Assembly (NCBI GenBank): GCA_027451885.1
Contig: DAIDHX010000165.1
Span: 1 to 64,000, forward strand
Length of the DNA: 64,000 nt
Source: Planctomycetales bacterium
GTDB taxonomy: Bacteria; Planctomycetota; Planctomycetia; Isosphaerales; Isosphaeraceae
Direction of reading: 5' to 3'
Shown here: in pieces, positions 1-64,000 of the stretch
Position numbering within the stretch: the stretch's first letter is position 1
Layout: every line of letters begins with the position of its first letter
Made by a program: the position numbers and the translations under genes
Notes under the pieces: model-generated
What the model was told of the DNA's origin: nothing
Databases searched by the model: none
Seen by the model: only the letters and a program-made list of their open reading frames with translations

Positions 1-374
1 AGCTTTCCCTTCAGGAACGCGTTCGATCCGCCGTCCTTCGACCAGAGATGGATCGTGCTGCCTCGGTCGCTGAAGCGGGGCGGGCCGATCGTATATTCGC
101 CGACCCACCGCGCTGTGAGCGTCTCACGCTTGATCTCGCGCGGGGTTGGGGTCATCGGCGTGGCGGAATTGGGTCCGTAGAGCGCGTTTGCGGCGTTCTC
201 GATCACGCGCGGATTGAGAAACGGCCCGGGGGCCAGGGAGCCAAAAAAGCCGGACGGCATGACGCGTGAGTCGAGCGATTCGAGCCCGGGACGATGCCCC
301 GGCCTGCGCCGTGATTCGGGCGCAAGGGCGCGTCCCCATCGGAACAGGCTCGCGCTTTTATCCCTCGATCCCAT
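1..374 (-). CDS. LEPR-type secreted/surface protein, partial (C-terminus beyond window)
   Basis: An open frame of 124 codons runs leftward from ATG at 374 off the window edge. GAGGA lies just upstream and supports the start. The N-terminus is basic and carries GLESLDSRVMPS, which resembles the LEP-R motif near the N-terminus of many planctomycete surface proteins. The region with PREIKRET, then GPPRF and STIHLW, closely matches the next gene upstream (PREIKRET, GPPRF, ATIHIY), so the two are tandem paralogues. The upstream gene stops only 9 bases before this start, which suggests one operon. Function unknown. An exported, cell-surface location is inferred from the motif. Only the N-terminal part is visible. 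Confidence 0.72.
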   Translation of the reverse strand, partial: MGSRDKSASLFRWGRALAPESRRRPGHRPGLESLDSRVMPSGFFGSLAPGPFLNPRVIENAANALYGPNSATPMTPTPREIKRETLTARWVGEYTIGPPRFSDRGSTIHLWSKDGGSNAFLKGK

Positions 375-383
375 CACGAGTCC

Positions 384-1385
384 TCAATTGATTCCCTTGT
401 AGAGTGCATTCAGGGTTCCGCTGTAGTTGATCAGTCCCTGAATGCGCACGATCACAGTGCCCGACTGGCTGGCGCCGGCTCGGAGCCGGTTGTCGGGGAT
501 GTACTTGAGCTCGATCATTCCCAGGCCCTGCGTAAACGCCACCGCGCCCGCCGCGCCCCCCTGGATCGGCAGCGGCTGCCCGGTCGACGGATCGGTTTGC
601 ACGGCCGGCGTCGTCGCGTAATTGGGGCTCGTAAACGCCCCCGCGCCGGCGGTGTCGAGCGTGAAACCGAGCCGCGCAGGCAGGCCGTGATCGAGCGTTG
701 TGGGATCATTGCTGGTTTTGCCTGGCAGGTTATTCAAATCAAGCAGAATCATGTCGGACGTCTGGAGCGCATTCGAGGGAATCAAGCTCACGATTCCAAC
801 GTTCTGCCCCGCGACGGGGTCGAGCGTTGTCGGTGTGGCGTTGGGATCGGCGGGTGGAAAGACAAGCACCTGTCCCCGCCCGTGCAGGAACCAGTTCGAC
901 GCCACGTTTCGGCCCGCGCTGTAGATATGGATGGTCGCGGCCTGGTTGGAGAACCGCGGCGGACCGACGTAATACCGCCCGGAAAATGTGGCCCAGAAGG
1001 TCTCGCGCTTGATCTCGCGCGGCCTCGGTTGCGGAGTTGCGTAAGTTCCTGGGGGAAAGACCGTGCCATTCACCTCGATGGGCTGTGTGGTGGTCACAGG
1101 GGCGTAAAGCTCGCTCGCAAGCGAATTGAGATATGTGTGATTGACCCAGCCTGGTGTGCCGGCCTGGGCCTGGTTGGCGCGGGCGAGGTCCACATTCGCA
1201 ACGCGGCTGGCGACGATCAGGTTGAGCGAGGGAAAGGACACATGCCGGGGGGCGAGTGCGTCTCGACCCATGGCATGAAGCCCAGACGGCAGCTCGCGGG
1301 GCTCGAGCCCTTCCAGGCTCGGCTGGCGCCGCCGCGTTTTTGCTCGCTTGCCGCTCCCGCCCCAACCCATGCGATTTCTCCTCAC
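384..1385 (-). CDS. LEPR-type secreted/surface protein
   Basis: 333 residues. A basic N-terminus is followed by SLEGLEPRELPSG at about residues 23-35. This is the LEPR-type motif found at the start of planctomycete exported proteins, where it is thought to mark surface or extracellular targeting. The rest is beta-rich and Gly/Thr/Asn-rich, without catalytic motifs I recognise. A central block (PREIKRET, GPPRF, ATIHIY) is shared with the partial gene that follows 9 bases downstream. No Shine-Dalgarno match is obvious at the ATG. The TolC-family gene lies 36 bases upstream on the same strand, so all three may be co-transcribed. Family assignment rests on the motif only, and the biochemical role is unknown. 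Confidence 0.75.
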   Translation of the reverse strand: MRRNRMGWGGSGKRAKTRRRQPSLEGLEPRELPSGLHAMGRDALAPRHVSFPSLNLIVASRVANVDLARANQAQAGTPGWVNHTYLNSLASELYAPVTTTQPIEVNGTVFPPGTYATPQPRPREIKRETFWATFSGRYYVGPPRFSNQAATIHIYSAGRNVASNWFLHGRGQVLVFPPADPNATPTTLDPVAGQNVGIVSLIPSNALQTSDMILLDLNNLPGKTSNDPTTLDHGLPARLGFTLDTAGAGAFTSPNYATTPAVQTDPSTGQPLPIQGGAAGAVAFTQGLGMIELKYIPDNRLRAGASQSGTVIVRIQGLINYSGTLNALYKGIN

Positions 1386-1421
1386 GCCCGACTCACGATC
1401 ACCACACGCGTGCTCGGCTCG

Positions 1422-3074
1422 TCAGGGCAAGATCCGTTCGCCCACCGCCGTGTTCAGGTCGAGGATCGCCCGCCGATGCCGGATGAGCGCGTCCAGGTAT
1501 TGCCGCACGCCGTCGTTGTAATCTTGCTGGGCGGCCAGATACTCAAGCGCGCTCGTGTCGCCCCCCTTGAACCGCGTAAACGCCGCGTCACGCACCTTTT
1601 GCGAGACAGGGGTAATTTCTCCGCGAAAGCGCTCAACGGCCTTGCGGCTTTGCTCGAGCTCCTGCACGGCGTCGAGCACGTCGCTTACCACCTGACGCTC
1701 AGCGCTCACCGCCTGGATCTCGGTTTGAGGAATGTTCACCTTGGCACGCGTTACGTTTCCCTGGTTGCGGTTGAACAGCGGCACCGTCGCCGTCAAACCC
1801 AGCGTCCATGAGTACGCGCTTGGCACGCCGAGATAGGTGTTGTTTTGCAGCGTGTAAGGCTGATAGAGCACGTACACGTCGGGATAGCCGTTCGCCTTCG
1901 CGAGCTTGAGATCAGCATTGGCGCGGCGGATGGCGATCCTGGCCGCGAGCAGGTCCGGGCGCCTGGCGATCGCCCGTTGCACCAGCTCCTCCTGCGAGTA
2001 CGGCGGTGATTGCAGTTTGCCCACGATGTCGCGTACCTTGAGCTCTCCCGCGGTCTCAAGCGGCAAGTTCAGGATCCGGGCAAGGGCCCGGTTCGCCTTG
2101 TACATCGCCATCCTGGTTTCCTGAACCTGGAGCTGCGCCTTGTTGACGTTCACCTGCACGGCAAGCAGGTCTGATTCCTTGACCTGGCCGGCCTTCCGGA
2201 GCTCCTGAGTCACCTGGTAGACGCGCCCGATCCCCACGGCGTAGAGCTGGCTAAACTCGTACGCGAGCCCGGCGTAGACCGAGTCCTCAAAATTGCCGTA
2301 GAGATTGTCGATCTGGATCCGGACCGCGTCCTGGAGCTGGGCCTCGGTGACGCTTTTGGCCTCGCGTGCCGAGAGCATGCGCGCGACGCGTTTGCGGGTC
2401 ACGTCGAGCGGCAGGTTGACGTTGATATCACTCTGTGGCGGGCCGCCTGGGCGGAGAAATGAGAAGTGCCCGTACGGCACGAGCTGAGTGTCGGCGTAGA
2501 AGATCGGATTGGCGCGGAGGCTCGCGGTGAGGAGGTCGGCGTCGGCCATGGGGATTTCGAGCCGGGCGGCCTGGAGCTCCAGGTTCTGCCGCACGAGCTG
2601 ATCGATGGCTTCGTCGAGCGTGAGCCCGCTCGAGGGCCCGAAGGTTTCCTGGTCAGCAGGTAATTCGAGCTCGCCATAGCGCGGTTGATCGGGTGGAGTG
2701 GGGTTGGGCTGGATGGCCCTCTGGGCGCCCAGAACGCGTTGGGAGGGCGGCCCAGGCGGGTTAAAGGCTGAGGCGGGCGCACGCGTGCCTTGCGGGCCGG
2801 GCCGACCGCTCAAGGGTGCGATCGAGGGAGTGTCGAAATCGGGAAATCCGGCTGCCCCCAGCGGCTGGCCCACAGCGCTTGCGCCCCCCGCCGCGCCCGG
2901 CGGCGAGCCGACGTCGAACTGCGGCCCCTGCGCTCGGACAAACCCAGGCCAGGCGACGCACGCGAACATCACGGCCGACGCCACGCTCAGATCGCGGAGC
3001 ACCCCCGCAATCCGCCGCCAATGCTGCTCCGGACGCGGCGAAATGACAGGCTCGCGCCCAGATTGGAGTTCCAT
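1422..3074 (-). CDS. TolC-family outer membrane efflux protein
   Basis: 550 residues from ATG 3074, chosen because AGGAGG lies 9 bases upstream; the frame stays open further upstream but lacks such a site. An N-terminal hydrophobic segment (LSVASAVMFACVAWPGFVRAQ) is a signal peptide. A Pro/Gly-rich linker follows to about residue 130. Then come two outer-membrane-efflux repeats with the typical pattern: LTLDEAIDQLVRQNLEL, long helices, ARRPDLLAARIAIRRANADLKLAKANG, then a second coiled-coil half ending LDLNTAVGERI. Known family role: trimeric outer-membrane channel of RND or ABC efflux systems, CusC/CzcC-like. No membrane-fusion or pump gene is adjacent, so the substrate cannot be inferred. 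The neighbours are secreted LEPR-type proteins. Confidence 0.9.
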   Translation of the reverse strand: MELQSGREPVISPRPEQHWRRIAGVLRDLSVASAVMFACVAWPGFVRAQGPQFDVGSPPGAAGGASAVGQPLGAAGFPDFDTPSIAPLSGRPGPQGTRAPASAFNPPGPPSQRVLGAQRAIQPNPTPPDQPRYGELELPADQETFGPSSGLTLDEAIDQLVRQNLELQAARLEIPMADADLLTASLRANPIFYADTQLVPYGHFSFLRPGGPPQSDINVNLPLDVTRKRVARMLSAREAKSVTEAQLQDAVRIQIDNLYGNFEDSVYAGLAYEFSQLYAVGIGRVYQVTQELRKAGQVKESDLLAVQVNVNKAQLQVQETRMAMYKANRALARILNLPLETAGELKVRDIVGKLQSPPYSQEELVQRAIARRPDLLAARIAIRRANADLKLAKANGYPDVYVLYQPYTLQNNTYLGVPSAYSWTLGLTATVPLFNRNQGNVTRAKVNIPQTEIQAVSAERQVVSDVLDAVQELEQSRKAVERFRGEITPVSQKVRDAAFTRFKGGDTSALEYLAAQQDYNDGVRQYLDALIRHRRAILDLNTAVGERILP

Positions 3075-3663
3075 TCCGATCGACCTCCTGTCGTTCGGAT
3101 TCCATTGCCGGCATCCCAGACCCCGGCGGACGTCCTGTCCCCCGTCAACGGCCTCGTTCGCCAGCGCCGAAACGTGTCTTAGGTCTCGGCTCAACCGGAT
3201 TCTTCAAAACCTCGCCCACGCGGGAACCCGCTGCGCAAGGCTTAAGACTGGATCGAACGGAATATAGCCCCCCTCGATCGTTACGAGAAGAGTGATTGGC
3301 AAAAATGCCCAAACTTTTCTCGCGTACCCAGATGGAACTTCCTCCCGCGGCTTCCCAGAACAGGACCTATCTTTAGAGTAGCTAAGCGGTTTATGGAGAG
3401 AATTGGGTTCAGCCTGGGATCTCGGAACCAGGTCTCGGATGCGTTCCTCAACGCTGTTCGGTATAGTAGTGAAGTGTGGTAGGGCCTGGTTTGGACTGTC
3501 GTGCCTGGAGTGATTGCGGCGTTCGCTCCCGCTTCCGGTTGCCGATCCACCCTGGGCGCGCCACAATAGTCGGTTGTGAAACTGGTCGACTGGCTCGCAG
3601 ACCGTCTCGAGTGGTTCGAATTCGGTCGTCATTCGCGGTCGACTTCCCAGACAACTTTCTCGA
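3075..3663. other. Intergenic region, divergent promoters expected
   Basis: No convincing gene in this stretch. It separates the leftward TolC-family gene from the rightward phosphatase-fold gene, so both promoters should lie here. The only identifiable element is the AGGAGG ribosome binding site of the TolC gene at the left end. Open frames here have no family resemblance and read as shadows. A GGTTCGAATT string near 3612 looks like a tRNA T-loop, but it has no flanking stems. Confidence 0.5.
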
Positions 3664-4263
3664 ATGTGTCAAGTGGTTCTGATCCGTTCTGGCGCAACGC
3701 TTTACGACGAAGAAAAGCGGGTGCAGGGCGTTCTTGACATTCCCCTGAGCGAACGGGGCCAGGGCGACGTTGCCCAGATGGCCGAGTGCCTTGCTAGAGA
3801 GCTCAATGGGTGCCGGCCGCGGGCGCTTTATTGCGGCCCGGGCGCGGCCGTGACTCACACCGCTGAAATTGTGGGGCGTACGCTCGGGTTACGGCCACGG
3901 AAGATCGACGAGCTACGAAACCTCGACCAGGGCCTGTGGCAGGGCCTTCAGGTAGAGGAGATTCGCCGCAGAAACAACCGGCTCTACCGCCAGTGGCTGG
4001 ACGATCCGGAAACGATCTGCCCACCGCGCGGGGAACCGGTGGAATCCGCCAAGGAGCGGATTCGAGCCGTCATCAAGCCGCTGCTCAAGCGGCACCAGGG
4101 AGAAACGATCGGGCTGGTGGTAGGCGAACCGCTTGCCCGGTTGGTGGCATGCATACTGAAGTGCGAGCCGCGCGTTCATCTGGACGATATGCTCGCTGGG
4201 GCTTGCTTTGAAACCATCGAGGCCGCCCCATCACTTTCGCGAAACGGAACGCATACGAGTTAG
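3664..4263 (+). CDS. Histidine phosphatase-fold protein lacking catalytic histidines (probable pseudoenzyme)
   Basis: 199 residues, the usual length for the phosphoglycerate mutase/histidine phosphatase superfamily. The fold markers are present: [19 protein letters not shown] at the N-terminus, [19 protein letters not shown] and LDQGLWQGL. However, the RHG motif reads R-S-G (codons CGT TCT GGC), so the phosphohistidine residue is a serine. The second catalytic motif, normally (S/G)HGG, reads V-G-E-P (about residue 162). The conserved Arg of the S-x-x-x-R region ([12 protein letters not shown]) is also absent. Known chemistry of the family needs both histidines, so I infer a non-catalytic binding or regulatory protein. 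It sits just upstream of accD on the same strand with 38 bases between, suggesting co-transcription. Confidence 0.75.
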
Positions 4264-4301
4264 CCGCGGCCCTTGCAGGCCGCTTTACGGAAGGAGCCGC
4301 G

Positions 4302-5150
4302 ATGGCGTCGCGGGAGAGTCGATCCCCACGGTCCTGGCATGGGCACTTCGAGCCCAAGCGCGTGCCCGTGGGCGTCTGGATGCAGTGCGAAGGTTGCCGC
4401 GCGACCCTCTTCCGCAAACAGGTTGAGGAAAACCTCTCGGTCTGCCCGGAATGCAATCATCATTTTTCGCTTGGCGCGCTTGACCGCATCGCCCAGCTTC
4501 TCGATGCGGACACATTCGAGGAATGGCATGCCGACCTCCAGGCGAAGGATCCGCTTGGCTTCCAGGATCGGCTCCCCTATCCCGAACGCGTGCGCCAGGA
4601 GCAGGATCGCACCGGTCTGGCCGAGGCGGCGGTGGTCGGCCAGGGCTATATCAAGGGCATCCGCATGGTCCTGGGGGTGACGGATAGCAACTTCATCATG
4701 GGAAGTATGGGTTCGGTCGTCGGCGAGAAGCTCACCCGCGCAATCGAGCGCGCGACCGAGGAAAAGCTCCCGCTCGTGATCGTCTCCGGCTCCGGCGGCG
4801 GAGCGCGCATGCACGAGGGAATCTTCTCGCTCATGCAAATGGCCAAGGTCTCGACCGCACTCGGGCGCTTCCACGCGGCCGGTGGGCTTTACTTGAGCGT
4901 GCTCACCCACCCCACCATGGGAGGAGTCGCCGCCAGCTTTGCCTCGCTCGGCGACTTCATCATCGCCGAGCCCCGGGCTCTGATCGGCTTCGCAGGCCCA
5001 CGCGTCATCGAGCAAACCGTGCGTGTTCAGCTTCCCAGCGGCTTCCAGACCAGCGAGTTTTTGCTCGAGCACGGCTTCATCGACCGGATCGTGCATCGCC
5101 GCGACCTGCGCAGCACGATCGCCCAGCTTATCGACTACACGACCGGCTAG
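4302..5150 (+). CDS. accD: Acetyl-CoA carboxylase carboxyltransferase subunit beta
   Basis: 282 residues, standard for AccD. GGAAGGAG precedes the ATG. The N-terminal zinc ribbon is complete: Cys29, Cys32, Cys48 and Cys51 (CEGC and CPEC). The crotonase-fold core follows, with [24 protein letters not shown] (oxyanion-hole glycines), [12 protein letters not shown] and [14 protein letters not shown]. Known role: with AccA it transfers the carboxyl group from biotin-BCCP to acetyl-CoA to make malonyl-CoA, the first step of fatty acid synthesis, in the cytoplasm. accA, accB and accC are not nearby. The stop codon shares a CTAG tetranucleotide with the stop of the opposing PIG-L gene. Confidence 0.97.
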
Positions 5151-5923
5151 GACCGCACAACTACCTGCTTCGGCCCCAGCAGGGTTGCGAGCAGATTGTC
5201 CTTGGGGTAGGGATGATGGCGATACTGGCGGAAGCCCTCCGCCTTACCAACGCCGATCTCCGCCCCGCGGTGAGTTCCGAACGACTCCTGCGCTGCCAGG
5301 TACTCATCGATGCCATGTTGCCGCATCAGCCACTCGCGCTGACTTGCATGGCAGGCGAGCATTGCGCGCTTTTTGTCGAATACGCGCGTGATATCCACAT
5401 GGAAGTGGGGTGTGACGGGGCGATCGTCGCGATCAGTGCCTTCGAGCGGATCGACGTAGTAAAAGTGGGGGATCTTGTCGAGTGGCTTGGCGGGCTCCCA
5501 CTGCCGCGTGGTGTAGTTGGGGCATGAGGCGGCGAAACAGGCGTCGCGCACCAGCAGGCTCGTCATTTCGTGGTCGGCGATGTAATCGACGGGCGGGGCG
5601 GTCATCACGATGTCGGGCCGGACACGTCTGAGGATTTCCACCACGCGCCGCCGGGAGTCGTCCTCGTTGAAAATCGCCAGGTCGCGAAACTCCAGGCAAA
5701 GACAATCCGCCCCAATGAGCGCAGCGGAGGCCCGCGCCTCCTCACGCCGGATCGCCGCAATGGCGTCCGCGTCGTACTCTGCGCTGCCGCAGTCGCCAGG
5801 CGTCATGGTGGCAATGGTCACCTGATGCCCAGCCTCACGCAGCAGGATCAACGTGCCAGCACACAGGAACTCCACATCGTCAGGATGTGCATGGATGGCC
5901 AAAATACGCCGAGGTTCAGACAT
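5147..5923 (-). CDS. PIG-L family (LmbE-like) N-acetyl deacetylase
   Basis: 258 residues. GAGGGAG precedes the ATG. The zinc-binding A-H-P-D-D motif lies at residues 12-16, and a second His sits in [10 protein letters not shown]. The order matches the PIG-L/LmbE family of zinc-dependent deacetylases, which act on N-acetylglucosaminyl conjugates such as GlcNAc-PI or BshB- and MshB-type thiol precursors. The C-terminus ([23 protein letters not shown]) resembles the version common in planctomycetes. The exact substrate cannot be read from sequence, and no bacillithiol or mycothiol partner genes are adjacent. Convergent with accD, overlapping it by four bases. Divergent from lexA across about 240 bases. 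Confidence 0.9.
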
Positions 5924-6160
5924 CGTGCTCCCTCACTGCACCAGAACGCCTTCATCCGATTTTCAGGCTTGAGCGTACGACCCACGCCCGGTCGGCCTCA
6001 ACCCCTCAGTCCCCTTGCTCAGAGTAAAAAAGGAAAATGTTCTCGCGTGCGCTACCGGACCTGTGTACATTAGCAACCAAAGAGACAGTACGTGATCGTC
6101 CGAATCTCTGGTCTGAACTGGCCAGGTGCGACGCGTACGACGGCAACGACGGAGGAATCC

Positions 6161-6766
6161 ATGGCTGATCTCGAAGCGCTCACGCCCCGCCAGCGGGACA
6201 TCTACAACTTCATTCGCCTCAAGATTCAGGGCCGCGGCTACGGACCCACGGTGCGTGAGATCGGCACCCATTTTCAGATCAAGAGCCCGAACGGCGTCAT
6301 GTGCCATTTGAAGGCGCTTCAGAAGAAGGGCCTGATTCACCGCGAGCCGAACATGTCGCGTGCGATTCAGCTTCTGGAAGATCCGGTGAACGCCCATAAG
6401 ATGGGGGTGAAGCTGATCGGCCGGATCGCGGCTGGCCAGCCGATCGAGGCGATCGAGCAGGCTGAGGAGCTCACATTCAGCGACTGGATCGAGCCGGGCG
6501 ACAAATTCGCTCTTCGCGTCACGGGCGAGTCGATGATTGATGCCCATATTGCCGATGGCGACTTTGTGATCATCCGCCGTCAGGAGCAGGCCCGCGATGG
6601 GCAGATTGTGGCCGTGCGTGACGACGACGGCGAGGCGACGCTCAAGAAGATCTATCGCGAGCGCAATCGCATTCGGCTCGAGCCCGCGAACAAGTTGATG
6701 AAGCCCATTTTTCGCGACCGGGTGAGCATTCTGGGCGTCCTGGTGGGTGTTGTGCGAAGATATTGA
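6161..6766 (+). CDS. lexA: LexA repressor
   Basis: 201 residues from ATG 6161, chosen because GGAGGAATCC immediately precedes it; a longer frame begins at 6092 but lacks a ribosome site. N-terminal winged HTH (residues 1-65: LTPRQRDIYNFI, PTVREIG, KSPNGVMCHL). Ala91-Gly92 in RIAAGQPIEA is the self-cleavage bond. Ser124 (TGESM) and Lys162 (TLKK) form the catalytic dyad of the S24 peptidase domain. Known role: represses SOS genes until RecA-ssDNA stimulates self-cleavage. I could not identify a LexA box in the 237 bases upstream with any confidence, so autoregulation is assumed rather than shown. rnhA follows 55 bases downstream. Confidence 0.95.
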   Translation: MADLEALTPRQRDIYNFIRLKIQGRGYGPTVREIGTHFQIKSPNGVMCHLKALQKKGLIHREPNMSRAIQLLEDPVNAHKMGVKLIGRIAAGQPIEAIEQAEELTFSDWIEPGDKFALRVTGESMIDAHIADGDFVIIRRQEQARDGQIVAVRDDDGEATLKKIYRERNRIRLEPANKLMKPIFRDRVSILGVLVGVVRRY

Positions 6767-6821
6767 TCCTGTCAGGCGCCTGGTGCGCCTGGGATCAAGT
6801 TGGGCTCGACGGAACGATCTG

Positions 6822-7310
6822 ATGGAACCGGGCGGCGATTCCGAGCGAAGCAGCGTGCGTCTTTACACCGATGGAGCATGCAAAGGCAATCCTGGCCCAG
6901 GCGGCTGGGCCTATATCCTGGAGCAGCCGAGCACGGGACGGCGGGCCAAGCTCGCGGGTGCGGTGGTTGAAACCACCAACAACCGCATGGAGCTTCAGGC
7001 GGTAATTGAGGGGCTGTCGGCGCTCAAGCGGCCTTGCAAGGTCGAGCTGGTCACCGACAGTCAGTATGTGGCCAAGGGAATCACCGAGTGGCTGCGTGGC
7101 TGGAAGGCACGGAACTGGCAGCGCATGGATCGCGGACACCCGAAACCGGTGATGAACGTGGATCTCTGGAAGCAGCTTGATGGGCTTCTGGCCAAGCATC
7201 ATGTCAAGGTGAAGCACGTTCTAGGCCACCGTGGGCACGCCGAGAACGAGGAATGCGATCGCATGGCTGTTGAGGCATGTAAAGATCTGATTCGCAATGG
7301 TACGGCCTAG
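6822..7310 (+). CDS. rnhA: Ribonuclease HI
   Basis: 162 residues, typical for bacterial RNase HI. ATG 6822 was chosen over the open-frame start at 6747 because the family begins just before the first catalytic strand. Catalytic residues are complete: Asp17 (LYTDGACKGNPGPGGW), Glu57 (NNRMELQAV), Asp79 (VTDSQYV) and Asp146 (ENEECDRMA), plus the loop His (GHRGHAENE). Known role: degrades the RNA strand of RNA-DNA hybrids in replication and R-loop removal. It lies downstream of lexA on the same strand, a sensible DNA-maintenance pairing. Its stop codon shares a CTAG with the stop of the opposing gene. Confidence 0.96.
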   Translation: MEPGGDSERSSVRLYTDGACKGNPGPGGWAYILEQPSTGRRAKLAGAVVETTNNRMELQAVIEGLSALKRPCKVELVTDSQYVAKGITEWLRGWKARNWQRMDRGHPKPVMNVDLWKQLDGLLAKHHVKVKHVLGHRGHAENEECDRMAVEACKDLIRNGTA

Positions 7311-8839
7311 GTCTTCGCCAGAGTTGCGAGCGCGTCCCGCGCCTTGAGGATGAGGGGGCTATCAGGCGCCTTGGCACTGGGGAATTGCGCCATCGCGGCA
7401 GCGACCAGCGGCGCTTGCGAGCTGGTGTGCGCAGCGGCGATCACCTCCTCGCAAATCGCCGCGCCGTATTTGTAGTCATGGCTGTCGCGGCCCTTCTGGA
7501 AAATCAGCCGCCGCGCGGCGTCAAAGATTGGGGCGAGTTGTCCGCCGCCTGAGAGAAACTGGGCAGCGCGTGCTCCGCCTTTTTGTTTATCGGCTGCGGC
7601 CGCATCGAACAGGGCTGCCACCGATTCCTCGCTCGTTTGCGCATGCTTCTCGTCTGTCTTGAGCGAGTCGATCGCGATGGGGTTCTTGAGCTTCATGCGA
7701 TCACGATACATCGGCTGCCAGCCCACAGCTTGCAAGAGTGCGAGCCGCCGCGTGAGATCGTCGCCGCTGGCGTTGAAAATGTAATGCAGGGCGTTCGAAG
7801 CCGTGGTGGCGTGGATGGGGATAATCCCAGGCGCATTGTAAAGCAGCTCCGCGGCCGAGAGCAGGACTGCGTCCCAGACCGATCCGGGTGATACGCCTGA
7901 GTTGAGGATTTTTGCGGCCTCGTTGGAGGCGGCTTCGGGAGTTGCCGAACGCAGGGCTTCGAGCAGCATGTGGGTTGCGCCTGGATCGTCCCGGCCGGTG
8001 CTCCAGTCGTCGCGAATGGTGGAGGCGGTCTTGAGATTGGCTTCGTAGGGTCCCACCGCCACGCGCCTGCTGTCTCCCTGGAGATCCAGGAGTGCGAACG
8101 CAACTGAGCGCAGAACCGGCTCTGCGTGTTGCCAGCCGATCGTCTGCAGGGTACGCCAGCTCTGTGCGGCGAAGATCGCCTTGTGGCCGATGTCGCGCTG
8201 GTCGCGCACCGCCATGCGCCAGACGGGCTCCATTGCTCCCGCGGCCCCTGCGCTGCGGGCGAGCGCAGTGATGGCCGCGTCCGCGGCCTGTTCATCCCAG
8301 GCGTCCATTGCACGCAAGAAATCCACGCTCGCTTTCGATGGACCTGGCAACCGATTCGCGGGCGGCGGCAGAACCCAGTCTCCTTCCCGCACATCCTGGG
8401 CCTGTGATGATTTGAAATTGTCGAGAGCCCAGAAGAGCGGTAACAGCCGGTCAGGCGCAGCGGCTGCCTGCCCCAGCAGATGCGCTGAGTTGATCACCAT
8501 CACCGCGTGGAACTTGAAGCCCACGGGCCGCGGCTTGATGTTGCGGATTCCCGCGAGAAACAGCCCAGCCAGGAAGTCCCTGTATGAGAGTCCGTCGCGG
8601 AGCTGCGCGATCGCCATCGCGAGCACCTGCTCCCGAGGCGTCTCCTCGATCAGGCGCACAATGGGCTCGATCTCGGGGCGAAATCGGACCATGTCCGGTC
8701 CGACACGTGTTTCCTCGGGACGGGGCGTGACCGAGGCCAGCACGTTCCAGGGAGCGAGTTCGGCCCCGATTCCCAGGGCGGCGGTGCTTTCCAGAAAACG
8801 ACGACGAGACGGAGCGGAAAGGTTCTTCATCGTCGGCAC
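7307..8839 (-). CDS. Tat-exported protein of unknown function
   Basis: 510 residues. A twin-arginine signal is present near the N-terminus (SRRRFLESTAALGIG, then a short hydrophobic stretch), so export in folded form by Tat is likely. The start may be ATG 8839 or ATG 8830; neither changes the signal. The mature part is helical and Ala-rich, with conserved-looking patches such as FHAVMVINSAHLLGQ, DWVLPPP and HDYKYGAAICEE. I recognise no catalytic family. Proteins of this type are common in planctomycete genomes as conserved hypotheticals. Tat export often goes with cofactor-loaded enzymes, but no cofactor motif is visible. Converges on rnhA with a four-base overlap. Confidence 0.8.
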   Translation of the reverse strand: MPTMKNLSAPSRRRFLESTAALGIGAELAPWNVLASVTPRPEETRVGPDMVRFRPEIEPIVRLIEETPREQVLAMAIAQLRDGLSYRDFLAGLFLAGIRNIKPRPVGFKFHAVMVINSAHLLGQAAAAPDRLLPLFWALDNFKSSQAQDVREGDWVLPPPANRLPGPSKASVDFLRAMDAWDEQAADAAITALARSAGAAGAMEPVWRMAVRDQRDIGHKAIFAAQSWRTLQTIGWQHAEPVLRSVAFALLDLQGDSRRVAVGPYEANLKTASTIRDDWSTGRDDPGATHMLLEALRSATPEAASNEAAKILNSGVSPGSVWDAVLLSAAELLYNAPGIIPIHATTASNALHYIFNASGDDLTRRLALLQAVGWQPMYRDRMKLKNPIAIDSLKTDEKHAQTSEESVAALFDAAAADKQKGGARAAQFLSGGGQLAPIFDAARRLIFQKGRDSHDYKYGAAICEEVIAAAHTSSQAPLVAAAMAQFPSAKAPDSPLILKARDALATLAKT

Positions 8840-8995
8840 TCCGGTGCGGAGCGGCTGCCGAGCGGCCTCCGGATCGAAAGGATCCTTCGCCCGGCGTGAG
8901 ACAGCCCCGCACCCTGATTATGCCGGCGGCGGCGATGACTTCACAAGAACCACGTTCTGGCACGCGCAAGCCCCGCGCGCCACGCGGAATGCGAA

Positions 8996-10396
8996 TTAAT
9001 TGTGTTGCAGTTGATTGATCTTGTTGTACAGCGTTTTGAGGCTGATTCCGAGCTCGCGTGAGGCGGCCGGTTTGTTGCCGTTGTGTTTTTCCAGAATCGC
9101 CTGGATGTATTTCATTTCGACGTCGCGGAGGGTGGGGTTGCCGTCCGGCACCTGAAAATGGGGTGCGGAAACGGGCGAGGCCGCGGGCGCGGAGACGCGT
9201 GGTCTGAGCGAAGGCTGGGTGGGCAGATGTTCGGGCAGGATCGGCCCGTTCCCCGCCAGAATCGTGGCGCGCTCGATCATGTTCGCGAGCTCGCGCACGT
9301 TGCCCGGCCAGTCGTGGTTCATGAGCAGTTCGACCGCTTCTGGCGAGATTGTCGCCTCGGTGAGCCCCCTGCGCTGGGCGTTGCGCGCGATCATGTGCCG
9401 GGCGAGCGCGGGCACGTCGGCCTTGCGCCCGCGGAGCGGCGGCAGATCAATTTCGAAGGTGTTCAGGCGGAAGAAGAGATCTTCGCGGAACGTTCCCTCG
9501 CCGACCATCTCCCGCAGGTCGCGATTGGTTGCACAGATCACACGCACGTCGACGCGGAACGGCTCGTTCTCGCCCACGCGGCGGATTTCACCCGATTCCA
9601 GAAACCGCAGCAGCTTCACCTGCACGCTCTTGTCAAGCTCGCCGACCTCGTCGAGGAAGAGCGTGCCGCCATTGGCGACTTCAAAGAGTCCCTTGCGGTG
9701 CGTATCAGCGCCGGTGAATGCTCCCTTGCGATGGCCGAAGAGTTCGCTTTCAACCAGGTTTTCCGGCAGGGCGCCGCAGTTCACGGGAATAAACGCCCGG
9801 TCTGCCCGGCGGCTTTTTTCGTGCAGGCTGCGCGCCACGAGTTCCTTGCCCGTACCCGTCTCGCCGAGGACCATCACCGCCGCGTCGGTCGGCGCGATCG
9901 TCTCAATCAAGCGCTTCACCTGCAACATCACCGGCGTGTCGCCGATCAAAAGCGGCGTCCCGCCTTCCGCCGCCTTGAGCCGCGTCTCGAGCGCTTGCGT
10001 CTTGTTCGCCAGATCCCTGCGCTCGATTACACGCCCCAGGATCGCTTCCAGCTCGGCCCACTTGCAGGGTTTCGTCAGGTAATCAAACGCCCCATGCCGG
10101 AGCGCCTGCACTGCCGTGTCGACCGTGGCGTGCCCGGTGAGGATGATCACCTGCGTGTCAGGGCTCGTCTGGCGGATTTGCGCCAGGACCTCGATCCCGG
10201 TCATACCGGGCATGCGCATGTCCAGCAGAGCGGCGTCAAACAGGCCCCCTTCCAGCGCCTTCAAGGCGGACGGACCATCGGGACAGACCGTGACTTCGTG
10301 CCCCAGCCGTGGCAGCTCCATGCGCATCAGGTCACGGAGATGAACCTCATCGTCAGCGAACAGGATCCTCAGTCCTCCTTGACGCTGCTTCTGCAT
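8996..10396 (-). CDS. NtrC-family sigma-54-dependent response regulator
   Basis: 466 residues with the full three-domain layout. Receiver domain, residues 8-125: acidic pocket FADDE, phospho-acceptor Asp59 in LLDMRMPG, and the Lys of YLTKP. Sigma-54 AAA+ domain, about 150-380: Walker A GETGTGKE, GHRKGAFTGA loop that contacts sigma-54, Walker B FLDEVGEL, and arginine-finger region RNAQRRG. C-terminal Fis-type HTH, about 420-466: NKPAASRELGISLKTLYNKI. Known role: phosphorylation-triggered oligomer that opens sigma-54 promoters. The partner kinase gene ends 69 bases upstream on the same strand. Target genes are not evident in the window. Confidence 0.95.
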   Translation of the reverse strand: MQKQRQGGLRILFADDEVHLRDLMRMELPRLGHEVTVCPDGPSALKALEGGLFDAALLDMRMPGMTGIEVLAQIRQTSPDTQVIILTGHATVDTAVQALRHGAFDYLTKPCKWAELEAILGRVIERRDLANKTQALETRLKAAEGGTPLLIGDTPVMLQVKRLIETIAPTDAAVMVLGETGTGKELVARSLHEKSRRADRAFIPVNCGALPENLVESELFGHRKGAFTGADTHRKGLFEVANGGTLFLDEVGELDKSVQVKLLRFLESGEIRRVGENEPFRVDVRVICATNRDLREMVGEGTFREDLFFRLNTFEIDLPPLRGRKADVPALARHMIARNAQRRGLTEATISPEAVELLMNHDWPGNVRELANMIERATILAGNGPILPEHLPTQPSLRPRVSAPAASPVSAPHFQVPDGNPTLRDVEMKYIQAILEKHNGNKPAASRELGISLKTLYNKINQLQHN

Positions 10397-10465
10397 AAAA
10401 GCCCCACCCTTTTTCTGGCGATCGATCCTGGAGACGGTTTAAAAGTAGCCCGTATTTTCTTTGAC

Positions 10466-12103
10466 TTACACTGCGGTCGGCTCGGCTTTCCACAGCTCAA
10501 GCGGCCGCCGCGCAGGCTCGTTCACAGGGGCATGCCGCGGCGGATGGATCGGCAGCCGGACCGTGAAGGTCGACCCGCGATCCTCACCCGGGCTCGAGGC
10601 CATGATCTCTCCCTGATGCTGGCTGATGATTCTGTGGGTGATCGACAGCCCAAGCCCCGTGCCCTTGCCATCCATGCGTCTGGTGAAAAACGGCTCGAAG
10701 ATGTTCTCGAGCACCTCGGCGGTCATTCCCCGGCCATTGTCACTGAAGACCATCTCGGCCATGCCCTGGCGAAAGCGCGCTTCGATCCGCAGCACGCCGC
10801 GCTCGTTCATGGCCTCGAGCGCATTGACGATCAGGTTAAGCACAACCTGCTTGATCTCCTGCGCGTCGACGTGCGCGGTGACCGCCTCCCGCGGCTGGAA
10901 GATGATCGTCTTGCCACCATACTTGCCGATATGACGGATCATTTCCACGACGGTCTGGATCAGACCCACAAGGTCGGTCGGCTCGCGTTTGATATCGCCG
11001 CAACGTGAGAAGTCGAGCAGCCGCTCGGTGATGTTCTTGCAGCGAAACGCCTCTTCCTGAATCATCTTGAGATAGTTGGCGGCGACCCTCGCTTCGGGGT
11101 CGTCAGACGCGTTGAGGATGCTCTCGAGCCGGTGATCGAGCGCCTCCGCACAAAAGGCGATCGACGCCAGGGGGTTGTTGATTTCGTGCGCCACGCCGGC
11201 CGCGAGAAAGCCCACACCAGCCAGCCGCTCGGAGCGAACAAGCTGGCGGCTGCGCTCGTTGACCTGGCTCTCGAGATCAGCGTAGGTCAGGCTGATCTTC
11301 GCCGTCATATCGTTGAAGGCTTCGCCCAGATCCTGCATTTCGTCATTCGAATTGAGCCGGATCTTGTAATTGAACTGGCCGCGGGCCACGTCGCTCACGC
11401 CGCGTTTGAGGATCTGGAGCGGTTCGAGCACCCAGCGCTTGAACAGAGTTGTCAGCAATAACAGCATGGCGAGGACCATTGCCGAAGAGATCCACACGAT
11501 CACACGGCTGGCCTGGTACTGCGCTTGCGATTGCTTGAGCACGAGCCAGAAGTCGGCAAACAGCTTGTTGGGAAGCTGCATCACCGTGCTCCGCAGCCGC
11601 TCGATGCGGGTTTCGAGCGAATTCGCCGGAGGCGCCTTGGGCAAGAGCTCGGGATGCTTGTTCACATAATACGATGTTCCCGGTAGCAAGGGTGCGATCT
11701 CTCCGCTTTCGGGGCTGATCTCCGCCAGCAACCGTGCCAGGTCGTCATCCATCAGGAACGCGAGTCCGAGCTCGTCGAGCCCCTGGTCGACACGGCTCCC
11801 CTGCGATGTGTTCCGCTTGAGCTCGTGGAAATAGACGAGGAGCGCCTCGCGCGCACCCGTCACGTCCTCGACAAGCTGTTTCTGATCCTCGAGCGATGCG
11901 GTTTCCGGCGGAGGATGGATGCGAAAGACCGATTCCATGAGCTTGGCCGTCGCGCCCAGTTCGCGCAACTGATCCACGAGCGTGAGATAGCTCATGTGAA
12001 ATGAGTGGAGCCCAAAGGTGGACGCGCCCATCAAGATGAGCATCATCACCACCACGACCCCAAGGCCGACCGCCAGTTTGAATCGAATCGGCCAACGACG
12101 CAT
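10466..12103 (-). CDS. Membrane sensor histidine kinase (NtrB/AtoS-like)
   Basis: 545 residues from ATG 12103, selected because GGAGG lies 5 bases upstream; the open frame extends to 12202 without a ribosome site. Membrane segment at residues 11-31, an extracytoplasmic helical sensor region of about 170 residues, second membrane segment near 201-225, then a HAMP domain (LEPLQILKRGVSDVARG). The phospho-acceptor His is in AAGVAHEINNPL near residue 306. ATPase motifs: N-box VVLNLIVNALEAM, G1 DNGRGM, F-box FEPFFT, G2 GTGLGLS. Known role: autophosphorylates and passes phosphate to its regulator. It is followed by the NtrC-type regulator, so the two form a two-component pair. The signal sensed is unknown. 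Confidence 0.95.
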   Translation of the reverse strand: MRRWPIRFKLAVGLGVVVVMMLILMGASTFGLHSFHMSYLTLVDQLRELGATAKLMESVFRIHPPPETASLEDQKQLVEDVTGAREALLVYFHELKRNTSQGSRVDQGLDELGLAFLMDDDLARLLAEISPESGEIAPLLPGTSYYVNKHPELLPKAPPANSLETRIERLRSTVMQLPNKLFADFWLVLKQSQAQYQASRVIVWISSAMVLAMLLLLTTLFKRWVLEPLQILKRGVSDVARGQFNYKIRLNSNDEMQDLGEAFNDMTAKISLTYADLESQVNERSRQLVRSERLAGVGFLAAGVAHEINNPLASIAFCAEALDHRLESILNASDDPEARVAANYLKMIQEEAFRCKNITERLLDFSRCGDIKREPTDLVGLIQTVVEMIRHIGKYGGKTIIFQPREAVTAHVDAQEIKQVVLNLIVNALEAMNERGVLRIEARFRQGMAEMVFSDNGRGMTAEVLENIFEPFFTRRMDGKGTGLGLSITHRIISQHQGEIMASSPGEDRGSTFTVRLPIHPPRHAPVNEPARRPLELWKAEPTAV

Positions 12104-12286
12104 GACGACCTCCATGTCGCATCGGGGCGTATCGAGCCTGGACTCAAATAGCCGCCTCCAGACCCGCCTTATAGCAAAAAGGCGGTTTTCCTCAAATCCC
12201 ATTCAAGATTACGCGGACACTGGCCGAAAAACCAGCAGCTAGAATCCTGTTTTGAGATGCAAGTTCTTGCTCTGGTGAGGGATGCG

Positions 12287-13762
12287 CTATTGCCAGGAGA
12301 GGCTGACGACGACCGCGGCGATGACGGCGGTGGAGAGAACGAGGCCGAGGACGATGCGGAACCGGAGTGTTCCAGCCTGGAATCCACGTTCCGCGGCCGG
12401 GTTGCGTTCGAGCCAACCGAGAAAGTCGAGGCGGGATGCGATGGTGCCATGCCGCCACGAGCGGCCGTTGGGATCAAGGCCGTTTTGCACCGCGACGGTG
12501 GCAAGGGCATCGGCGAAGACCCGCGCGCCCACTGGGCAGACGACCAGGTCGTCGGCCGGCCTGGGAGTCGGCGTCTCGTGGTTCTCGTCCAGATCGACAT
12601 GAGGTGGGCAGGCCGTGGTCTGGCACGAAACCATCTTGGCGCCAAAGACGTCCGCCTGGCGTTCGAACCGTCGCGACAGCCGGCCGAAGACAACCCAGAA
12701 GTAGAGCCCGAGAATGATGAAAAGCGCGGAGCCTTGGATCGACTCGGTCACAAACCCGGGAGGCGCCTCCACGTATTTCCCAAAGCGCTCCAGCCAGGGC
12801 CCCGTGGCGGAAATGGCCGTCGCCAGCAGCGAGAATACACCCAGGCTACCCATGAAGAAAAAGCCCAGGTAGGGCATGTGGCGGTGCACCACGTGGCCGA
12901 CTTCATGCCCAAACACGGCCGAGGCTTCGAGTGGCGTCAGGGTGTCGATGAGGGCGTCGGTAAGCAGCACGTAACGGAACTGGGGCAGAACGCCGGTGAC
13001 GCACGCGTTGACCATGCTCTGGCCTGTATCCCAGACCAGGATGTCGGTGTAGCGAAAATTGACCCGGGCCGCCGCTTTTTCGAGCCGGGACCGCAGCGGT
13101 CCGGCAGGCAACGAGCGAGTCGGCCAGGCGATCCGCACGAACAGTGGCGAGCCCAGAAGCACGAGTCCGCCCATCAGGGAAAGCTCAAGCGGCTCCGCCA
13201 GGTCGTAACGCTCGAGCGACGGCCAGATGCGAGCGATGAGATCTCTGCGGGTGAGATAGAGCAGCACCACCGGCAAGATCAGTCCGATCGATTGTCTTGA
13301 ACGCAGCACGAGCCGCTTCCACAGGCGAGGATCCGCCGCGGGGCCGGCGATCTTGAGTGCCTGCTCGCCCGCGAAAAGCCCGCTCCAGACGAGAAGCTGG
13401 AGCGCGGCGAACGGCAGAAAAACCAGTACGTCATCCACCAGGAACCAGTCGCGCAGGCCCCAGTTGGAATGGATGATGCGGGACCACCCCAGGGAGTGGA
13501 TGATCGCGGCGTAGGCCCCGATGGACAGGACTGTCAGTATCCGTGACCCCGTCCCGAAGCGCCGGCGGGTCTTTTCGAGATCCGCGCCCCTGGCAACGCG
13601 TGCTTTCGCCCAGCCGCCGAGAGCAAACGCAAGGCTCGAGATCACGCCGATCACGGCGAGGATCAGGCCAGAACGCCTCAGGATCTCGCTCGAGAGAACC
13701 GGACCTGGAGGAGTTTCGACCCCAAAGGCGATCAGCAGCGCGATCAGCAAGGAAACGGGCAT
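12287..13762 (-). CDS. M48-family integral membrane zinc metallopeptidase
   Basis: 491 residues. Several hydrophobic segments precede and follow the zinc motif HEVGH at about residues 285-289. The third ligand is the Glu in RRFERQADVFG about 75 residues later. This arrangement is the M48 (Ste24/HtpX) class: multi-pass membrane proteases that clip membrane or lipidated proteins. A Cys-containing insert with CPPHVDLDENHETPTP follows the third ligand, and CPVGARVFADAL resembles the downstream region of planctomycete M48 proteins. Hydrophobic C-terminal segment FRIVLGLVLSTAVIAAVVVS. No strong ribosome site at ATG 13762. The substrate is unknown. Confidence 0.9.
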   Translation of the reverse strand: MPVSLLIALLIAFGVETPPGPVLSSEILRRSGLILAVIGVISSLAFALGGWAKARVARGADLEKTRRRFGTGSRILTVLSIGAYAAIIHSLGWSRIIHSNWGLRDWFLVDDVLVFLPFAALQLLVWSGLFAGEQALKIAGPAADPRLWKRLVLRSRQSIGLILPVVLLYLTRRDLIARIWPSLERYDLAEPLELSLMGGLVLLGSPLFVRIAWPTRSLPAGPLRSRLEKAAARVNFRYTDILVWDTGQSMVNACVTGVLPQFRYVLLTDALIDTLTPLEASAVFGHEVGHVVHRHMPYLGFFFMGSLGVFSLLATAISATGPWLERFGKYVEAPPGFVTESIQGSALFIILGLYFWVVFGRLSRRFERQADVFGAKMVSCQTTACPPHVDLDENHETPTPRPADDLVVCPVGARVFADALATVAVQNGLDPNGRSWRHGTIASRLDFLGWLERNPAAERGFQAGTLRFRIVLGLVLSTAVIAAVVVSLSWQ

Positions 13763-13876
13763 CGGCTATCGTCCGGCTCGTCCAGGGGTGAAGATTCTCT
13801 TCCTTTGGATCCTCAATCGATCGCCTACCCTAAGATCTTGGCCCCGCTGGCGGCTGCCTCCAAACCGAGGCTGGCA

Positions 13877-14557
13877 TCAGGCAGCTGCCGCTCCCAGAAT
13901 GATCATTCGAATCGGGAACGCGAGCGCACTCGCTCCCTGAATCTGGAGCTGAAACGGCAAGACCACGCTCCAGGTGTTTTTCTCGGCATCTCGAATCACG
14001 GCTGCGGCCTTGGGGTCCGCTTTCTCGGGCGCGGCCAGGAGCAGAAAGACCGCGGGATGGCTGGTGCCGGCGGCTTCCGCGCTTTGCTCCTCGAGTTTCT
14101 TTCGACCAGGACGATCAAGCGATCGATCCTTTGCGGCCGGTAGAAGGAGGATGTAATCGCGATGCGTGCTTACTCCCAGGTGATCGCCGTTCACGGGCTG
14201 GAGGCCGTAGCGCATGGTGTAGACGCCCTTGGCGATTGGCTGGTCGCGGTAATCGTGGGCCTCGGCGGGAAAGGCGCACACGCCCATGAGCTCTCCCGCG
14301 CTCAAAAAAGGGAACAGAATTGTACCCTTGGGGCCTGCGGGGCTGGACGCCGCGGGGATGCCGGCTCGGGGCCAGATCTCGGCGACCACCTGACCCTGGC
14401 CGTCGCTCACGCGGTACATTTGCTCGCTGAGCACGGCACGGATCGGAGCAGCGACGTCGGGAGGCGATTTCCTGGCGGATTCAATTTTGAGAGCATCCTG
14501 CCCATGAGCTTGCGAGACGATGAGGAGCAGGGCCAGCACGAACGCGGAACAACGCAT
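13877..14557 (-). CDS. Secreted protein of unknown function
   Basis: 226 residues from ATG 14557, chosen because MRCSAFVLALLLIVSQAHG is a clean signal peptide with probable cleavage after AHG; the longer frame to 14743 puts 62 basic residues before it. The mature part is beta-rich (QMYRVSDGQGQVVAEIWPR, KGVYTMRYGLQPVNGDHLG, HRDYILLLPAAKD). I do not recognise a named domain. The pattern of a short beta domain reporting on a small ligand or scaffold is only an impression. It follows the DUF1326 gene on the same strand with 189 bases between. Exported, probably periplasmic. Confidence 0.75.
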   Translation of the reverse strand: MRCSAFVLALLLIVSQAHGQDALKIESARKSPPDVAAPIRAVLSEQMYRVSDGQGQVVAEIWPRAGIPAASSPAGPKGTILFPFLSAGELMGVCAFPAEAHDYRDQPIAKGVYTMRYGLQPVNGDHLGVSTHRDYILLLPAAKDRSLDRPGRKKLEEQSAEAAGTSHPAVFLLLAAPEKADPKAAAVIRDAEKNTWSVVLPFQLQIQGASALAFPIRMIILGAAAA

Positions 14558-14746
14558 GGGAACGCTTTCTCGAAGGATCATCGCCGCGTCCAGGGCCTGG
14601 AGCAACTGGGGGCGAATTCGGTCTGTGAAGGAAGGTTCGAAGCGATCCTGACCACGGTCACATAATGAGGATCGCGGGGAAACGCAAGCGTGACCCCCCG
14701 GGGCTTGTGCCCGCGGCGTGGGCCACGCCTGAAGTCCAGCCATGAC

Positions 14747-15442
14747 TCAGAGCGAGAAACTACCGACGAAGCTGCTGCGCGCGTTGGGATCGGCCCACTG
14801 GGAATCAAGCCCAACACCGCGGAAAGAATGCCCCAGTGTATAGGCGGGCGCAACCCGCACACTCCTGGAGAGAGGCGCGTATGCCACAACCTCGTTACCG
14901 CAGGCGTGGTCGCGTTCGTCGAGAGGGCGAGTCACAATCTGAGCGACTCCCGCGGCCCAGAATGAAGCCCTGGGTGATTGTGGCATGCCGTGATGCGCGG
15001 GCCCGGCATGCGAACCGGCCGGGTGATCTTCCAGCTTCAGGCTCATGCGGGCCGTGATCACGCGGCTCACGTGCTCAAGCCGGACGCCCCCAAGCCGCTT
15101 TGCAACTTCCAGCAATGCCTTGCGCTGAGGCTCGGTTGCCTTCGCGTCGAGGATCACCACCGAGCGCGCCTCGGCGGGTCGATCTTCCGAGAAAGTCGAC
15201 GTGCCGCGCACTGCTGCGGCCACGCATAAGCCGCTCAGATCAACGCCGTTCCAGGCACCCTCGCGAATCTTCCAGGCCATGACCGCCTGGTTGCCCGTGA
15301 TGAAGACCTCCGCGTTCGAGAAACATGGGCCGGTGAATACGTCCGCGGTGCGGGCTTCAACATAATCGCCCCGAATCCCCGCCGCCCGGCTCACCGTGAC
15401 CGAGCCCAGAATCATCACCAAACCGATTGCGATCGTACGCAT
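14747..15442 (-). CDS. DUF1326-domain secreted protein
   Basis: 231 residues from ATG 15442, preceded by AGGAG seven bases upstream. MRTIAIGLVMILGSVTVSRA is a signal peptide. The mature start, GIRGDYVEARTADVFTGPCF, matches the opening of DUF1326 proteins, and KIREGAWNGVDLSGL is the next conserved block. The biochemical function of DUF1326 is not established. A His-rich patch (HAGPAHHG) and two Cys residues (GPCF, GLCV) could bind metal, but this is speculation. It sits in a minus-strand run of small exported proteins. Confidence 0.8.
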   Translation of the reverse strand: MRTIAIGLVMILGSVTVSRAAGIRGDYVEARTADVFTGPCFSNAEVFITGNQAVMAWKIREGAWNGVDLSGLCVAAAVRGTSTFSEDRPAEARSVVILDAKATEPQRKALLEVAKRLGGVRLEHVSRVITARMSLKLEDHPAGSHAGPAHHGMPQSPRASFWAAGVAQIVTRPLDERDHACGNEVVAYAPLSRSVRVAPAYTLGHSFRGVGLDSQWADPNARSSFVGSFSL

Positions 15443-15582
15443 GCTGACACTCCTGAGTCGATCGATGGCTTGCCGATCTCGCCTCATAATCGCTTATTGT
15501 GCGGCTGAGTTTGGAGTTTCGTCAAGGGAACGAAGCACCTGGAAGCGTGAATACAGGCACGGGGCGATCTTGCACCTGGAGG

Positions 15583-15981
15583 TTAACGTCTTGTAGATTT
15601 CCGCCCAGCGGCGGTCGTGGTTTTCTCGGCGGGTTCTTCATCTGGAATCGGCCCGCTCGCGCCAAGGCTCGCGGCCAGGCGGCGATAGGCGTTCTCGAGG
15701 CGTCTGCGATCATCCTGGTAGACCTGGACGCTGTGCTCGAATTGGGCGATGGCCTGGTCCTGCGCGGCCAGTCGTTTTGCGTCGTCGACTGCACGTTCAG
15801 ACAGATCGCGATTCTGGTTCTCCAGCACGAGAACGCGATCGCGGAGCTTTTGATTCTCGTCACGCAAGGTCTGCGTGAGTCGCTGGCCTTCCTCAATTTG
15901 GCTGCGCGGGGTGATCGCGCAACCCGCGGCGAGGCCGAGCAGGGCGGCGATCGAGAATCGAGCAGGAAGTGATCGTGTCAT
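15583..15981 (-). CDS. Small coiled-coil lipoprotein
   Basis: 132 residues from ATG 15981, preceded by AAAGGAG nine bases upstream. A much longer open frame (to 16794) overlaps the next gene in another phase and is spurious. N-terminus MTRSLPARFSIAALLGLAAGC is a signal ending in a lipobox-like LAAGC, so lipid attachment at Cys21 is likely. Residues about 25-100 are charged heptad-like helix (RLTQTLRDENQKLRDRV, LENQNRDLSER, RRRLENAYRRLA), a probable coiled coil. A Lys/Thr-rich tail follows. This resembles small envelope-tethering or peptidoglycan-associated lipoproteins, but no binding domain is visible. Confidence 0.8.
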   Translation of the reverse strand: MTRSLPARFSIAALLGLAAGCAITPRSQIEEGQRLTQTLRDENQKLRDRVLVLENQNRDLSERAVDDAKRLAAQDQAIAQFEHSVQVYQDDRRRLENAYRRLAASLGASGPIPDEEPAEKTTTAAGRKSTRR

Positions 15982-16096
15982 CGGTTCCGACTCCTTTCGG
16001 AAACCCGAGGGGTTGAGGATTCTGCGGGACGCCTGGTCGGCTCGAGACTCAAGCGACCGGGCGTCCCACGCGGAATCGGGCGATTTCACTGCGCTC

Positions 16097-17620
16097 TCAG
16101 CCGCCAAACATACCGGCGATGGCGTGCACGATGCCGGATCCCACCGCGCCACCTTCCTGGAACTCATACATGTTTCGGACCAGGTCGTGTGCGACGAAGG
16201 CAGCGAAGAAGAGCAGTACGGTCGCGACACCCAGGGCGCCGATGACCAGTCCCCCCCACTCGACCTCCGCTTCGCGTGAGAGCATGACAGCGGGCGTGGC
16301 CCGTTCGGCCGGGGCGCTCGTGTCGGACGAGGCCCATGCGCTCGACATTTCGCTGGAAACGGCGGACTCGAATCCGTCGTCTTCCTCGTCCTCTTCCTCG
16401 CTGAAGGAGGAGGGTGCCATGGCGGTGGCGGCGTTCTGGTCGACGCCTTCTTCATCGATGGCGAAGACCTCGCTGCCGGTGTCGCTTTCCTCGAGATCAA
16501 AGTCGCTCGCCGCCTCGAGCTGAACCGTCTTGTCGTCGGACGAGTCGGCGTCGGAAGGGAGATCGACCTCGAAATCGGTGTCGTCGAAAATGTCCTTGCC
16601 CCCCTTCTGAACCGCCGGAGGGGGCGTGGCGGCCAGGGACGGCTTGGGTTTCGCGGGTTTGGCCGAGGTTTTGGCCGGGGTTTTGATATCGTCGTCGGAG
16701 AGCGGAGCGAGCTCGATTGAGTCAGCCGAGCCGAAGCCGCCGGTCTGGAGGTTGATGCCGGAGTCGCTGGGACGCGAGAGGTTGATTCCGGCAAACTTGG
16801 GATCCGAGGCAGTGACGTCGGAATCAGATGGCTTGCTGGGTGCAGCGGTATCGAACTCGTCGCTGGCGTCGAGTGCAGAGAGTTCGAAGTCGCTCCCCGA
16901 GTCGGGCGTGAGTGCGTCGATCAGCTCGCTCGAGGGGTTGAGCTCGATATCGGCCGAGGACGAACTGGCGGCCTGGACCTCTGCGGAGGATCCAAGCGTT
17001 GGGCTGTGCCGCACGGAGGTGTCACTGCCCGAGGGGGCAGTAATCAGGCCATGGTCGGCGGTGTCTTCCTTGATCAGCGTGACATCGGAATCGCTGGCGT
17101 GCTTGGTGGTGCGGTGCGCCGAGGCGAGCTGGACGTCGGAATCGCTCGAGCTCTTGAGAGTGTCGGGCACGAGCCGGACGTCGGAATCGCTGGGATGCTT
17201 GCCGGCCGGGGTGCTACCGATGATGACCGAGCTTGATCCCGTCACAGGCGCGGGGGGCACGGAGAGGTCATCGAGCAGAATGTCGTGGTCGGAACCGGTG
17301 TCTGCGCCCGACTTGCCCCGCCCATGGTCGGTGCTGGTGCCCAGATCGGGCTTGGCCGCGCCCAGATGGAACTCGGAAAGGTCGAGATCCTGGATCTCAC
17401 TCGATCCGCTCGAGCCCGTCTCGAGATCGGAGAGGCTCAGCTCGGCATCGCTTCCCAGGCCGCGACGGCGTGCAAGCTCGTCGATGTCGACGACGCGAAA
17501 TTGCCACGTGCCGCCGTCGACAAACGCGCGGACCTCGCGGGATTGTGCCTTGTTCTTGAGCTCCTCGGGGCTCATCCCCAGGACTCGAGCAGCTTCTTCG
17601 AGGGTATAGAATTGAGCCAT
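16097..17620 (-). CDS. HTH protein with Ser/Asp-rich SDSDV repeats and C-terminal membrane segment
   Basis: 507 residues; GAGGAG precedes ATG 17620. Residues 1-55 look like a MerR/excisionase-type HTH (YTLEEAARVLGMSPEEL, then VRAFVDGGTWQFR and DIDELARRRGL). From about 60 to 430 the chain is acidic and low complexity, with an irregular repeat: PSDSDVRLV, SSDSDVQLA, ASDSDVTLI, PSDSDVTAS, PSDSGINLQ. The last 70 residues contain a hydrophobic segment, LVIGALGVATVLLFFAAFVA, and a Gly-rich tail (IVHAIAGMFGG). A DNA-binding-like head anchored to the membrane by a flexible acidic linker is unusual. The Ser/Asp repeats could be phosphorylated and read by FHA proteins, two of which are encoded at 25.5-26.5 kb. 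That link is inference. Confidence 0.8.
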   Translation of the reverse strand: MAQFYTLEEAARVLGMSPEELKNKAQSREVRAFVDGGTWQFRVVDIDELARRRGLGSDAELSLSDLETGSSGSSEIQDLDLSEFHLGAAKPDLGTSTDHGRGKSGADTGSDHDILLDDLSVPPAPVTGSSSVIIGSTPAGKHPSDSDVRLVPDTLKSSSDSDVQLASAHRTTKHASDSDVTLIKEDTADHGLITAPSGSDTSVRHSPTLGSSAEVQAASSSSADIELNPSSELIDALTPDSGSDFELSALDASDEFDTAAPSKPSDSDVTASDPKFAGINLSRPSDSGINLQTGGFGSADSIELAPLSDDDIKTPAKTSAKPAKPKPSLAATPPPAVQKGGKDIFDDTDFEVDLPSDADSSDDKTVQLEAASDFDLEESDTGSEVFAIDEEGVDQNAATAMAPSSFSEEEDEEDDGFESAVSSEMSSAWASSDTSAPAERATPAVMLSREAEVEWGGLVIGALGVATVLLFFAAFVAHDLVRNMYEFQEGGAVGSGIVHAIAGMFGG

Positions 17621-17712
17621 GGACGTGCTCCTCGCGGTCGAGATCCGCCCCAGCGGGTGGTTGATGATTCGTGCTGGGACAACCGCGACCTTTCACGTCG
17701 ACGGCCGTCCCG

Positions 17713-18153
17713 TTACCGAGATGATCCAGCCAGCGTCTTCACCGTCGCCTCGATGGCAGCGGGTTCAGGCGCCTGGTTGTTATAGTGCTCCAGCTCGAGA
17801 TCCCATTTGTATTGCCGAGAGGCTTCCAGCTTGACCGCTCCGTTCGGTGCCGAGGGATCGACCCGATAGATCGCAAACGCTTGCCGCTTCGAATCAACCA
17901 GATACAGGAACTGACTGTTACCAGGCCCGTTCGTGATCATGGCCAGCGTGCCCGCCACTTCACCCCCTGCGATCGACTTCCTGGTCTGTGCTTGTGATCT
18001 GGGCGCCTCTGCTGGCCGGCCCGGTTTCGCCTGGGCGCCAGTTTGTGCAACCGCCTGCTGCGCTTGACCCCCCATCCAGAACGCCAGTGCCAGCCCGACC
18101 AGAACCCCCGGCATGCCATACAGAAGAACGCTGGTGAGACGGCCGCCTTGCAT
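17713..18153 (-). CDS. Membrane-anchored small protein of unknown function
   Basis: 146 residues from ATG 18153, preceded by GGAGGG. One N-terminal hydrophobic segment (SVLLYGMPGVLVGLALAFWM) is followed by a Gln/Ala-rich linker and a compact C-terminal domain: GTLAMITNGPGNSQFLYLVDSKRQAFAIYRVD and QYKWDLELEHYNN. The C-terminal part resembles a short beta domain often annotated as hypothetical in planctomycetes; YRVD and the LEHYN stretch look conserved. It lies 92 bases upstream of the HTH/SDSDV gene and may be co-transcribed with it. No function can be assigned. Confidence 0.75.
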   Translation of the reverse strand: MQGGRLTSVLLYGMPGVLVGLALAFWMGGQAQQAVAQTGAQAKPGRPAEAPRSQAQTRKSIAGGEVAGTLAMITNGPGNSQFLYLVDSKRQAFAIYRVDPSAPNGAVKLEASRQYKWDLELEHYNNQAPEPAAIEATVKTLAGSSR

Positions 18154-18618
18154 GATCGAACCCTCCGTGAACCACCACACTCGCATCCATTCGCGCCTGC
18201 CCAAGCTGGCCGTGCTGATTCGCGGTCCACGACTCCGCGCTGGGATTTTGGCCCCGGCAACGCAATCGACTTCAGCATATCACACGGAGCGAGGCGAAGA
18301 TTCGCGATCGCTCCCTGGATCAACTGCGCCAGCCTCTGTAACCTGAACTACATTATTTTACCCCGCCCGCCGGTCGACGCAAGTCCATCAAATGCTTGCG
18401 GTCTCGATTTGAGCTGGGGCGCTGGCAAAATGTTTGACGATTCTTGAATAAGACCCCCGCGGGGCGATATCCTGGTACTGAGCGATCAAGGACGAATTGG
18501 GTAATCCGAAGAGCCTTCCGTATCCCGCCGCGAGCGGCACAAGCCGCATCCTGAAACACCGACCTGGTTGCGTCGATCCCGCCTTAAGCCTGATACGGTC
18601 ACCTGCCCGGAGTCTTCC
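18154..18618. other. Divergent intergenic region
   Basis: No gene is supported here. It separates the leftward small membrane protein from the rightward DUF1549/DUF1553 gene. A leftward promoter-like pair is listed separately. A frame covering the right half and entering the next gene is a shadow of that gene. Nothing else is recognisable. Confidence 0.5.
18355..18382 (-). promoter_or_regulatory. Possible sigma-70-type promoter for the leftward small membrane protein gene
   Basis: On the minus strand TTGCGT (18377-18382) and TAAAAT (18355-18360) are separated by 16 bases. The -10 matches consensus at five of six positions, the -35 only weakly. It lies about 200 bases upstream of ATG 18153. 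This is a sequence match only. Confidence 0.25.
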
Positions 18619-21102
18619 ATGCGACCCGACCTCGGTCACCCCGCCACGCCGCAGAATACACGCGTTCGATCGACCTTGCCTGTACTGGCTCTGGTGCTGC
18701 TCGGTTTGAGCGGTCCTGTGAGGGCTCGTGGGGAGGTGAAGGCCGTGGCTGAGAAGCTGGTTGTTGAACCGGCTCAGTCTCGGATCGAGGGCCGGCGCAA
18801 CTGGGCTCAGGTCATTGCGACCGATGGTCCTGGGACGGATCAGGTGCGCGACGTCACGCGGGAGGTGGTCTGGCGCAGTCTCGACCCTGCGATCGCCGTG
18901 ATCGATGGGCGGGGCAGGGTGGCGCCACGGGCGAATGGTAAGGTCACGATTGTGGCTCGGTTGGGCGTGCGAGAGGCGCGCGCGAGCATTGAGATCGCGG
19001 CCATGGATCGACCGGCTCCCGTGAGCTTTCGCCGCGATGTGATTCCGTCGTTCAGCCAGGCGAGCTGCAACATGGGGGCATGCCACGGCACGCCGACTGG
19101 CAAGGGGGGCTTTCGGCTGAGCCTGCGTGGTTATTTGCCGGATCAGGACTTTTCGGTGCTCACGCGTGAGGCGGGTGGGCGGCGAATCGAAACGCTCGCG
19201 CCCGATTCGAGCCTGTTGCTGCGTAAGCCGCTGGGTCAGGCCGCGCATGAAGGGGGCTTGCGTCTTATCAAGGGAACCAAGCCGCACGAGTTCATTCGCG
19301 ACTGGATTGCCGAGGGGGCGCAAGATGATCCCGCCTCCGCCCTGCCGTCGGGGATTGAGATTTTGCCGGGATCACGCGTCCTGAACGCCCCGGCCAGCAC
19401 GCAGCAGCTTGTGGTGCTGGCGCATGACGCCAGGGGAGCCACACGGGACGTCACGGCGATTTGTTACTTCGATTCTTCGAACCCCTCCATCGCGGAAGTG
19501 GACGCCACTGGGCATGTGCGCTTCCTGGGCCGCGGCGAGGTGGCGGTTGTGGCTCATTATCTCAATCTGGTTGCGAGCGTGCGGCTCACGCATCTGACAC
19601 CTGTTCCAGGTTTCGCCGCCGCGCCGGTGCCGCAGGATAACCTGGTCGATCGGGCGGTGATCGCCAAATTGAATCGGATGCGGATCGCCCAGTCCCCCAC
19701 CTGCACCGACGCGGAATTCATCCGCAGGGCCACGCTCGACCTGATCGGCGTTCTGCCCACGCCCGCCGAGGTGAGCGCCTTCATGGCCGAGCCCGAAGGT
19801 TCGCGCAGGGCGCTGCTCGTCAATCGCCTGATCGAGCGGCCGGAATTCAACGAGTTCTGGGCGCTCAAACTGGCTGACGTCCTACGTGCCAATGGCCGGA
19901 TCATCCAGCCCAAGGGGGCATATGCGTTTCATCGCTGGATTCGGGCTTGTCTCGAGGAGAACATGCCCATGGATCGATTCGTCCGCGCGCTTTTGACAGC
20001 CGAAGGCTCGACCTATCGCAATCCGCCGGCAAATTACTACCGCATCAGCCGTGAGCCCGAGGCGGCGGTCGAGACCACGGCCCAGCTCTTCCTGGGGGTG
20101 CGGATCCAGTGTGCCAAGTGCCACAATCATCCTTTCGAACGCTGGACGCAGGACGACTACTATGGATTCGCCGCGTTCTTTGCGCAGGTCGGGCACAAAC
20201 GCGGTAATTTGCCCGATGAAGAAGTGATTTTCCCCAGGAACTCGGGCGATGTGCGCCAGCCCAGGACCGGGCGTGTCATGCCTCCCAAGGCGCTCGGCGG
20301 GCCGGTGCTCGAAGCGAAGGACGGCGGCGATCGCCGGGTCAAGCTGGCGACATGGCTCGCGGGCCCCGAAAATCCCTTCTTTGCCAGGAGCCTGGTCAAC
20401 CGCATCTGGTTCCACGTCATGGGTCGAGGTATTGTGGAACCGATCGACGACTTCCGCGATTCGAACCCTCCCTCCAATGACGAGTTGCTCGAAGGGCTGG
20501 CCGCAGACTTCGCGGCGCATGGTTACGACCTCAAGCGTACCGTCCGGCTGATCGTAAGCAGCCGTACCTATGCTGCGAGCGCCCGCACGACTGAGCTCAA
20601 CAAGGACGACGCGATTTACTTCTCGCATGCGGTCGCCAAGCTCTTGCCGGCGGAAGTACTGCTCGACGCGATCTCAGCACTCACACAGTCCGAGACGCGG
20701 TTCGAGAATTTGCCTGTTCACGCGCGGGCGACCCAGATTCCCGACAGCCGGACCGAAAATGCGTTCCTGAAGACGTTTGGCCGGCCGGCACGCGAGCTGG
20801 CGTGCGAGTGCGAGCGCGAATCAGACTCGAATCTCTCGCAGGCGCTTCAGCTCATCGGCGGGGCGACGGTCAACGGCAAACTGCGAGACGATGCCGGGCG
20901 CATGGCGAAGCTTGCGGCCTCCAAGGCGTCTGCCGACGAGATCGCTCGCGAATTGTACATGACCGCGTTTTCGCGCGAACCCTCCGATCAGGAGCGCGCC
21001 GCCGCGCGGAAGCACCTGGCAAACTCCAGGGATCGCCGCCAGGCGGTGGAAGATCTGGGTTGGGCGATCATCAACTCCAAGGAATTCCTCTTCCGCCACT
21101 AG
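18619..21102 (+). CDS. DUF1549/DUF1553 (PSCyt2/PSD1) protein with Ig-like domains
   Basis: 827 residues from ATG 18619, with GGAG upstream. A signal segment (LPVLALVLLGLSGPVRA) is followed by a bacterial Ig-like (BIG2) domain at about 40-125. A cytochrome-like C-x4-C-H block (CNMGACHG) lies near residue 150, and a second BIG2-like domain near 245-325. DUF1549 begins about residue 345 (LVDRAVIAKLNRM, FIRRATLDLIGVLPTPAEV) and contains CAKCHNHPFERW near residue 498. DUF1553 follows (NRIWFHVMGRGIVEP, SNPPSND). This is a hallmark planctomycete architecture, suspected to act in periplasmic redox or polymer degradation but not proven. Such genes usually precede a DUF1501 sulfatase-like gene; here none follows. 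Confidence 0.92.
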   Translation: MRPDLGHPATPQNTRVRSTLPVLALVLLGLSGPVRARGEVKAVAEKLVVEPAQSRIEGRRNWAQVIATDGPGTDQVRDVTREVVWRSLDPAIAVIDGRGRVAPRANGKVTIVARLGVREARASIEIAAMDRPAPVSFRRDVIPSFSQASCNMGACHGTPTGKGGFRLSLRGYLPDQDFSVLTREAGGRRIETLAPDSSLLLRKPLGQAAHEGGLRLIKGTKPHEFIRDWIAEGAQDDPASALPSGIEILPGSRVLNAPASTQQLVVLAHDARGATRDVTAICYFDSSNPSIAEVDATGHVRFLGRGEVAVVAHYLNLVASVRLTHLTPVPGFAAAPVPQDNLVDRAVIAKLNRMRIAQSPTCTDAEFIRRATLDLIGVLPTPAEVSAFMAEPEGSRRALLVNRLIERPEFNEFWALKLADVLRANGRIIQPKGAYAFHRWIRACLEENMPMDRFVRALLTAEGSTYRNPPANYYRISREPEAAVETTAQLFLGVRIQCAKCHNHPFERWTQDDYYGFAAFFAQVGHKRGNLPDEEVIFPRNSGDVRQPRTGRVMPPKALGGPVLEAKDGGDRRVKLATWLAGPENPFFARSLVNRIWFHVMGRGIVEPIDDFRDSNPPSNDELLEGLAADFAAHGYDLKRTVRLIVSSRTYAASARTTELNKDDAIYFSHAVAKLLPAEVLLDAISALTQSETRFENLPVHARATQIPDSRTENAFLKTFGRPARELACECERESDSNLSQALQLIGGATVNGKLRDDAGRMAKLAASKASADEIARELYMTAFSREPSDQERAAARKHLANSRDRRQAVEDLGWAIINSKEFLFRH

Positions 21103-21175
21103 GGCCGATACAATCGCCTGCCCCGTGCGAGTTCCTGTATTCTCGACGCGGAACGGCGATTCGAGGGGCCCGAGT

Positions 21176-22306
21176 ATGCTGGATGATGCGATTGTGGGCG
21201 CGGGGATTGTGGGGTTGGCTCACGCCTATGAACTCGCGCGCAGGGGTCGCAAAGTTGGGGTGTTTGAGCGTACCCCGCGTGCCCAAGGTGCATCGGTGCG
21301 CAACTTCGGCATGATCTGGCCGATTGGCCAGCCCTTTGGTCCCCGGCGACAACTCGCCGAGAGAAGCCGCACGCTCTGGCTCGAATTACTCCACGAAAGC
21401 CGGCTCTGGCACGAGCAGGTGGGATCGCTCCATCTTGCCTATCACGAGGACGAGGCCGCGGTGCTCGAGGAATTCGCCGCGCTCTCGCACGAGCACGGCT
21501 TCGCGGTCGAACTGCTATCGCGTGACACGATAAGATCGGTCTCGCCACGCGTGAATCGCCGCGGCTTGAACCTGGGTTTATATTCCCGGTTCGAGCTTTG
21601 CGTTGATCCCCGCGAGGTCGTGCGAACGCTTCCGGCGTGGCTGGCGAATCGGTTTGGAGTTGAGTTCCACTTCGAACGCCGGGTGATAGCGATTGACCTT
21701 CCCACGATCCACGCCGGCGGCGAGCGCTTTCAAGCAAGCCGCGTCTGGATCTGCTCCGGCGATGAGCTCGATGGCTTGTTTCCTGAAGTTCTCAGTACTC
21801 TTGGCCTGGTGCGCACCAAGCTTCAGATGATGCGTTCTACCCCTTTGGCGGTGTCAGAGCGATTGGGGCCAATGCTGGCTGGAGGACTGACTCTGAGGCA
21901 CTACGAGTCCTTCCGCGCGTGCTCTTCGCAGGCAGGGCTCAAGGCACGTATTGCGCGGGAATCACCGCTTCTGGACCGTTACGGCATCCATGTGATGGTG
22001 TCGCAGAACGGGCAGGGCGAACTCACAATCGGCGACTCGCACGAGTACGGTGATGAGATCGACCTCTTTGATCAAGCAGCGATCGAACGGATGATTCGGG
22101 AGTATCTCGAGGGCTTTCTGGTTTATCCCGAGCTTGAGATCGCATCGCGCTGGCATGGCACATACGCCAGGCATCCTTCACGCCCGTACGTGACCGCCAG
22201 ACCCGCGCAGGGGGTTGTTGCCGTGACAGGATTCGGAGGTGCAGGGATGACTTTATCGCTTGCCGCGGCGAGCGAGGTGATCGCCGGGGAGCTAGGTGAT
22301 TCATGA
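21176..22306 (+). CDS. FAD-dependent oxidoreductase of the phosphonate-associated family (TIGR03364-like)
   Basis: 376 residues from ATG 21176, preceded by GAGGGG. DAAO/glycine-oxidase-type fold: dinucleotide motif GAGIVG at residues 8-13, VFER after the second strand, and C-terminal VVAVTGFGGAGMTLSLAAASEV for flavin binding. The stretch ASVRNFGMIWPIGQP matches my recollection of TIGR03364, a family recurrently linked to phosphonate catabolism and thought to oxidise the amine of aminoethylphosphonates. The next gene is a phosphonatase-like HAD hydrolase starting inside this stop (ATGA overlap), which strongly supports that role. I infer amine oxidation to an aldehyde that the partner then cleaves at the C-P bond. 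No phosphonate transporter lies in the window. Confidence 0.88.
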   Translation: MLDDAIVGAGIVGLAHAYELARRGRKVGVFERTPRAQGASVRNFGMIWPIGQPFGPRRQLAERSRTLWLELLHESRLWHEQVGSLHLAYHEDEAAVLEEFAALSHEHGFAVELLSRDTIRSVSPRVNRRGLNLGLYSRFELCVDPREVVRTLPAWLANRFGVEFHFERRVIAIDLPTIHAGGERFQASRVWICSGDELDGLFPEVLSTLGLVRTKLQMMRSTPLAVSERLGPMLAGGLTLRHYESFRACSSQAGLKARIARESPLLDRYGIHVMVSQNGQGELTIGDSHEYGDEIDLFDQAAIERMIREYLEGFLVYPELEIASRWHGTYARHPSRPYVTARPAQGVVAVTGFGGAGMTLSLAAASEVIAGELGDS

Positions 22307-22998
22307 GCGTCAAACCGCGCGAAATCGACCTCATCGTCTTCGACATCGCTGGTACGACGGTCCGGGATGACGACTCTGTGAATCGGCTCTTTCGAGCCGC
22401 ACTCAACCGGGCTGGGATCGACGTGGACCCGGCCGAGGTGAATCACGTGATGGGGCTGCCCAAGCCGGTCGCGATCGAGCGGCTGCTCACGCAGACCGGA
22501 CGCTGGCCGGAACCAGATCAGGTCGCGGTCATCCATGACGACTTCGTCCATGCTGCTCGCGAGTTCTACCGCTCCGATCCCTCGGTCGGTGAGATCGAAG
22601 GCGCAACCGAACTATTCCAGATTCTGGAGCGTGCAGGGATCAAGGTCGCACTCGACACCGGTTTTTCGAGACCCATCGTGGATGTGATTCTCGACCGGCT
22701 CGGTTGGCGCGGCCAGAGCTATCTCGCGACCACAATCTGTTCCGACGAGGTTTTCCGGGGCCGACCCGCACCCGACATGGTCCAGGCGGTGATGCAACAG
22801 CTTTTGATCCGCGATCCCAGGCGCGTTGTGAAAGTGGGCGACACGCCGTCGGACCTACTAGAAGGGAACGCGGCGGGGTGCGGAGTGGTGGTGGGAATCG
22901 TGGGCTCGACGCACTCCCGCGCCGAGCTGGCACGATTCCCGCACACTCACCTCATCGACTCGATCCGGGGCCTGATTCCATCGGTCCTGGAAGTCTAG
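22303..22998 (+). CDS. Phosphonatase-like HAD hydrolase (TIGR03351/PhnX-like)
   Basis: 231 residues. The N-terminal HAD motif reads FDIAGTT: nucleophile Asp14, with Ala16 instead of the usual second Asp. That substitution is typical of phosphonoacetaldehyde hydrolases, in which a cap-domain Lys forms a Schiff base. Lys54 in MGLPKPVAIERL sits where that Lys is expected. Motif II Thr/Ser appears in DTGFSR; motif III/IV in GRPAPDMV and KVGDTPSDLLEG. Known reaction for PhnX: phosphonoacetaldehyde to acetaldehyde and phosphate. Translationally coupled to the FAD oxidoreductase by an ATGA overlap. The true substrate could be a relative of phosphonoacetaldehyde. Confidence 0.88.
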   Translation: MSVKPREIDLIVFDIAGTTVRDDDSVNRLFRAALNRAGIDVDPAEVNHVMGLPKPVAIERLLTQTGRWPEPDQVAVIHDDFVHAAREFYRSDPSVGEIEGATELFQILERAGIKVALDTGFSRPIVDVILDRLGWRGQSYLATTICSDEVFRGRPAPDMVQAVMQQLLIRDPRRVVKVGDTPSDLLEGNAAGCGVVVGIVGSTHSRAELARFPHTHLIDSIRGLIPSVLEV

Positions 22999-23014
22999 CA
23001 CCAGGGCCGCAAGC

Positions 23015-24103
23015 TCACTGCTGCGGCTTGGGAGGCTCAGGCGTGGCCTTCTTGGTCTTGCCGTCGGGCTCGAGAGCTGAGAACACCTCGTTGACGTGCT
23101 CGGGTCCGCCGGCGGCAACCGGTTCGTCAAGCTTCGCCGCGCCCAGGATCTTGCTGCGCGTCTGGTCGAGCATCGAGTAGAGCTCGCGATAAACAACGCG
23201 TTCCTTGGGAGTCTTGGCGGGGCCGAACTTGAGGTTGAACGCCTGCATGAACACGATGAGGTGCCCAACGGTCGTGGTCTTGACCTTTCGCAGCTCATTG
23301 AGCGCCTCGCGAGGCTCGTTCTTGCCAATGAGCTGGATCAGGCCGCTCACCGACTTGACGAACTTGATCGCGCGAAGATTGTCCGCGGAGTCAGCGAGCG
23401 GCTGGGTCGCGAGCTTGAGCCGCAGGTCCTCAACAAGGGCCTTGGCGCGGGCGAGCGTGTTCGGCGAGATCTCCCCCACCTCATCCTCTCTGCGGGCCTG
23501 GTCGACAATGTTCTCGAAGACATGCTTGTCGAGCGCGAATCGCTCAGTATCGAGAACAGCCGGCCACTTGGTCGCTTCCTTGAGGTCGGAAAGCATGATC
23601 GTCACCGCTTCGGAATTATTCCGAAACGGAATGTTCTCAATCATCTCCGCGCCGATCGGAGTGCTGGCCGTGCGCAAGCTCGAGGCGTGAATTCGGGGAT
23701 CGCTCAATTGCTCAAGAGCGGCGTTCAGCGCATCACCATCTTCCACGTCCTTGGCGGACGGAGTTTCGCGAATCCGCCGCATGATCTCGTTGTACTGAGT
23801 CTTGTTGCGCTGAATATTCTTATATTTGTATTCGTAGTAACGCTTGGTGGCTTCTTGCTGCGACAGGTACCAGTAATTGTTCCAGCGCATCCAAGTGTCG
23901 GCATTGATCGACGCGGCCTGGGCGGTATTCAGGTTGTAGAGCCCCGCGCCGTACTCGAACACGCCCATGCCGCGGGCAACGTCACCCTGGAACGTGGTGG
24001 CGCCGCCCCATCCGCCCCAGCCGTAACCCCACTGCGCCTGGGCGGAGGTTCCATACAGTATCCCGAAAAGACCCAGTGCAAGGGTGATGCTACGTCGAGG
24101 CAT
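23015..24103 (-). CDS. Exported Gly/Trp-rich protein, paralogue A
   Basis: 362 residues from ATG 24103, preceded by GGGAG. Signal peptide SITLALGLFGILYGTSAQA, then the mature start QWGYGWGGWGG and TTFQGDVARGMGVFEYGAGLYNLNTAQAASINADT. An aromatic block WMRWNNYWYLSQQEATKRYY leads into a long charged helical region, followed by IPFRNNSEAVTIMLSDLK and a helical C-terminal domain ending in a Lys/Pro-rich tail. No known domain is recognised. The gene 197 bases upstream encodes a close paralogue of almost identical length. Exported; function unknown. Confidence 0.85.
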   Translation of the reverse strand: MPRRSITLALGLFGILYGTSAQAQWGYGWGGWGGATTFQGDVARGMGVFEYGAGLYNLNTAQAASINADTWMRWNNYWYLSQQEATKRYYEYKYKNIQRNKTQYNEIMRRIRETPSAKDVEDGDALNAALEQLSDPRIHASSLRTASTPIGAEMIENIPFRNNSEAVTIMLSDLKEATKWPAVLDTERFALDKHVFENIVDQARREDEVGEISPNTLARAKALVEDLRLKLATQPLADSADNLRAIKFVKSVSGLIQLIGKNEPREALNELRKVKTTTVGHLIVFMQAFNLKFGPAKTPKERVVYRELYSMLDQTRSKILGAAKLDEPVAAGGPEHVNEVFSALEPDGKTKKATPEPPKPQQ

Positions 24104-24300
24104 GGTTCGTCTCCCAACGGCTGTCTCAAGACAGCCGCGAAACTGGAGCATGGTCAAATGAGACTGATCCAGGAGCAAGATAAACTTCATCATACCGGAG
24201 CCGGAACGAGCAACCAAGAATTCGTATTCTCTATGCTTGTCCGGCTTTGCCTATCGTACCAATTGTAGTGGCTCGCGGCCTGTGTAGCGGCTGAATACAT

Positions 24301-25401
24301 TCACTGCCTGGGTTTGGTCGGCTGGGGAGTCGCCTTCTTTTTGCCCTGGAGCTGGTCCATGTTCATCGAGGAAAAGAAGTCGCTGGCGTGTTCGGTGCCA
24401 GCGCTCGCCGGCTTCGGCTCCTCGACCCTGGTCGTTTCCATGAGCTTGTCTCGGGTTTCGTCGAGGACCGAGTAGAGCTGTCGGTATATCATACGCTCGG
24501 CCGGAGTGGTTGCTGGGCCAAATCTCAGATTGCATGCGTGCATGAATCCCAGAAGGTGGCCGACGCTCGTCGTCTTGACCTTCCGGAGCTCGTTGAGCAC
24601 GCCGCGGGTGTCGTCCACACTGAGCAAGCGAGTGAGCCCGGCGACTGCCTTCAGAAACTTCATCGCCCGCAACTGATCGGCAGAATCCGCCAGAGGTTCT
24701 GACTCGAGTTTGAGTCGCATATCGGCGACGAGCGCCCGCGCCCGCGCCAGCGTTTCCTGCGAAATCTGGCCTGCTTCGTCTTCTCTGCGGCCCTGGTCGA
24801 CGATGTTTTCGAATTCGTGCTTGTCGAGGGCGAATCGCTCCGTATCGAGCACGGCCGGCCAGCGCGAGGCGGACTTCAGTTCCGAGAGCATGATCGTGAT
24901 CGCCTTCGAATTATTCCGGAACGGGATCCTCTGAATCACGTGCGCCGGAATCTCTGTGGTGGCCGACCGCAGCGCGGAGCTCTGGATCCGTGGGTTGCTA
25001 AGCTGATCCAGCACGGCGTTGAGGGCATCACCGTCTTCAATGTCCTTCGACGTGGGCGCATTTTGAATCCGCTTCATCAGCTCTTGATAGGCCGTTTTGT
25101 TGCGGAGGATGTTCTTATATTTGTTTTGATAGTAGAGGCGAGTCGCCTCCTGCTGCGACAGGTACCAGTAGTTATTCCAGCGCATCCATGTGTCAGTATT
25201 GATAGAGGCGGCTGCGGCGGTATCGAGATTGTAGAGCCCCGCGCCATAAGCGAAGACGCCGAGGCCCCGGGCGACATCGCCTTGAAACGTGGTCGACCAA
25301 CCTCCCCAGCCTCCCCAACCCCATCCGAACTGGGCGCGCGCTTCCGTTCCGCACAGGCAGATCAAAAGACCGACGGCCAGAGTCTTGATGGTCCGGAACA
25401 T
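24301..25401 (-). CDS. Exported Gly/Trp-rich protein, paralogue B
   Basis: 366 residues from ATG 25401, preceded by GGGAGG. Signal peptide TLAVGLLICLCGTEARA, then QFGWGWGGWGGWSTTFQGD. The order of blocks is the same as in paralogue A: the WMRWNNYWYLSQQEA block, EDGDALNAVLDQLSNPRI, IPFRNNSKAITIMLSELK, LDTERFALDKHEFENIVDQ, then a helical C-terminus. The two clearly arose by tandem duplication. Conservation of both frames over the full length argues that both are functional. No catalytic motif is seen. The aromatic/glycine-rich N-terminus suggests a structural or surface-adhering part, an inference only. Confidence 0.85.
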   Translation of the reverse strand: MFRTIKTLAVGLLICLCGTEARAQFGWGWGGWGGWSTTFQGDVARGLGVFAYGAGLYNLDTAAAASINTDTWMRWNNYWYLSQQEATRLYYQNKYKNILRNKTAYQELMKRIQNAPTSKDIEDGDALNAVLDQLSNPRIQSSALRSATTEIPAHVIQRIPFRNNSKAITIMLSELKSASRWPAVLDTERFALDKHEFENIVDQGRREDEAGQISQETLARARALVADMRLKLESEPLADSADQLRAMKFLKAVAGLTRLLSVDDTRGVLNELRKVKTTSVGHLLGFMHACNLRFGPATTPAERMIYRQLYSVLDETRDKLMETTRVEEPKPASAGTEHASDFFSSMNMDQLQGKKKATPQPTKPRQ

Positions 25402-25537
25402 GTTGCGCCTCCCAGGGAGCAAGGGCCGGATTGACAGGCGTTCCTGCGGCAACACTCAGGTTTGCCAGCGTACGGATACCTTCTAATTTATCATACGCGT
25501 CGGTTTGTCCGGAGTGGGCCGACTGGTTAGACGGGGT

Positions 25538-25951
25538 TTAATCGTCGTCAATGGGGATGAGATCCACGAGATCATCCTCCTCGTCGTCCTCAATCGCCGC
25601 GGCGGGCACGGGCGTTGCGGCCGTGGGGGTGGGTTCTGGTCGGGGAGTGGCTGGGGCCTCCGCCGAATCGAGCTCGACGCGGAACAGGTAAGGTCCGATG
25701 GCGATCTCGTCGTTCGGCTTGAGCCGAGCTTCGCGCACGAGTACCCCATTCACGCGCAGGCCGTTGCGGCTCCCGAGGTCGCGGATCAACACTCGATCGT
25801 AGGCGATCCCCAGGCAGCAGTGCCTGCGCGAAATCTTGGCTGATTCGATCCGCAGGTCGCACTCGGGATGGCGGCCGACCAGAAGGACGGGCCGCTGCAG
25901 CGAAACCGGACCGGCAAGGCCAGGACTTAAAGAGACAAGTCGGAATGACAT
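25538..25951 (-). CDS. FHA-domain protein (short)
   Basis: 137 residues from ATG 25951, inside the end of the upstream FHA gene (25-base overlap, different frame). A GGAG lies about ten bases upstream. FHA core: LLVGRHPECDLRIES, KISRRHCCLGI, DLGSRNGLRVNG. These carry the phosphothreonine-binding Arg, Ser and His positions (GR, SRRH) and the NG turn. The C-terminal third is Pro/Ala-rich then very acidic (EDDEEDDLVDLIPIDDD). Known role of FHA: binds phosphothreonine peptides made by Ser/Thr kinases. No kinase is encoded adjacent. The overlap implies translational coupling with the upstream FHA gene. Confidence 0.85.
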   Translation of the reverse strand: MSFRLVSLSPGLAGPVSLQRPVLLVGRHPECDLRIESAKISRRHCCLGIAYDRVLIRDLGSRNGLRVNGVLVREARLKPNDEIAIGPYLFRVELDSAEAPATPRPEPTPTAATPVPAAAIEDDEEDDLVDLIPIDDD

Positions 25952-26508
25952 TCGGCGGCGTTCTCCAGCACCGGGCGTCCATTCCCGTTCGATTCCGCCA
26001 CGCCGCCTTGACCTGATTCGGAATCGGAACCCATTTTCACAATGACCTGAATCTTGCACTTGTCGGCGACATGGGCGGGCAACAGCTTGCGCACCGCCTC
26101 GGCAAGAAGTTCAGGATCGCTGTCGGTCTGGCGGATGCTCGCCGAACCTGGATCGGGTTTCTTCGGGCCAGGCTCATCGGAGTCAGGACCCCGCCTCTCG
26201 TCGCCCGGCGGTGGTGAATCGACGGTCGGGGTCTTTTCGTAGCGATATCGAATATGCGCGATTGAGAGCTCGTCGCCAGGTTTGAGCCGACCGGTCTCGA
26301 CCCGCTGGCCGTTGATGCGGATGCCGTTCGTACTTCCCAGATCGCGAATCTCAATCTCGCCGCAATCGAGCGTCATGCAGCAGTGATGACGAGAGATCCG
26401 CAATGATTCCAACCTCGAGTCACAGCCCGGGTGGCGACCGACAACGATCATGGCCCGATCCAGGGGAATGTCCTCACCCTCTTCGAGAGCCACGAGTCGT
26501 GCCGGCAT
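25927..26508 (-). CDS. FHA-domain protein (long)
   Basis: 193 residues from ATG 26508, preceded by GAGG. FHA core at about 20-95: MIVVGRHPGCDSRLES, RISRHHCCMTL, DLGSTNGIRINGQRV. The C-terminal half is charged, Pro/Ser/Asp-rich, with a helical patch SDPELLAEAVRKLLPAHVADKCKIQV. It is a paralogue of the gene that overlaps its 3' end, sharing the unusual HCC in the SRxHCC segment. It probably recognises phosphothreonine on a partner. Likely partners in the window are not certain; the Ser/Asp-rich HTH protein is a candidate by composition only. Confidence 0.85.
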   Translation of the reverse strand: MPARLVALEEGEDIPLDRAMIVVGRHPGCDSRLESLRISRHHCCMTLDCGEIEIRDLGSTNGIRINGQRVETGRLKPGDELSIAHIRYRYEKTPTVDSPPPGDERRGPDSDEPGPKKPDPGSASIRQTDSDPELLAEAVRKLLPAHVADKCKIQVIVKMGSDSESGQGGVAESNGNGRPVLENAAECHSDLSL

Positions 26509-26931
26509 GATCACGCGCCTCGAACCATACCGATCTCGAATTCTGGCAACCATCTTGATCGGCTCCGCCCTTCATTACACTCGATCCTGAACGAAACAGC
26601 CAGCATGAACTGACGATTGGCAAGCAGGCCGGCTAATTCATTCCCGGGGCGTCGCCGCGGCGTACCCCTTCGAGTTGCGAAATTTGAGCGGAGCATACCC
26701 AGGATCGCCTCTACATCTTTATCTAATATAGCGAATCCACGCTTGAAGCAAGACACAACAACGAGAGGATCTTGTGTCCAGCAGCCTCCGAAGGCCGGAG
26801 ATTGGCTCTATTCGCTACAACCTTACCAGTTCGCGCCGCTCGCTCACGCGAAGATCCCGGATCGGTCGAGATCCACGATTTCTGATCCTTTCGCGTACTC
26901 GCACCTGGTGCGTTGCTAGAAGATCCGAATC
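26509..26931. other. Intergenic region upstream of the FHA pair
   Basis: No gene is supported. The FHA operon promoter should lie here. On the minus strand TATATT at 26725-26730 could be a -10 box; the nearest -35-like TTGCTT (26746-26751) is only 15 bases away, so it is a weak candidate. Small frames in the stretch show no family resemblance. Confidence 0.4.
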
Positions 26932-27918
26932 TCACGCTTCAGACCGAAGCCAGTCGAGGGAATCACGCAGCGATTCTTCAATGGGACGCGGCTCGAGCCC
27001 CAGCTCCTGCTGGCAGCCGCGCACATCGAAGTGCATGATCCTTCGCGCCAGGCGAACCCCCGTGACCGTACCCCGCGGCGGTTCACCCCCGAGCCAATCG
27101 GCACGTCGCTCGCTCAACCATGCGTAGGCAAGGGCAACCGCATAGGGCACGTGAAACCGCGGTTTGGGAACACCCGTCAACCGACTCAGAATCCCAAATA
27201 ATTCATCCAGCGTAAGATTCTCATGCCCCAGTAGATAACGCTTGCCAGGAATGCCGCGCTGGAACACGCGCACGAGCCCCAGCGCGAGGTCGCGCACGTC
27301 GATGAGATTCAGCGTGCAATGGATGGCTGCGGGAAGTCGGCCCTGCGCGAAGTCGAGGATCAGACGCGTCGGTGGTGAGAGCCCACGATCGCCAGGCCCG
27401 ACTGGCATGGTGGGATTGGCCACGACCACGGGCTTGCCCTGGGCTGCCAGCGAAAACGCGTACTGTTCCGCCCGTAACTTCGAACGGCAATACGGGCCGA
27501 CAGCGTCCGCGAGCGAAATCTGAACGTTTTCGTCGATGGGGCCTGTGGTGTTTGCTCTGGTCAGGATGCTTTCGGTGCTCGTGTGCAACACGCGTGAGGC
27601 GCCTGCTTCGAGCGCGGCGTCGAGCACGTGAATCGTTCCCCGGTAATTGACGAGGTCGAATTCCCGGCGGTCGCGTACCCAAAGATTGGGGTTCGCGGCC
27701 AGGTGGTAAACTTCGGCCTCCTTTTGAAATGCGCCGATGAGGGCTCCACGGTCGCGAATGTCCGCGAAGACGATCTCGACACCCTGGGGTAGATGGCCGA
27801 CCCGAGCTCCGGGCCGCTCAATCACGCGCACAGGCTGGCCAGATTTAACCAGAAGCTTGACGAGGTGGGAGCCAATGAAGCCCCCCCCGCCGGTGACGAT
27901 CGCGAGTCTCGAGTTCAT
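26932..27918 (-). CDS. NAD-dependent epimerase/dehydratase, HpnA-like
   Basis: 328 residues. Extended SDR: cofactor motif TGGGGFIGSHL at residues 9-19, catalytic Tyr/Lys in YCRSKLRAEQ, and Ser/Thr in LHTSTESIL. The pattern NPTMPVGPGDRGLSPPTRLI followed by LNLIDVRDLALGL strongly resembles HpnA, the hopanoid-associated sugar epimerase, though similar enzymes act on dTDP- or UDP-sugars elsewhere. Its ATG directly abuts the stop of the membrane glycosyltransferase-like gene (TAGATG). That suggests the two act together in making and transferring a sugar or lipid-linked group. No squalene cyclase or other hopanoid gene is in the window, so the hpnA name is not given. Confidence 0.85.
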   Translation of the reverse strand: MNSRLAIVTGGGGFIGSHLVKLLVKSGQPVRVIERPGARVGHLPQGVEIVFADIRDRGALIGAFQKEAEVYHLAANPNLWVRDRREFDLVNYRGTIHVLDAALEAGASRVLHTSTESILTRANTTGPIDENVQISLADAVGPYCRSKLRAEQYAFSLAAQGKPVVVANPTMPVGPGDRGLSPPTRLILDFAQGRLPAAIHCTLNLIDVRDLALGLVRVFQRGIPGKRYLLGHENLTLDELFGILSRLTGVPKPRFHVPYAVALAYAWLSERRADWLGGEPPRGTVTGVRLARRIMHFDVRGCQQELGLEPRPIEESLRDSLDWLRSEA

Positions 27919-30012
27919 CTACCGCACCGTGTAGAGACGCTGGTCGGAGCCGATCCAGCGCGGGCCCTGGAGCACGCCTGCCGCGGTCCATTCCTCGAAC
28001 CGCTCGGGTTGCACGTAATCCGTGAATCCATAATTTCCTGGTTGGCGGTATCGCTCGATTTCCTTCCAGTCCACAAACACGTGGGTTACGCCCAGGGCGT
28101 GCAGCCGCTCCTTGAGCTGAGCGGGCGTGGCGGACTTTCCGAGCATCTCGATCCACTCTCGGTCGAAGACGGTGTTGTAGATCACGGGATGCTTCATGTG
28201 GAACACAGCCGCCTGGCCGACGACGAGGATGCGGGCATTCGCCGGCAGTATCTCATCCAGCTCGGCGAGAGAGGGCGTGAGCTTTCTGTTCAGACTGTCT
28301 CGCAGCCGGCTGAGATTGGCAGTCCATTCGTTGAGCCCGGCGAGAGCGGAGGAGACATATGCGAAATTGGCGATGAGAGCGAGTGCGACGACGCTTCCGC
28401 GCACGATGGCCCAGCCTCGATCGGTTCTCCAGTCCGCGCCCAGGCCGGCGAGCACCGCGAGTACCGGCAGGATCGGTAGCCAGAAGCGATCGAGCCGGTG
28501 CGTGAGCAACCACCAGGTCAGGAAGAGATAGAATGCGTATCCCAGCAGCCAGGCGGCCGCCTTGCGCGACCCTGGCCTTGCCAGGGCAAAGACTCCAAAG
28601 GCTACATACAGGGATGACTGCCAGTCCGAGCGGCCGGCCACATCCACAACCGAAAGCCAGAAGTCGTGGAGGCGAATCGGCCTGGGGCCGTGCACGCGAT
28701 TCCACTTTGCCTCGCGCTCCTGGTCCCATTGGCTGGAGTGGAAGACACGGTCGGCCAGTGGGTAGACTGGGTTGCCGGTGTCAATCACGTTCTTGACGAG
28801 CCACGGGCCCATCACGATCGCCCAACCAACGAACAGGCAGAGCAGGGGCTCGGCCGTGCGCTTGCGAATTCCCTGTGCAACCGCGAGCATGCCGAGCGGG
28901 ATCACCGCCGAAATCAATCCCGGGTATTTGCATCCCATCGCACCCCCAGCTAGAAGCCCCAGCAAACTCCAGCGCGCGCGGGGGAGAATCGCCGCTCCGA
29001 GGGAAAAAGTCCAGAGTATCCCCGCGTGGTAGAAACAGAGCGGCCCCTCCACGTAGGCGATCAAGGCCAGGCGATAGATCCACGGTGTCGTGAGATAAAC
29101 AAGCGCTGCCAGCGCCCCTGCCGCGGGGGAAGCCAGCCGCGCGCCAGCCCCCGCGATCAGAACCGCGGCCGCGGGCGCGAAAAGGCCAACCGCTAGCTGC
29201 CCCACAAGCGCGCCCCGGATCCAGTCGTCCAGGAGCTCCATTCCCATCAGGTGAAGCATCTCCACGTTGAAAGGCATGCTTGTATAAACATTGTGCGGTA
29301 GAAACTGGATTCTCCCGGCCTGGTAATATTCCTTCGGACCTTGCAGGTGGTATTCGCGCACGTCAAAATCCACGGCCGGCAGCATCGAGCCCAGGATCAT
29401 GACGAGCACGAAGGGAAAGACCAGGGCTGCGCAGATCCATCCGGTCCGTCCCAAGGAAGGCCATGGAGCGCGGTGCAGGCGCGAGCGCGTAAGTCCGATG
29501 AGCGCGCAGGCACCCAGGCCGATTCTCGTTGACCAGGGAGTCAGCCAGCCCATGCGGCCCAGTACGAGAGCGGCATCGCCCAGGATCGCTGCGCCCAGGC
29601 CGTAACCGAGTGCGATGCGTTCCCAGAGTGTGATTCCGGGGGCGATGCCGAGTCTGCGCGATATAGAGTCGCCGAGTCCAATCGCGGCCAGAGCAAGGAG
29701 CGCGCCGGCCAGCACGATTGGCACGCGCTCGGGAAGGTTTTCAAAGTGGCTGAGTTCACCGAGCGCCTGGCCGAAGAACGACTCGCGAAAGGATGTGCCG
29801 GGTACGACCTCGGGAATCGCCTTGAGTGCCAAATAGGCGCGGCGGACCTTCTCGCCCTGCGGTAAGCCTGTATTGTCGGCATTCGGCAGGGGTTCGATCA
29901 TGAACCACAGGAACCACGCGAGCTGGAACGCGGCGATCGCGATGAGAATCGCTGCGTTCTGCCAGCCAGCCGCGCGTGGCGATGCCGAAGCTGGGTCGCC
30001 CGCGGCGTTCAC
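27919..30012 (-). CDS. Multi-pass membrane protein, GT-C/ArnT-like glycosyltransferase candidate
   Basis: 697 residues. The start codon is GTG at 30012, overlapping the stop of the upstream dehydratase (GTGA). About a dozen hydrophobic segments: residues 20-40, 80-100, 125-150, then a cluster from about 190 to 520. The loop after an early segment reads PAVDFDVREYHLQGPKEYYQ; an acidic first loop of this type is typical of GT-C enzymes using polyprenyl-phosphate sugars. The C-terminal 150 residues are soluble (LDEILPANARILVVGQAAVFHMKHP, HVFVDWKEIERYR) and face outside. Coupled to the HpnA-like epimerase. Likely modifies a lipid or surface glycan; the donor and acceptor are unknown. Confidence 0.8.
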   Translation of the reverse strand: MNAAGDPASASPRAAGWQNAAILIAIAAFQLAWFLWFMIEPLPNADNTGLPQGEKVRRAYLALKAIPEVVPGTSFRESFFGQALGELSHFENLPERVPIVLAGALLALAAIGLGDSISRRLGIAPGITLWERIALGYGLGAAILGDAALVLGRMGWLTPWSTRIGLGACALIGLTRSRLHRAPWPSLGRTGWICAALVFPFVLVMILGSMLPAVDFDVREYHLQGPKEYYQAGRIQFLPHNVYTSMPFNVEMLHLMGMELLDDWIRGALVGQLAVGLFAPAAAVLIAGAGARLASPAAGALAALVYLTTPWIYRLALIAYVEGPLCFYHAGILWTFSLGAAILPRARWSLLGLLAGGAMGCKYPGLISAVIPLGMLAVAQGIRKRTAEPLLCLFVGWAIVMGPWLVKNVIDTGNPVYPLADRVFHSSQWDQEREAKWNRVHGPRPIRLHDFWLSVVDVAGRSDWQSSLYVAFGVFALARPGSRKAAAWLLGYAFYLFLTWWLLTHRLDRFWLPILPVLAVLAGLGADWRTDRGWAIVRGSVVALALIANFAYVSSALAGLNEWTANLSRLRDSLNRKLTPSLAELDEILPANARILVVGQAAVFHMKHPVIYNTVFDREWIEMLGKSATPAQLKERLHALGVTHVFVDWKEIERYRQPGNYGFTDYVQPERFEEWTAAGVLQGPRWIGSDQRLYTVR

Positions 30013-31586
30013 AAGACGGGTCCGATGGTCCAGGGAGCGAATTCCTCTTCGCCGATTCCGTCGCGCTCGCTCCTGGTCGCCTCGCCGCTCGCCACGCGCA
30101 GGATCAGGTCGTAGAGCCTGCGACCGGCCGCCTCGACCGGTTCGCCGTCGAGAATGGGGCCGGCGTCCATGTCCATGTCGTCGATCATTCTTTCATACAT
30201 CGGCGTGTTGGTGGCGAGCTTGATGCACGGCGTTGGTTTGAGCCCGAGCACACTTCCGCGCCCGGTGGTGAAGACGAGCACATTGGCGCCGCCAGCGACG
30301 AGACCGGTCGTGCACGGAGGGTCGTAGCCGGGCGTATCCATGAAGACGAGCCCTGGGCCGTTGACCTGTCCCGCGTATGGGACGACATCCACAAGAGCGG
30401 TCGATCCCGCCTTGGCCACGGCGCCCAGGGACTTTTCGTAAATCGTGGTGAGCCCGCCGGCCTTGTTGCCTGGCGAGGGATTATTATCGATCCGGGCGCC
30501 GAAGACCCCGGTATACCACTCCCACCATTTGATCCGATCAACCAGCTTTTGACCGACCTCAGCCGTGACTGCCCTGCGAGTGAGGAGATGCTCCGCGCCA
30601 TAGACTTCGGTGGTTTCGCCCAGTACCGCCGCGCCGCCGTCCGCGATCAGCATGTCCGCCGCAGCGCCGAGCGCTGGGTTCGCCGTTACGCCGGAATTGC
30701 CGTCCGATCCGCCGCATTCCATCGCCAGCACGATCTTCGATGCCGGTTGTTCCGAACGCGTCCATGAATTTGCTGCCGGCATCAACTCCTCCACAGCTCG
30801 AACCGCGGCCTCGATCGTGCGCGTGACCCCACCCTCTTCCTGTATCGTCAGCATGCGGGGACGGTGATCGGCCCGTGATCTGCCCCCAGACGCCTGCGCG
30901 CCCAGCACGACGAGATCACGCGCTTCGACCAGGTGGCTCGCGTAACTGACCTCGCAGCCGAGACCGACGATCACGTAGGCCGCGACGTTGGGATGATGCG
31001 CGAAACCCGCGAGAACGCGTTCGAGGATCTGATGGTCCGTACCCTCGAACGGTAGCCCGCAGCCCCCCTTGTGGGTGATTGCGAAGACCGAGTCCACGTT
31101 GGGAAAATCGCGGCGATAGCGGCCGTCCTTGAAGCGGTCTGCCACCGCACGTGAGGTGCTCGCCGAGCAGTTGACGGTGCTGATCACCGCAATGGTGTTG
31201 CGAGTGCCCACGCGACCATCGGGGCGGAGATAGCCCTGGAAGGTCCTGGCTGGTCCAGGCAAGGGATCGGGCGGGTGCGGGCGCTCGCTCGCGAACGCGT
31301 AATCGCGCTCGAAGAGATCGGCCCGCAAATTCTGCACATGCACGTGGCTGCCCGCGGGAATCGCCTGGGATGCGAAACCGATCACCTGGCCGTACTTCCG
31401 CACGGGAGCCCCGGCCGAAATCGGCCGTACCGCAAGCTTGTGCCCAAGTGCGATGGGCTCGCGAACCTCAACGCGCGCGCCTCCTAGCTCGAGCGCCGTT
31501 CCCCGAGGGATCGGCCTGGTCGCAACCGCAACGTCGTCCTCGCTCCGAAGCAAAATCGCGCTTGCCGAACGTGATGCGCCACTCAT
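30009..31586 (-). CDS. UxaA/GarD-family sugar-acid dehydratase (altronate/galactarate type)
   Basis: 525 residues; AGGAAGG precedes ATG 31586. N-terminal SAF domain (residues 15-85: DDVAVATRPIPRGTALEL, LGHKLAVRPISAGAPVRKYG), then the large D-altronate/galactarate dehydratase domain: GYLRPDGRVGTRNTIAVISTVNCSA, TRKGGCG-like THKGGCGLPFEG, and ECGGSDGNSGVTANPALG. This full-length fusion matches UxaA (altronate, EC 4.2.1.7) and GarD (galactarate, EC 4.2.1.42), which sequence alone does not separate here. No other hexuronate gene is adjacent. Instead it is coupled by a four-base overlap to the membrane glycosyltransferase-like gene, which is an unusual partner. Confidence 0.88.
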   Translation of the reverse strand: MSGASRSASAILLRSEDDVAVATRPIPRGTALELGGARVEVREPIALGHKLAVRPISAGAPVRKYGQVIGFASQAIPAGSHVHVQNLRADLFERDYAFASERPHPPDPLPGPARTFQGYLRPDGRVGTRNTIAVISTVNCSASTSRAVADRFKDGRYRRDFPNVDSVFAITHKGGCGLPFEGTDHQILERVLAGFAHHPNVAAYVIVGLGCEVSYASHLVEARDLVVLGAQASGGRSRADHRPRMLTIQEEGGVTRTIEAAVRAVEELMPAANSWTRSEQPASKIVLAMECGGSDGNSGVTANPALGAAADMLIADGGAAVLGETTEVYGAEHLLTRRAVTAEVGQKLVDRIKWWEWYTGVFGARIDNNPSPGNKAGGLTTIYEKSLGAVAKAGSTALVDVVPYAGQVNGPGLVFMDTPGYDPPCTTGLVAGGANVLVFTTGRGSVLGLKPTPCIKLATNTPMYERMIDDMDMDAGPILDGEPVEAAGRRLYDLILRVASGEATRSERDGIGEEEFAPWTIGPVL

Positions 31587-31738
31587 TCAAGGCCTTCCTG
31601 TTCGCGTGCCCGTTCCGTAGCCAGAAACTCTATTCTAGAGGTTAACCTGGTTCATGTTGAGACGCCTGTGAGCCGCTTCGCGGCGGAGTGCTCGATCCGT
31701 CCTGTGATTTGCCTTCGCACGCGGAGGGCGCAGGCGGC

Positions 31739-32581
31739 TCAGGCGTTGGCCGGGAGGTCGCGTATTGCGAAGACAACGAAGGCCGCCGCGATGCAACCTG
31801 CGCCAATACCGCCCAGGATCGCCGCGTTGCGCGCGAGCGTCTCGCCCGTGGTCACCAGCTCGACTGGGTTGTACGCCTTGAAGATCGAAACGCGTTCGAA
31901 CCACGGGCGCCATTTCCAGTCATCGAGCACGGGCACGATTGAGACGACGTAAGCCACGAAGCCGGCTGCTGTTAGCCCCGCACCAATCGAATTCGGCCGC
32001 CAGCGGACGTGATCGAAGGCGGAGGCAAACAGCGTGTAACCGTAGATCGGCAGCCCGAGCGCGGCCAGATTGAGCGCAGGCAACATCAGGACTGCCACCG
32101 TTGGAGGCTCGCGCAGGGTGTTGAAGCGAATTGCAAATGCCGCACCGGCGAGTAGCCCGCCTGGAAGCACCACAAGTCCCGCGATCGCGACCACAACCTG
32201 AGCGGCGAGATACGTTCCGCGCCCGATGGGCCGCGACAGCAGGAGATCCATGGTGCCGCGCTCGATTTCGGCGGCGATTGCGGCGGACCCGCGGCCGATC
32301 GCCCACATCGAGATCAGGAAGAAGATGAAGGGATGCGACCAGGACAGGACGATCAGCGACGCCGAGCTTGGCGACTCCGTGACCCCCAGGTTTCGCATCC
32401 AGCGCATCTGGTTCTGGACATCCTGATCGCTTGAGCTCAGGCGTTCGAGGAAGCGCTGTTCGTTGAGCGCCGTCACAAAAACAAAGAGCCAGCCGAGCCC
32501 GAAGAGCGCGGCGGCCGAGAGCACGAGCGACCATCGTGTGTCGTGCAGATGCTTGCCGACCAGCATTCGAAAGGGCTTCAT
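31739..32581 (-). CDS. ABC-2 type transporter permease
   Basis: 280 residues with six hydrophobic segments: near 18-38, 78-98, 120-145, 165-190, 200-225 and 255-275. The EIERGTMDLLLSRPIGRG motif is the coupling helix region typical of ABC-2 permeases of the bacterial drug/Na+ exporter type. ATG 32581 overlaps the ATPase stop by four bases (ATGA). The two genes form a complete exporter half-transporter pair that would dimerise. The substrate is not inferable from the sequence. Confidence 0.9.
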   Translation of the reverse strand: MKPFRMLVGKHLHDTRWSLVLSAAALFGLGWLFVFVTALNEQRFLERLSSSDQDVQNQMRWMRNLGVTESPSSASLIVLSWSHPFIFFLISMWAIGRGSAAIAAEIERGTMDLLLSRPIGRGTYLAAQVVVAIAGLVVLPGGLLAGAAFAIRFNTLREPPTVAVLMLPALNLAALGLPIYGYTLFASAFDHVRWRPNSIGAGLTAAGFVAYVVSIVPVLDDWKWRPWFERVSIFKAYNPVELVTTGETLARNAAILGGIGAGCIAAAFVVFAIRDLPANA

Positions 32582-33492
32582 CGCTCGATTCCTCCCTCGC
32601 CTTCCGCGCGGGGCCCGTGGAAGCGGTCGTAAAGACTCTGAAGGTCCTCAACGCCGATTGCCACGTCCGCCACGGGTGCTGACGCGAGCCAGGACAACAG
32701 GCCTTGCAGCGATCCGTGATGCTCAAAGAGAAGCCCTGGCCCGTTCGCCTCCCGCGGCACTAGCCCGAGCTCGGGGGGGATGGATACGGTCTCGTTACTC
32801 GCGAATCGCAAGAGCACCATGCGCAGTCGCACCCCGGTTGCCAGGTTCTCCACGTGCATGAGCTGGCCCTTGCGCATGATTGCGACCCGGTCCGCAACCT
32901 GCTCCACTTCGGAAAGTACATGGCCCGAGAAGATCACGGTTTGACCCTCGGACCTGGCCTGCCGCACCAGGTCGAGCACAATTCCCCGCGCTGAGGGATC
33001 GAGCGCGGACGTGGGTTCGTCAAGGATCAGGGTGTCGACAGGGTCGCCGAAAGCAAGGGCAAGCGCCAGTTTCTGCTTCATCCCCGTCGAGTAAGTTCGC
33101 ACCCGCCTGCGCAGGTCGAGATCCATGACCCGCTCGGCGATGGCAATCGCCCGGTCCAGCCCCATGCCTCCACGCAACCCGCTCAGCAACCTGAGCACCC
33201 CCAGACCCGTCAGCGACCCGTACATCCGGATCTCGCCCGGTAAGTAGGAGACCGTCCGCCGAACCTCAAGACTCTCTCGCCAAACGTCCAGGCCATCCAC
33301 CTTCGCCCACCCCGCCGTCGCTCGCAGCATACCCAGCAGGAGCCGGATCGCCGTTGTTTTGCCAGAACCGTTCGGCCCTAACAGCCCGAACACCTCGCCC
33401 CGTCGCACCTCCAGCGAAAGCCCATCGAGCGCAACCACCGCGCCGTAGTGCTTCGAAAGACCCTCCGTAACAATCACGCTCGGTCGGTCCAT
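32578..33492 (-). CDS. ABC transporter ATP-binding protein (CcmA-like)
   Basis: 304 residues. Walker A GPNGSGKTT, Q-loop region replaced by the YLPGE motif seen in this family, signature YSTGMKQKL, Walker B LILDEPTSALD, H-loop FSGHVLSEVE. The tail after residue 220 is a regulatory domain of the type in drug or Na+ export ATPases. It energises the ABC-2 permease encoded by the overlapping downstream gene. GGAG upstream of ATG 33492 is rather distant (about 15 bases), so an internal start cannot be excluded. Confidence 0.93.
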   Translation of the reverse strand: MDRPSVIVTEGLSKHYGAVVALDGLSLEVRRGEVFGLLGPNGSGKTTAIRLLLGMLRATAGWAKVDGLDVWRESLEVRRTVSYLPGEIRMYGSLTGLGVLRLLSGLRGGMGLDRAIAIAERVMDLDLRRRVRTYSTGMKQKLALALAFGDPVDTLILDEPTSALDPSARGIVLDLVRQARSEGQTVIFSGHVLSEVEQVADRVAIMRKGQLMHVENLATGVRLRMVLLRFASNETVSIPPELGLVPREANGPGLLFEHHGSLQGLLSWLASAPVADVAIGVEDLQSLYDRFHGPRAEGEGGIER

Positions 33493-33818
33493 GATGGTCT
33501 AGCTCTTCTCCTTGGTTTCCCCATCTTTACCTGGAGGCGCTTAAAAAGACGTCTTTTCGGGTTTTGGACTTGTTACGCAGAGGCATGGGCGATGGGTTTC
33601 GCGATGCGATCCGAAAATGTTTCCAGATTAAGCCCAGTAAAAACGCCTTATAAGACGATTAAGTTGGCATAAGAGGGATGCCGTTGTATGTTATCCCTTT
33701 TTTGGCGACCTGCCCCGAGTCGCAGCGGGGCAGGTCGTCTCTTGTGGCACGAACTCATGGAATCATTCGCAAATCGGGCTCTGGGATTGTTCCTGGGCCT
33801 GAGAAGAGGGCTGTTGGC

Positions 33819-34040
33819 ATGGCGTCCACGGCGACCGCGCGGCAGGATCGGGCGGGATTGGCCGGGCTTCGGCTTTACACCGGTGATGGTGATGATTCGC
33901 GCTCCGCGTACTGGAGGATCAGCGGGCACAGGACAGCGCTTTTGATCTGGACGCCGGAGGAGTGGGAAGCACTTGCCGAGCGGCCGGACGACGCCCAGTA
34001 CCATCCCTGCGGCGTCTGGTGTGCGCTGCGAGTTTTGTGA
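33819..34040 (+). CDS. Small conserved-type protein of unknown function
   Basis: 73 residues from ATG 33819, preceded by GAGGG at about ten bases; a longer frame to 33678 has no ribosome site and starts in a basic low-complexity stretch. The core reads LRLYTGDGDDSRSAYWRI, ALLIWTPEEWEAL, DAQYHPCGVWCALRV. The density of Trp and Tyr and two Cys suggests a folded small domain rather than a chance frame. I have the impression that such proteins recur in planctomycete genomes, but I cannot verify that here. Function unknown. Converges with the YdjY gene. Confidence 0.6.
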   Translation: MASTATARQDRAGLAGLRLYTGDGDDSRSAYWRISGHRTALLIWTPEEWEALAERPDDAQYHPCGVWCALRVL

Positions 34041-34072
34041 GGCCGTGGTGGTCATCTTGAGCGATGGGGGGA

Positions 34073-34789
34073 TCATGGCCTGGTTTTGGCCTGAGGCTGG
34101 GCCTTTGTGTCCTGGGGCTTGCGTGGCCCCAGCGTCAAGAAGACCTCGGTACCGAGCGGCGGAACGACCTTGGGGTTAGCGACGAAGACGCGTTCTGTGT
34201 CGTCCGCGGAGCTGGCGAATGGCAGGTCGAGAATCGCACTTCCGAAGTTTGCCACGGTGATCAAATCGCCGTCGTCGGCTGCATATTTGGTTGAGTTTGA
34301 GGCCTTGTCGAAGAAGAGTTGACTGCCCGCGAAGACCCAGTCGGTCCGCAGCGGTGTTTTCTTGTTGTCGTCAAGGACGAAGTCGCGGGCGTCGATTGTG
34401 TGTTCCTTGCCCTTTTCGCGCCAGTATGCCGTGATGGCCGTGGCGTCTCCGGCAGGGGGAGTGAGCCGGGGCGTGAAGGTTACTGGGTGGCCGGGCTTGA
34501 GACCCGTGAGCAGCAATCCGGCGTGAATTTGGCGAGGCACGGCGTCCGTGGACAGGACGGCTTCGTGTTCCTTGGTTCCCTTGAGGCACACCAGGTGTTC
34601 GAGCGGGCCTTCGCGGAGTACAACCTTGGCCTTCACGATAAGTGTCCTGGCTTCTGGGTCGAACCACAGGCTTCGACCTAGCTTCTTCCAGCCTTCCTTG
34701 GGCTCAAGCGTTTCGGGAGGATTTCCCGGCTGGAAGCATGCCGTGGTGAGGCTCAAAAGAATCGCCGCAAAAAGAGGTGAGGGCGCCAT
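34073..34789 (-). CDS. YdjY-domain secreted protein
   Basis: 238 residues. N-terminal hydrophobic segment LFAAILLSLTTAC with a Cys that could be a lipid site, though the -3 position is Thr rather than Leu. The body contains the YdjY-type block KVVLREGPLEHLVCLKGTKEHEAVLST, followed by QIHAGLLLTGLKPGHPV and YWREKGKEHTIDARDFVLDD. YdjY domains are beta-rich and of unknown function, common in secreted planctomycete proteins. It is exported, probably to the periplasm. Neighbours give no functional hint. Confidence 0.8.
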   Translation of the reverse strand: MAPSPLFAAILLSLTTACFQPGNPPETLEPKEGWKKLGRSLWFDPEARTLIVKAKVVLREGPLEHLVCLKGTKEHEAVLSTDAVPRQIHAGLLLTGLKPGHPVTFTPRLTPPAGDATAITAYWREKGKEHTIDARDFVLDDNKKTPLRTDWVFAGSQLFFDKASNSTKYAADDGDLITVANFGSAILDLPFASSADDTERVFVANPKVVPPLGTEVFLTLGPRKPQDTKAQPQAKTRP

Positions 34790-34926
34790 GGCGATGAGGT
34801 CTCATTCGGGAGAGGTGCAGGCCGCGCGGCAGTGCCGCATTCGGATCGCTCAACTTTCGTAGCATCCCGAAAATCTGATGATGCTGCAAGCGTGGCGTGG
34901 CAAGCAGGCTGCGCGACCTCGCGACC

Positions 34927-34969
34927 AAAAAAAGCGAGACTGCCGGAAGGGGGTTTCCGGCAGCCTCGC
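34927..34969 (-). terminator. Intrinsic terminator of the secretin gene
   Basis: On the minus strand, a 15-bp stem (arms 34934-34948 and 34955-34969, one mismatch) with a six-base loop is followed by seven T residues. It lies about 40 bases after the secretin stop at 35011. The stem plus T-run is a textbook rho-independent terminator. Confidence 0.9.
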
Positions 34970-35010
34970 GAGTTGGGACGCTCGTTTGCTAGGGATCACA
35001 TCCTTGAGGA

Positions 35011-38000
35011 TCAGAGGGCGACGGACGGCGGGATGCCGAGCTTCTCTTCCTCTTCTTCAAGGATCACGATCCGCGGGGTCACCATGAGCATCAGGCTGGT
35101 GGTGGTCCGGCCGATGCCGACGTTCTTGAAGAGACGATCGATGAGCGGCGTCTTGGACAGGATCGGGACGCCGTACTCGATGCGCTGTTCGTTGAGCGTC
35201 TTGACTCCGCCCAGGAGCACGGTGCCGCCGTCGGGCACGGTCACGGTGGTCCGGACGGTATTGGTGGTGGTGTTGGGAAGCTGGAGGGTGGCGTTGATCG
35301 CCGCCGCACCGCCGCCGAAGCCCGTGCCGCCGACGGCCGCCGGGATCTGGATGGTCGTGAACCCGTTCAGAGCATTGAAGAACGGGGACATCGAGAGTCG
35401 CACGTACCTGCGGTCAGCCGACACAACCGGGGTGACGGTGAGCGTCACGCCGATCGGAATCGATCCCACCGAGGGAATGAAGGCCACGGCGGACACGCCC
35501 ACGATCGGGAACAGCGACTGAACATAGTACTGAACGTTGTTGCTGAAGATCGTCGCAAGAGCACCGTTCATGCTCGTGACCTTCGGGGCTTGGAGCACGT
35601 TCGACCGCGTGTCGCCCTGGGCGGCCGTGAGGAAGAGATAGACTTCCAGGTCGCTCAGGAACGCGATGCCGAAGGTGGCACCCGCACCCGGGGTGGCATT
35701 GGAAGGAGCGATCAGCGTGCCGCTCGTGTTCGTGAACGGAATCTGCAAGCCCGGCGTGACGTTACCGATACCGCCGCCTTGCGTACCGACGATGAGCGGA
35801 GCGTTGCTGGGGTAGACATAGTCTCGGTTCGGGTTGAACAGGTAGACAGGTTGGGCGATTGCACTGCCGGCGGTCGCACCGCCACCTGCACTTGCCCCAC
35901 CGCCCGCGCTGAGACCGCCGCCGCCCGCGCTGATACCGCCGCCGCCCGCGCTGACGCCACCGCCGCCCGCGCTGACACCGCCGCCACCTGCGGTGACACC
36001 ACCCGCCGTGGCACCGGCCGTCGCCGTGGTCGTGGTCGTGGAGCTCGAGACCGGGAACAGTGAGGTCAACGGATTGGGAATGGCAACCGTCGAGTGCTTG
36101 CCGACCACGCGCGAGTTGATCGCCCAGTCGAAGTCGACGCTGATCTGTTCGAAGAAGCTGTCGCTGACCGTGATGAACCGCACTTCGATCGAGACCTGCA
36201 GGTCCATGAGCCGGCGAAGCTGCCGGAGCAGGTCGCGGACCTGGTCGTGAACCTCGGCCGTATGGCGGATGATCAGGCTGATCGACAGCATGAAGGGGGT
36301 GATGGCGCCTGGGGGCCGGGTCTGGTCGATGCCAGCATCCGCACCGCCGCCGCCGAAGCCGCCGCCCATGCCGTAGCTCGCCGTCACGTCCTGGCCGTTG
36401 GCGTCATTGATCCGCCAGGTGCCAGGCGCGATCGACGATGTGATGAGCTGGACGAGTGGAGTCATGTCCATGTTCGGGCGATCGCTGGGGGCTGCGCCCA
36501 GGCCGGTCAGCTCCGAAACCTTGTTGTTGCTCCGCGGATCGCCCGGGTTGAACCCGACGCCGGGAGGCGTGTTGGGATCCTTGGGCGTCTCGCCCGTCTG
36601 CTCCATGATGTTATGGGGCATGAAGTTGTTCGCCGCACGGCTGGGCGGCATGAGCAGGTCGCCGACGTAATAGGTCTCGAAGTAGGTCTGATCCTGGCTC
36701 GCGGTCGGGCTCGTGATCAGCACCACCTCGTCCTCGACCTTGTAAGTCAGGCCGAGCGGGCGAAGCATGTACTTAAGCGCGGCCTTGAGCGACACCTGGT
36801 TGACCACCAGGCTCACCGGCGAGGCGGAGGTCAGCCCCTCCTCGGAGAGCGCCTTGGGATCGAGCACAATGTTGAGGCCGGTGTAGTTCTGCAGGAACGT
36901 GATGGCCTCGGACAGCGGCTGCTTGTCCATGTTCATCGAGACGCGCTCCTTGAGCTTGGCCTCGATGGCGAGGACCCTGGGGTCCTTGCGGGGGGCGAGC
37001 CGCGCGTTCATGGCCAGACGCTCACGCGTCAGGTCCTTGAAGCTCTTGGGGAACTTGATGTCCCGGAGCTGCACCTCGGGATCGGCGATCGAAGCCTTGT
37101 CGACGTTCTGGAGCATCGTGACGACGGCTTCATCCTTCTCCCGGGTGTTTTCTTTGTCCTGCTTGAACCGGCGTTCCGCGCGGGCCTTCCAGACGAGCAT
37201 CGACGCGGCGAGCTCGTTGGGATCGACTTCCATGGCGCGGCGGGCGTAGGCCTCGCACTCGACGTAGTTGCCCTGGGCGTAGGCCTCGGTGGCCTTGTCC
37301 ATGAGCTGCTTCATCTTGGCTTTCTTGGCCTTGTCGGCCTCGAGAATCCGCAGGCGCTTCATCTCGATTTCGGCCCGCTGCTTCTTGTCTTGCATCTTGA
37401 CTTCGAACTCAGCCTTATCCTTTTTGGCGAGTTCGAGAGCGACTTCGAGCCGGCGCACCATGGGGCGGGTGAGTTCGGCGGGAAGTTCCGCCGCCTGCAC
37501 CTGCTGGGTGGTCTTCTTGTAGAGCTCGATTGCCTTGTCGGGATCGATCTCCTGGAGTCTGCGACCCTCGGCGATCTTGGCGCCGACCTCGGCGTTGAGC
37601 TTCTGGGCGGCGAGCGCTTCTGAGTCGTCGGCGGTCGCCTGGCCGGGCTTGTTCTTGTCGTCGGACAGCTTCGCCTGGAGCTCGCTGACCTTGGCACGCA
37701 GGCTGGCGTCGAGCCCGTCGCCCGCGGCAGCGACCTCGATCAGCAGGGCCTTTGCCCGGGCGGGATCGCCATTGCGGAGCGCGGCCATGGCCGCCTCATA
37801 GATCGCCAGGGCGCCTCCCTGCTGGGCAAGCGCGATCTGGGCCTGGAGCTCGTCGGCCTTGTCGTCCAGGCCGAACTTGCCCGCCTTGACCTGCTGGACC
37901 AGCTCCTTGGCGGCGGCGTAGTTACCGCTCTTGTAGAGCTCATGCGCCTCGGCCATGAGCTGATCGCCGCGCCCGGCAGGGGCCGATCCGGCGGCGGAAG

Positions 38001-39285
38001 CAGGCTTCGGATTCTGATCCACCGGCGGTGCAAGATCGAGCGCGGGCGCGTTGTCGCTGCCCGAAATCTTCACCACGGCAGGGTCCGTCTCGGCCTTCTC
38101 GGCCGCCGCGAACTTCGCCTGTGCACCCTTCAGATCCTCGCTGGCAAGAAGCGCATCGCCTTCGTGCTCAAGCGCGTTTTCCTTCGCCGGAGCCGGCTTG
38201 CCCGCCCTCGCCATCGCAATGTCGTGGAGCACGCTCTCCGCACGATCTGAAGACAGCGGAGGCACCACGTTCATACGCTCGGCCTGACGCGCCTTCTGCT
38301 CGGCCAGATCCAGCTTGCCTTGCGACATAAGCTGGCGCGACTCATGCACGAGCGCGTCGTAGACACCCTGGCTAGGCATGTCCTTGGGGGCAATCTCACG
38401 CACCTTGTCTCGACGGCGAAGCGCACGAGCCGCCGCCGCGACCTTGTCCGGAGAGTCCTCGAACAGCCCGTACGTGAGTCCCCAGCCTTTCACGTCAAGC
38501 GCAATCGCTTCGGCCTGCTCGAACTGCTTGGTGTCGAGCAACTGACGCGCTTCCTTGAGCTTCGTCTTGGCCGTCTTCCGGTCGTGCGGCGTGCCCACCG
38601 GCTCGGCGGCCGCTGGCCTGGCCGTCTTGGGCCGGGCCTTCTTGATCTCCTCCATCACCTTGGTGGGGGTGTCCTCGAACAGACCCCACTTGACGTCGAG
38701 ACTCTCGGCCTCCTTGACCTTGCGCTCGGCCGCGTCGTAGTCGCCCAGATGGATCTGCTCGACTGCTTCCTTGAGCAGCCAGCGTGCCTTCTGCTTGAGC
38801 TCGACGTCGGTCGCCGTGGTCTGGGGTCCGCGCGGGTCGCCGGAGCCAGTCGCGGCAGCCGGGCTGGCCTCGGGCATCCGCGACGGCGTCTGGTCGATGG
38901 CCGAGGCGGTCGACGGGGCGGAAGACACCGGCACAGAGGATCGGGCCGGGGTTGCCGCGGGTGCGGTCGACTGAGCCACAACGGCCTTCGCCTTCACCAG
39001 CTCCTTCATGTAAGCGTCCAGCGTCGATTGTTCGTCGGCCTGGAGTAAGTCGCGGTACATGTTCGCAGCTTCAAGGTACTTTGAAGCCTTGGCGAGATCA
39101 TCACTGGTCCGCGCGCTGTTAAACAGCCGCGCTCCCGCCTCCAGGTATTTGATTGGCGGCGCGGGGGGCTGTGGCCGGTTTGCCGTGGTGCCCGCCGCGG
39201 CCGCGTCGTCGGGTGCCCCGCGTACCGCGGCGCTCCCCCACGCGCTCAACATCAGGATGAGACTGACCGTCTTAAGCCTTCCCAA
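35011..39285 (-). CDS. Giant secretin (PilQ/GspD type) with TPR-like N-terminus
   Basis: 1424 residues from TTG 39285, chosen because AAAGGAGG lies five bases upstream; an ATG at 39318 lies before that site and is less likely. Signal peptide RLKTVSLILMLSAWGSAAVRG. Residues about 50-750 are helical: several copies of an amphipathic unit, two with YGLFEDSP or WGLFEDTP motifs near residues 198 and 275, then lysine-rich coiled coil. An N0/STN-like domain (MNMDKQPLSEAITFLQNYTG) lies at about 775-860. The secretin domain starts about residue 1020 (VSIEVRFITVSDSFFEQI) and ends LMLMVTPRIVI. A run of about six SAGGGG-type repeats interrupts it near 1092-1138. Typical secretins are 400-750 residues, so this one is roughly double. 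It forms an outer-membrane pore. Confidence 0.92.
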   Translation of the reverse strand: MGRLKTVSLILMLSAWGSAAVRGAPDDAAAAGTTANRPQPPAPPIKYLEAGARLFNSARTSDDLAKASKYLEAANMYRDLLQADEQSTLDAYMKELVKAKAVVAQSTAPAATPARSSVPVSSAPSTASAIDQTPSRMPEASPAAATGSGDPRGPQTTATDVELKQKARWLLKEAVEQIHLGDYDAAERKVKEAESLDVKWGLFEDTPTKVMEEIKKARPKTARPAAAEPVGTPHDRKTAKTKLKEARQLLDTKQFEQAEAIALDVKGWGLTYGLFEDSPDKVAAAARALRRRDKVREIAPKDMPSQGVYDALVHESRQLMSQGKLDLAEQKARQAERMNVVPPLSSDRAESVLHDIAMARAGKPAPAKENALEHEGDALLASEDLKGAQAKFAAAEKAETDPAVVKISGSDNAPALDLAPPVDQNPKPASAAGSAPAGRGDQLMAEAHELYKSGNYAAAKELVQQVKAGKFGLDDKADELQAQIALAQQGGALAIYEAAMAALRNGDPARAKALLIEVAAAGDGLDASLRAKVSELQAKLSDDKNKPGQATADDSEALAAQKLNAEVGAKIAEGRRLQEIDPDKAIELYKKTTQQVQAAELPAELTRPMVRRLEVALELAKKDKAEFEVKMQDKKQRAEIEMKRLRILEADKAKKAKMKQLMDKATEAYAQGNYVECEAYARRAMEVDPNELAASMLVWKARAERRFKQDKENTREKDEAVVTMLQNVDKASIADPEVQLRDIKFPKSFKDLTRERLAMNARLAPRKDPRVLAIEAKLKERVSMNMDKQPLSEAITFLQNYTGLNIVLDPKALSEEGLTSASPVSLVVNQVSLKAALKYMLRPLGLTYKVEDEVVLITSPTASQDQTYFETYYVGDLLMPPSRAANNFMPHNIMEQTGETPKDPNTPPGVGFNPGDPRSNNKVSELTGLGAAPSDRPNMDMTPLVQLITSSIAPGTWRINDANGQDVTASYGMGGGFGGGGADAGIDQTRPPGAITPFMLSISLIIRHTAEVHDQVRDLLRQLRRLMDLQVSIEVRFITVSDSFFEQISVDFDWAINSRVVGKHSTVAIPNPLTSLFPVSSSTTTTTATAGATAGGVTAGGGGVSAGGGGVSAGGGGISAGGGGLSAGGGASAGGGATAGSAIAQPVYLFNPNRDYVYPSNAPLIVGTQGGGIGNVTPGLQIPFTNTSGTLIAPSNATPGAGATFGIAFLSDLEVYLFLTAAQGDTRSNVLQAPKVTSMNGALATIFSNNVQYYVQSLFPIVGVSAVAFIPSVGSIPIGVTLTVTPVVSADRRYVRLSMSPFFNALNGFTTIQIPAAVGGTGFGGGAAAINATLQLPNTTTNTVRTTVTVPDGGTVLLGGVKTLNEQRIEYGVPILSKTPLIDRLFKNVGIGRTTTSLMLMVTPRIVILEEEEEKLGIPPSVAL
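35899..36000 (-). repeat. 21-bp tandem repeat encoding SAGGGG units
   Basis: About five units of period 21 bases; copies begin at 35907, 35928, 35949 and 35970, with a partial copy at 35991. Each encodes a seven-residue unit of the SAGGGG type with a variable first residue. The units differ at a few third positions, so they have drifted slightly. Confidence 0.85.
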
Positions 39286-39972
39286 CGCGACCTCCTTTCG
39301 CCGCTCGCTCCAGACCACCGTCGACGTCCCTGGCGACGGTCCTTTTCTTGTCCTTCACGAGTGGGAGACGAATTGCCTTCGCGGTTGCACGAGCCGCTCC
39401 GAATGGAACGCGACCCCTTCACCCTAATCACTTCAAAACGGCGAGTTCCGGCTGTGAGTACGTGGGGACCCGCCTTGCGCGAGGGGAAGATATGCCGGTC
39501 TTTATCCGCCAGCCTCTCCGCGGTCAAGGCGAGTTCCAGGCCCCCTGGCAACCGCTCTAAACGGATCGACCCGACCGACCGGCATACTTTACCCACGCGT
39601 CGTTACGACTAATTTCGGCAGCTTCCATGAGAATCCTTACAGCAGGACCAATTTCTCCGCGGAATCCTTGAATTCGCGCAGGTTCGCCTCATCCGCACAA
39701 TCGGTTCTGGTCCTCCAAAAACCAGTCAAAGAAAACTGCCTGGTGAGCCGCCAGAACACCCTCTCTTAGTCAAAAGTCAAATCAGAAAAAGGACTTGTGG
39801 CTAAGCTCAGATAGGCCGGAACGATCCAGGTAAAACTGGCTTCCCGGGCGCGAACAAAAAAGAACGCGATCGAGTGCATGATTGAGTCATGCCCTCGATC
39901 GCGTTACAAGAAGCCGGGTAATTCAGGAACAGTCGGTTCAAGCGAGGCTGATGAGGTGGTCGGGCCCGCGGC
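39286..39972. other. Long intergenic region between pilus operon terminator and secretin
   Basis: 687 bases with no supported gene. Left part: secretin leader with the AAAGGAGG ribosome site. A short inverted repeat (ACCGTCG and CGACGGT, about 39316-39340) is followed on the plus strand by a T-rich stretch. Right part: the terminator at 39854-39905, listed separately. The secretin therefore appears to have its own promoter in this stretch, but I cannot point to convincing -35/-10 boxes. Confidence 0.55.
39854..39905 (-). terminator. Intrinsic terminator after the PilM-PilO-like operon
   Basis: On the minus strand, a nearly perfect 19-bp stem with one mismatch: the outer 12 bp are AACGCGATCGAG (39863-39874) against CTCGATCGCGTT (39894-39905), and an inner 6 bp GCATGA pairs with TCATGC around a five-base loop. 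It is followed by CTTTTTTG. It lies 67 bases after the stop at 39973. This separates the inner-membrane gene cluster from the secretin gene transcriptionally. Confidence 0.9.
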
Positions 39973-41916
39973 TTATCGTCCGCCGCTCTGACTGCCCATT
40001 CCTCCGCCCATCATCATCTGCATCATGCCCATCATGCCGGTTCCGGTCGAGCTTTTGCGTTCCTTGTCGGAGAGCTTGAGCTCGTGCTGGTAGTTGGATT
40101 CGATGTCCTTGCGGACCTCGTTCATCATGTCCTCCGGCTCGCCGTGGATCACGACAGAGCCATCGTCACGCAGGACGAGAGCGAGCACCGGTCGTTCGAA
40201 AGCCGGGCCGACAAGCCCAGATGGCAGTGCCTGCAGTCCACCACCTGAGATGTCAAGGACGATCTGGCGACTATTGAAGTCGATGGTCTTGCTCTTCTCG
40301 CCTGACCCATCGGAGACGGGAATCTTGGCTGTTCGCGGCTCGCCGATGATCTCACCGGGCGCTGCCTCAAACATCTTGGGAACCGTGACGCCATCGCTCG
40401 GGTTGAAGCGGACGACCTGGAATCGCGCCTTGATGTCGCTCTTGGGCGAGGGGGGCATCGAGCCCATGGCGTAAGGCATGATGTCCGGGGGCATTGACAC
40501 GGGATCGGTGGCCGCGCTCCAGGGGCCATAGAGATCCTCCGCCTTGTTATCGACGCCATAGTCGATGTCTTCACGCCCCTTGTTGGGATTGAAGACAACG
40601 ATGCGCAGGCGATAGCGATAGATGGTGTCGGGCTCGACGGTGAAGTCGAGGGCACGCACCTGGACGAGCTTTTCCTCGGACTTCCAGAAGTCCCCCACGG
40701 ATTCCGAGCTGCCCATGCCGCCCATCATGCTGCCCATCCCGGGCATCATTCCGCCCTTCATGCCGCCGCCCCGGCCGCCCATCATCCCCGCGCCTCCCAT
40801 CATGCCGGCGGGAGCAGTATCCTCGGGAAGTTCCTTCTTCTCCTTGGGCACGAACTTGGCAATGTGAACCTTCTCCCACAACCCTGCCTTGAGCAACGGG
40901 AGCGGATCATTCAGGTATTTCGGACGGAACGTCTCAGGAACGAGTTCCTCGTCTTCCTCCGGGAAGTTGTCGAGAACCAGATAGTTCTTGTCCTGGTCCA
41001 CGTTCTCCCAGTCAGACCAGCGGCCCGAGTCGTCGAGGGACTGCCGCTGGAGGTCGAGACGGCGGTAATTGGGATGGGCGATTGCGGGATTCTTGAGCGC
41101 CTCGCGGTAATTCGCCAGCATCTTACCGTGATCCAGCACCCCGGTAATGGCCACCCAGCGGTAGCCCTTGGTGATTTCCTTGCCGCCTTCATCGACGTCG
41201 TCAGCCTCGGAGGCCTTGGGTTGGGCTTCCTTGGTTGAGGTATCCGCACCGGCCAATTTGGCCCTCAGCTCACGCTCCTGGCGAGCACGTTCTTCCTTGG
41301 CCTCGCGGTCAATATCGGCCTGGCTCTTGCGGGACTTCTTCTTCGCTGCACCGCCCATCATGCCGCCCATGCCGCCCATGCCGCCCATCATGCCGCCGCC
41401 GCCGCTGTTCGAACGCCGTTTCTTACGCTTGCGCTTGGGCTTGGCTTCGACTTTCTCTGGCGGTGCGGGAACTCGATTGCCGTCTTTATCGAGCTCGTAA
41501 ACGTACAGGCCGCCCCGGCCGGGATAGGCGAAGAGCTCGGTTACGGCGATCAGGGCAGGCGTGCCGCGGATCAAGCCCGCGCCCGGCTCGGGTACAACCC
41601 ATTCCCGAACGGACTTGTAGTTGTCCGCCACGAGTGCGTTCTTGATCTGATTGTCGACGACTTTTGAGAACTCTGTGTCCTTGATGCCCTTCTTCTCAAG
41701 GACTTCGATGATGTGGGGACGGTCCTCGTGGCGCGAGAGATTGGTGTCGGATTGCTGGGCCGCACTCTTGATCTGCTCCGGCGTCGTGTCGATCGTCTTC
41801 ACTGTGGCGGCCCAGGAGACGCAAAGCAGGAAGACCGCGGACGCCGCCGCGACCCCGGCTTTCTCGCCGTGTCGCAGGCCCAGGTTCTTCATCTGGTCGA
41901 CAAACGCATTCGCCAT
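39973..41916 (-). CDS. Single-pass membrane protein of the pilus/secretion cluster with Met/Gly-rich inserts
   Basis: 647 residues from ATG 41916, preceded by GAGGAG. One membrane segment near 22-42 (GVAAASAVFLLCVSWAATV) after a short cytoplasmic stretch, then a large periplasmic part. Three Met/Gly-rich low-complexity regions: about 169-192 (GGGMMGGMGGMGGMMGG), 369-405 (GMMGGAGMMGGRGG) and the C-terminus 625-647 (GMMGMMQMMMGGGMG). Between them are beta-type blocks: GYRWVAITGVLDHGKML, and YRYRLRIVVFNPNKGRE with its surrounding fibronectin-like region. I do not recognise a named family. Its place between the PilO-like gene and the secretin suggests a PilP-like or replacement role linking inner-membrane complex to pore, by position only. 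Confidence 0.82.
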   Translation of the reverse strand: MANAFVDQMKNLGLRHGEKAGVAAASAVFLLCVSWAATVKTIDTTPEQIKSAAQQSDTNLSRHEDRPHIIEVLEKKGIKDTEFSKVVDNQIKNALVADNYKSVREWVVPEPGAGLIRGTPALIAVTELFAYPGRGGLYVYELDKDGNRVPAPPEKVEAKPKRKRKKRRSNSGGGGMMGGMGGMGGMMGGAAKKKSRKSQADIDREAKEERARQERELRAKLAGADTSTKEAQPKASEADDVDEGGKEITKGYRWVAITGVLDHGKMLANYREALKNPAIAHPNYRRLDLQRQSLDDSGRWSDWENVDQDKNYLVLDNFPEEDEELVPETFRPKYLNDPLPLLKAGLWEKVHIAKFVPKEKKELPEDTAPAGMMGGAGMMGGRGGGMKGGMMPGMGSMMGGMGSSESVGDFWKSEEKLVQVRALDFTVEPDTIYRYRLRIVVFNPNKGREDIDYGVDNKAEDLYGPWSAATDPVSMPPDIMPYAMGSMPPSPKSDIKARFQVVRFNPSDGVTVPKMFEAAPGEIIGEPRTAKIPVSDGSGEKSKTIDFNSRQIVLDISGGGLQALPSGLVGPAFERPVLALVLRDDGSVVIHGEPEDMMNEVRKDIESNYQHELKLSDKERKSSTGTGMMGMMQMMMGGGMGSQSGGR

Positions 41917-42088
41917 TGCGGCTGCTCCTCGAAAGAGTCGTCCCCGACCCACACCTTCTGAGTTTTGCGACCTGAGTACCGCTCTGGTACCCCAGTTTCA
42001 ATCGTGAATTCGAAACACCTCGGAGGGCCGAATCTCGAACGGCCCAGATTACCTCGGCGCGTGCCGTCAAGCGCCAGGGTAGGGTGCT

Positions 42089-43915
42089 TTATGGCTTCGG
42101 TGTATCCTTCTTTGTATTTGCATCGGCCTTGGGCGTGGGTGCGGCCTCCTTCGCCGCCGGTGCCGAAGCCTTGGCGGCCGGAGCGTCCTTCGCGGCGGGG
42201 ACGTCATTGGCGGCGGGTGCGGCCTCCTTCGCCGCCGGTGCCGGAGCCTTGGCGGCCGGAGTGTCCTTGGCAGCCGGAGTGTCCTTGGCAGCCGGAGCCG
42301 CTTCGATGGTCGCCGGTGTGGCCGCACCGTTCTTCGTGGCGTCGTTCTTGGCGGCGTCCTCGGGAGCAGCACCCATGCTCGTTTCCGTGGGCTCCACGAC
42401 CGGAGGCGGTTCGAAAAGTCTGGCCTGACCGTAGACGGTAACCTCGACGATATCGAAGTGCGGATCGAAGAAGGATGGACCGGACGACTTGGCTGCCGCC
42501 TTCTCGGCTTCCGAACGCTCCTTTGCCCGATCGACACTGCGGACGTCGGTTCCCTTACGCTCACTTGCGGCTGTACCACCGCCCACGCCGCCTCGACCAC
42601 CACGACCGCCCATCATCGACATCTGCTGGGCCATCATCTGGCTCTGGTTCTGCATGGCACCCATCATCCCGCCGAAGCCGCTCATCCCTCCTCGGCCGCC
42701 GCGCGTCATCTGCATTTGGGCCATCATGCTACCCATGGCGCCGCCCATCATGCCCATGGATCCCATCTGGCCGTAACCAGCGAACTGTCCCGACCCTTTC
42801 TCGGGCTTGGTCACCCGCGAGGAGGGACGCTGCATCTCAAACTCGATGACCTGGATGAACATCGGCGAGTTTTCCAGTTCGACCAGGAAGTCCTGGATGC
42901 GATCCTGATCAAGCTGCACCGTGATCATCACAGGCATGATGCGGAACTGCTTGTTCTCGCCCGCGACGTAGTAGATGGTTTCGGAACCGGCCGAGGATGC
43001 GCCAGCGCCTGCTCCCATGGCGCCCGGTCCCATGGCGCCCATGCCGCCACGGCGGCCGCCCATCATGCTCATCATGTTGCTGGCCATGGAGCCCGCGTTT
43101 CCCGCGTCTCCCGCGCCCCCTTCGGCCGAATCATCAGCCGGCGCATTGGGATCTTTGATTTTGGCGGCTTCTTCGAGCTTGTCGCCCTTGGCGATCGATT
43201 GTTGATCTTGCGCCACGGGGTCGCCCACCTGGAGCAAGCTGATTTGCTTCACGATCGCGCCGTCCCAGTCCTTGGCGGCCTTGTTCACCTGGGCGATCAC
43301 TTCGAGCAGCGTGCGCTGAATCCAGAGCCGCTCCTGCGCCGCCCAGATCACGGACAGGTCAGGCGTCTTTTCAATATTGAAAACGACCGGTCGCAGCAGG
43401 GCTTCCTTGGGGGGCGCCGCCACGATGCCTTCACCCGTCTCGTAGTTGAAGGGGTTGAAAGTCTTGTAAACCATATCGACGTAGGCGGGATAGGCCTCGA
43501 TGTAGTCGACCTTGGCGATTTCAACCTGGCCGGCGTTGACACCTTCGGGCCACTTCCGGCCCCACTTGGGAATCCGGTTCTGGACCGCCTCCGGCCATGT
43601 GAGCAGGGGGGCCTGGCGATCGAAGAGCGATTTCCAGGCACCGTTCACGTCGCGGGTGACGACCTGGGTCTTTTCCTCGACGATTGGTTTGTAGTCCGAC
43701 GTCGGGATGTCCTGGCTGGTGTATTGCTTGACATCCTTCTCGGCCGCCACGATCGCGCTGCGTTCCTTCTCCGTCTCTTCGCGCACGGGCTTCGAGCCCA
43801 GGATGTAGGCAACGATCGCGAAAAGGGCCGCGAGGCTCACGGAAATCCAGAAGCGGTACTTGATGACCTGCCTCAGAACCTCCTTGACCTGTTCCATCGT
43901 TTCTTGCTGACCCAT
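42089..43915 (-). CDS. PilO-like single-pass membrane protein with Met/Gly-rich inserts
   Basis: 608 residues from ATG 43915; an upstream GTG at 43933 is less likely because GAAGGTG sits just before the ATG. Topology matches PilO/GspM: short N-terminus, membrane segment at about 23-40 (FWISVSLAALFAIVAYIL), a helix, then a periplasmic domain. The segment FRIMPVMITVQLDQDRIQDFL followed by ENSPMFIQVIEFEMQ resembles the ferredoxin-like core of PilO. Met/Gly-rich inserts at about 275-302 and 378-441 (MMGGAMGSMMAQMQM, QSQMMAQQMSMMGG). The C-terminus (about 532-602) is a PAAKD/PAAKE Ala-Pro-Lys repeat. It should pair with the PilN-like part of the upstream gene product. Confidence 0.82.
   Translation of the reverse strand: MGQQETMEQVKEVLRQVIKYRFWISVSLAALFAIVAYILGSKPVREETEKERSAIVAAEKDVKQYTSQDIPTSDYKPIVEEKTQVVTRDVNGAWKSLFDRQAPLLTWPEAVQNRIPKWGRKWPEGVNAGQVEIAKVDYIEAYPAYVDMVYKTFNPFNYETGEGIVAAPPKEALLRPVVFNIEKTPDLSVIWAAQERLWIQRTLLEVIAQVNKAAKDWDGAIVKQISLLQVGDPVAQDQQSIAKGDKLEEAAKIKDPNAPADDSAEGGAGDAGNAGSMASNMMSMMGGRRGGMGAMGPGAMGAGAGASSAGSETIYYVAGENKQFRIMPVMITVQLDQDRIQDFLVELENSPMFIQVIEFEMQRPSSRVTKPEKGSGQFAGYGQMGSMGMMGGAMGSMMAQMQMTRGGRGGMSGFGGMMGAMQNQSQMMAQQMSMMGGRGGRGGVGGGTAASERKGTDVRSVDRAKERSEAEKAAAKSSGPSFFDPHFDIVEVTVYGQARLFEPPPVVEPTETSMGAAPEDAAKNDATKNGAATPATIEAAPAAKDTPAAKDTPAAKAPAPAAKEAAPAANDVPAAKDAPAAKASAPAAKEAAPTPKADANTKKDTPKP
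42137..42297 (-). repeat. Nested direct repeats encoding the Ala-Pro-Lys tail
   Basis: A block at 42137-42187 recurs at 42215-42265 (period 78 bases, two mismatches noted). Within it, an exact 18-base unit is tandemly duplicated at 42255-42290 with a third partial copy to 42297. All periods are multiples of three, so the frame is kept. Confidence 0.85.
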
Positions 43916-43981
43916 GGTCGTTGGCACCTTCACACGGGGTGGGATTTCGATCGATTGCTCGTGCTGACTTGGTTGTTCTGG

Positions 43982-44008
43982 AGTCGCTCGACTTCGGATC
44001 GAGCGACT
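43982..44008. other. Intercistronic hairpin
   Basis: Perfect 10-bp inverted repeat AGTCGCTCGA and TCGAGCGACT with a seven-base loop, between the PilM-PilN gene stop (44052) and the PilO-like start (43915). No T-run follows on the minus strand, so it is more likely an mRNA stability or processing element than a terminator. Confidence 0.6.
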
Positions 44009-44051
44009 GCGTCTTGCAAGGGGCCTTGGCCGCGTGGCCGGAATCGCTCAA

Positions 44052-46505
44052 TCAGTTTGAGGGTGCTGGTGGAGCGCCCTTGGCCGCGGGGGCCGGCGCC
44101 GCCTGGCCTGGTGGAGTGGCGAACCCAGGCGCCTGAGCGCCGGGAGTCGCGGCAGCACCACTTGCGCCCTTGGTGAGCTCGGAGTTGATCTCCTCGGACT
44201 TCTTGAGCGAGGCCGCCTCGATCGCTTCCTGGTCCGGAATCTTCACGGCTGAGTTGTTCTTCTCCGCTTCGAGCATCGCCGTGGCGATTTCCTTGATTTT
44301 TTGAGCCCGTTCCTCGGGGGTCTTCGGTCGGTCTTCCGGTTTCACGGGGACCCAGAGGAACTGGATCAGGAAGTCGGTGCGGGTCAGTGTTTTCAGATTC
44401 TTCTTGGCGTCGGCGTCGCTCATCTTATTCACACCATAGCCGCCCCCCATCCGCTCCATCATCGCCTGCATCGATGCGTTGCCCGAGCCGCCCATCATGC
44501 CCGCGCCCTTCATACCACCCATTGGGCCGCCCATGCCGCCGCCCATCTTGGCCATCATGGCCCCCATCGAGCCGGCCATCGCGCTCCCTGCGCCGCCGGC
44601 TTCGCCCCCTTCCTCGGCCTTGGGCGTGGCTCGTCCCAGCAGGGCGACTGTCACCGCCGAATTGTTGTTGGTGGCCTGACCCTTCTCGCTTGTCCACTCC
44701 TTGTCGTGTGTCATCCAGGCGAGGGCGACGTGCGAGACGCCGAAGAGACGCAACGAAGGATCGTTGAGCTTGCTCAGCACCTTGCGTGTGATGAACTCAT
44801 ACGGCCCGAACTCGATGCGACGCTTGTCGGTCGCGTCCAGCTTGCGCTGTTCCTTGGAGGGGTAAGGATTGTAGTGGTGGCAAATGAGCTGAATCACCCA
44901 GCCCTCACCTGACGGCTCCTTGGCGACATCGTACGGATGCATCAGGTTCTTGAACGTGAGCGGGAGACTATCAAACCACTCGGCCTTCACGTCGGTGCGC
45001 CAGACGGGCTTGATCGCGTCGATGTGGACGCGCAGCTTTTCGAGCTCGTCCTGCACACTGGGATCGTCCGGGTTCAGGTTGTATTCCTTGGCCGGATCGG
45101 GGAAGTAGTTGCTGATCGTGCCCAGGAACTGGGGCCAAAGCGCCCGATTGGTCGGGTCGATTACCAGAGCCGTACCTTCGTTGTAGATGGACTGCCAGTC
45201 GCCCTTGGCCTTTTCGAAGCCTGACTTGAGATCCGCGCCTTTCTTGCTGACCGATTTTGCCTGGGTTACGGCGGTTTTGAAGGCGTGTGTGGTCACGGCG
45301 GCGAGCGCCCGATAATCGCCCAGCGAGAACAGGATCGACAGCCCGAGCATGATGAGGGCCGAGGCGGCGAGCGCCCACGGCTTCTTGGCACGAATAAGGC
45401 GCACGCGCTCGATTTCGGGGGGGAGCAAGTTGGTCGACAGGCCGCCGCGGGCTAGCCCCTGCACGCCCAGGCCGTAGGCCACCGCGAACGACGCCAGGTT
45501 GTCCTGGAACTGGGGCGCGCCTTTGACCTCGTCACCCGCCATCCGCGGGAAGTCTTCAAGACGCACGACCTCGTGACTCAGATTCTGCTGCAGGAACTTC
45601 TGCAACCCCGGCAGCTTGAAGCCATTGCCCATGCCCACGATCTTGCGGATCTTGGCCTGGCGGTTGATGCTCGAGTAAAAACCGATCGAGCGGTTGATCT
45701 CGCTAGCGAAGTCATTGAAGATGCCGCGCATCGCCGTGAAGATCGCCCGCGGATCCGGCGCCTTGGTGGCGTTTCGTTTCAGATGCTCGGCCTTGGCAAA
45801 GGTGAGCTTCAGCTCTTTGGTGAGCGCCCGGGTGAAATGATTGCCGCCGATCGGCACGTTGCGCTGCCAGATTCGCGTGCCGTCGGTGATGATGAGATCG
45901 GTATTGTCTGCTCCAATGTCGAGGAGCACGACCGAGTCCTTGTTGTCGCTTCCCTTGAGCTGATCGAACGTGATGAAGTTATAAAGAGCGATCGGGCTCA
46001 TCTGCACAACGTCGACCTCGATGCCCGCCACGGCGAGCGGCAGGATCGCGCGATTGATCTGATCGCGCTTCATGGCGAACAGGCCAACCTCGGCCATCGT
46101 GAACTCCTCCTCGTTCACTTCCTCGTCGCCGCCAATCTGCTGGTAGGACCAGACGACCTCCTCAGGCGCGAACGGAATCTGCTGCTTGGCCTCGAACTTC
46201 ACAATGTCGGGGATACGCTTCTTCTCGACCGGCGGCAGCTTGATGAACTTCACCAGACCCGACTGGCCCGGCACCGCGATTGCAACCTTGCAGCCCTTCA
46301 CGTCATTGCGGTCGGTGAAGGTGGCGAGCGCTTCGCGAACCAGCTCGTCCGCGTCGGCGTCCGGCTGGCTGAGGATCTTGGGATACTCGATGAAATCGAA
46401 CGCTTCGGCGACGACCTGATCGGGAGCCTCACCCGGGACGAGCTTGAGTGCCTTGAGCGCTGCCTGACCTACGTCAATCGCCCAGACGGCCTGAATCTTC
46501 GCCAT
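44052..46505 (-). CDS. pilM: PilM-PilN fusion, pilus/secretion assembly protein
   Basis: 817 residues from ATG 46505, preceded by AGGAG nine bases upstream (a GTG at 46511 is too close to it). Residues 1-365 are actin-like PilM: phosphate-1 loop WAIDVGQAALKALKL, phosphate-2 LLDIGADNTDLII, adenosine loop GMGNGFKLPG, and KFEAKQQIPFAPEEVVW. A membrane segment at about 375-395 (WALAASALIMLGLSILFSL) follows LLPPEIE, a PilN-like N-terminal signature, so PilM and PilN, normally separate, are joined. The periplasmic part continues to 817 with a Met/Gly-rich insert at about 635-690 (MGGGMGGPMGGMKGAGMMGG). PilM-PilN would seat the PilO-like protein and couple the cytoplasmic motor to the outer-membrane secretin. 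First gene of the cluster. Confidence 0.93.
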   Translation of the reverse strand: MAKIQAVWAIDVGQAALKALKLVPGEAPDQVVAEAFDFIEYPKILSQPDADADELVREALATFTDRNDVKGCKVAIAVPGQSGLVKFIKLPPVEKKRIPDIVKFEAKQQIPFAPEEVVWSYQQIGGDEEVNEEEFTMAEVGLFAMKRDQINRAILPLAVAGIEVDVVQMSPIALYNFITFDQLKGSDNKDSVVLLDIGADNTDLIITDGTRIWQRNVPIGGNHFTRALTKELKLTFAKAEHLKRNATKAPDPRAIFTAMRGIFNDFASEINRSIGFYSSINRQAKIRKIVGMGNGFKLPGLQKFLQQNLSHEVVRLEDFPRMAGDEVKGAPQFQDNLASFAVAYGLGVQGLARGGLSTNLLPPEIERVRLIRAKKPWALAASALIMLGLSILFSLGDYRALAAVTTHAFKTAVTQAKSVSKKGADLKSGFEKAKGDWQSIYNEGTALVIDPTNRALWPQFLGTISNYFPDPAKEYNLNPDDPSVQDELEKLRVHIDAIKPVWRTDVKAEWFDSLPLTFKNLMHPYDVAKEPSGEGWVIQLICHHYNPYPSKEQRKLDATDKRRIEFGPYEFITRKVLSKLNDPSLRLFGVSHVALAWMTHDKEWTSEKGQATNNNSAVTVALLGRATPKAEEGGEAGGAGSAMAGSMGAMMAKMGGGMGGPMGGMKGAGMMGGSGNASMQAMMERMGGGYGVNKMSDADAKKNLKTLTRTDFLIQFLWVPVKPEDRPKTPEERAQKIKEIATAMLEAEKNNSAVKIPDQEAIEAASLKKSEEINSELTKGASGAAATPGAQAPGFATPPGQAAPAPAAKGAPPAPSN

Positions 46506-46898
46506 GCCCACGCACTCCTAGGGGAGAATGCCCGAGCCGCGCCCGCGAATCACGAGCAACGCCCCGCGCCTGTCGATCTTGATGATGAGCAATACCAAAC
46601 CGGCTCAGAAGGAACCGGCAATCTGCAGAACTCGCCGCCAGTAACTGAATTGTATCAAAACCCAACAACGAGGAAGAGACTCTCGCTCCGATCCATGCGT
46701 GCGGGGAAGCGAGCAGTCCCGTCGCAAGTTGTCTCTTCCGCACTTCCTTCGACGCCCAGCGGCCTGGAAAAGTTCCCGGCCTCGTCTCTGAAGTTTTGTG
46801 GAAGAACCGATACGGGTGCCCGCGCGATCGTCACGCACGACGAACTTTATCACATGCGGGGCTCAACCGGTAAAGAACCTGCGCATGAAAGCCAGGGG
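46506..46898. other. Leader/promoter region of the pilM cluster
   Basis: 393 bases without a supported gene, between the GH13 gene stop and the pilM-type start. It holds the AGGAG ribosome site and a candidate extended -10 listed separately. Frames in it lack family resemblance. Confidence 0.5.
46649..46657 (-). promoter_or_regulatory. Candidate extended -10 promoter of the pilM cluster
   Basis: On the minus strand the sequence TGATACAAT fits an extended -10 (TGn followed by TACAAT). It lies about 145 bases upstream of ATG 46505. No good -35 box is seen at 17 bases, as is common with extended -10 promoters. Sequence match only. Confidence 0.3.
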
Positions 46899-48698
46899 TT
46901 AGCCGTCATCCTGGGAAAGGATGAGCGCTGCGTAAGGGGGAATGGAGAGGGTGGCGGATGCGGTGAGTCCATCGTAATCGTCGGGGCTGGCGTGGATTGG
47001 GGGGTCGCGAGGGCTGTCGAATTCCCGGCTGTAGCCGCGCCAGTCGCTGTTGAAGCGAATCACCCATACGCCTTCCTGGGGTAATCCGAGACGGTATTCG
47101 ATCCGGGGCTGGTGGGAGAAGTTTGCCACCACGACCACGTCGTCGCCTGGTCCGCCTTTCTCGAACCGGCGAAATGCAAGCACCTTGTCGCTTTCATTGA
47201 GGTGGTGGATGTGGATGAACTGGCCGCGGAGGCCGCGGGTCGTCCCTGCGAGGTCGAGGCGGAGAGCGATCAGGTCGCGGTAAAGGCGAATGAGGCCGCG
47301 GAATTCCTCGCTTGAGTCCCAGTCGAGGGGAACGTCATCGCGGAACCACTCTCCTTCGAGAAATTCCTGTCCCTGGAAAATCATGGGGATGCCGGGCGCG
47401 GTGAAGACGAGAGCGGCGGCGAGGGTGGAGCGCTTCTGGGCATGCCAGCCCTTGGAGTCGTCCTTGTTGATCTCGTGGGGGACGCGTGCCTTGCCGTTGG
47501 CGACCTCGTCGTGCGACTCGCTGTAGATCACGCGGGTGAAGGCCTTATCGTGGTCACGGACGGCGAGTGCGTCGGCGATTGCGCCCATGGAGCGGGACTC
47601 ATCCGCGGGGGCAGTCACCGCGGCTCGGATGGGATGAACGAAGCGGGCATCCCACTGGCTGCCAAACCCTGCACCGCCTGCGCTGAGCTCCTGGGTGATC
47701 CAGAGGTGGTTCTGGAGATCCTCGGCGATCGTCAGTTTGCCGGGATGGCGCTCGGAGATGGTGCGATTGAGTTCGACGAGCAAGCTGCAGCCTTCCGCCA
47801 GGTCATGGTCGCCGGGGCCATGAACGCTGCGGATGTAGACGGTGGCGTCAAGCCGCAGTCCGTCGATGTGAAATTCTTCGAGCCAGTACAGGGCGTTATC
47901 GAGGAGAAAGCGTCTCACCTCCGCGCGGCCGTAGTCTGGGCGAGTGGCACCCCAGGGGGTTTCCGCTTTCCAGTCGTTGTAGAAATAGATTCCGCCGCCA
48001 GCATTTTCGCTCCAGCCGTCGAACCGCCAGAGATCGAGATCGCTTGGTCCGAGATGGTTGTACACGACGTCGAGGATCACGGCGATGCCGTGGCGGTGGC
48101 AGGCGCGAACGAACGATTTAAACGCCTTGGGGCCGCCATAAGCCGACTCGACCGCGAAGATATGGGCTGGGTTGTAGCCCCAGGAGCGGTCGCCAGCGAA
48201 CTCGGCCACGGGCATGATTTCGACGGCGTTCACACCGAGCGACCGCAGGTGCCCGAGCTGGCGGACGGCCGATTTGAAGCCGGCTGGCCGTTCGTCGTCG
48301 CCGTTGGATTCGCCGAAGGTTCCCACGTGCAGCTCGTAGATCACGAGCCGGTTCCAGGTTTCGATTCGGAATGCGTCGCCTTCCCAGTCGAAGGCCGGGT
48401 TGACGACCACGCCGTTACCAACGGAGCTCGTCACCTCGCGTGCGTAGGGGTCGATGCGGGAGAGTGGACCTTGAGGCGTTTGCAACAGGAAGCGGTACTC
48501 CGCGCCCGCCTGGCAGCCGGGTACAAACGCGTGCCAGACACCGTTTTCCTGGCGTTCCATGGGGTGCGTATGGTCGTTCCAGTCATTGAAGCTGCCCACA
48601 ACGGCCGCGCTTGTGGCATTGGGAGCCCAAACGCGGAATTCCGTGCCTGACTCCGTCAGCCCTGCGCCGAGCGGTCGCGCGGCGGATCCTTCGCTCAT
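46899..48698 (-). CDS. GH13 alpha-glucan-active enzyme with CBM48 (branching enzyme/trehalohydrolase-like)
   Basis: 599 residues; AGAGGA precedes ATG 48698. N-terminal CBM48/E-set domain at about 10-80 (TEFRVWAPNATSAAVVGSFNDW). The barrel starts near 115: VIYELHVGTFG, region I DVVYNH, region II DGLRLDAT (nucleophile Asp), region III TIAEDLQ (acid/base Glu), region IV SESHDEV. C-terminal beta domain follows. The front half resembles malto-oligosyltrehalose trehalohydrolase (TreZ); the SHDEVANGK and GQEFLEGEWF blocks are closer to branching enzymes, so I do not name it further. No signal peptide, hence cytoplasmic. Glycogen or trehalose metabolism is the likely context. Confidence 0.85.
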   Translation of the reverse strand: MSEGSAARPLGAGLTESGTEFRVWAPNATSAAVVGSFNDWNDHTHPMERQENGVWHAFVPGCQAGAEYRFLLQTPQGPLSRIDPYAREVTSSVGNGVVVNPAFDWEGDAFRIETWNRLVIYELHVGTFGESNGDDERPAGFKSAVRQLGHLRSLGVNAVEIMPVAEFAGDRSWGYNPAHIFAVESAYGGPKAFKSFVRACHRHGIAVILDVVYNHLGPSDLDLWRFDGWSENAGGGIYFYNDWKAETPWGATRPDYGRAEVRRFLLDNALYWLEEFHIDGLRLDATVYIRSVHGPGDHDLAEGCSLLVELNRTISERHPGKLTIAEDLQNHLWITQELSAGGAGFGSQWDARFVHPIRAAVTAPADESRSMGAIADALAVRDHDKAFTRVIYSESHDEVANGKARVPHEINKDDSKGWHAQKRSTLAAALVFTAPGIPMIFQGQEFLEGEWFRDDVPLDWDSSEEFRGLIRLYRDLIALRLDLAGTTRGLRGQFIHIHHLNESDKVLAFRRFEKGGPGDDVVVVANFSHQPRIEYRLGLPQEGVWVIRFNSDWRGYSREFDSPRDPPIHASPDDYDGLTASATLSIPPYAALILSQDDG

Positions 48699-48901
48699 GG
48701 CGCGTTCCTCTTGCTGGAAGGATGGCAGATCTCAGTCGTGAACCGTGGCTTGTGATCCTCGGAATGAAGCGTCATGGCGTCAACTCCCCGCTGAGCCTCG
48801 TTGCAGGCTTCCGGGACGTGCGTTTGATTGCGCTCTTCAGGCTAGCAAGCCCGGGACCATGCCGCCACGGTGTGGAGCTTGCCTGGGGTTTGACGAGGAA
48901 G

Positions 48902-51900
48902 CTAGCGCTCGATGCGGCTTGCGCTTGGCCGTGCTGTCGATCGGGCTGTGGTGGCGCGCGGAGGATTGGCCTCGGGCGTCCGCGGGGCTCGATCATCCGC
49001 CTCGGCAACGTCCGGGTCGCCGGCCCGAGGCGCTTCCTCGATCACCTCGACTCGGAAATCGTCGAACATCACCTCGCCGTAGCCGGCGAGACCCAGCATG
49101 ACTGTGTAGTCCCCATCGGCGGGCGCCTTGCGAAAGAGCATGACGCGGGACCAGCCAGGAATCGGCGCGCTCGTACGATACTGGAGCAGCTCACCGCCGA
49201 TCGAGTCGCGAACCACAATACCCCCTAGCCCGGGCGCACTTTGGAATGGCCGTTTGACGAGCACCGAGATTCGGGCCAGGTTATTGGCTTCCAGGTGAAA
49301 GGGGGGTGATCGTACCGCCGCCACGGGGAAATCGAGATAGCCCGGCAGGAGCGTGTCGAGGTCCTCTTGCTTTTCCGCCGTGACATCAAGCTGCAGCACG
49401 CGAGCTCCTGGCTTGATCACCTCTTTTGGCCGTTTGGGATCGCGAGGGTAAGGCGGGAAGCTGACCTTGGTTTTGATGCCTTCCATCTGGTATCCCACAT
49501 TGAGCCAGCCATTTTGGGTGACGGCGCCAGGGTTGTCGAAGTCGCCTGTGGGAACGCGATTGGCGCCAAAGGCATATCCTGGGCGTCCGGCGATCCAGTC
49601 GGCCCAAAGGTAGGCGTCGGTGAGGGATTCGAACGAAATGAGTGGGGGGCAGGAGACCGCTGTCAGGAGCAAGGGAGGGTCGGGGAGCCGTTTGGGTTCG
49701 CCGGGCGCGGGCTTGGGACGTTTGGGGTAGAACTTATCGGCGGCCTTGGCAACGGCGAGATTGGCCTGCAACCAGTGCCCGTGCATGAGCACGCGGAGTG
49801 GTCGGCTGGCGCGCCTGGCTTCGGCCCATGCCCAGGCGAAATCTCCTTGTTCCCAGGCGTCGCGCGCGGATTTGATGTATTCCTCGGCCTTTGCCAGCAG
49901 ATCGTTGGCGTCGGTTGGGCGCGATTCGATCCCTACCCGCTGCCGCTCCTTGACATCGTCCTCGGAACGGATGTCGTGGCCGTCCGCCGCCAGCCGAGTG
50001 TGGATCTCGCGCACGGCCTTCAACTTGAGCTCGGCCTGTTCAATCGCGAGCGGCACTGCGCGGCTTTTCACCGCGTCCACCATGGCCCGCACCTGCTCAT
50101 AGAGTGCCATGTCCGTGGTGGCCAGGATGAGCGCTGTTCCGCCGAAGTCCTCGATCTTGAACCGTCTGCCCCCCACCTCGCGTAACGGCTCGAGCACCTT
50201 CACCTCGCCGGGCGTGATCTCGAACGCCTGCGCGCCTTCGGGCAGAACCGGTGTGACCATCACGTTCCGGGCAGCAAGCTGCGGCGGCTGCCACTGCGAG
50301 CCCTCGGCATAGTCGCCCACCAGGATCAGCTTCCCTTTGCGGTTCGGCAGCGGGATCGCGGCTGCGAGCATGCCAGGCTTGGGCGGCAGCTCCTTTACCT
50401 GCTTGGGGCGCGTGACCGTGGTCGATGGGTTTGTCGGCAGGATGGGCGGATCGGGATCGAACACGGGGAATTGCGTGATTTGCTCCTCATTTCTGGCGAG
50501 GATCGACTCGACCAGATCGATCTCCAGGTTGAGGAAGCTCATCTCGATCAGATTGATGCGGCCGGCCGGCCGGGTGAGATCGGCGTCGGCAAGATAGCCA
50601 ACGCCGCGGTACCCTGCGCTGAGGGCCAGGTAAGTTTGCATGCGGATCTGTTCGGGCAGGACCGAGGGTCCGCCGTGAGTCGGGCGGCTGTCGTCTCCCC
50701 AGATTGCTCGTGCGGCCGGCTCGGGCGCGGTTGCCTCGATCCAGGCAAAAAAGAGACTCGATAGGTTTGAACGGGCCGTCAACCACTTGCGCTGGGTGAG
50801 ATACTGCAAGATTTCAAGAGGTGATTGCGAACCGCCCCAGGCGGGCGCGGCGATGCCGATCAGATCGAGACCAACGGGCGCCCGGGCGAAGAGCGGCAGA
50901 TCCCCGTCGACCCCGGCCGAGGCCAATCGCGGTGTGTCCTCGCCTAGCTCGCGCAGGAGTCGAAGTGCCGAGAGGATTCGCTCGAGCTCGCGCGCTCGTG
51001 CTTCAAGCTTGCGATCCCGTCCCAGGCCCATCCCCAGGGTGCTGAAGGCAATCGCGTCGCGCATTGGGAGCGAGGCCAGCCGATCGATCTCTCGCGCTGG
51101 GTCGGAGCCTTCCCCGATCTCGAGCCCCAGAGCGATCAGGAACCCGCGGCTGACCGCGGCCTTGAGCCGCTCCGGATCGGTGCCATCGTCCCAGAGCATG
51201 TCGAACCCCGCACGCCTGAGCTCGCTCACATTCGCGCCCGGGGCGAGGATGGCCGTGGGAAACCACGGAACGTAGCTTCCCTTCTGGCCGATTCGTTCGA
51301 GCAGGTTTCGCTGCATTCGCACCCGCGGCGGATGGGTGCCATCGCGTTCGGCCACGGGTTCGGCTGTGGCAGGGGGGGTATGCGAAGCCGCGCCAGCCGC
51401 CGGGGCAGGACTGATCTCAAGATCATCCAGAAAGACTTCCGATGTACCCGGCCCTGCCAGCAGATTCACCACCACTTGCTCGACATAGGCTCCCTCGAGC
51501 GGGATCGGGCGCTTCGTGGACGCCCGGAGCACGCGCGCCTGGCGCTCGACCCCCGCTGGCAAAGACTGCAACTCGAGCGGCTGCCAGCGCTCGGCTTCGG
51601 TGTAGATCGTCCCGGGTACCAGCACAAAGCTCGCTGCCTTGGTTTCGGGATCGATGTCCGCGGGTAAAACCACGCGCGCGAAGACTCTTACCCCGGCCTG
51701 GTTTCCCTTGACCCTCAGCCCGATGCGCAACTCCTTGGTCACAGGCAGGCGCGGGGTCTTGTAGCTCACGAAGAACTGGCCGCCGTTTTCGGCGTCGAAC
51801 ACGAATCGTTCCGAGCGCGCACCGCCGTGAGCGGCCTTGTTCGATCGGTCATGCGCGACCAGCGTGATTGTAGTGTCCAGATATTCCTTGCGCCAGCTTG

Positions 51901-52030
51901 TGACGTCGGTCTCGAAGCTGTCGCGGAAGACGGCTGGGGAAGAGCCCTTCTCCTCGCCAGCGCTCGCGGAGACTGCGATTGCCAGACCGACCGCAAGGCC
52001 GATCACGACCCGGCCGCGTTTCGCGCGCAT
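48902..52030 (-). CDS. Large secreted protein of unknown function
   Basis: 1042 residues from ATG 52030, preceded by GGGAGG. A signal peptide (VVIGLAVGLAIAVSASAG) leads into a beta-sandwich-like domain at about 30-200 (FRDSFETDVTSWRKEYLD, SYKTPRLPVTKELRIGLRVKG), which resembles carbohydrate-binding or laminin-G-like folds. From about 240 a large domain follows with WFPTAILAPGANVSELRRAGFDMLWDD, reminiscent of a TIM-barrel glycoside hydrolase-like family but without clear catalytic residues that I can pick. C-terminal region about 830-1010 is again beta-rich (PGYLDFPVAAVRSPPF, GGIVVRDSIGGELLQYRT). Probably an extracytoplasmic polysaccharide-binding protein; function unproven. Confidence 0.82.
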   Translation of the reverse strand: MRAKRGRVVIGLAVGLAIAVSASAGEEKGSSPAVFRDSFETDVTSWRKEYLDTTITLVAHDRSNKAAHGGARSERFVFDAENGGQFFVSYKTPRLPVTKELRIGLRVKGNQAGVRVFARVVLPADIDPETKAASFVLVPGTIYTEAERWQPLELQSLPAGVERQARVLRASTKRPIPLEGAYVEQVVVNLLAGPGTSEVFLDDLEISPAPAAGAASHTPPATAEPVAERDGTHPPRVRMQRNLLERIGQKGSYVPWFPTAILAPGANVSELRRAGFDMLWDDGTDPERLKAAVSRGFLIALGLEIGEGSDPAREIDRLASLPMRDAIAFSTLGMGLGRDRKLEARARELERILSALRLLRELGEDTPRLASAGVDGDLPLFARAPVGLDLIGIAAPAWGGSQSPLEILQYLTQRKWLTARSNLSSLFFAWIEATAPEPAARAIWGDDSRPTHGGPSVLPEQIRMQTYLALSAGYRGVGYLADADLTRPAGRINLIEMSFLNLEIDLVESILARNEEQITQFPVFDPDPPILPTNPSTTVTRPKQVKELPPKPGMLAAAIPLPNRKGKLILVGDYAEGSQWQPPQLAARNVMVTPVLPEGAQAFEITPGEVKVLEPLREVGGRRFKIEDFGGTALILATTDMALYEQVRAMVDAVKSRAVPLAIEQAELKLKAVREIHTRLAADGHDIRSEDDVKERQRVGIESRPTDANDLLAKAEEYIKSARDAWEQGDFAWAWAEARRASRPLRVLMHGHWLQANLAVAKAADKFYPKRPKPAPGEPKRLPDPPLLLTAVSCPPLISFESLTDAYLWADWIAGRPGYAFGANRVPTGDFDNPGAVTQNGWLNVGYQMEGIKTKVSFPPYPRDPKRPKEVIKPGARVLQLDVTAEKQEDLDTLLPGYLDFPVAAVRSPPFHLEANNLARISVLVKRPFQSAPGLGGIVVRDSIGGELLQYRTSAPIPGWSRVMLFRKAPADGDYTVMLGLAGYGEVMFDDFRVEVIEEAPRAGDPDVAEADDRAPRTPEANPPRATTARSTARPSASRIER

Positions 52031-52297
52031 TGCTCTCGACCTCCCTGCGGTTCGAACGGGCTGCCATGCCCGTGCGCGAATCCTAGACAAGGTCGCCCAA
52101 GTCGGGAAGATCACAACCGGGAAGTCCTGAGCGAATCGAGCGGTCTGAGGGGACTGGGCAAGTGGCGGAAAAGTCGAGAGAACGTGCAAGATCGCTCTAG
52201 GTCCACCATTTTGCCCAGGCGAAAGAGATTTGGTGACCGTCTTGTCTTACGTGTGCGTGATAGATTCTGAGTGCCGACACTGCTTTTGAGGTGCAAC

Positions 52298-52570
52298 ATG
52301 AATCAGGCGACGACGACTCGGGCGGCCGAGAGCGCTCCGGCTGGGGCGCCGGTCGAGTTATTGATGCTGAAGGAACGGATTGCCGGGCAATCGGCGGGGG
52401 TTAGGCGCGAGCTCGAGCCCCTGATCGACGAGGCGATGGAGCACGCGCAGTTCCGGGCGCAGGTGATGTGGGTTGCGCGGGAGGCACTGCAGCGTTACCG
52501 GCTCGATCTGGCGCGGACTCGATTTGATCTCGAGGCCACGCGCAGGGAGCGCGATCTGCTGCGGGTTTAG
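52298..52570 (+). CDS. Small helical protein of unknown function
   Basis: 90 residues from ATG 52298, preceded by GAGG seven bases upstream. Residues about 25-90 form continuous amphipathic helix (LLMLKERIAGQ, RRELEPLIDEAMEH, QVMWVAREALQRYRLDLAR, RFDLEATRRERDLLRV). No recognised domain. It stops six bases before the convergent purH gene. The ribosome site and composition favour a real gene, but it is not confirmed. Confidence 0.55.
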   Translation: MNQATTTRAAESAPAGAPVELLMLKERIAGQSAGVRRELEPLIDEAMEHAQFRAQVMWVAREALQRYRLDLARTRFDLEATRRERDLLRV

Positions 52571-52576
52571 GCGATC

Positions 52577-54196
52577 CTAGTGCCGGAAATGACGACGGCC
52601 TGTGAAGATCATGGCCATGCCGTGTTCATCACAGGCGTCGATCGTTTCCTGGTCGCGGCGGGAACCACCGGGCTGAATGATCGCGGTGATACCGGCCTCG
52701 GCTGCGGCATCAGGGCCGTCGCGGAACGGAAAAAAGGCATCCGAGGCGAGCACCGCACCCCTGGCGGCGGAGCCTGCCTTCGACACCGCAATCCGCACGG
52801 AGTCGAGCCGGCTCATCTGCCCTGCGCCCACGCCGAGAATCCGCCCGGCCGCGGCAACCACGATCGCGTTCGATTTGACGGCCGCGCAGACCGTCCAGGC
52901 GAATTCCAGGTCGCGCCGTTCGGCATCCGTCGGCTGCCTCCTGGTTGGCGACAGCCCCGCGCCAGGAGCATGCTCGAGCGTATCCCAGGTCTGAACCAGC
53001 ATACCGCCCTCAACGCGCCTGAGATCATAGCCACGGGCAGGGGGAGTGCCCGGGCTGATCTCGCCCTTCAGATCGAGCAGTCGCACACTGTTTTTCCAGC
53101 TTGGGCTCGTCGTGAGGAAGTGGATTGCATCGTCGTCGAAACCGGGGGCCAGGATCGCTTCAAGAAACCGTCCCGGCTTTCCCATGAGCTTCGCGGTGGT
53201 CAGATCGACCACGCGGTTCAGGCCGACAATGCCGCCGAACGCGCTGACCGGATCTCCATCATAGGCGAGCTCAAACGCCTCGGCCAGGTCGTGGCCGATG
53301 GCCGCACCGCAGGGATTATTATGCTTCAGGATGCACGCGGCCGGCTCGGCAAACTGCCGGACGAGCTTCAGCGCGCTGTCGAGATCGAGCAGATTGTTAT
53401 AGGAGAGTTCCTTGCCATGGCGCAGGGTTGCCGTGGCCAGGTTTGGGCCGCCCGGTTCCGGCTCCACGTAAAACGCCGCGCTTTGGTGTGGATTCTCGCC
53501 ATAGCGGAGCGGTTGCCGGAGCTCGAATCGAGGGCAGAGCGTCTGTGGAAACGCGCTCGTGCTGGCGTTGCTGGACCCGGGCGCAATGCTGGCCAGGTAG
53601 TTGCCGATGGCCGTGTCATAAGCCCCGGTCGAGCGGAACGCGGCACGCGCGAATTCCACGCGCTCAAGCAGGGTCGTGCCGCCATTCCTCTGGAACGAAG
53701 CCATGAGCGTGGGGTATTGCTCGGGATTGGTTAGAACCGCAACGTGGGCGTGATTCTTGGCTGCGCCACGGATCAGGCTGGGCCCGCCGATGTCGATGTT
53801 CTCAACCGCTTCCTCGAAGGAAACGCCAGGGCGTGCCACCGTGGCCTCGAACGGATAGAGATTCACGACCACCAGGTCGATGAGCGGGAATCCCTGGGTT
53901 GCCAGCGTTTCCAGATCACTTGGAACATCACGGCGGGCCAGAATGCCGGCGTGGATCTTGGGATGGAGCGTCTTCACGCGTCCGCCCAGAATCTCCGGCT
54001 GGCCGGTGAACTCGGACACCTCGATCGCGGGTAGCCCCGCGGCCACGAGCGCGGCACGTGTGCCGCCGCTGGCGATGAGCTCAACCCCGCCCTCGGCCAG
54101 AGCGCGGGCAAGCTCAATGAGCCCCGTCTTGTCGGATGTTGAAAAGAGCGCCCGGCGAATCGGACTCACCGCCGCCAACGATTGAGAAACTTCCAC
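52577..54196 (-). CDS. purH: Bifunctional AICAR transformylase/IMP cyclohydrolase
   Basis: 539 residues, near the normal PurH length. The start codon is GTG at 54196; no ATG lies near. N-terminal IMP cyclohydrolase (MGS-like) domain: ALFSTSDKTGLIELAR, LIASGGTRAAL, GGRVKTLHPKIHAGIL. C-terminal AICAR transformylase domain: ILKHNNPCGAAIGHDLAEAF (Lys-His pair of the active site) and DPVSAFGGIVGLNR. Known role: last two steps of IMP synthesis, using 10-formyl-THF. Ends six bases from the small plus-strand gene. Confidence 0.97.
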   Translation of the reverse strand: MEVSQSLAAVSPIRRALFSTSDKTGLIELARALAEGGVELIASGGTRAALVAAGLPAIEVSEFTGQPEILGGRVKTLHPKIHAGILARRDVPSDLETLATQGFPLIDLVVVNLYPFEATVARPGVSFEEAVENIDIGGPSLIRGAAKNHAHVAVLTNPEQYPTLMASFQRNGGTTLLERVEFARAAFRSTGAYDTAIGNYLASIAPGSSNASTSAFPQTLCPRFELRQPLRYGENPHQSAAFYVEPEPGGPNLATATLRHGKELSYNNLLDLDSALKLVRQFAEPAACILKHNNPCGAAIGHDLAEAFELAYDGDPVSAFGGIVGLNRVVDLTTAKLMGKPGRFLEAILAPGFDDDAIHFLTTSPSWKNSVRLLDLKGEISPGTPPARGYDLRRVEGGMLVQTWDTLEHAPGAGLSPTRRQPTDAERRDLEFAWTVCAAVKSNAIVVAAAGRILGVGAGQMSRLDSVRIAVSKAGSAARGAVLASDAFFPFRDGPDAAAEAGITAIIQPGGSRRDQETIDACDEHGMAMIFTGRRHFRH

Positions 54197-54234
54197 GCGC
54201 GTGTCTCGCTCTGGTCCAGGCCCTGGCCGTCCCG

Positions 54235-55623
54235 TTACTGGGGCTTCTCTTCCTTGGGTTCGTCCTTCTTTCCCGCCGCGTTATCCGCGGGCTTGGCTTC
54301 CTTGTTGCCGCCCCCTTGCGTGGGATCCACAAGCGGGTTCACGGTCAGGTCAACGTTCGAGTTCGTTTCAGTAGGCGGTAACGGTGACTGATCGGTCTTG
54401 ATGCCTTCGGGCGGAACATACCCGAACGGCTGGCCCTTGGGGTTGCGGATCGGTACTGGGTCGGCAAGTGCAGCCTCACGGAAGCAAAGTAACATTCCAG
54501 ACGCGGTTGCAAAATACAGGCGGTCGTTGAACCGGTTGACCTCATCGAGGCCATAGTCGCGCAGGTCAAGACCGGCGAGCTGGAGAGTGTCAATCGGACT
54601 CGCAACGATCTTGCCCGTGGCTCGATCAACCGTGAAAAGATCAAGGTTCTCCGAGCGCAGATAGATCTTGCGCGGACTTGCCGACAGCAGCCGCCCGCCG
54701 GAGGTCTGGAGCGTCCAGAGCCGCCGGCCTTCCTCAATCGAAACCTCGGAAAGCTCACCCATCTCGTTGATCACGAAGACCTGGTTATCGGCGACCATGG
54801 GGGCCTGGCGAACGGGCGCGCCTGAAGCGAACAGCCACTTTCGCTTGGCGGTGAAGATGTCGACTGCGTAAAGGGCGTTGTCAGAGGAGGGAACCAGCAA
54901 AAGGCGCGTGTCATGCGTGCCGAAACCATCGCCAATCTGCCCCCCTGTCTTGAAGCGGAAGAGGACCGTGCGCTCGTCCTTCATCACCAGATGTACGAGA
55001 CCATCGCTGCCGGTGAAAATCACCTCGCGGTCCGCCACGATGGGGCGTGTGGTGATCGGCGGCGCCGAGGACCAGTTCCACGCATGCACGGGCTTGTCGT
55101 AGACCGTGGTCACACCCTTGTCGTCGGTGTTTGTCAGCTTGATTCCAGTGAGCATCCCCGAGGCCAGTCCCACGACCACATAGTCATCGGAAGCGGCGGG
55201 AGGCGAGGTCGGGATGATCCCGAAATCGTTCGTCCAGATCTTCCGCCCGGTCCCCTTGTCAAGCGCGTGCAGGATGGTGCCGTTGGTCACAAAAACCTGC
55301 CGGCTATTGGTGGCTACGCCGCGAGCATAACCCACGCGCTGGCCGAGCTGCGACGACCAGAGCAGCTTGCCGGATTCCGGATGGAACGCGTGAATCAGGG
55401 CCGAGTCGGTCTGCACGAACAGCATGTCGGAAGTGAGACTGATCCTGAGAACCTTCTCCGTCTCAGCCATCGGCACCACGCCGTACCAGTGCCGTTCAAG
55501 CCCGAGCCGTTCCAGCGAGCTCCGTTTCGGGATCAGATTCACTGGGAACGCGGTTTGCGCCTGGGCCACGCCCGTTCCCGCCACACTCGCAAGCAAAAGG
55601 CCCAGCATCATCCGGCGTAACAT
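54235..55623 (-). CDS. PQQ-like beta-propeller secreted protein
   Basis: 462 residues from ATG 55623, preceded by GAAGGGG; the frame extends to 55734 without a ribosome site. Signal peptide MMLGLLLASVAGTGVAQAQ. The chain has repeated PQQ-type blades: ALIHAFHPESGKLLWSSQL, GTILHALDKGTGRKIWTND, NALYAVDIFTAKRKWLFASG, VSIEEGRRLWTLQTSGG. The W-docking pattern suits a seven- or eight-bladed propeller. The C-terminus is a Lys/Glu/Pro-rich tail. Propellers of this kind are often structural or assembly proteins (BamB-like) rather than quinoprotein enzymes; no catalytic residues are visible. 38 bases upstream of purH. Confidence 0.88.
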   Translation of the reverse strand: MLRRMMLGLLLASVAGTGVAQAQTAFPVNLIPKRSSLERLGLERHWYGVVPMAETEKVLRISLTSDMLFVQTDSALIHAFHPESGKLLWSSQLGQRVGYARGVATNSRQVFVTNGTILHALDKGTGRKIWTNDFGIIPTSPPAASDDYVVVGLASGMLTGIKLTNTDDKGVTTVYDKPVHAWNWSSAPPITTRPIVADREVIFTGSDGLVHLVMKDERTVLFRFKTGGQIGDGFGTHDTRLLLVPSSDNALYAVDIFTAKRKWLFASGAPVRQAPMVADNQVFVINEMGELSEVSIEEGRRLWTLQTSGGRLLSASPRKIYLRSENLDLFTVDRATGKIVASPIDTLQLAGLDLRDYGLDEVNRFNDRLYFATASGMLLCFREAALADPVPIRNPKGQPFGYVPPEGIKTDQSPLPPTETNSNVDLTVNPLVDPTQGGGNKEAKPADNAAGKKDEPKEEKPQ

Positions 55624-55800
55624 GATATCGCCCCTTCTCGCGCTCGACCGCGCTTGCCAAACGCTCAGACCTGGTTGCTGCACAACACGGGAATCTCTGA
55701 CTTCATCCCTAGCCGACGAGTTGATCCGCGTCAAGTTGGGAGGTTTGGGATGGATCGCTTAATATCGTTGCAGGGTCTGCAATCGTGTTATTGCTTTGAG

Positions 55801-56730
55801 TCAGTTGTTGTTTGGTTGATCCGGGGGCTTGTGATTGGCGAGCGGCTCTGGGCTGGTCGCCGCTGGGCCTGAGGATGGCATGCAAGTGGGGCATGCCGCA
55901 TTGGTACCGGTATAAGGTTGCGCGCAGCGCGAGCAAAGGCCAACGCTACGCCTGAGCATGGGGAGCGACTGCTTCAGGCTCGCACCCGCGATGGTGGAGG
56001 AGAATGTCTCCGCGACCTGGGTTGCAAGTTGAACGATCTCAAGCTGGATTTTGCCAGAGAGCAGGCGTTTCTGAATTCGTTCCAGGAACCACTTGGCGAG
56101 ATCGCGATCGAGGCTGTTCCGTTTTTCGAGATCGAGTGCGGGCGCGAGCAAGCCGTGAAGCTCAAGCACGCGGGCGACGTCGCCGACTGAGCGCGCTGCC
56201 TCGAGCTCGCTTGCAAGCGAGGTGAGCGAGGAGTCGCGTGCCTGCTCGTGGCGGGTGCGGAGGATCACGATGATTGGATCGTCGGGTCGGGCAAGCTCGA
56301 GCGCCTGGAGCAGGGCGCCGGCCTGGCGCCAGTCCCCGCTCGCGAGTGCCTGTTCGATGGCGAAAATACTGGGATCAATCTGAGCCGACTCGGCCGGCGG
56401 CGCAGCGGCGAGTTTCTCGATCTGCTCGAGATGCCTGGCGAGGCGGGACTCGGCGATTTGCCACGCGGATTCGACCGCTCGCATCGAAACTCCCGCAAGG
56501 TGTTGCAGCCGATCAAGCGCGATTCCAAAACACGCCGCCGCAGGGAACAGGCATAAGCCGAAGGCCACAAGTGCGCCCGCCGGCCCTGTCCAGAGCAGGG
56601 CAAGGCCGGCCGCGATGAGCCCAATCCCCGCGGAGCCGAGGCCAAGCCCGATCCAGAGGCCCAGGCGCGGCCCGGGCGCGGAAGACCAGAGATTTGGCAC
56701 GGCAGCCGGATGCTCAGGTTGCAAGCTCAT
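55801..56730 (-). CDS. Membrane protein with C-terminal zinc ribbon
   Basis: 309 residues from ATG 56730; a TTG at 56748 is the alternative and neither has a clear ribosome site. Two hydrophobic segments at about 25-47 and 52-75 (LGLWIGLGLGSAGIGLIAAGLAL, GALVAFGLCLFPAAACFGIAL), then a helical cytoplasmic region with an Ala/Glu-rich stretch. The C-terminus has CSRCAQPYTGTNAACPTC, a CxxC-x10-CxxC zinc ribbon, followed by a Pro/Asn-rich tail. Function unknown. It stands alone on the minus strand between the beta-propeller gene and rimI. Confidence 0.75.
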   Translation of the reverse strand: MSLQPEHPAAVPNLWSSAPGPRLGLWIGLGLGSAGIGLIAAGLALLWTGPAGALVAFGLCLFPAAACFGIALDRLQHLAGVSMRAVESAWQIAESRLARHLEQIEKLAAAPPAESAQIDPSIFAIEQALASGDWRQAGALLQALELARPDDPIIVILRTRHEQARDSSLTSLASELEAARSVGDVARVLELHGLLAPALDLEKRNSLDRDLAKWFLERIQKRLLSGKIQLEIVQLATQVAETFSSTIAGASLKQSLPMLRRSVGLCSRCAQPYTGTNAACPTCMPSSGPAATSPEPLANHKPPDQPNNN

Positions 56731-56833
56731 GGGCTCTGGAATCGGCAAAGGGGGCGGTCGCAGGTTTCTACCATCCTCGCGCCGCCGACCCGATCAGTCA
56801 ATTATCCGATGCCCATCAAGAGGTGCATGCCGG

Positions 56834-56865
56834 AAAATGATCGAGGGAGGGCGATGCGCCCTCCC
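56834..56865 (-). terminator. Terminator-like hairpin after rimI
   Basis: Perfect 9-bp inverted repeat GGGAGGGCG and CGCCCTCCC with a three-base loop (56845-56865). On the minus strand it is followed by TCGATCATTTT. It begins about 33 bases after the rimI stop. A G/C-rich stem with a short T-run fits a weak intrinsic terminator. Confidence 0.65.
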
Positions 56866-56897
56866 GGGATCGGCCGATCTCCACGGATCCGCCAGGC

Positions 56898-57431
56898 TCA
56901 GTTGCCAAGCTGTTTGGCGATGCGGTTTGCCGCCATGCGGTCGTCGACCAGCCGCGCCTCGTCCATGTGATAGGTCATGGCGAAGGCGTCCTCGCCTGTA
57001 TCCGGGAAATGCTCGCGCACCACCTCGACAGCCCGGAATCCCTGAACTCGGAAAAAGAGCTGGGCGGACAGGTTCGTTTCTCGCAACAGGAGGCCAATCC
57101 GGTTCCTGCGCTGGCTCGAAAGCTTGCCCACAAGCTTGTGAACCATTTGCCGGCCAATCCCCTGCCGGCGGAATTCGTGATGCACGGCAAAGTCCAGCAC
57201 CTGGATCTTGCTGCGATGCAGCTCGTAGACCATGAAGCCCACGATCCGTTCGCCATGCTCTGCCACCATCCCAATGCAATTCCGTTGCCGCAGCACGCGG
57301 AGGAATTCCTCCTCGCACCAGGGATAATCAAAGGCAGAGTGCTCGATCGCAAGCACCTCGGGCATATCGCGGCGAATCATCCAGCGAATGTGAACCCGGG
57401 TCTGCGCCGAAGGACTGGGTACCGTGCTCAT
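56898..57431 (-). CDS. rimI: Ribosomal protein S18-alanine N-acetyltransferase (RimI-type GNAT)
   Basis: 177 residues from ATG 57431, preceded by AAGGAGGGG; a longer frame to 57476 is less supported. GNAT fold: IRRDMPEVLAIEHSAFDYPW, IVGFMVYELH, VLDFAVHHEFRRQGIGRQM (acetyl-CoA pyrophosphate loop, RRQGIG), and LFFRVQGFRAVEV. The AIE-F-P-W pattern and RVQGF block are typical of RimI, which acetylates the N-terminal Ala of ribosomal protein S18; other GNATs share this fold. It is not next to tsaB/tsaD as in many bacteria. Confidence 0.85.
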   Translation of the reverse strand: MSTVPSPSAQTRVHIRWMIRRDMPEVLAIEHSAFDYPWCEEEFLRVLRQRNCIGMVAEHGERIVGFMVYELHRSKIQVLDFAVHHEFRRQGIGRQMVHKLVGKLSSQRRNRIGLLLRETNLSAQLFFRVQGFRAVEVVREHFPDTGEDAFAMTYHMDEARLVDDRMAANRIAKQLGN

Positions 57432-57920
57432 CGCCCCTCCTTCCATGGAACGAACGAACCTCGACGAATTTCCCATCCTGGGTCCGTCGAATTGCTTACT
57501 TAAACCACCGAGATCGGAGGTAGCGACGACGAGGTGATTGCCGCCTCGAATCTGCGTGCAGAGATGCGCCAGAGGCCGGGATTCATCCCGATGCGATCGA
57601 GGCGGACCGGATTCTAACGGAGAGTCCAGACCTTGCCAAGATCCGTTGCTCGTCTTCGTTTTGCATCTGAGCCCGACGAGAATTCGCGGGTTTTGAACGG
57701 CAAAACGACCGGCTCGAACTCGGGAGCGATCTCGACTCCTCGATCCGCCGCCATCATGTTCTATCGGTCGCGGCTGGCCTTCGGCGTGAGGAATGAAACC
57801 GATCCGCGAAGGAAGTTTGAAGCGCCCGGACCGTTCCCTTGGGAGGGGATAGGGCGGTCCGGGCGCGGAACTATCATGCCTACTAAGGCTTAAATTGGAT
57901 TGGCGGTGCGGGAGATCGCG
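57432..57920. other. Intergenic region with a hairpin
   Basis: 489 bases between rimI (leftward) and the DUF1571 gene stop (leftward). No gene is supported; an 86-codon plus-strand frame is compositionally odd and lacks a ribosome site. The stretch contains the rimI ribosome site (AAGGAGGGG) at its left end and a strong hairpin at 57822-57866, listed separately. Confidence 0.5.
57822..57866 (-). terminator. Terminator-like hairpin after the DUF1571 gene
   Basis: Perfect 12-bp inverted repeat GCGCCCGGACCG and CGGTCCGGGCGC, with a 21-base spacer, about 55 bases after the DUF1571 stop. The minus-strand flank is TTCAAACTTCC, so the T-run is poor. A termination or stability role is plausible. Confidence 0.6.
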
Positions 57921-58907
57921 TTAGAAACGGCCGAATTGGTAGGCGGGGTTGCTGGTATCGAAGTCGCGATCCTTGAGACCGACGTTCAGGCGCAGGTTCA
58001 TGTAGGTGTATTCCTCGGCGAGTACCGGCTCGCCGCCGACCTTGTCGGGCCAGTCGTAGCCTTCGAAGCGAATGGGGAGTCCCAGGTCCTGGTCGATATA
58101 GAGGCGAACCTTGTGGAAGAGGAAGTGGCCTTTGCGGCGATTGTGGGTGGATTCGATCATGGTGCAGGCGCGGTCGCCGAGCATCATGTCGTCGCGAATG
58201 GAGACGTCGGATTCGTCGGGATTGAGCTCCATCGACCAGCGGTTCCAGACGATCTCGATGAGGCGTCCGATACCGGCCTCGGTGATGGGGTGGCGGCAAT
58301 CTTCCATGGCCTGCGCGCCTGTGGGGTCGAGGTGGAGGGTACCTGCGATCAGGCGGCCGAGGCCGACGTCATGGGCGAGGACCTTGTCGCGGTTGCGTCC
58401 TGCGATATAGATCGCCTCGCGGCCGGCGGAGGGCTGCTGGAATCGGAAATAGATGCTATGGGGCCTGGTGCGTGCTTTCATGGACATGATGTGCGCGCCT
58501 GTCAGCCGCCCCTTGATGCGTTCCCGTTTGTAGAAAGTGCAGGTGTAATCCTCCACACTTTCGAACTTGGATCGGGCTTCGGCCACGGCGTCGAGGGCTC
58601 GGGCGATGGGGTGGCTTGGGTCGACGTGCTTGAGCCGCGCGCCGACCGAGCTCGAGGCGGCTGCTGGGGCTCGATCACTGTGCTTTGCGCCTGGCTCCGC
58701 CATGGCAACGCGCGAGGGCGTGGCCTTGGAGTCGTGTCGCGAGCTGGTCTCGGCTTTCGATTCAACCCTGGAGAGAGTGGTTTTGGAGTCGCCGGCTTCA
58801 TCTCCCGCAAGCCGCGCCGCAGCGCATGCGATCACAAAAGCGGCCGACCAGGTGGCTCCCAGGTCTCGCGCTAGCCCACGAACGCCCCGGCCTGGCCCAA
58901 AGCCCAT
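57921..58907 (-). CDS. DUF1571-domain secreted protein
   Basis: 328 residues from ATG 58907. The open frame runs to 59189, but the extra 94 residues are basic and would bury the export signal (ATWSAAFVIACAAARLAGDEA). DUF1571 occupies about 110-328: VEDYTCTFYKRERIKGRL, MSMKARTRPHSIYFRFQQP, GREAIYIAGRNRDKVLAHD, LGLPIRFEGYDWP. This is a planctomycete-enriched family, structurally related to outer-membrane lipoprotein-sorting folds, of unproven function. The region before it is Ser/Thr/Asp-rich and disordered. No strong ribosome site. Confidence 0.85.
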   Translation of the reverse strand: MGFGPGRGVRGLARDLGATWSAAFVIACAAARLAGDEAGDSKTTLSRVESKAETSSRHDSKATPSRVAMAEPGAKHSDRAPAAASSSVGARLKHVDPSHPIARALDAVAEARSKFESVEDYTCTFYKRERIKGRLTGAHIMSMKARTRPHSIYFRFQQPSAGREAIYIAGRNRDKVLAHDVGLGRLIAGTLHLDPTGAQAMEDCRHPITEAGIGRLIEIVWNRWSMELNPDESDVSIRDDMMLGDRACTMIESTHNRRKGHFLFHKVRLYIDQDLGLPIRFEGYDWPDKVGGEPVLAEEYTYMNLRLNVGLKDRDFDTSNPAYQFGRF

Positions 58908-59313
58908 GACGCCCCCGATTCCGACCCGATGGATTGGTCGCTCGACGATATCGACTGGAAGGTTTCGCGCTTTCCGCCCGGTCCGCGTGGTGTGCGATCG
59001 TTCTCGAGGCGATGGCGTAGCGTTCTCGCGTGTCGAGCAACCGCGGGGCGAATGACGCACCTTTTCCAGAATCGATCGCCCCAGCGCCTCGACTTGAAGC
59101 TCAGCTTGCAAAGCGTGGGCCAAACGGCCGGAAGAATGCATCCAGCCGGTGTGATCGGACGTGGAGCGCTCGGTGTTTGGGCCGCGCATGATCTCGCTCG
59201 CACGTCCGCTGCCGCTGCCTTGCCGCTCTGGCGAATCGCCCAGAAATCAAGTTAGGATAAAACCTGACACGAATCCATCGGCATGCGCAAGATTCTTTGA
59301 GTGAGGCCTTCCG
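58908..59313. other. Divergent region between DUF1571 and metallo-hydrolase genes
   Basis: 406 bases. It may include an N-terminal extension of the DUF1571 gene if that gene starts at 59189, but the composition argues against it. Otherwise only promoter function is expected; no boxes stand out beyond the GAGG ribosome site of the rightward gene. Confidence 0.45.
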
Positions 59314-59994
59314 TTGGCGGATTATGAAATCGAGCGGGTGATCTCCCCGCCGTTCGAGGAAGTGTCGTACGTCCTCTGGAAACCCGGGCGAGAAGACGCG
59401 CTTGTGGTCGACCCAGGCTTCGATCCCCGGACGATCCTCCGCTTGCTCGATAAGGAGGAATTGAGCGTCGCCGCGATTCTCAACACCCACGGCCATGTCG
59501 ACCATATAGCCGGCAACCGAGCGATCAAGGAGGTATTTCGGGATGCGCCCCTGGTCATTGGCCAGGGAGAGCAGCACCTGCTCACCGATGCTGAGGCCAA
59601 CTTGAGCGCGGGCTTCGGTCTGCCGATCACGAGCCCGCCGGCGGACCGCACCGTCGCCGATCTTGACCGCATCGAATACGCCGGTTTCTCGTTCCTGGTC
59701 CGGGAGATTCCCGGCCATAGTCCCGGTTCGGTGGTGTTCGTTTGCGAGGAGGCTGAGCCTCCGTTCTTGCTCGGGGGCGACGTGCTCTTCGCCGGCTCGG
59801 TTGGGCGGACCGACCTGGGGGGCGATTTCGCGCTCCTGGCTCGGGGAATTCGCGGCAAGCTCTGGACGCTGCCGGAGCGGGTGGTGGTTTATCCGGGCCA
59901 CGGTCCAGCCACCACGATCGGGCATGAAAGGCAGTCGAATCCATTCGTTGGGGTCCACGCGGGACAGAGCGAAACCGCGCCTGGCGAGCCATGA
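59314..59994 (+). CDS. Metallo-beta-lactamase-fold hydrolase (glyoxalase II-like)
   Basis: 226 residues from TTG 59314, with GAGG about eight bases upstream; no ATG lies near the fold start. Zinc motif H-x-H-x-D-H at residues 59-64 (NTHGHVDHIAG), further ligand His in PGHSPGSVV, Asp in LLGGDVLFAGSVGRTDLGG, and His in YPGHGPATT. Size and motif order match the short hydroxyacylglutathione-hydrolase-like family, which hydrolyses thioesters. Many members act on other thioesters or persulfides. It overlaps the metallophosphoesterase start by four bases (ATGA), indicating translational coupling. Confidence 0.92.
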   Translation: MADYEIERVISPPFEEVSYVLWKPGREDALVVDPGFDPRTILRLLDKEELSVAAILNTHGHVDHIAGNRAIKEVFRDAPLVIGQGEQHLLTDAEANLSAGFGLPITSPPADRTVADLDRIEYAGFSFLVREIPGHSPGSVVFVCEEAEPPFLLGGDVLFAGSVGRTDLGGDFALLARGIRGKLWTLPERVVVYPGHGPATTIGHERQSNPFVGVHAGQSETAPGEP

Positions 59995-60752
59995 ACGTCT
60001 GGGCGATCTCCGACCTGCATCTTTCGTTTGCGCGGCCCGAGCCCCGCGAACGCTACGCCGCACGCTGGCGTGATCACGCCCGCAAGATCGAAAGCGAATG
60101 GTCGGCCGTTGTGGGGGTTGGAGATCTGGTGCTCCTGCCGGGCGATGTTTCCATCGCCCGCAATCATCGCGATGTGCAGCCCGATCTCGCCTGGCTTGAT
60201 CGACTCCCGGGGATCAAGGTGATCAGCCCGGGCAATCACGACCGCTGGTGGAACGGACTCGAGGAAATCAAGCCGCTGCTTCGGCGCTCGATCTGTGCGG
60301 TGGCCGGCTCGGCCGTGGAAGTCGCGGGGGTCGTGGTCTGCGGGATCAAGGGGGCCGCTCTGCCTCGCGACGAAGAAGGCGCAGAGGTGTCAGGTGCCGT
60401 TGCCGCCGAGACAGAGTCTCTTAACCAGGCTTTACAGCAGGCGGCCGAGCTTGGCGGCGGCCATGATCGCCCGCTGTATGCGCTCATTCATTACCCGCCG
60501 TTTGATCCTCACGGCCATCCTGGCCCCTGGGTTGGCAGACTTGCGCAGGCACGCGCGCGGGCCTGTGTTTATGGGCATTTGCACATCGAGGGGCAATGGT
60601 CGCGCACGCCACAGGGAATGATCCAGGGAGTTCAGTTTCGCTGCGTGGCCGCCGACGCCGTTGGCTTTCGCCCGCTGCGCATCGACCAGCTCACGCCCGC
60701 GATGAAGTCGCCGCCCAGGCTCGATCCTTCCAGCCGCCATCCAGCCGTTTGA
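59991..60752 (+). CDS. Metallophosphoesterase
   Basis: 253 residues. Calcineurin-like motifs in order: SDLHLS (Asp8, His10), LLPGDVS, GNHD, HYPPF and YGHLH. All five metal-binding blocks are present, so it should be active as a dinuclear-metal phosphohydrolase. The substrate is unknown; cyclic nucleotides, phosphodiesters or nucleotides are possible. It starts inside the stop codon of the glyoxalase-II-like gene and is followed after 23 bases by the aroE-like gene, so the three are likely one operon. Confidence 0.92.
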   Translation: MNVWAISDLHLSFARPEPRERYAARWRDHARKIESEWSAVVGVGDLVLLPGDVSIARNHRDVQPDLAWLDRLPGIKVISPGNHDRWWNGLEEIKPLLRRSICAVAGSAVEVAGVVVCGIKGAALPRDEEGAEVSGAVAAETESLNQALQQAAELGGGHDRPLYALIHYPPFDPHGHPGPWVGRLAQARARACVYGHLHIEGQWSRTPQGMIQGVQFRCVAADAVGFRPLRIDQLTPAMKSPPRLDPSSRHPAV

Positions 60753-60775
60753 GCACCCACAAGGAGACGTGACTC

Positions 60776-61633
60776 ATGTCCGCACGCTCGTTTCAACACA
60801 CGCTTGTCGGCGTCTTCGGCAAGCCCGTCGCTGAGAATCCCACCCAGGCGATGATGGAAGCCGCCTTCGCGGATCTGGGGCTCTTCTGGCGCTACCTGAG
60901 TGTCGAGGTTCAGCCGGCGGATCTCGCGGTCGCAGTGCAGGGCGCGCGGGCGATGGGCTGGCGCGGCTTCAATCTCACGATGCCCCACAAGGTCGCGGTC
61001 ATTCCCTTGCTCGACCGCCAAAGCGCGGAGGCTGAAACCATTGGCGCGGTGAATTGCGTCACCATCGAAGACGGCCGGCTGCTGGGCGAGAACACCGACG
61101 GCAAGGGGTTTCTCGAATCGCTCACGCCCCTGTGCGATCCTCGAGGGCTCGACATCCTGCTCCTGGGAGCAGGGGGCGCAGCCAGGGCCATCGCGGTTGA
61201 GCTCGCCCTCGCGGGCGCCCGACGCATTTGCATCGCCAACCGATCCGCCCATCGCGCCCAGGAACTCGCCGCCATTCTCACGACGCGAACTCCCGTCGCC
61301 GTCGAGATCCTCCCCGATCGTGCGTCGATCACCGTTCCCCGTGAGACACGCGTGGTGGTGAACGCCACCTCGATCGGACTGTTTCCCAACCTCGAACACG
61401 TGCCACCGCTGGATTTCTCCAGCTTGCGGCCGAGCACCCTTGTGTGCGACGTGATCCCCAACCCGCCCCGTACCCGATTCCTGGCCGAGGCCGAGAAAAT
61501 CGGCTGCCCCACCCTCGACGGCCTGGGCATGCTCGTCAATCAAGGCGTGATCGGGCTCCGCATCTGGTCTGGACTCGAGCCCAATCCCAGCGTCATGCGC
61601 GCAGCCCTCGAAGCCGTCTTCTCCACGCCTTGA
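60776..61633 (+). CDS. aroE: Shikimate dehydrogenase-family protein with altered substrate motif
   Basis: 285 residues; AAGGAG precedes the ATG. Fold and most catalytic residues fit AroE: FNLTMPHK with Lys72, GAVNC with Asn93, GENTDG with Asp108, and the NADP loop GAGGAA at 131-136, with ANRS after it. The N-terminal shikimate-binding motif, usually HSxSP with two serines contacting the carboxylate, reads ENPTQ at residues 20-24 (GKPVAENPTQAMMEAAF). In known AroE enzymes those serines hold shikimate, so activity on shikimate is doubtful. It may prefer another substrate, as some AroE paralogues do. The symbol is kept for family membership only. Downstream of the metallophosphoesterase. Confidence 0.85.
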   Translation: MSARSFQHTLVGVFGKPVAENPTQAMMEAAFADLGLFWRYLSVEVQPADLAVAVQGARAMGWRGFNLTMPHKVAVIPLLDRQSAEAETIGAVNCVTIEDGRLLGENTDGKGFLESLTPLCDPRGLDILLLGAGGAARAIAVELALAGARRICIANRSAHRAQELAAILTTRTPVAVEILPDRASITVPRETRVVVNATSIGLFPNLEHVPPLDFSSLRPSTLVCDVIPNPPRTRFLAEAEKIGCPTLDGLGMLVNQGVIGLRIWSGLEPNPSVMRAALEAVFSTP

Positions 61634-61918
61634 AAAAAGCGCCGATGATCGCCCAACTTGCACTTGCAGTGCGCCTTCTCCTTCCCATTTTTACAAACCA
61701 AAGCACCAAAAGGGTACCACGGTTGACAACTGATGTTCACTAGGTGGCATTGCGAATTCGTTGTGTTTCGAATGGAAATCGGCTTCAGAGCGTACTTTCG
61801 GTCGTGCAATGTGCAGGAACACGGGGTTTGGCGCGCAACATGCATAGAGAGAAAACCAGAATCGAATTGCGGACCCTGAATCGGCTAAACACAAACCACG
61901 ATCAACCGGGAGTCGACG

Positions 61919-62113
61919 ATGCTGGTCTTGAGCAGGAAGCTGGGTGAGAAAATCGTCATTGGTGACAATGTGGTGGTGACGGTGGTGAAGATCGATCGCA
62001 ATCAGATCCGGATTGGGATCGAGGCGCCGCCGGAGGTGTCGGTCTACCGAGAAGAGATCGCCCCTTACCGTGCTTCGCGGTCAGAATCCGAGGCCGTTGC
62101 GCTTGCACGGTAG
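61919..62113 (+). CDS. csrA: Carbon storage regulator CsrA
   Basis: 64 residues, standard size. GGGAG precedes ATG 61919. The RNA-binding residues are present: Leu4 in MLVLSRK and Arg44 in VSVYREEI. Known role: dimer that binds GGA motifs in mRNA leaders and alters translation or stability. Upstream, TTGACA at 61723-61728 is a possible -35 box, but no good -10 follows, so it is not listed as a promoter. The 285 bases between aroE and csrA hold no other gene. Confidence 0.96.
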   Translation: MLVLSRKLGEKIVIGDNVVVTVVKIDRNQIRIGIEAPPEVSVYREEIAPYRASRSESEAVALAR

Positions 62114-62281
62114 CCCTTGTTGGCGTGGGTCTGGCGGATCTGTTGAGGTCGAACCCTTGGCGCGGGCTCGCTCGCGCTAGAGAATTGAGATGATGGGCTC
62201 GACCGGTCGCGGCGATCGCGTAATGACGTCGCAACGCGCGGGGCTCCTTGGTCTTGGGCGCGAGGCGAGGTCGACCGAGCG

Positions 62282-64000
62282 ATGCTGTCGACGTGGATCG
62301 AGACCGCGGCCACGGGTCGTCTGGCCGGGCCGGTTCGGGCCGGCATGTGGTCGACGGTCGTCGTCGGCACCCACCCGATCCAGGAAAACCAACGGGTCTG
62401 GCTCGAGGTTGAGGTCGACGATCTCAAGCTGGGCCGCTTTCCTGCCTTCTGGCTGGTGAATAAGGGCTCGAACAGCCTCTGGCACGTCCCCATTCCGCCC
62501 CAGGGCGTTGGTGCCAGATTGCGATATCGGGCCTGTGTCGAGCTGGCGGATGGTACGTGTGCCACGAGCGATGACCAGCAACTGGTCGTGCGCCCGAATC
62601 TGCCGGATTCGACCGATCCTTCCGACTGGCTCTCACCGGTTGCGGAGGCCCTGGTTGGCAATCGCCAGATGACGGTGCGCATTGGCGCCCGCGGGTCGAC
62701 GTACGACGTGTATTTCCCCACCGTTGGCCTGCATTCGATGGTGCGCCCGCGGGAGGGGGATCAACCACAGAGCCGTTGCCACTTCCGCTCGATTGTGGGG
62801 GGCCTTGCGGTTGATCGCCGGCTTGACTGGTTCACGGAGCGCAATGCGTGGGAGTCGTACCAGCAATATCAGGGCGCGACCAACCTGCTCACCACCAAGC
62901 TCACCTGGCGGCGCGGGCCGATCGAGGTGCTGCTCAGCGACTTTGTCGCGGTAGGTGATTGCCTGCCCATGAACGCCGGCCGTGAGCGCTCGCCCGGTCA
63001 GTACATCAAGCGATTCCTCTTCAAGAACGAGGGCAAGGAATCGCTTGAGGTCATCTTCGCGCTCCATGTGCAGGCGGAGATCAACGGCGGGATTGGCGAT
63101 GTGGGGCTTTCCTGGCACGACACGGATCGCGTGCTGCTGGCGGTCAATCGTGGGCACGGCCATGCGAATCGCAAGCTGGCGCGTGACGCCACCATCGAGT
63201 TCGCGATCGCGTTCGACGGCCGAGGCGACGTGGAATGCGAGCCGACCGGCCCGCGCGAGGCGATGCTGCTACGCCCGCTCGAGCTTCCCGCAGGCGGCTC
63301 GGCCGCGGTCGATGTGCTTGTCTCGGGCGCATTCACTGGCTGGAGCGGCGATCGCGGCACCTTCGAACACTGGCTTTGCCCTGCGCTCAACTGGTTCCGC
63401 TCGGTCGATCTGGATCAGGTCGAGCAGAATTCCGCGCGCTACTGGGACGACTTCGTCGAACCCTTGCCCGACCTCTGGTTTCCCAAGCCCACCTACGCCG
63501 TCAACCTGCGCAGATCCGCCCTCGCGGCAGCGCTCCACTGCGATTCCGAATGGGGATCGGTCGCCTCGGGGTTCGATCGCGGCCTAAGCGCCTATTGCTG
63601 GCCCCGGGACGCCGTGCTCGTGGGCGATGCCCTCGGCCGGCTTGGCCATCCTGAAATCGGCGGCGGCGTCCTCGAATGGCTTGACCACGTCCGGGAGCGG
63701 CAAAAGCCCTACCTCTACTGGTTCCAGAAGTTCTCAATCGACGGAATCCCCGAATGGGAAACACCCTCGATCGACCAGACCGCCCTCATCCCCTGGAGCC
63801 TGGAACGGCACTATCGCCGCACAGGGAATCTTGAGGATCTACGCGGGCTCTGGCCCATGGTCGAGCAGGCGGCTCGCGTTTGCATGGGCGACTCCGGCGG
63901 CCATCCTGGGCTTGCGCTCCTGCCCGATCTCGAGCTCATCAGTGCCGCCTCGAACGTCGACCAGATCTATGGCGCCTATCTTTACGCCAATTCGTGCGTG
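62282..64000 (+). CDS. GH15-type glucoamylase/glucodextranase-like glycosidase, partial
   Basis: 573 codons visible from ATG 62282, chosen because GAGGT lies about ten bases upstream and no other start codon occurs in frame since the last stop. Residues about 1-400 are beta-rich and lack Cys-rich or signal features, a typical N-terminal sandwich of bacterial GH15 enzymes. From about 405 the alpha/alpha barrel begins: VNLRRSALAAALHC, YCWPRDAVLVGDALGRLGHPE, WFQKFSIDG, ETPSIDQTALIPWSL, and the Glu of LLPDLELISA, aligned with the general acid. The second catalytic Glu lies beyond the window. No signal peptide, so cytoplasmic. Likely acts on alpha-1,4/1,6 glucans. Confidence 0.85.
   Translation, partial: MLSTWIETAATGRLAGPVRAGMWSTVVVGTHPIQENQRVWLEVEVDDLKLGRFPAFWLVNKGSNSLWHVPIPPQGVGARLRYRACVELADGTCATSDDQQLVVRPNLPDSTDPSDWLSPVAEALVGNRQMTVRIGARGSTYDVYFPTVGLHSMVRPREGDQPQSRCHFRSIVGGLAVDRRLDWFTERNAWESYQQYQGATNLLTTKLTWRRGPIEVLLSDFVAVGDCLPMNAGRERSPGQYIKRFLFKNEGKESLEVIFALHVQAEINGGIGDVGLSWHDTDRVLLAVNRGHGHANRKLARDATIEFAIAFDGRGDVECEPTGPREAMLLRPLELPAGGSAAVDVLVSGAFTGWSGDRGTFEHWLCPALNWFRSVDLDQVEQNSARYWDDFVEPLPDLWFPKPTYAVNLRRSALAAALHCDSEWGSVASGFDRGLSAYCWPRDAVLVGDALGRLGHPEIGGGVLEWLDHVRERQKPYLYWFQKFSIDGIPEWETPSIDQTALIPWSLERHYRRTGNLEDLRGLWPMVEQAARVCMGDSGGHPGLALLPDLELISAASNVDQIYGAYLYANSCV

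Follow-up and report, generated by a model that had tools for sequence, protein, structure and literature searches.

The locus studied here raises two questions: which envelope machine is encoded by four neighbouring genes, and what do the Met/Gly-rich tracts in the first three of them contribute to it? The genes are co-directional ORFs on the minus strand, at positions 35011-46511 of the 64,000 nt stretch of DNA analysed (the window). The host is an Isosphaeraceae planctomycete with a genome of 6.2 Mb (98% complete), and its nearest named relatives are Isosphaeraceae as well (Paludisphaera, Aquisphaera, Singulisphaera, Tautonia). The genes encode, in this order, a PilM-PilN fusion (PilMN), a PilO-like protein, a single-pass membrane protein of 659 aa in the position of PilP or Amuc_1099 (termed the third protein below) and a giant secretin; the gene order and coordinates given in an earlier note on this DNA are both right. 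We consider it likely that the cluster represents two parts of a type IV pilus-like machine, its alignment subcomplex and its channel through the outer membrane, in a machine that is found across Planctomycetia, is collinear with a locus of Akkermansia and carries disordered spacer tracts.

PilMN (44052-46511, minus strand, 819 aa) consists of a cytoplasmic actin-like PilM part (residues 12-350), a transmembrane segment at about residues 376-400 and a periplasmic PilN-like part. The PilO-like or Amuc_1100-like protein (42089-43933, minus strand, 614 aa) comprises a transmembrane helix, a long helical stalk, a ferredoxin-like periplasmic domain and an Ala/Pro/Lys tail. The tail (42137-42318, minus strand) is coded by 78-bp tandem repeats and differs in length among relatives. 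In the third protein (39973-41952, minus strand) a transmembrane helix is followed by an alpha/beta domain (residues 138-306), an FN3-like domain (429-516) and a further beta domain (523-604). The secretin (35011-39318, minus strand, 1435 aa) has a signal peptide, a long helical/TPR-like N-terminal half, an STN-like domain (834-869) and the secretin domain itself (1233-1418). The true ATG starts of the first three genes probably lie a few codons inside the ORFs, at 46505, 43915 and 41916. Upstream of PilMN an alpha-amylase family enzyme with CBM48 is encoded (46899-48698, minus strand), followed by an ORF of 1095 aa (48902-52189, minus strand) without any Pfam match. The secretin is separated from an ABC transporter by two further ORFs lacking a Pfam match (142 and 238 aa; 33648-34789, minus strand).

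The two end genes can be assigned to families by sequence. PilM matches Pfam PF11104 (PilM_2; 9.4e-33) and exceeds the cut-off of TIGR01175 (3.3e-46, 157.9 bits versus 133). The best NCBIfam model of PilMN is NF045709 (Amuc_1101_fam, 1.9e-62), ahead of pilM TIGR01175, with a score of 211.9 below the equivalog cut-off of 650 bits. The secretin matches PF00263 (9.1e-26). Its best NCBIfam model is NF042912 (Amuc_1098_fam, 6.4e-27), with 93.9 versus an equivalog cut-off of 750 bits, followed by PilQ TIGR02515 (4e-24, below the PilQ cut-off). Both assignments of the earlier note are thereby borne out, while the case for PilN is indirect: the Pfam scan of 36 members gave no PilN match for this part, but a transmembrane segment is present and the profiles of the PilN part and of the PilO-like family can be aligned (hhalign 91%, E 1e-6), a relation that PilN and PilO should show. 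Mutual matches of the PilMN, PilO-like and third-protein HMMs were set aside as a sign of homology, being probably due to shared Met/Gly tracts. In Singulisphaera sp. GP187 (locus L088:10001-12504) PilMN is split at 413/420 aa into two ORFs, near the PilM/PilN junction; a second locus (L064) is split at the same place, by natural splitting or a frameshift. Diverged second proteins of PilM-PilN length (862 and 872 aa) occur in two genomes (G028 and G037) without PilO-like or third-protein partners.

Pfam scans of the PilO-like, third-protein and PilN families yielded nothing usable, and searching PDB sequences with the three profiles gave no useful match; only structure comparison worked. The AlphaFold2 model of the PilO-like protein (pLDDT 76.8) was compared with 350,542 PDB chains using Foldseek. 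Ranks 1-10 are all Amuc_1100 (6lad, 6laf, 6kny), the ten chains representing one protein, and the next three (ranks 11-13) belong to PilO of type IV pili (3jc8_Oa, 2rjz). E-values of the Amuc_1100 matches are modest (0.027-0.41), with a TM-score by target of up to 0.61. Moreover, weak Amuc_1100_fam sequence matches recur in three sets of relatives (best 8e-4; 12.9 versus a 180-bit cut-off). The predicted structure thus confirms an Amuc_1100/PilO fold, at fold level and with modest E-values, in agreement with the gene order and the Amuc_1100_fam matches. The PilO assignment of the earlier note holds at this level. Its placement of the genes in a pilus/secretion cluster is right as regards PilM, the secretin and the PilO fold; the closest relative, Akkermansia Amuc_1098-1101, had been missed.

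The third protein belongs to no Pfam family. Its model (pLDDT 79.3) shows the transmembrane helix, the alpha/beta domain and the FN3-like beta domains, and Foldseek returns generic Ig/FN3 folds only. Amuc_1099_fam is matched by 1 of 34 relatives (E 0.036) and by none in wider sets. This gene occupies the place of PilP, but neither Pfam nor Foldseek gave a PilP match, and a transmembrane helix is found where a PilP-type lipoprotein was looked for.

The trio of PilMN, PilO-like and third protein is widely conserved. PilMN was found in 39/40 relatives, and 81 non-redundant loci of the class Planctomycetia preserve the order of the three genes. The third-protein profile was run against 244 genomes of the phylum and found 92. 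Most of 15 loci taken from the phylum-wide search (14 of other classes, one of the class of the window) contain the three genes in order and no Met/Gly inserts; the PilO-like genes of other classes align with the Planctomycetia family (hhalign 99.7%). Hence the three-gene core predates the inserts. Of the four-gene order, the trio is kept across Planctomycetia and into other classes, whereas the secretin adjoins it in a subset of loci only.

Further pilus genes are located away from the cluster in the same genome. PF00437 was detected at six places and PilT-family genes twice, along with the PilC-like platform (PF00482) and two prepilin peptidases (PF01478). No pilin gene lies consistently beside the cluster, as judged by prepilin motifs near it across loci. 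The genome contains 72 DUF1559 (PF07596) matches, some of which are parts of a single gene; the family was matched in 0/14 control genomes. DUF1559 proteins that were read have pilin-like N-termini (FTLIELLVVIAIIAVLIALLLPAVQ) and are possible filament subunits.

Met/Gly tracts were defined by a 20-aa window with ≥60% M+G and at least four of each. Applied to all six frames of the 64 kb, this yields six tracts of 29-75 aa, all within the first three genes of the cluster and all on the minus strand. PilMN has one (44439-44597, residues 639-691). The PilO-like protein has two, at 43004-43096 (residues 280-310), within a model region of pLDDT <50 (271-314), and at 42575-42799 (residues 379-453), largely inside regions of equally low confidence (388-459). 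The third protein has three: 41326-41427 (residues 176-209; pLDDT <50 at 177-207), 40690-40824 (residues 377-421; pLDDT <50 at 385-418) and a C-terminal tail at 39976-40062 (residues 631-659). One to three inserts per protein is therefore correct, and the length of 20-65 residues given before is not. Since each tract is C-terminal to the single transmembrane segment, all six are periplasmic, as had been proposed. In the AlphaFold models of the PilO-like and third proteins the tracts match regions of very low confidence inside or beside periplasmic domains, and they are predicted to be disordered loops of these domains. The secretin contains no Met/Gly tract by the same criterion; instead it carries, as described earlier, a SAGGGG-type repeat (35900-36008, minus strand; a 21-bp DNA unit in 5.1 copies). 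At the DNA level the inserts themselves contain short tandem repeats (9-21 bp), suggesting that they grow by slippage.

The clustering of the tracts is not due to chance, because 0/3018 other ORFs (all frames, ≥100 aa) of 80 related loci carry one. In 40 more loci the sole other tract belongs to a PilMN that is split in two, in its C-terminal half. The strict pattern MGGMMG also matches three other, apparently exported, proteins of the same genome, so this habit is not private to the complex. In one exported protein about 70 residues form a tract of the MMGGMGGG type (contig C221, about 47500-47700); tracts were also seen in the tail of a TPR protein (contig C117) and in a DUF1559 pilin-like protein (contig C292).

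Within Isosphaeraceae, all three proteins carry Met/Gly tracts in 24/27 loci, and outside the family 28/54 loci have none. The same alignment sites are then Gly/Pro/Ala-rich or short, and in 6/54 non-Isosphaeraceae loci all three proteins are free of low-complexity tracts at the threshold used, so that a spacer is not essential. The idea that the inserts are always present thus gives way to near-universality in Isosphaeraceae, patchiness elsewhere and absence in the other classes read. On the PilM-domain tree the Met/Gly state changes at least about 19 times in the PilO-like and at least about 18 times in the third protein. Tracts recur and vanish repeatedly in evolution, with fixed positions, variable length and replaceable composition.

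Tracts of the PilO-like and third proteins co-vary. A naive Fisher test gives p 4.5e-5 and ignores kinship; among 14 independent pairs 7.3 change in the same and 0.8 in the opposite direction (median p 0.039). This test is marginal (p range 0.004-0.29) and not significant in the reverse direction (0.07). Base composition was ruled out as the cause (GC p 0.21 and 0.66). PilMN tracts go with higher GC (p 0.002), and base composition may contribute to them. As the partner tracts co-vary, absence is not random; random absence is what the earlier note had set against its own reading. Its suggestion of a function shared by the inserts survives in this respect, but not in the form of metal binding through Met: the inserts are not always present, so Met is dispensable and metal binding unlikely.

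In the mechanism that we favour, the cytoplasmic PilM, fused to PilN, would bind a cytoplasmic motor, by analogy with type IV pili and from family knowledge. The PilN part, the PilO-like and the third protein would assemble into a ring in the periplasm and bring the platform into line with the giant secretin. PilB/PilT-type ATPases, the PilC-like platform, prepilin peptidase and DUF1559 pilin-like proteins are encoded elsewhere in the genome. The Met/Gly loops, which probably arise by slippage of DNA repeats, would add flexible mass of variable length to the ring, as spacers or weakly cohesive bristles. Low complexity and flexibility, rather than Met itself, would be what is needed. Fixed position, variable length and replaceable composition speak for a spacer or bristle over a specific metal site. 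What fits the observations best is a set of flexible spacer loops that have grown by slippage and are under shared selection.

The inserts might, on the other hand, have no function, being slippage-prone low complexity that is tolerated in exposed loops and biased by lineage and codon habits. Short tandem repeats in the tracts, their patchy spread with many changes on the tree, similar tracts in other exported proteins of the genome and the six loci devoid of low complexity are all in line with such neutrality. It fits less well with the lack of tracts in the 3018 other ORFs of the same loci, their retention in all three proteins by 24 of the 27 Isosphaeraceae, and the co-variation on independent pairs that GC does not explain. 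We regard the neutral explanation as possible but somewhat doubtful; the co-varying partner tracts speak against pure neutrality, though only moderately.

That the cluster instead encodes a system like that of type II secretion (GspL/M/C/D), which would secrete enzymes and not build pili, we hold to be quite unlikely. Some PilO-like members match GspM weakly and the secretin matches GspD TIGR02517 with 81.6 bits. The Amuc_1098 and PilQ models outscore GspD, however, PilM lies above its cut-off with no GspL model appearing, the structural matches are Amuc_1100 and PilO, and two PilT-family genes are present in the genome. GspL, pseudopilins or other Gsp genes were not found among the neighbours scanned. 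Finally, a metal- or oxidation-controlled gasket of the periplasmic ring, in which Met side chains bind copper or silver or act as redox-sensitive cohesive patches, would suit the periplasmic location, the co-varying tracts and a Met content of 16-22% in several Isosphaeraceae insert regions, but is very unlikely given that M is replaced by G/P/A at the same sites in relatives, that the tracts are Gly-dominated with no regular MxxM metal motifs and that no metal genes were recognised among the scanned neighbours.

If the preferred pilus-like machine with spacer loops exists, it would build a fibre and may serve polymer uptake. Crateriform structures of Planctopirus bridge both membranes and bear 12-nm pili-like, dextran-binding fibres; the machinery is not named (PMC5394234). 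A bolder proposal, which we consider rather unlikely, is that the complex is the molecular core of these structures and a PVC-wide machine for polymer capture, which Akkermansia would share, and that the co-varying Met/Gly loops form a cohesive, tunable gasket in an enlarged periplasm. As a candidate for the machinery of planctomycete crateriform structures and of macromolecule capture, the cluster can be tested. Moreover, the locus of Amuc_1100, which has attracted study because of its effects on the host, would extend from Verrucomicrobia to the phylum Planctomycetota. By implication, Amuc_1100 would be an ancestral scaffold protein of the PilO type and not a pilus subunit specialised for the gut. 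As low-complexity loops that recur and co-vary in partner proteins, the tracts would be an unusual example from nature of disordered spacers within a pilus scaffold.

Among known systems, GroEL has C-terminal GGM tails. These and Met-rich low-complexity domains resemble the tracts in Met/Gly repeat composition and disorder; in contrast to the GroEL tails, the tracts are internal loops of periplasmic membrane proteins, and there is no homology. Type II secretion (GspL/GspM/GspC/GspD) has a related secretin and a weak GspM similarity of PilO-like members in common with the cluster, which differs by stronger PilM and Amuc matches and the presence of PilT. The canonical type IVa series PilM-PilN-PilO-PilP-PilQ shares PilM, the PilO-fold protein and the secretin in canonical order, and genes for ATPases, PilT, the PilC-like protein and prepilin peptidase likewise lie elsewhere in the planctomycete genome. 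Differences are the fusion of PilM to PilN, the 1435-aa secretin, the inserts and, in place of a recognisable PilP lipoprotein, the 659-aa single-pass protein with FN3-like domains.

Akkermansia muciniphila comes closest. The Amuc_1098-1102 proteins have been described as abundant envelope proteins (PMC5332112). For MUL2 (amuc_1099-1102), synteny is reported throughout Akkermansiaceae and frequent conservation in Verrucomicrobiales, with a proposed role in attachment and glycan use (PMC13174399); the parts read of these two papers contain no statement of the locus in planctomycetes. Sequence similarity is very low and the equivalog cut-offs of the NCBIfam Amuc models are not reached. The planctomycete proteins are much larger, with Met/Gly and other low-complexity inserts, and the upstream gene encodes the alpha-amylase family enzyme instead of an adjacent Amuc_1102 pilin. 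Because these cut-offs and the adjacent pilin are lacking, we do not claim membership in the Amuc family proper. Both loci nevertheless share the order PilM, Amuc_1100-like protein, third protein (by position only) and secretin, and the best NCBIfam models of the two end genes are Amuc_1101_fam and Amuc_1098_fam. Both have a long PilM-like protein (the Amuc_1101 family model spans 608 positions) and a secretin with an extended N-terminal half; Akkermansia PilQ has been reported with TPRs ahead of the secretin domain (PMC4960237). Going by published gene order and family models, the planctomycete cluster is a distant homologue of Amuc_1101-1100-1099-1098 and collinear with it.
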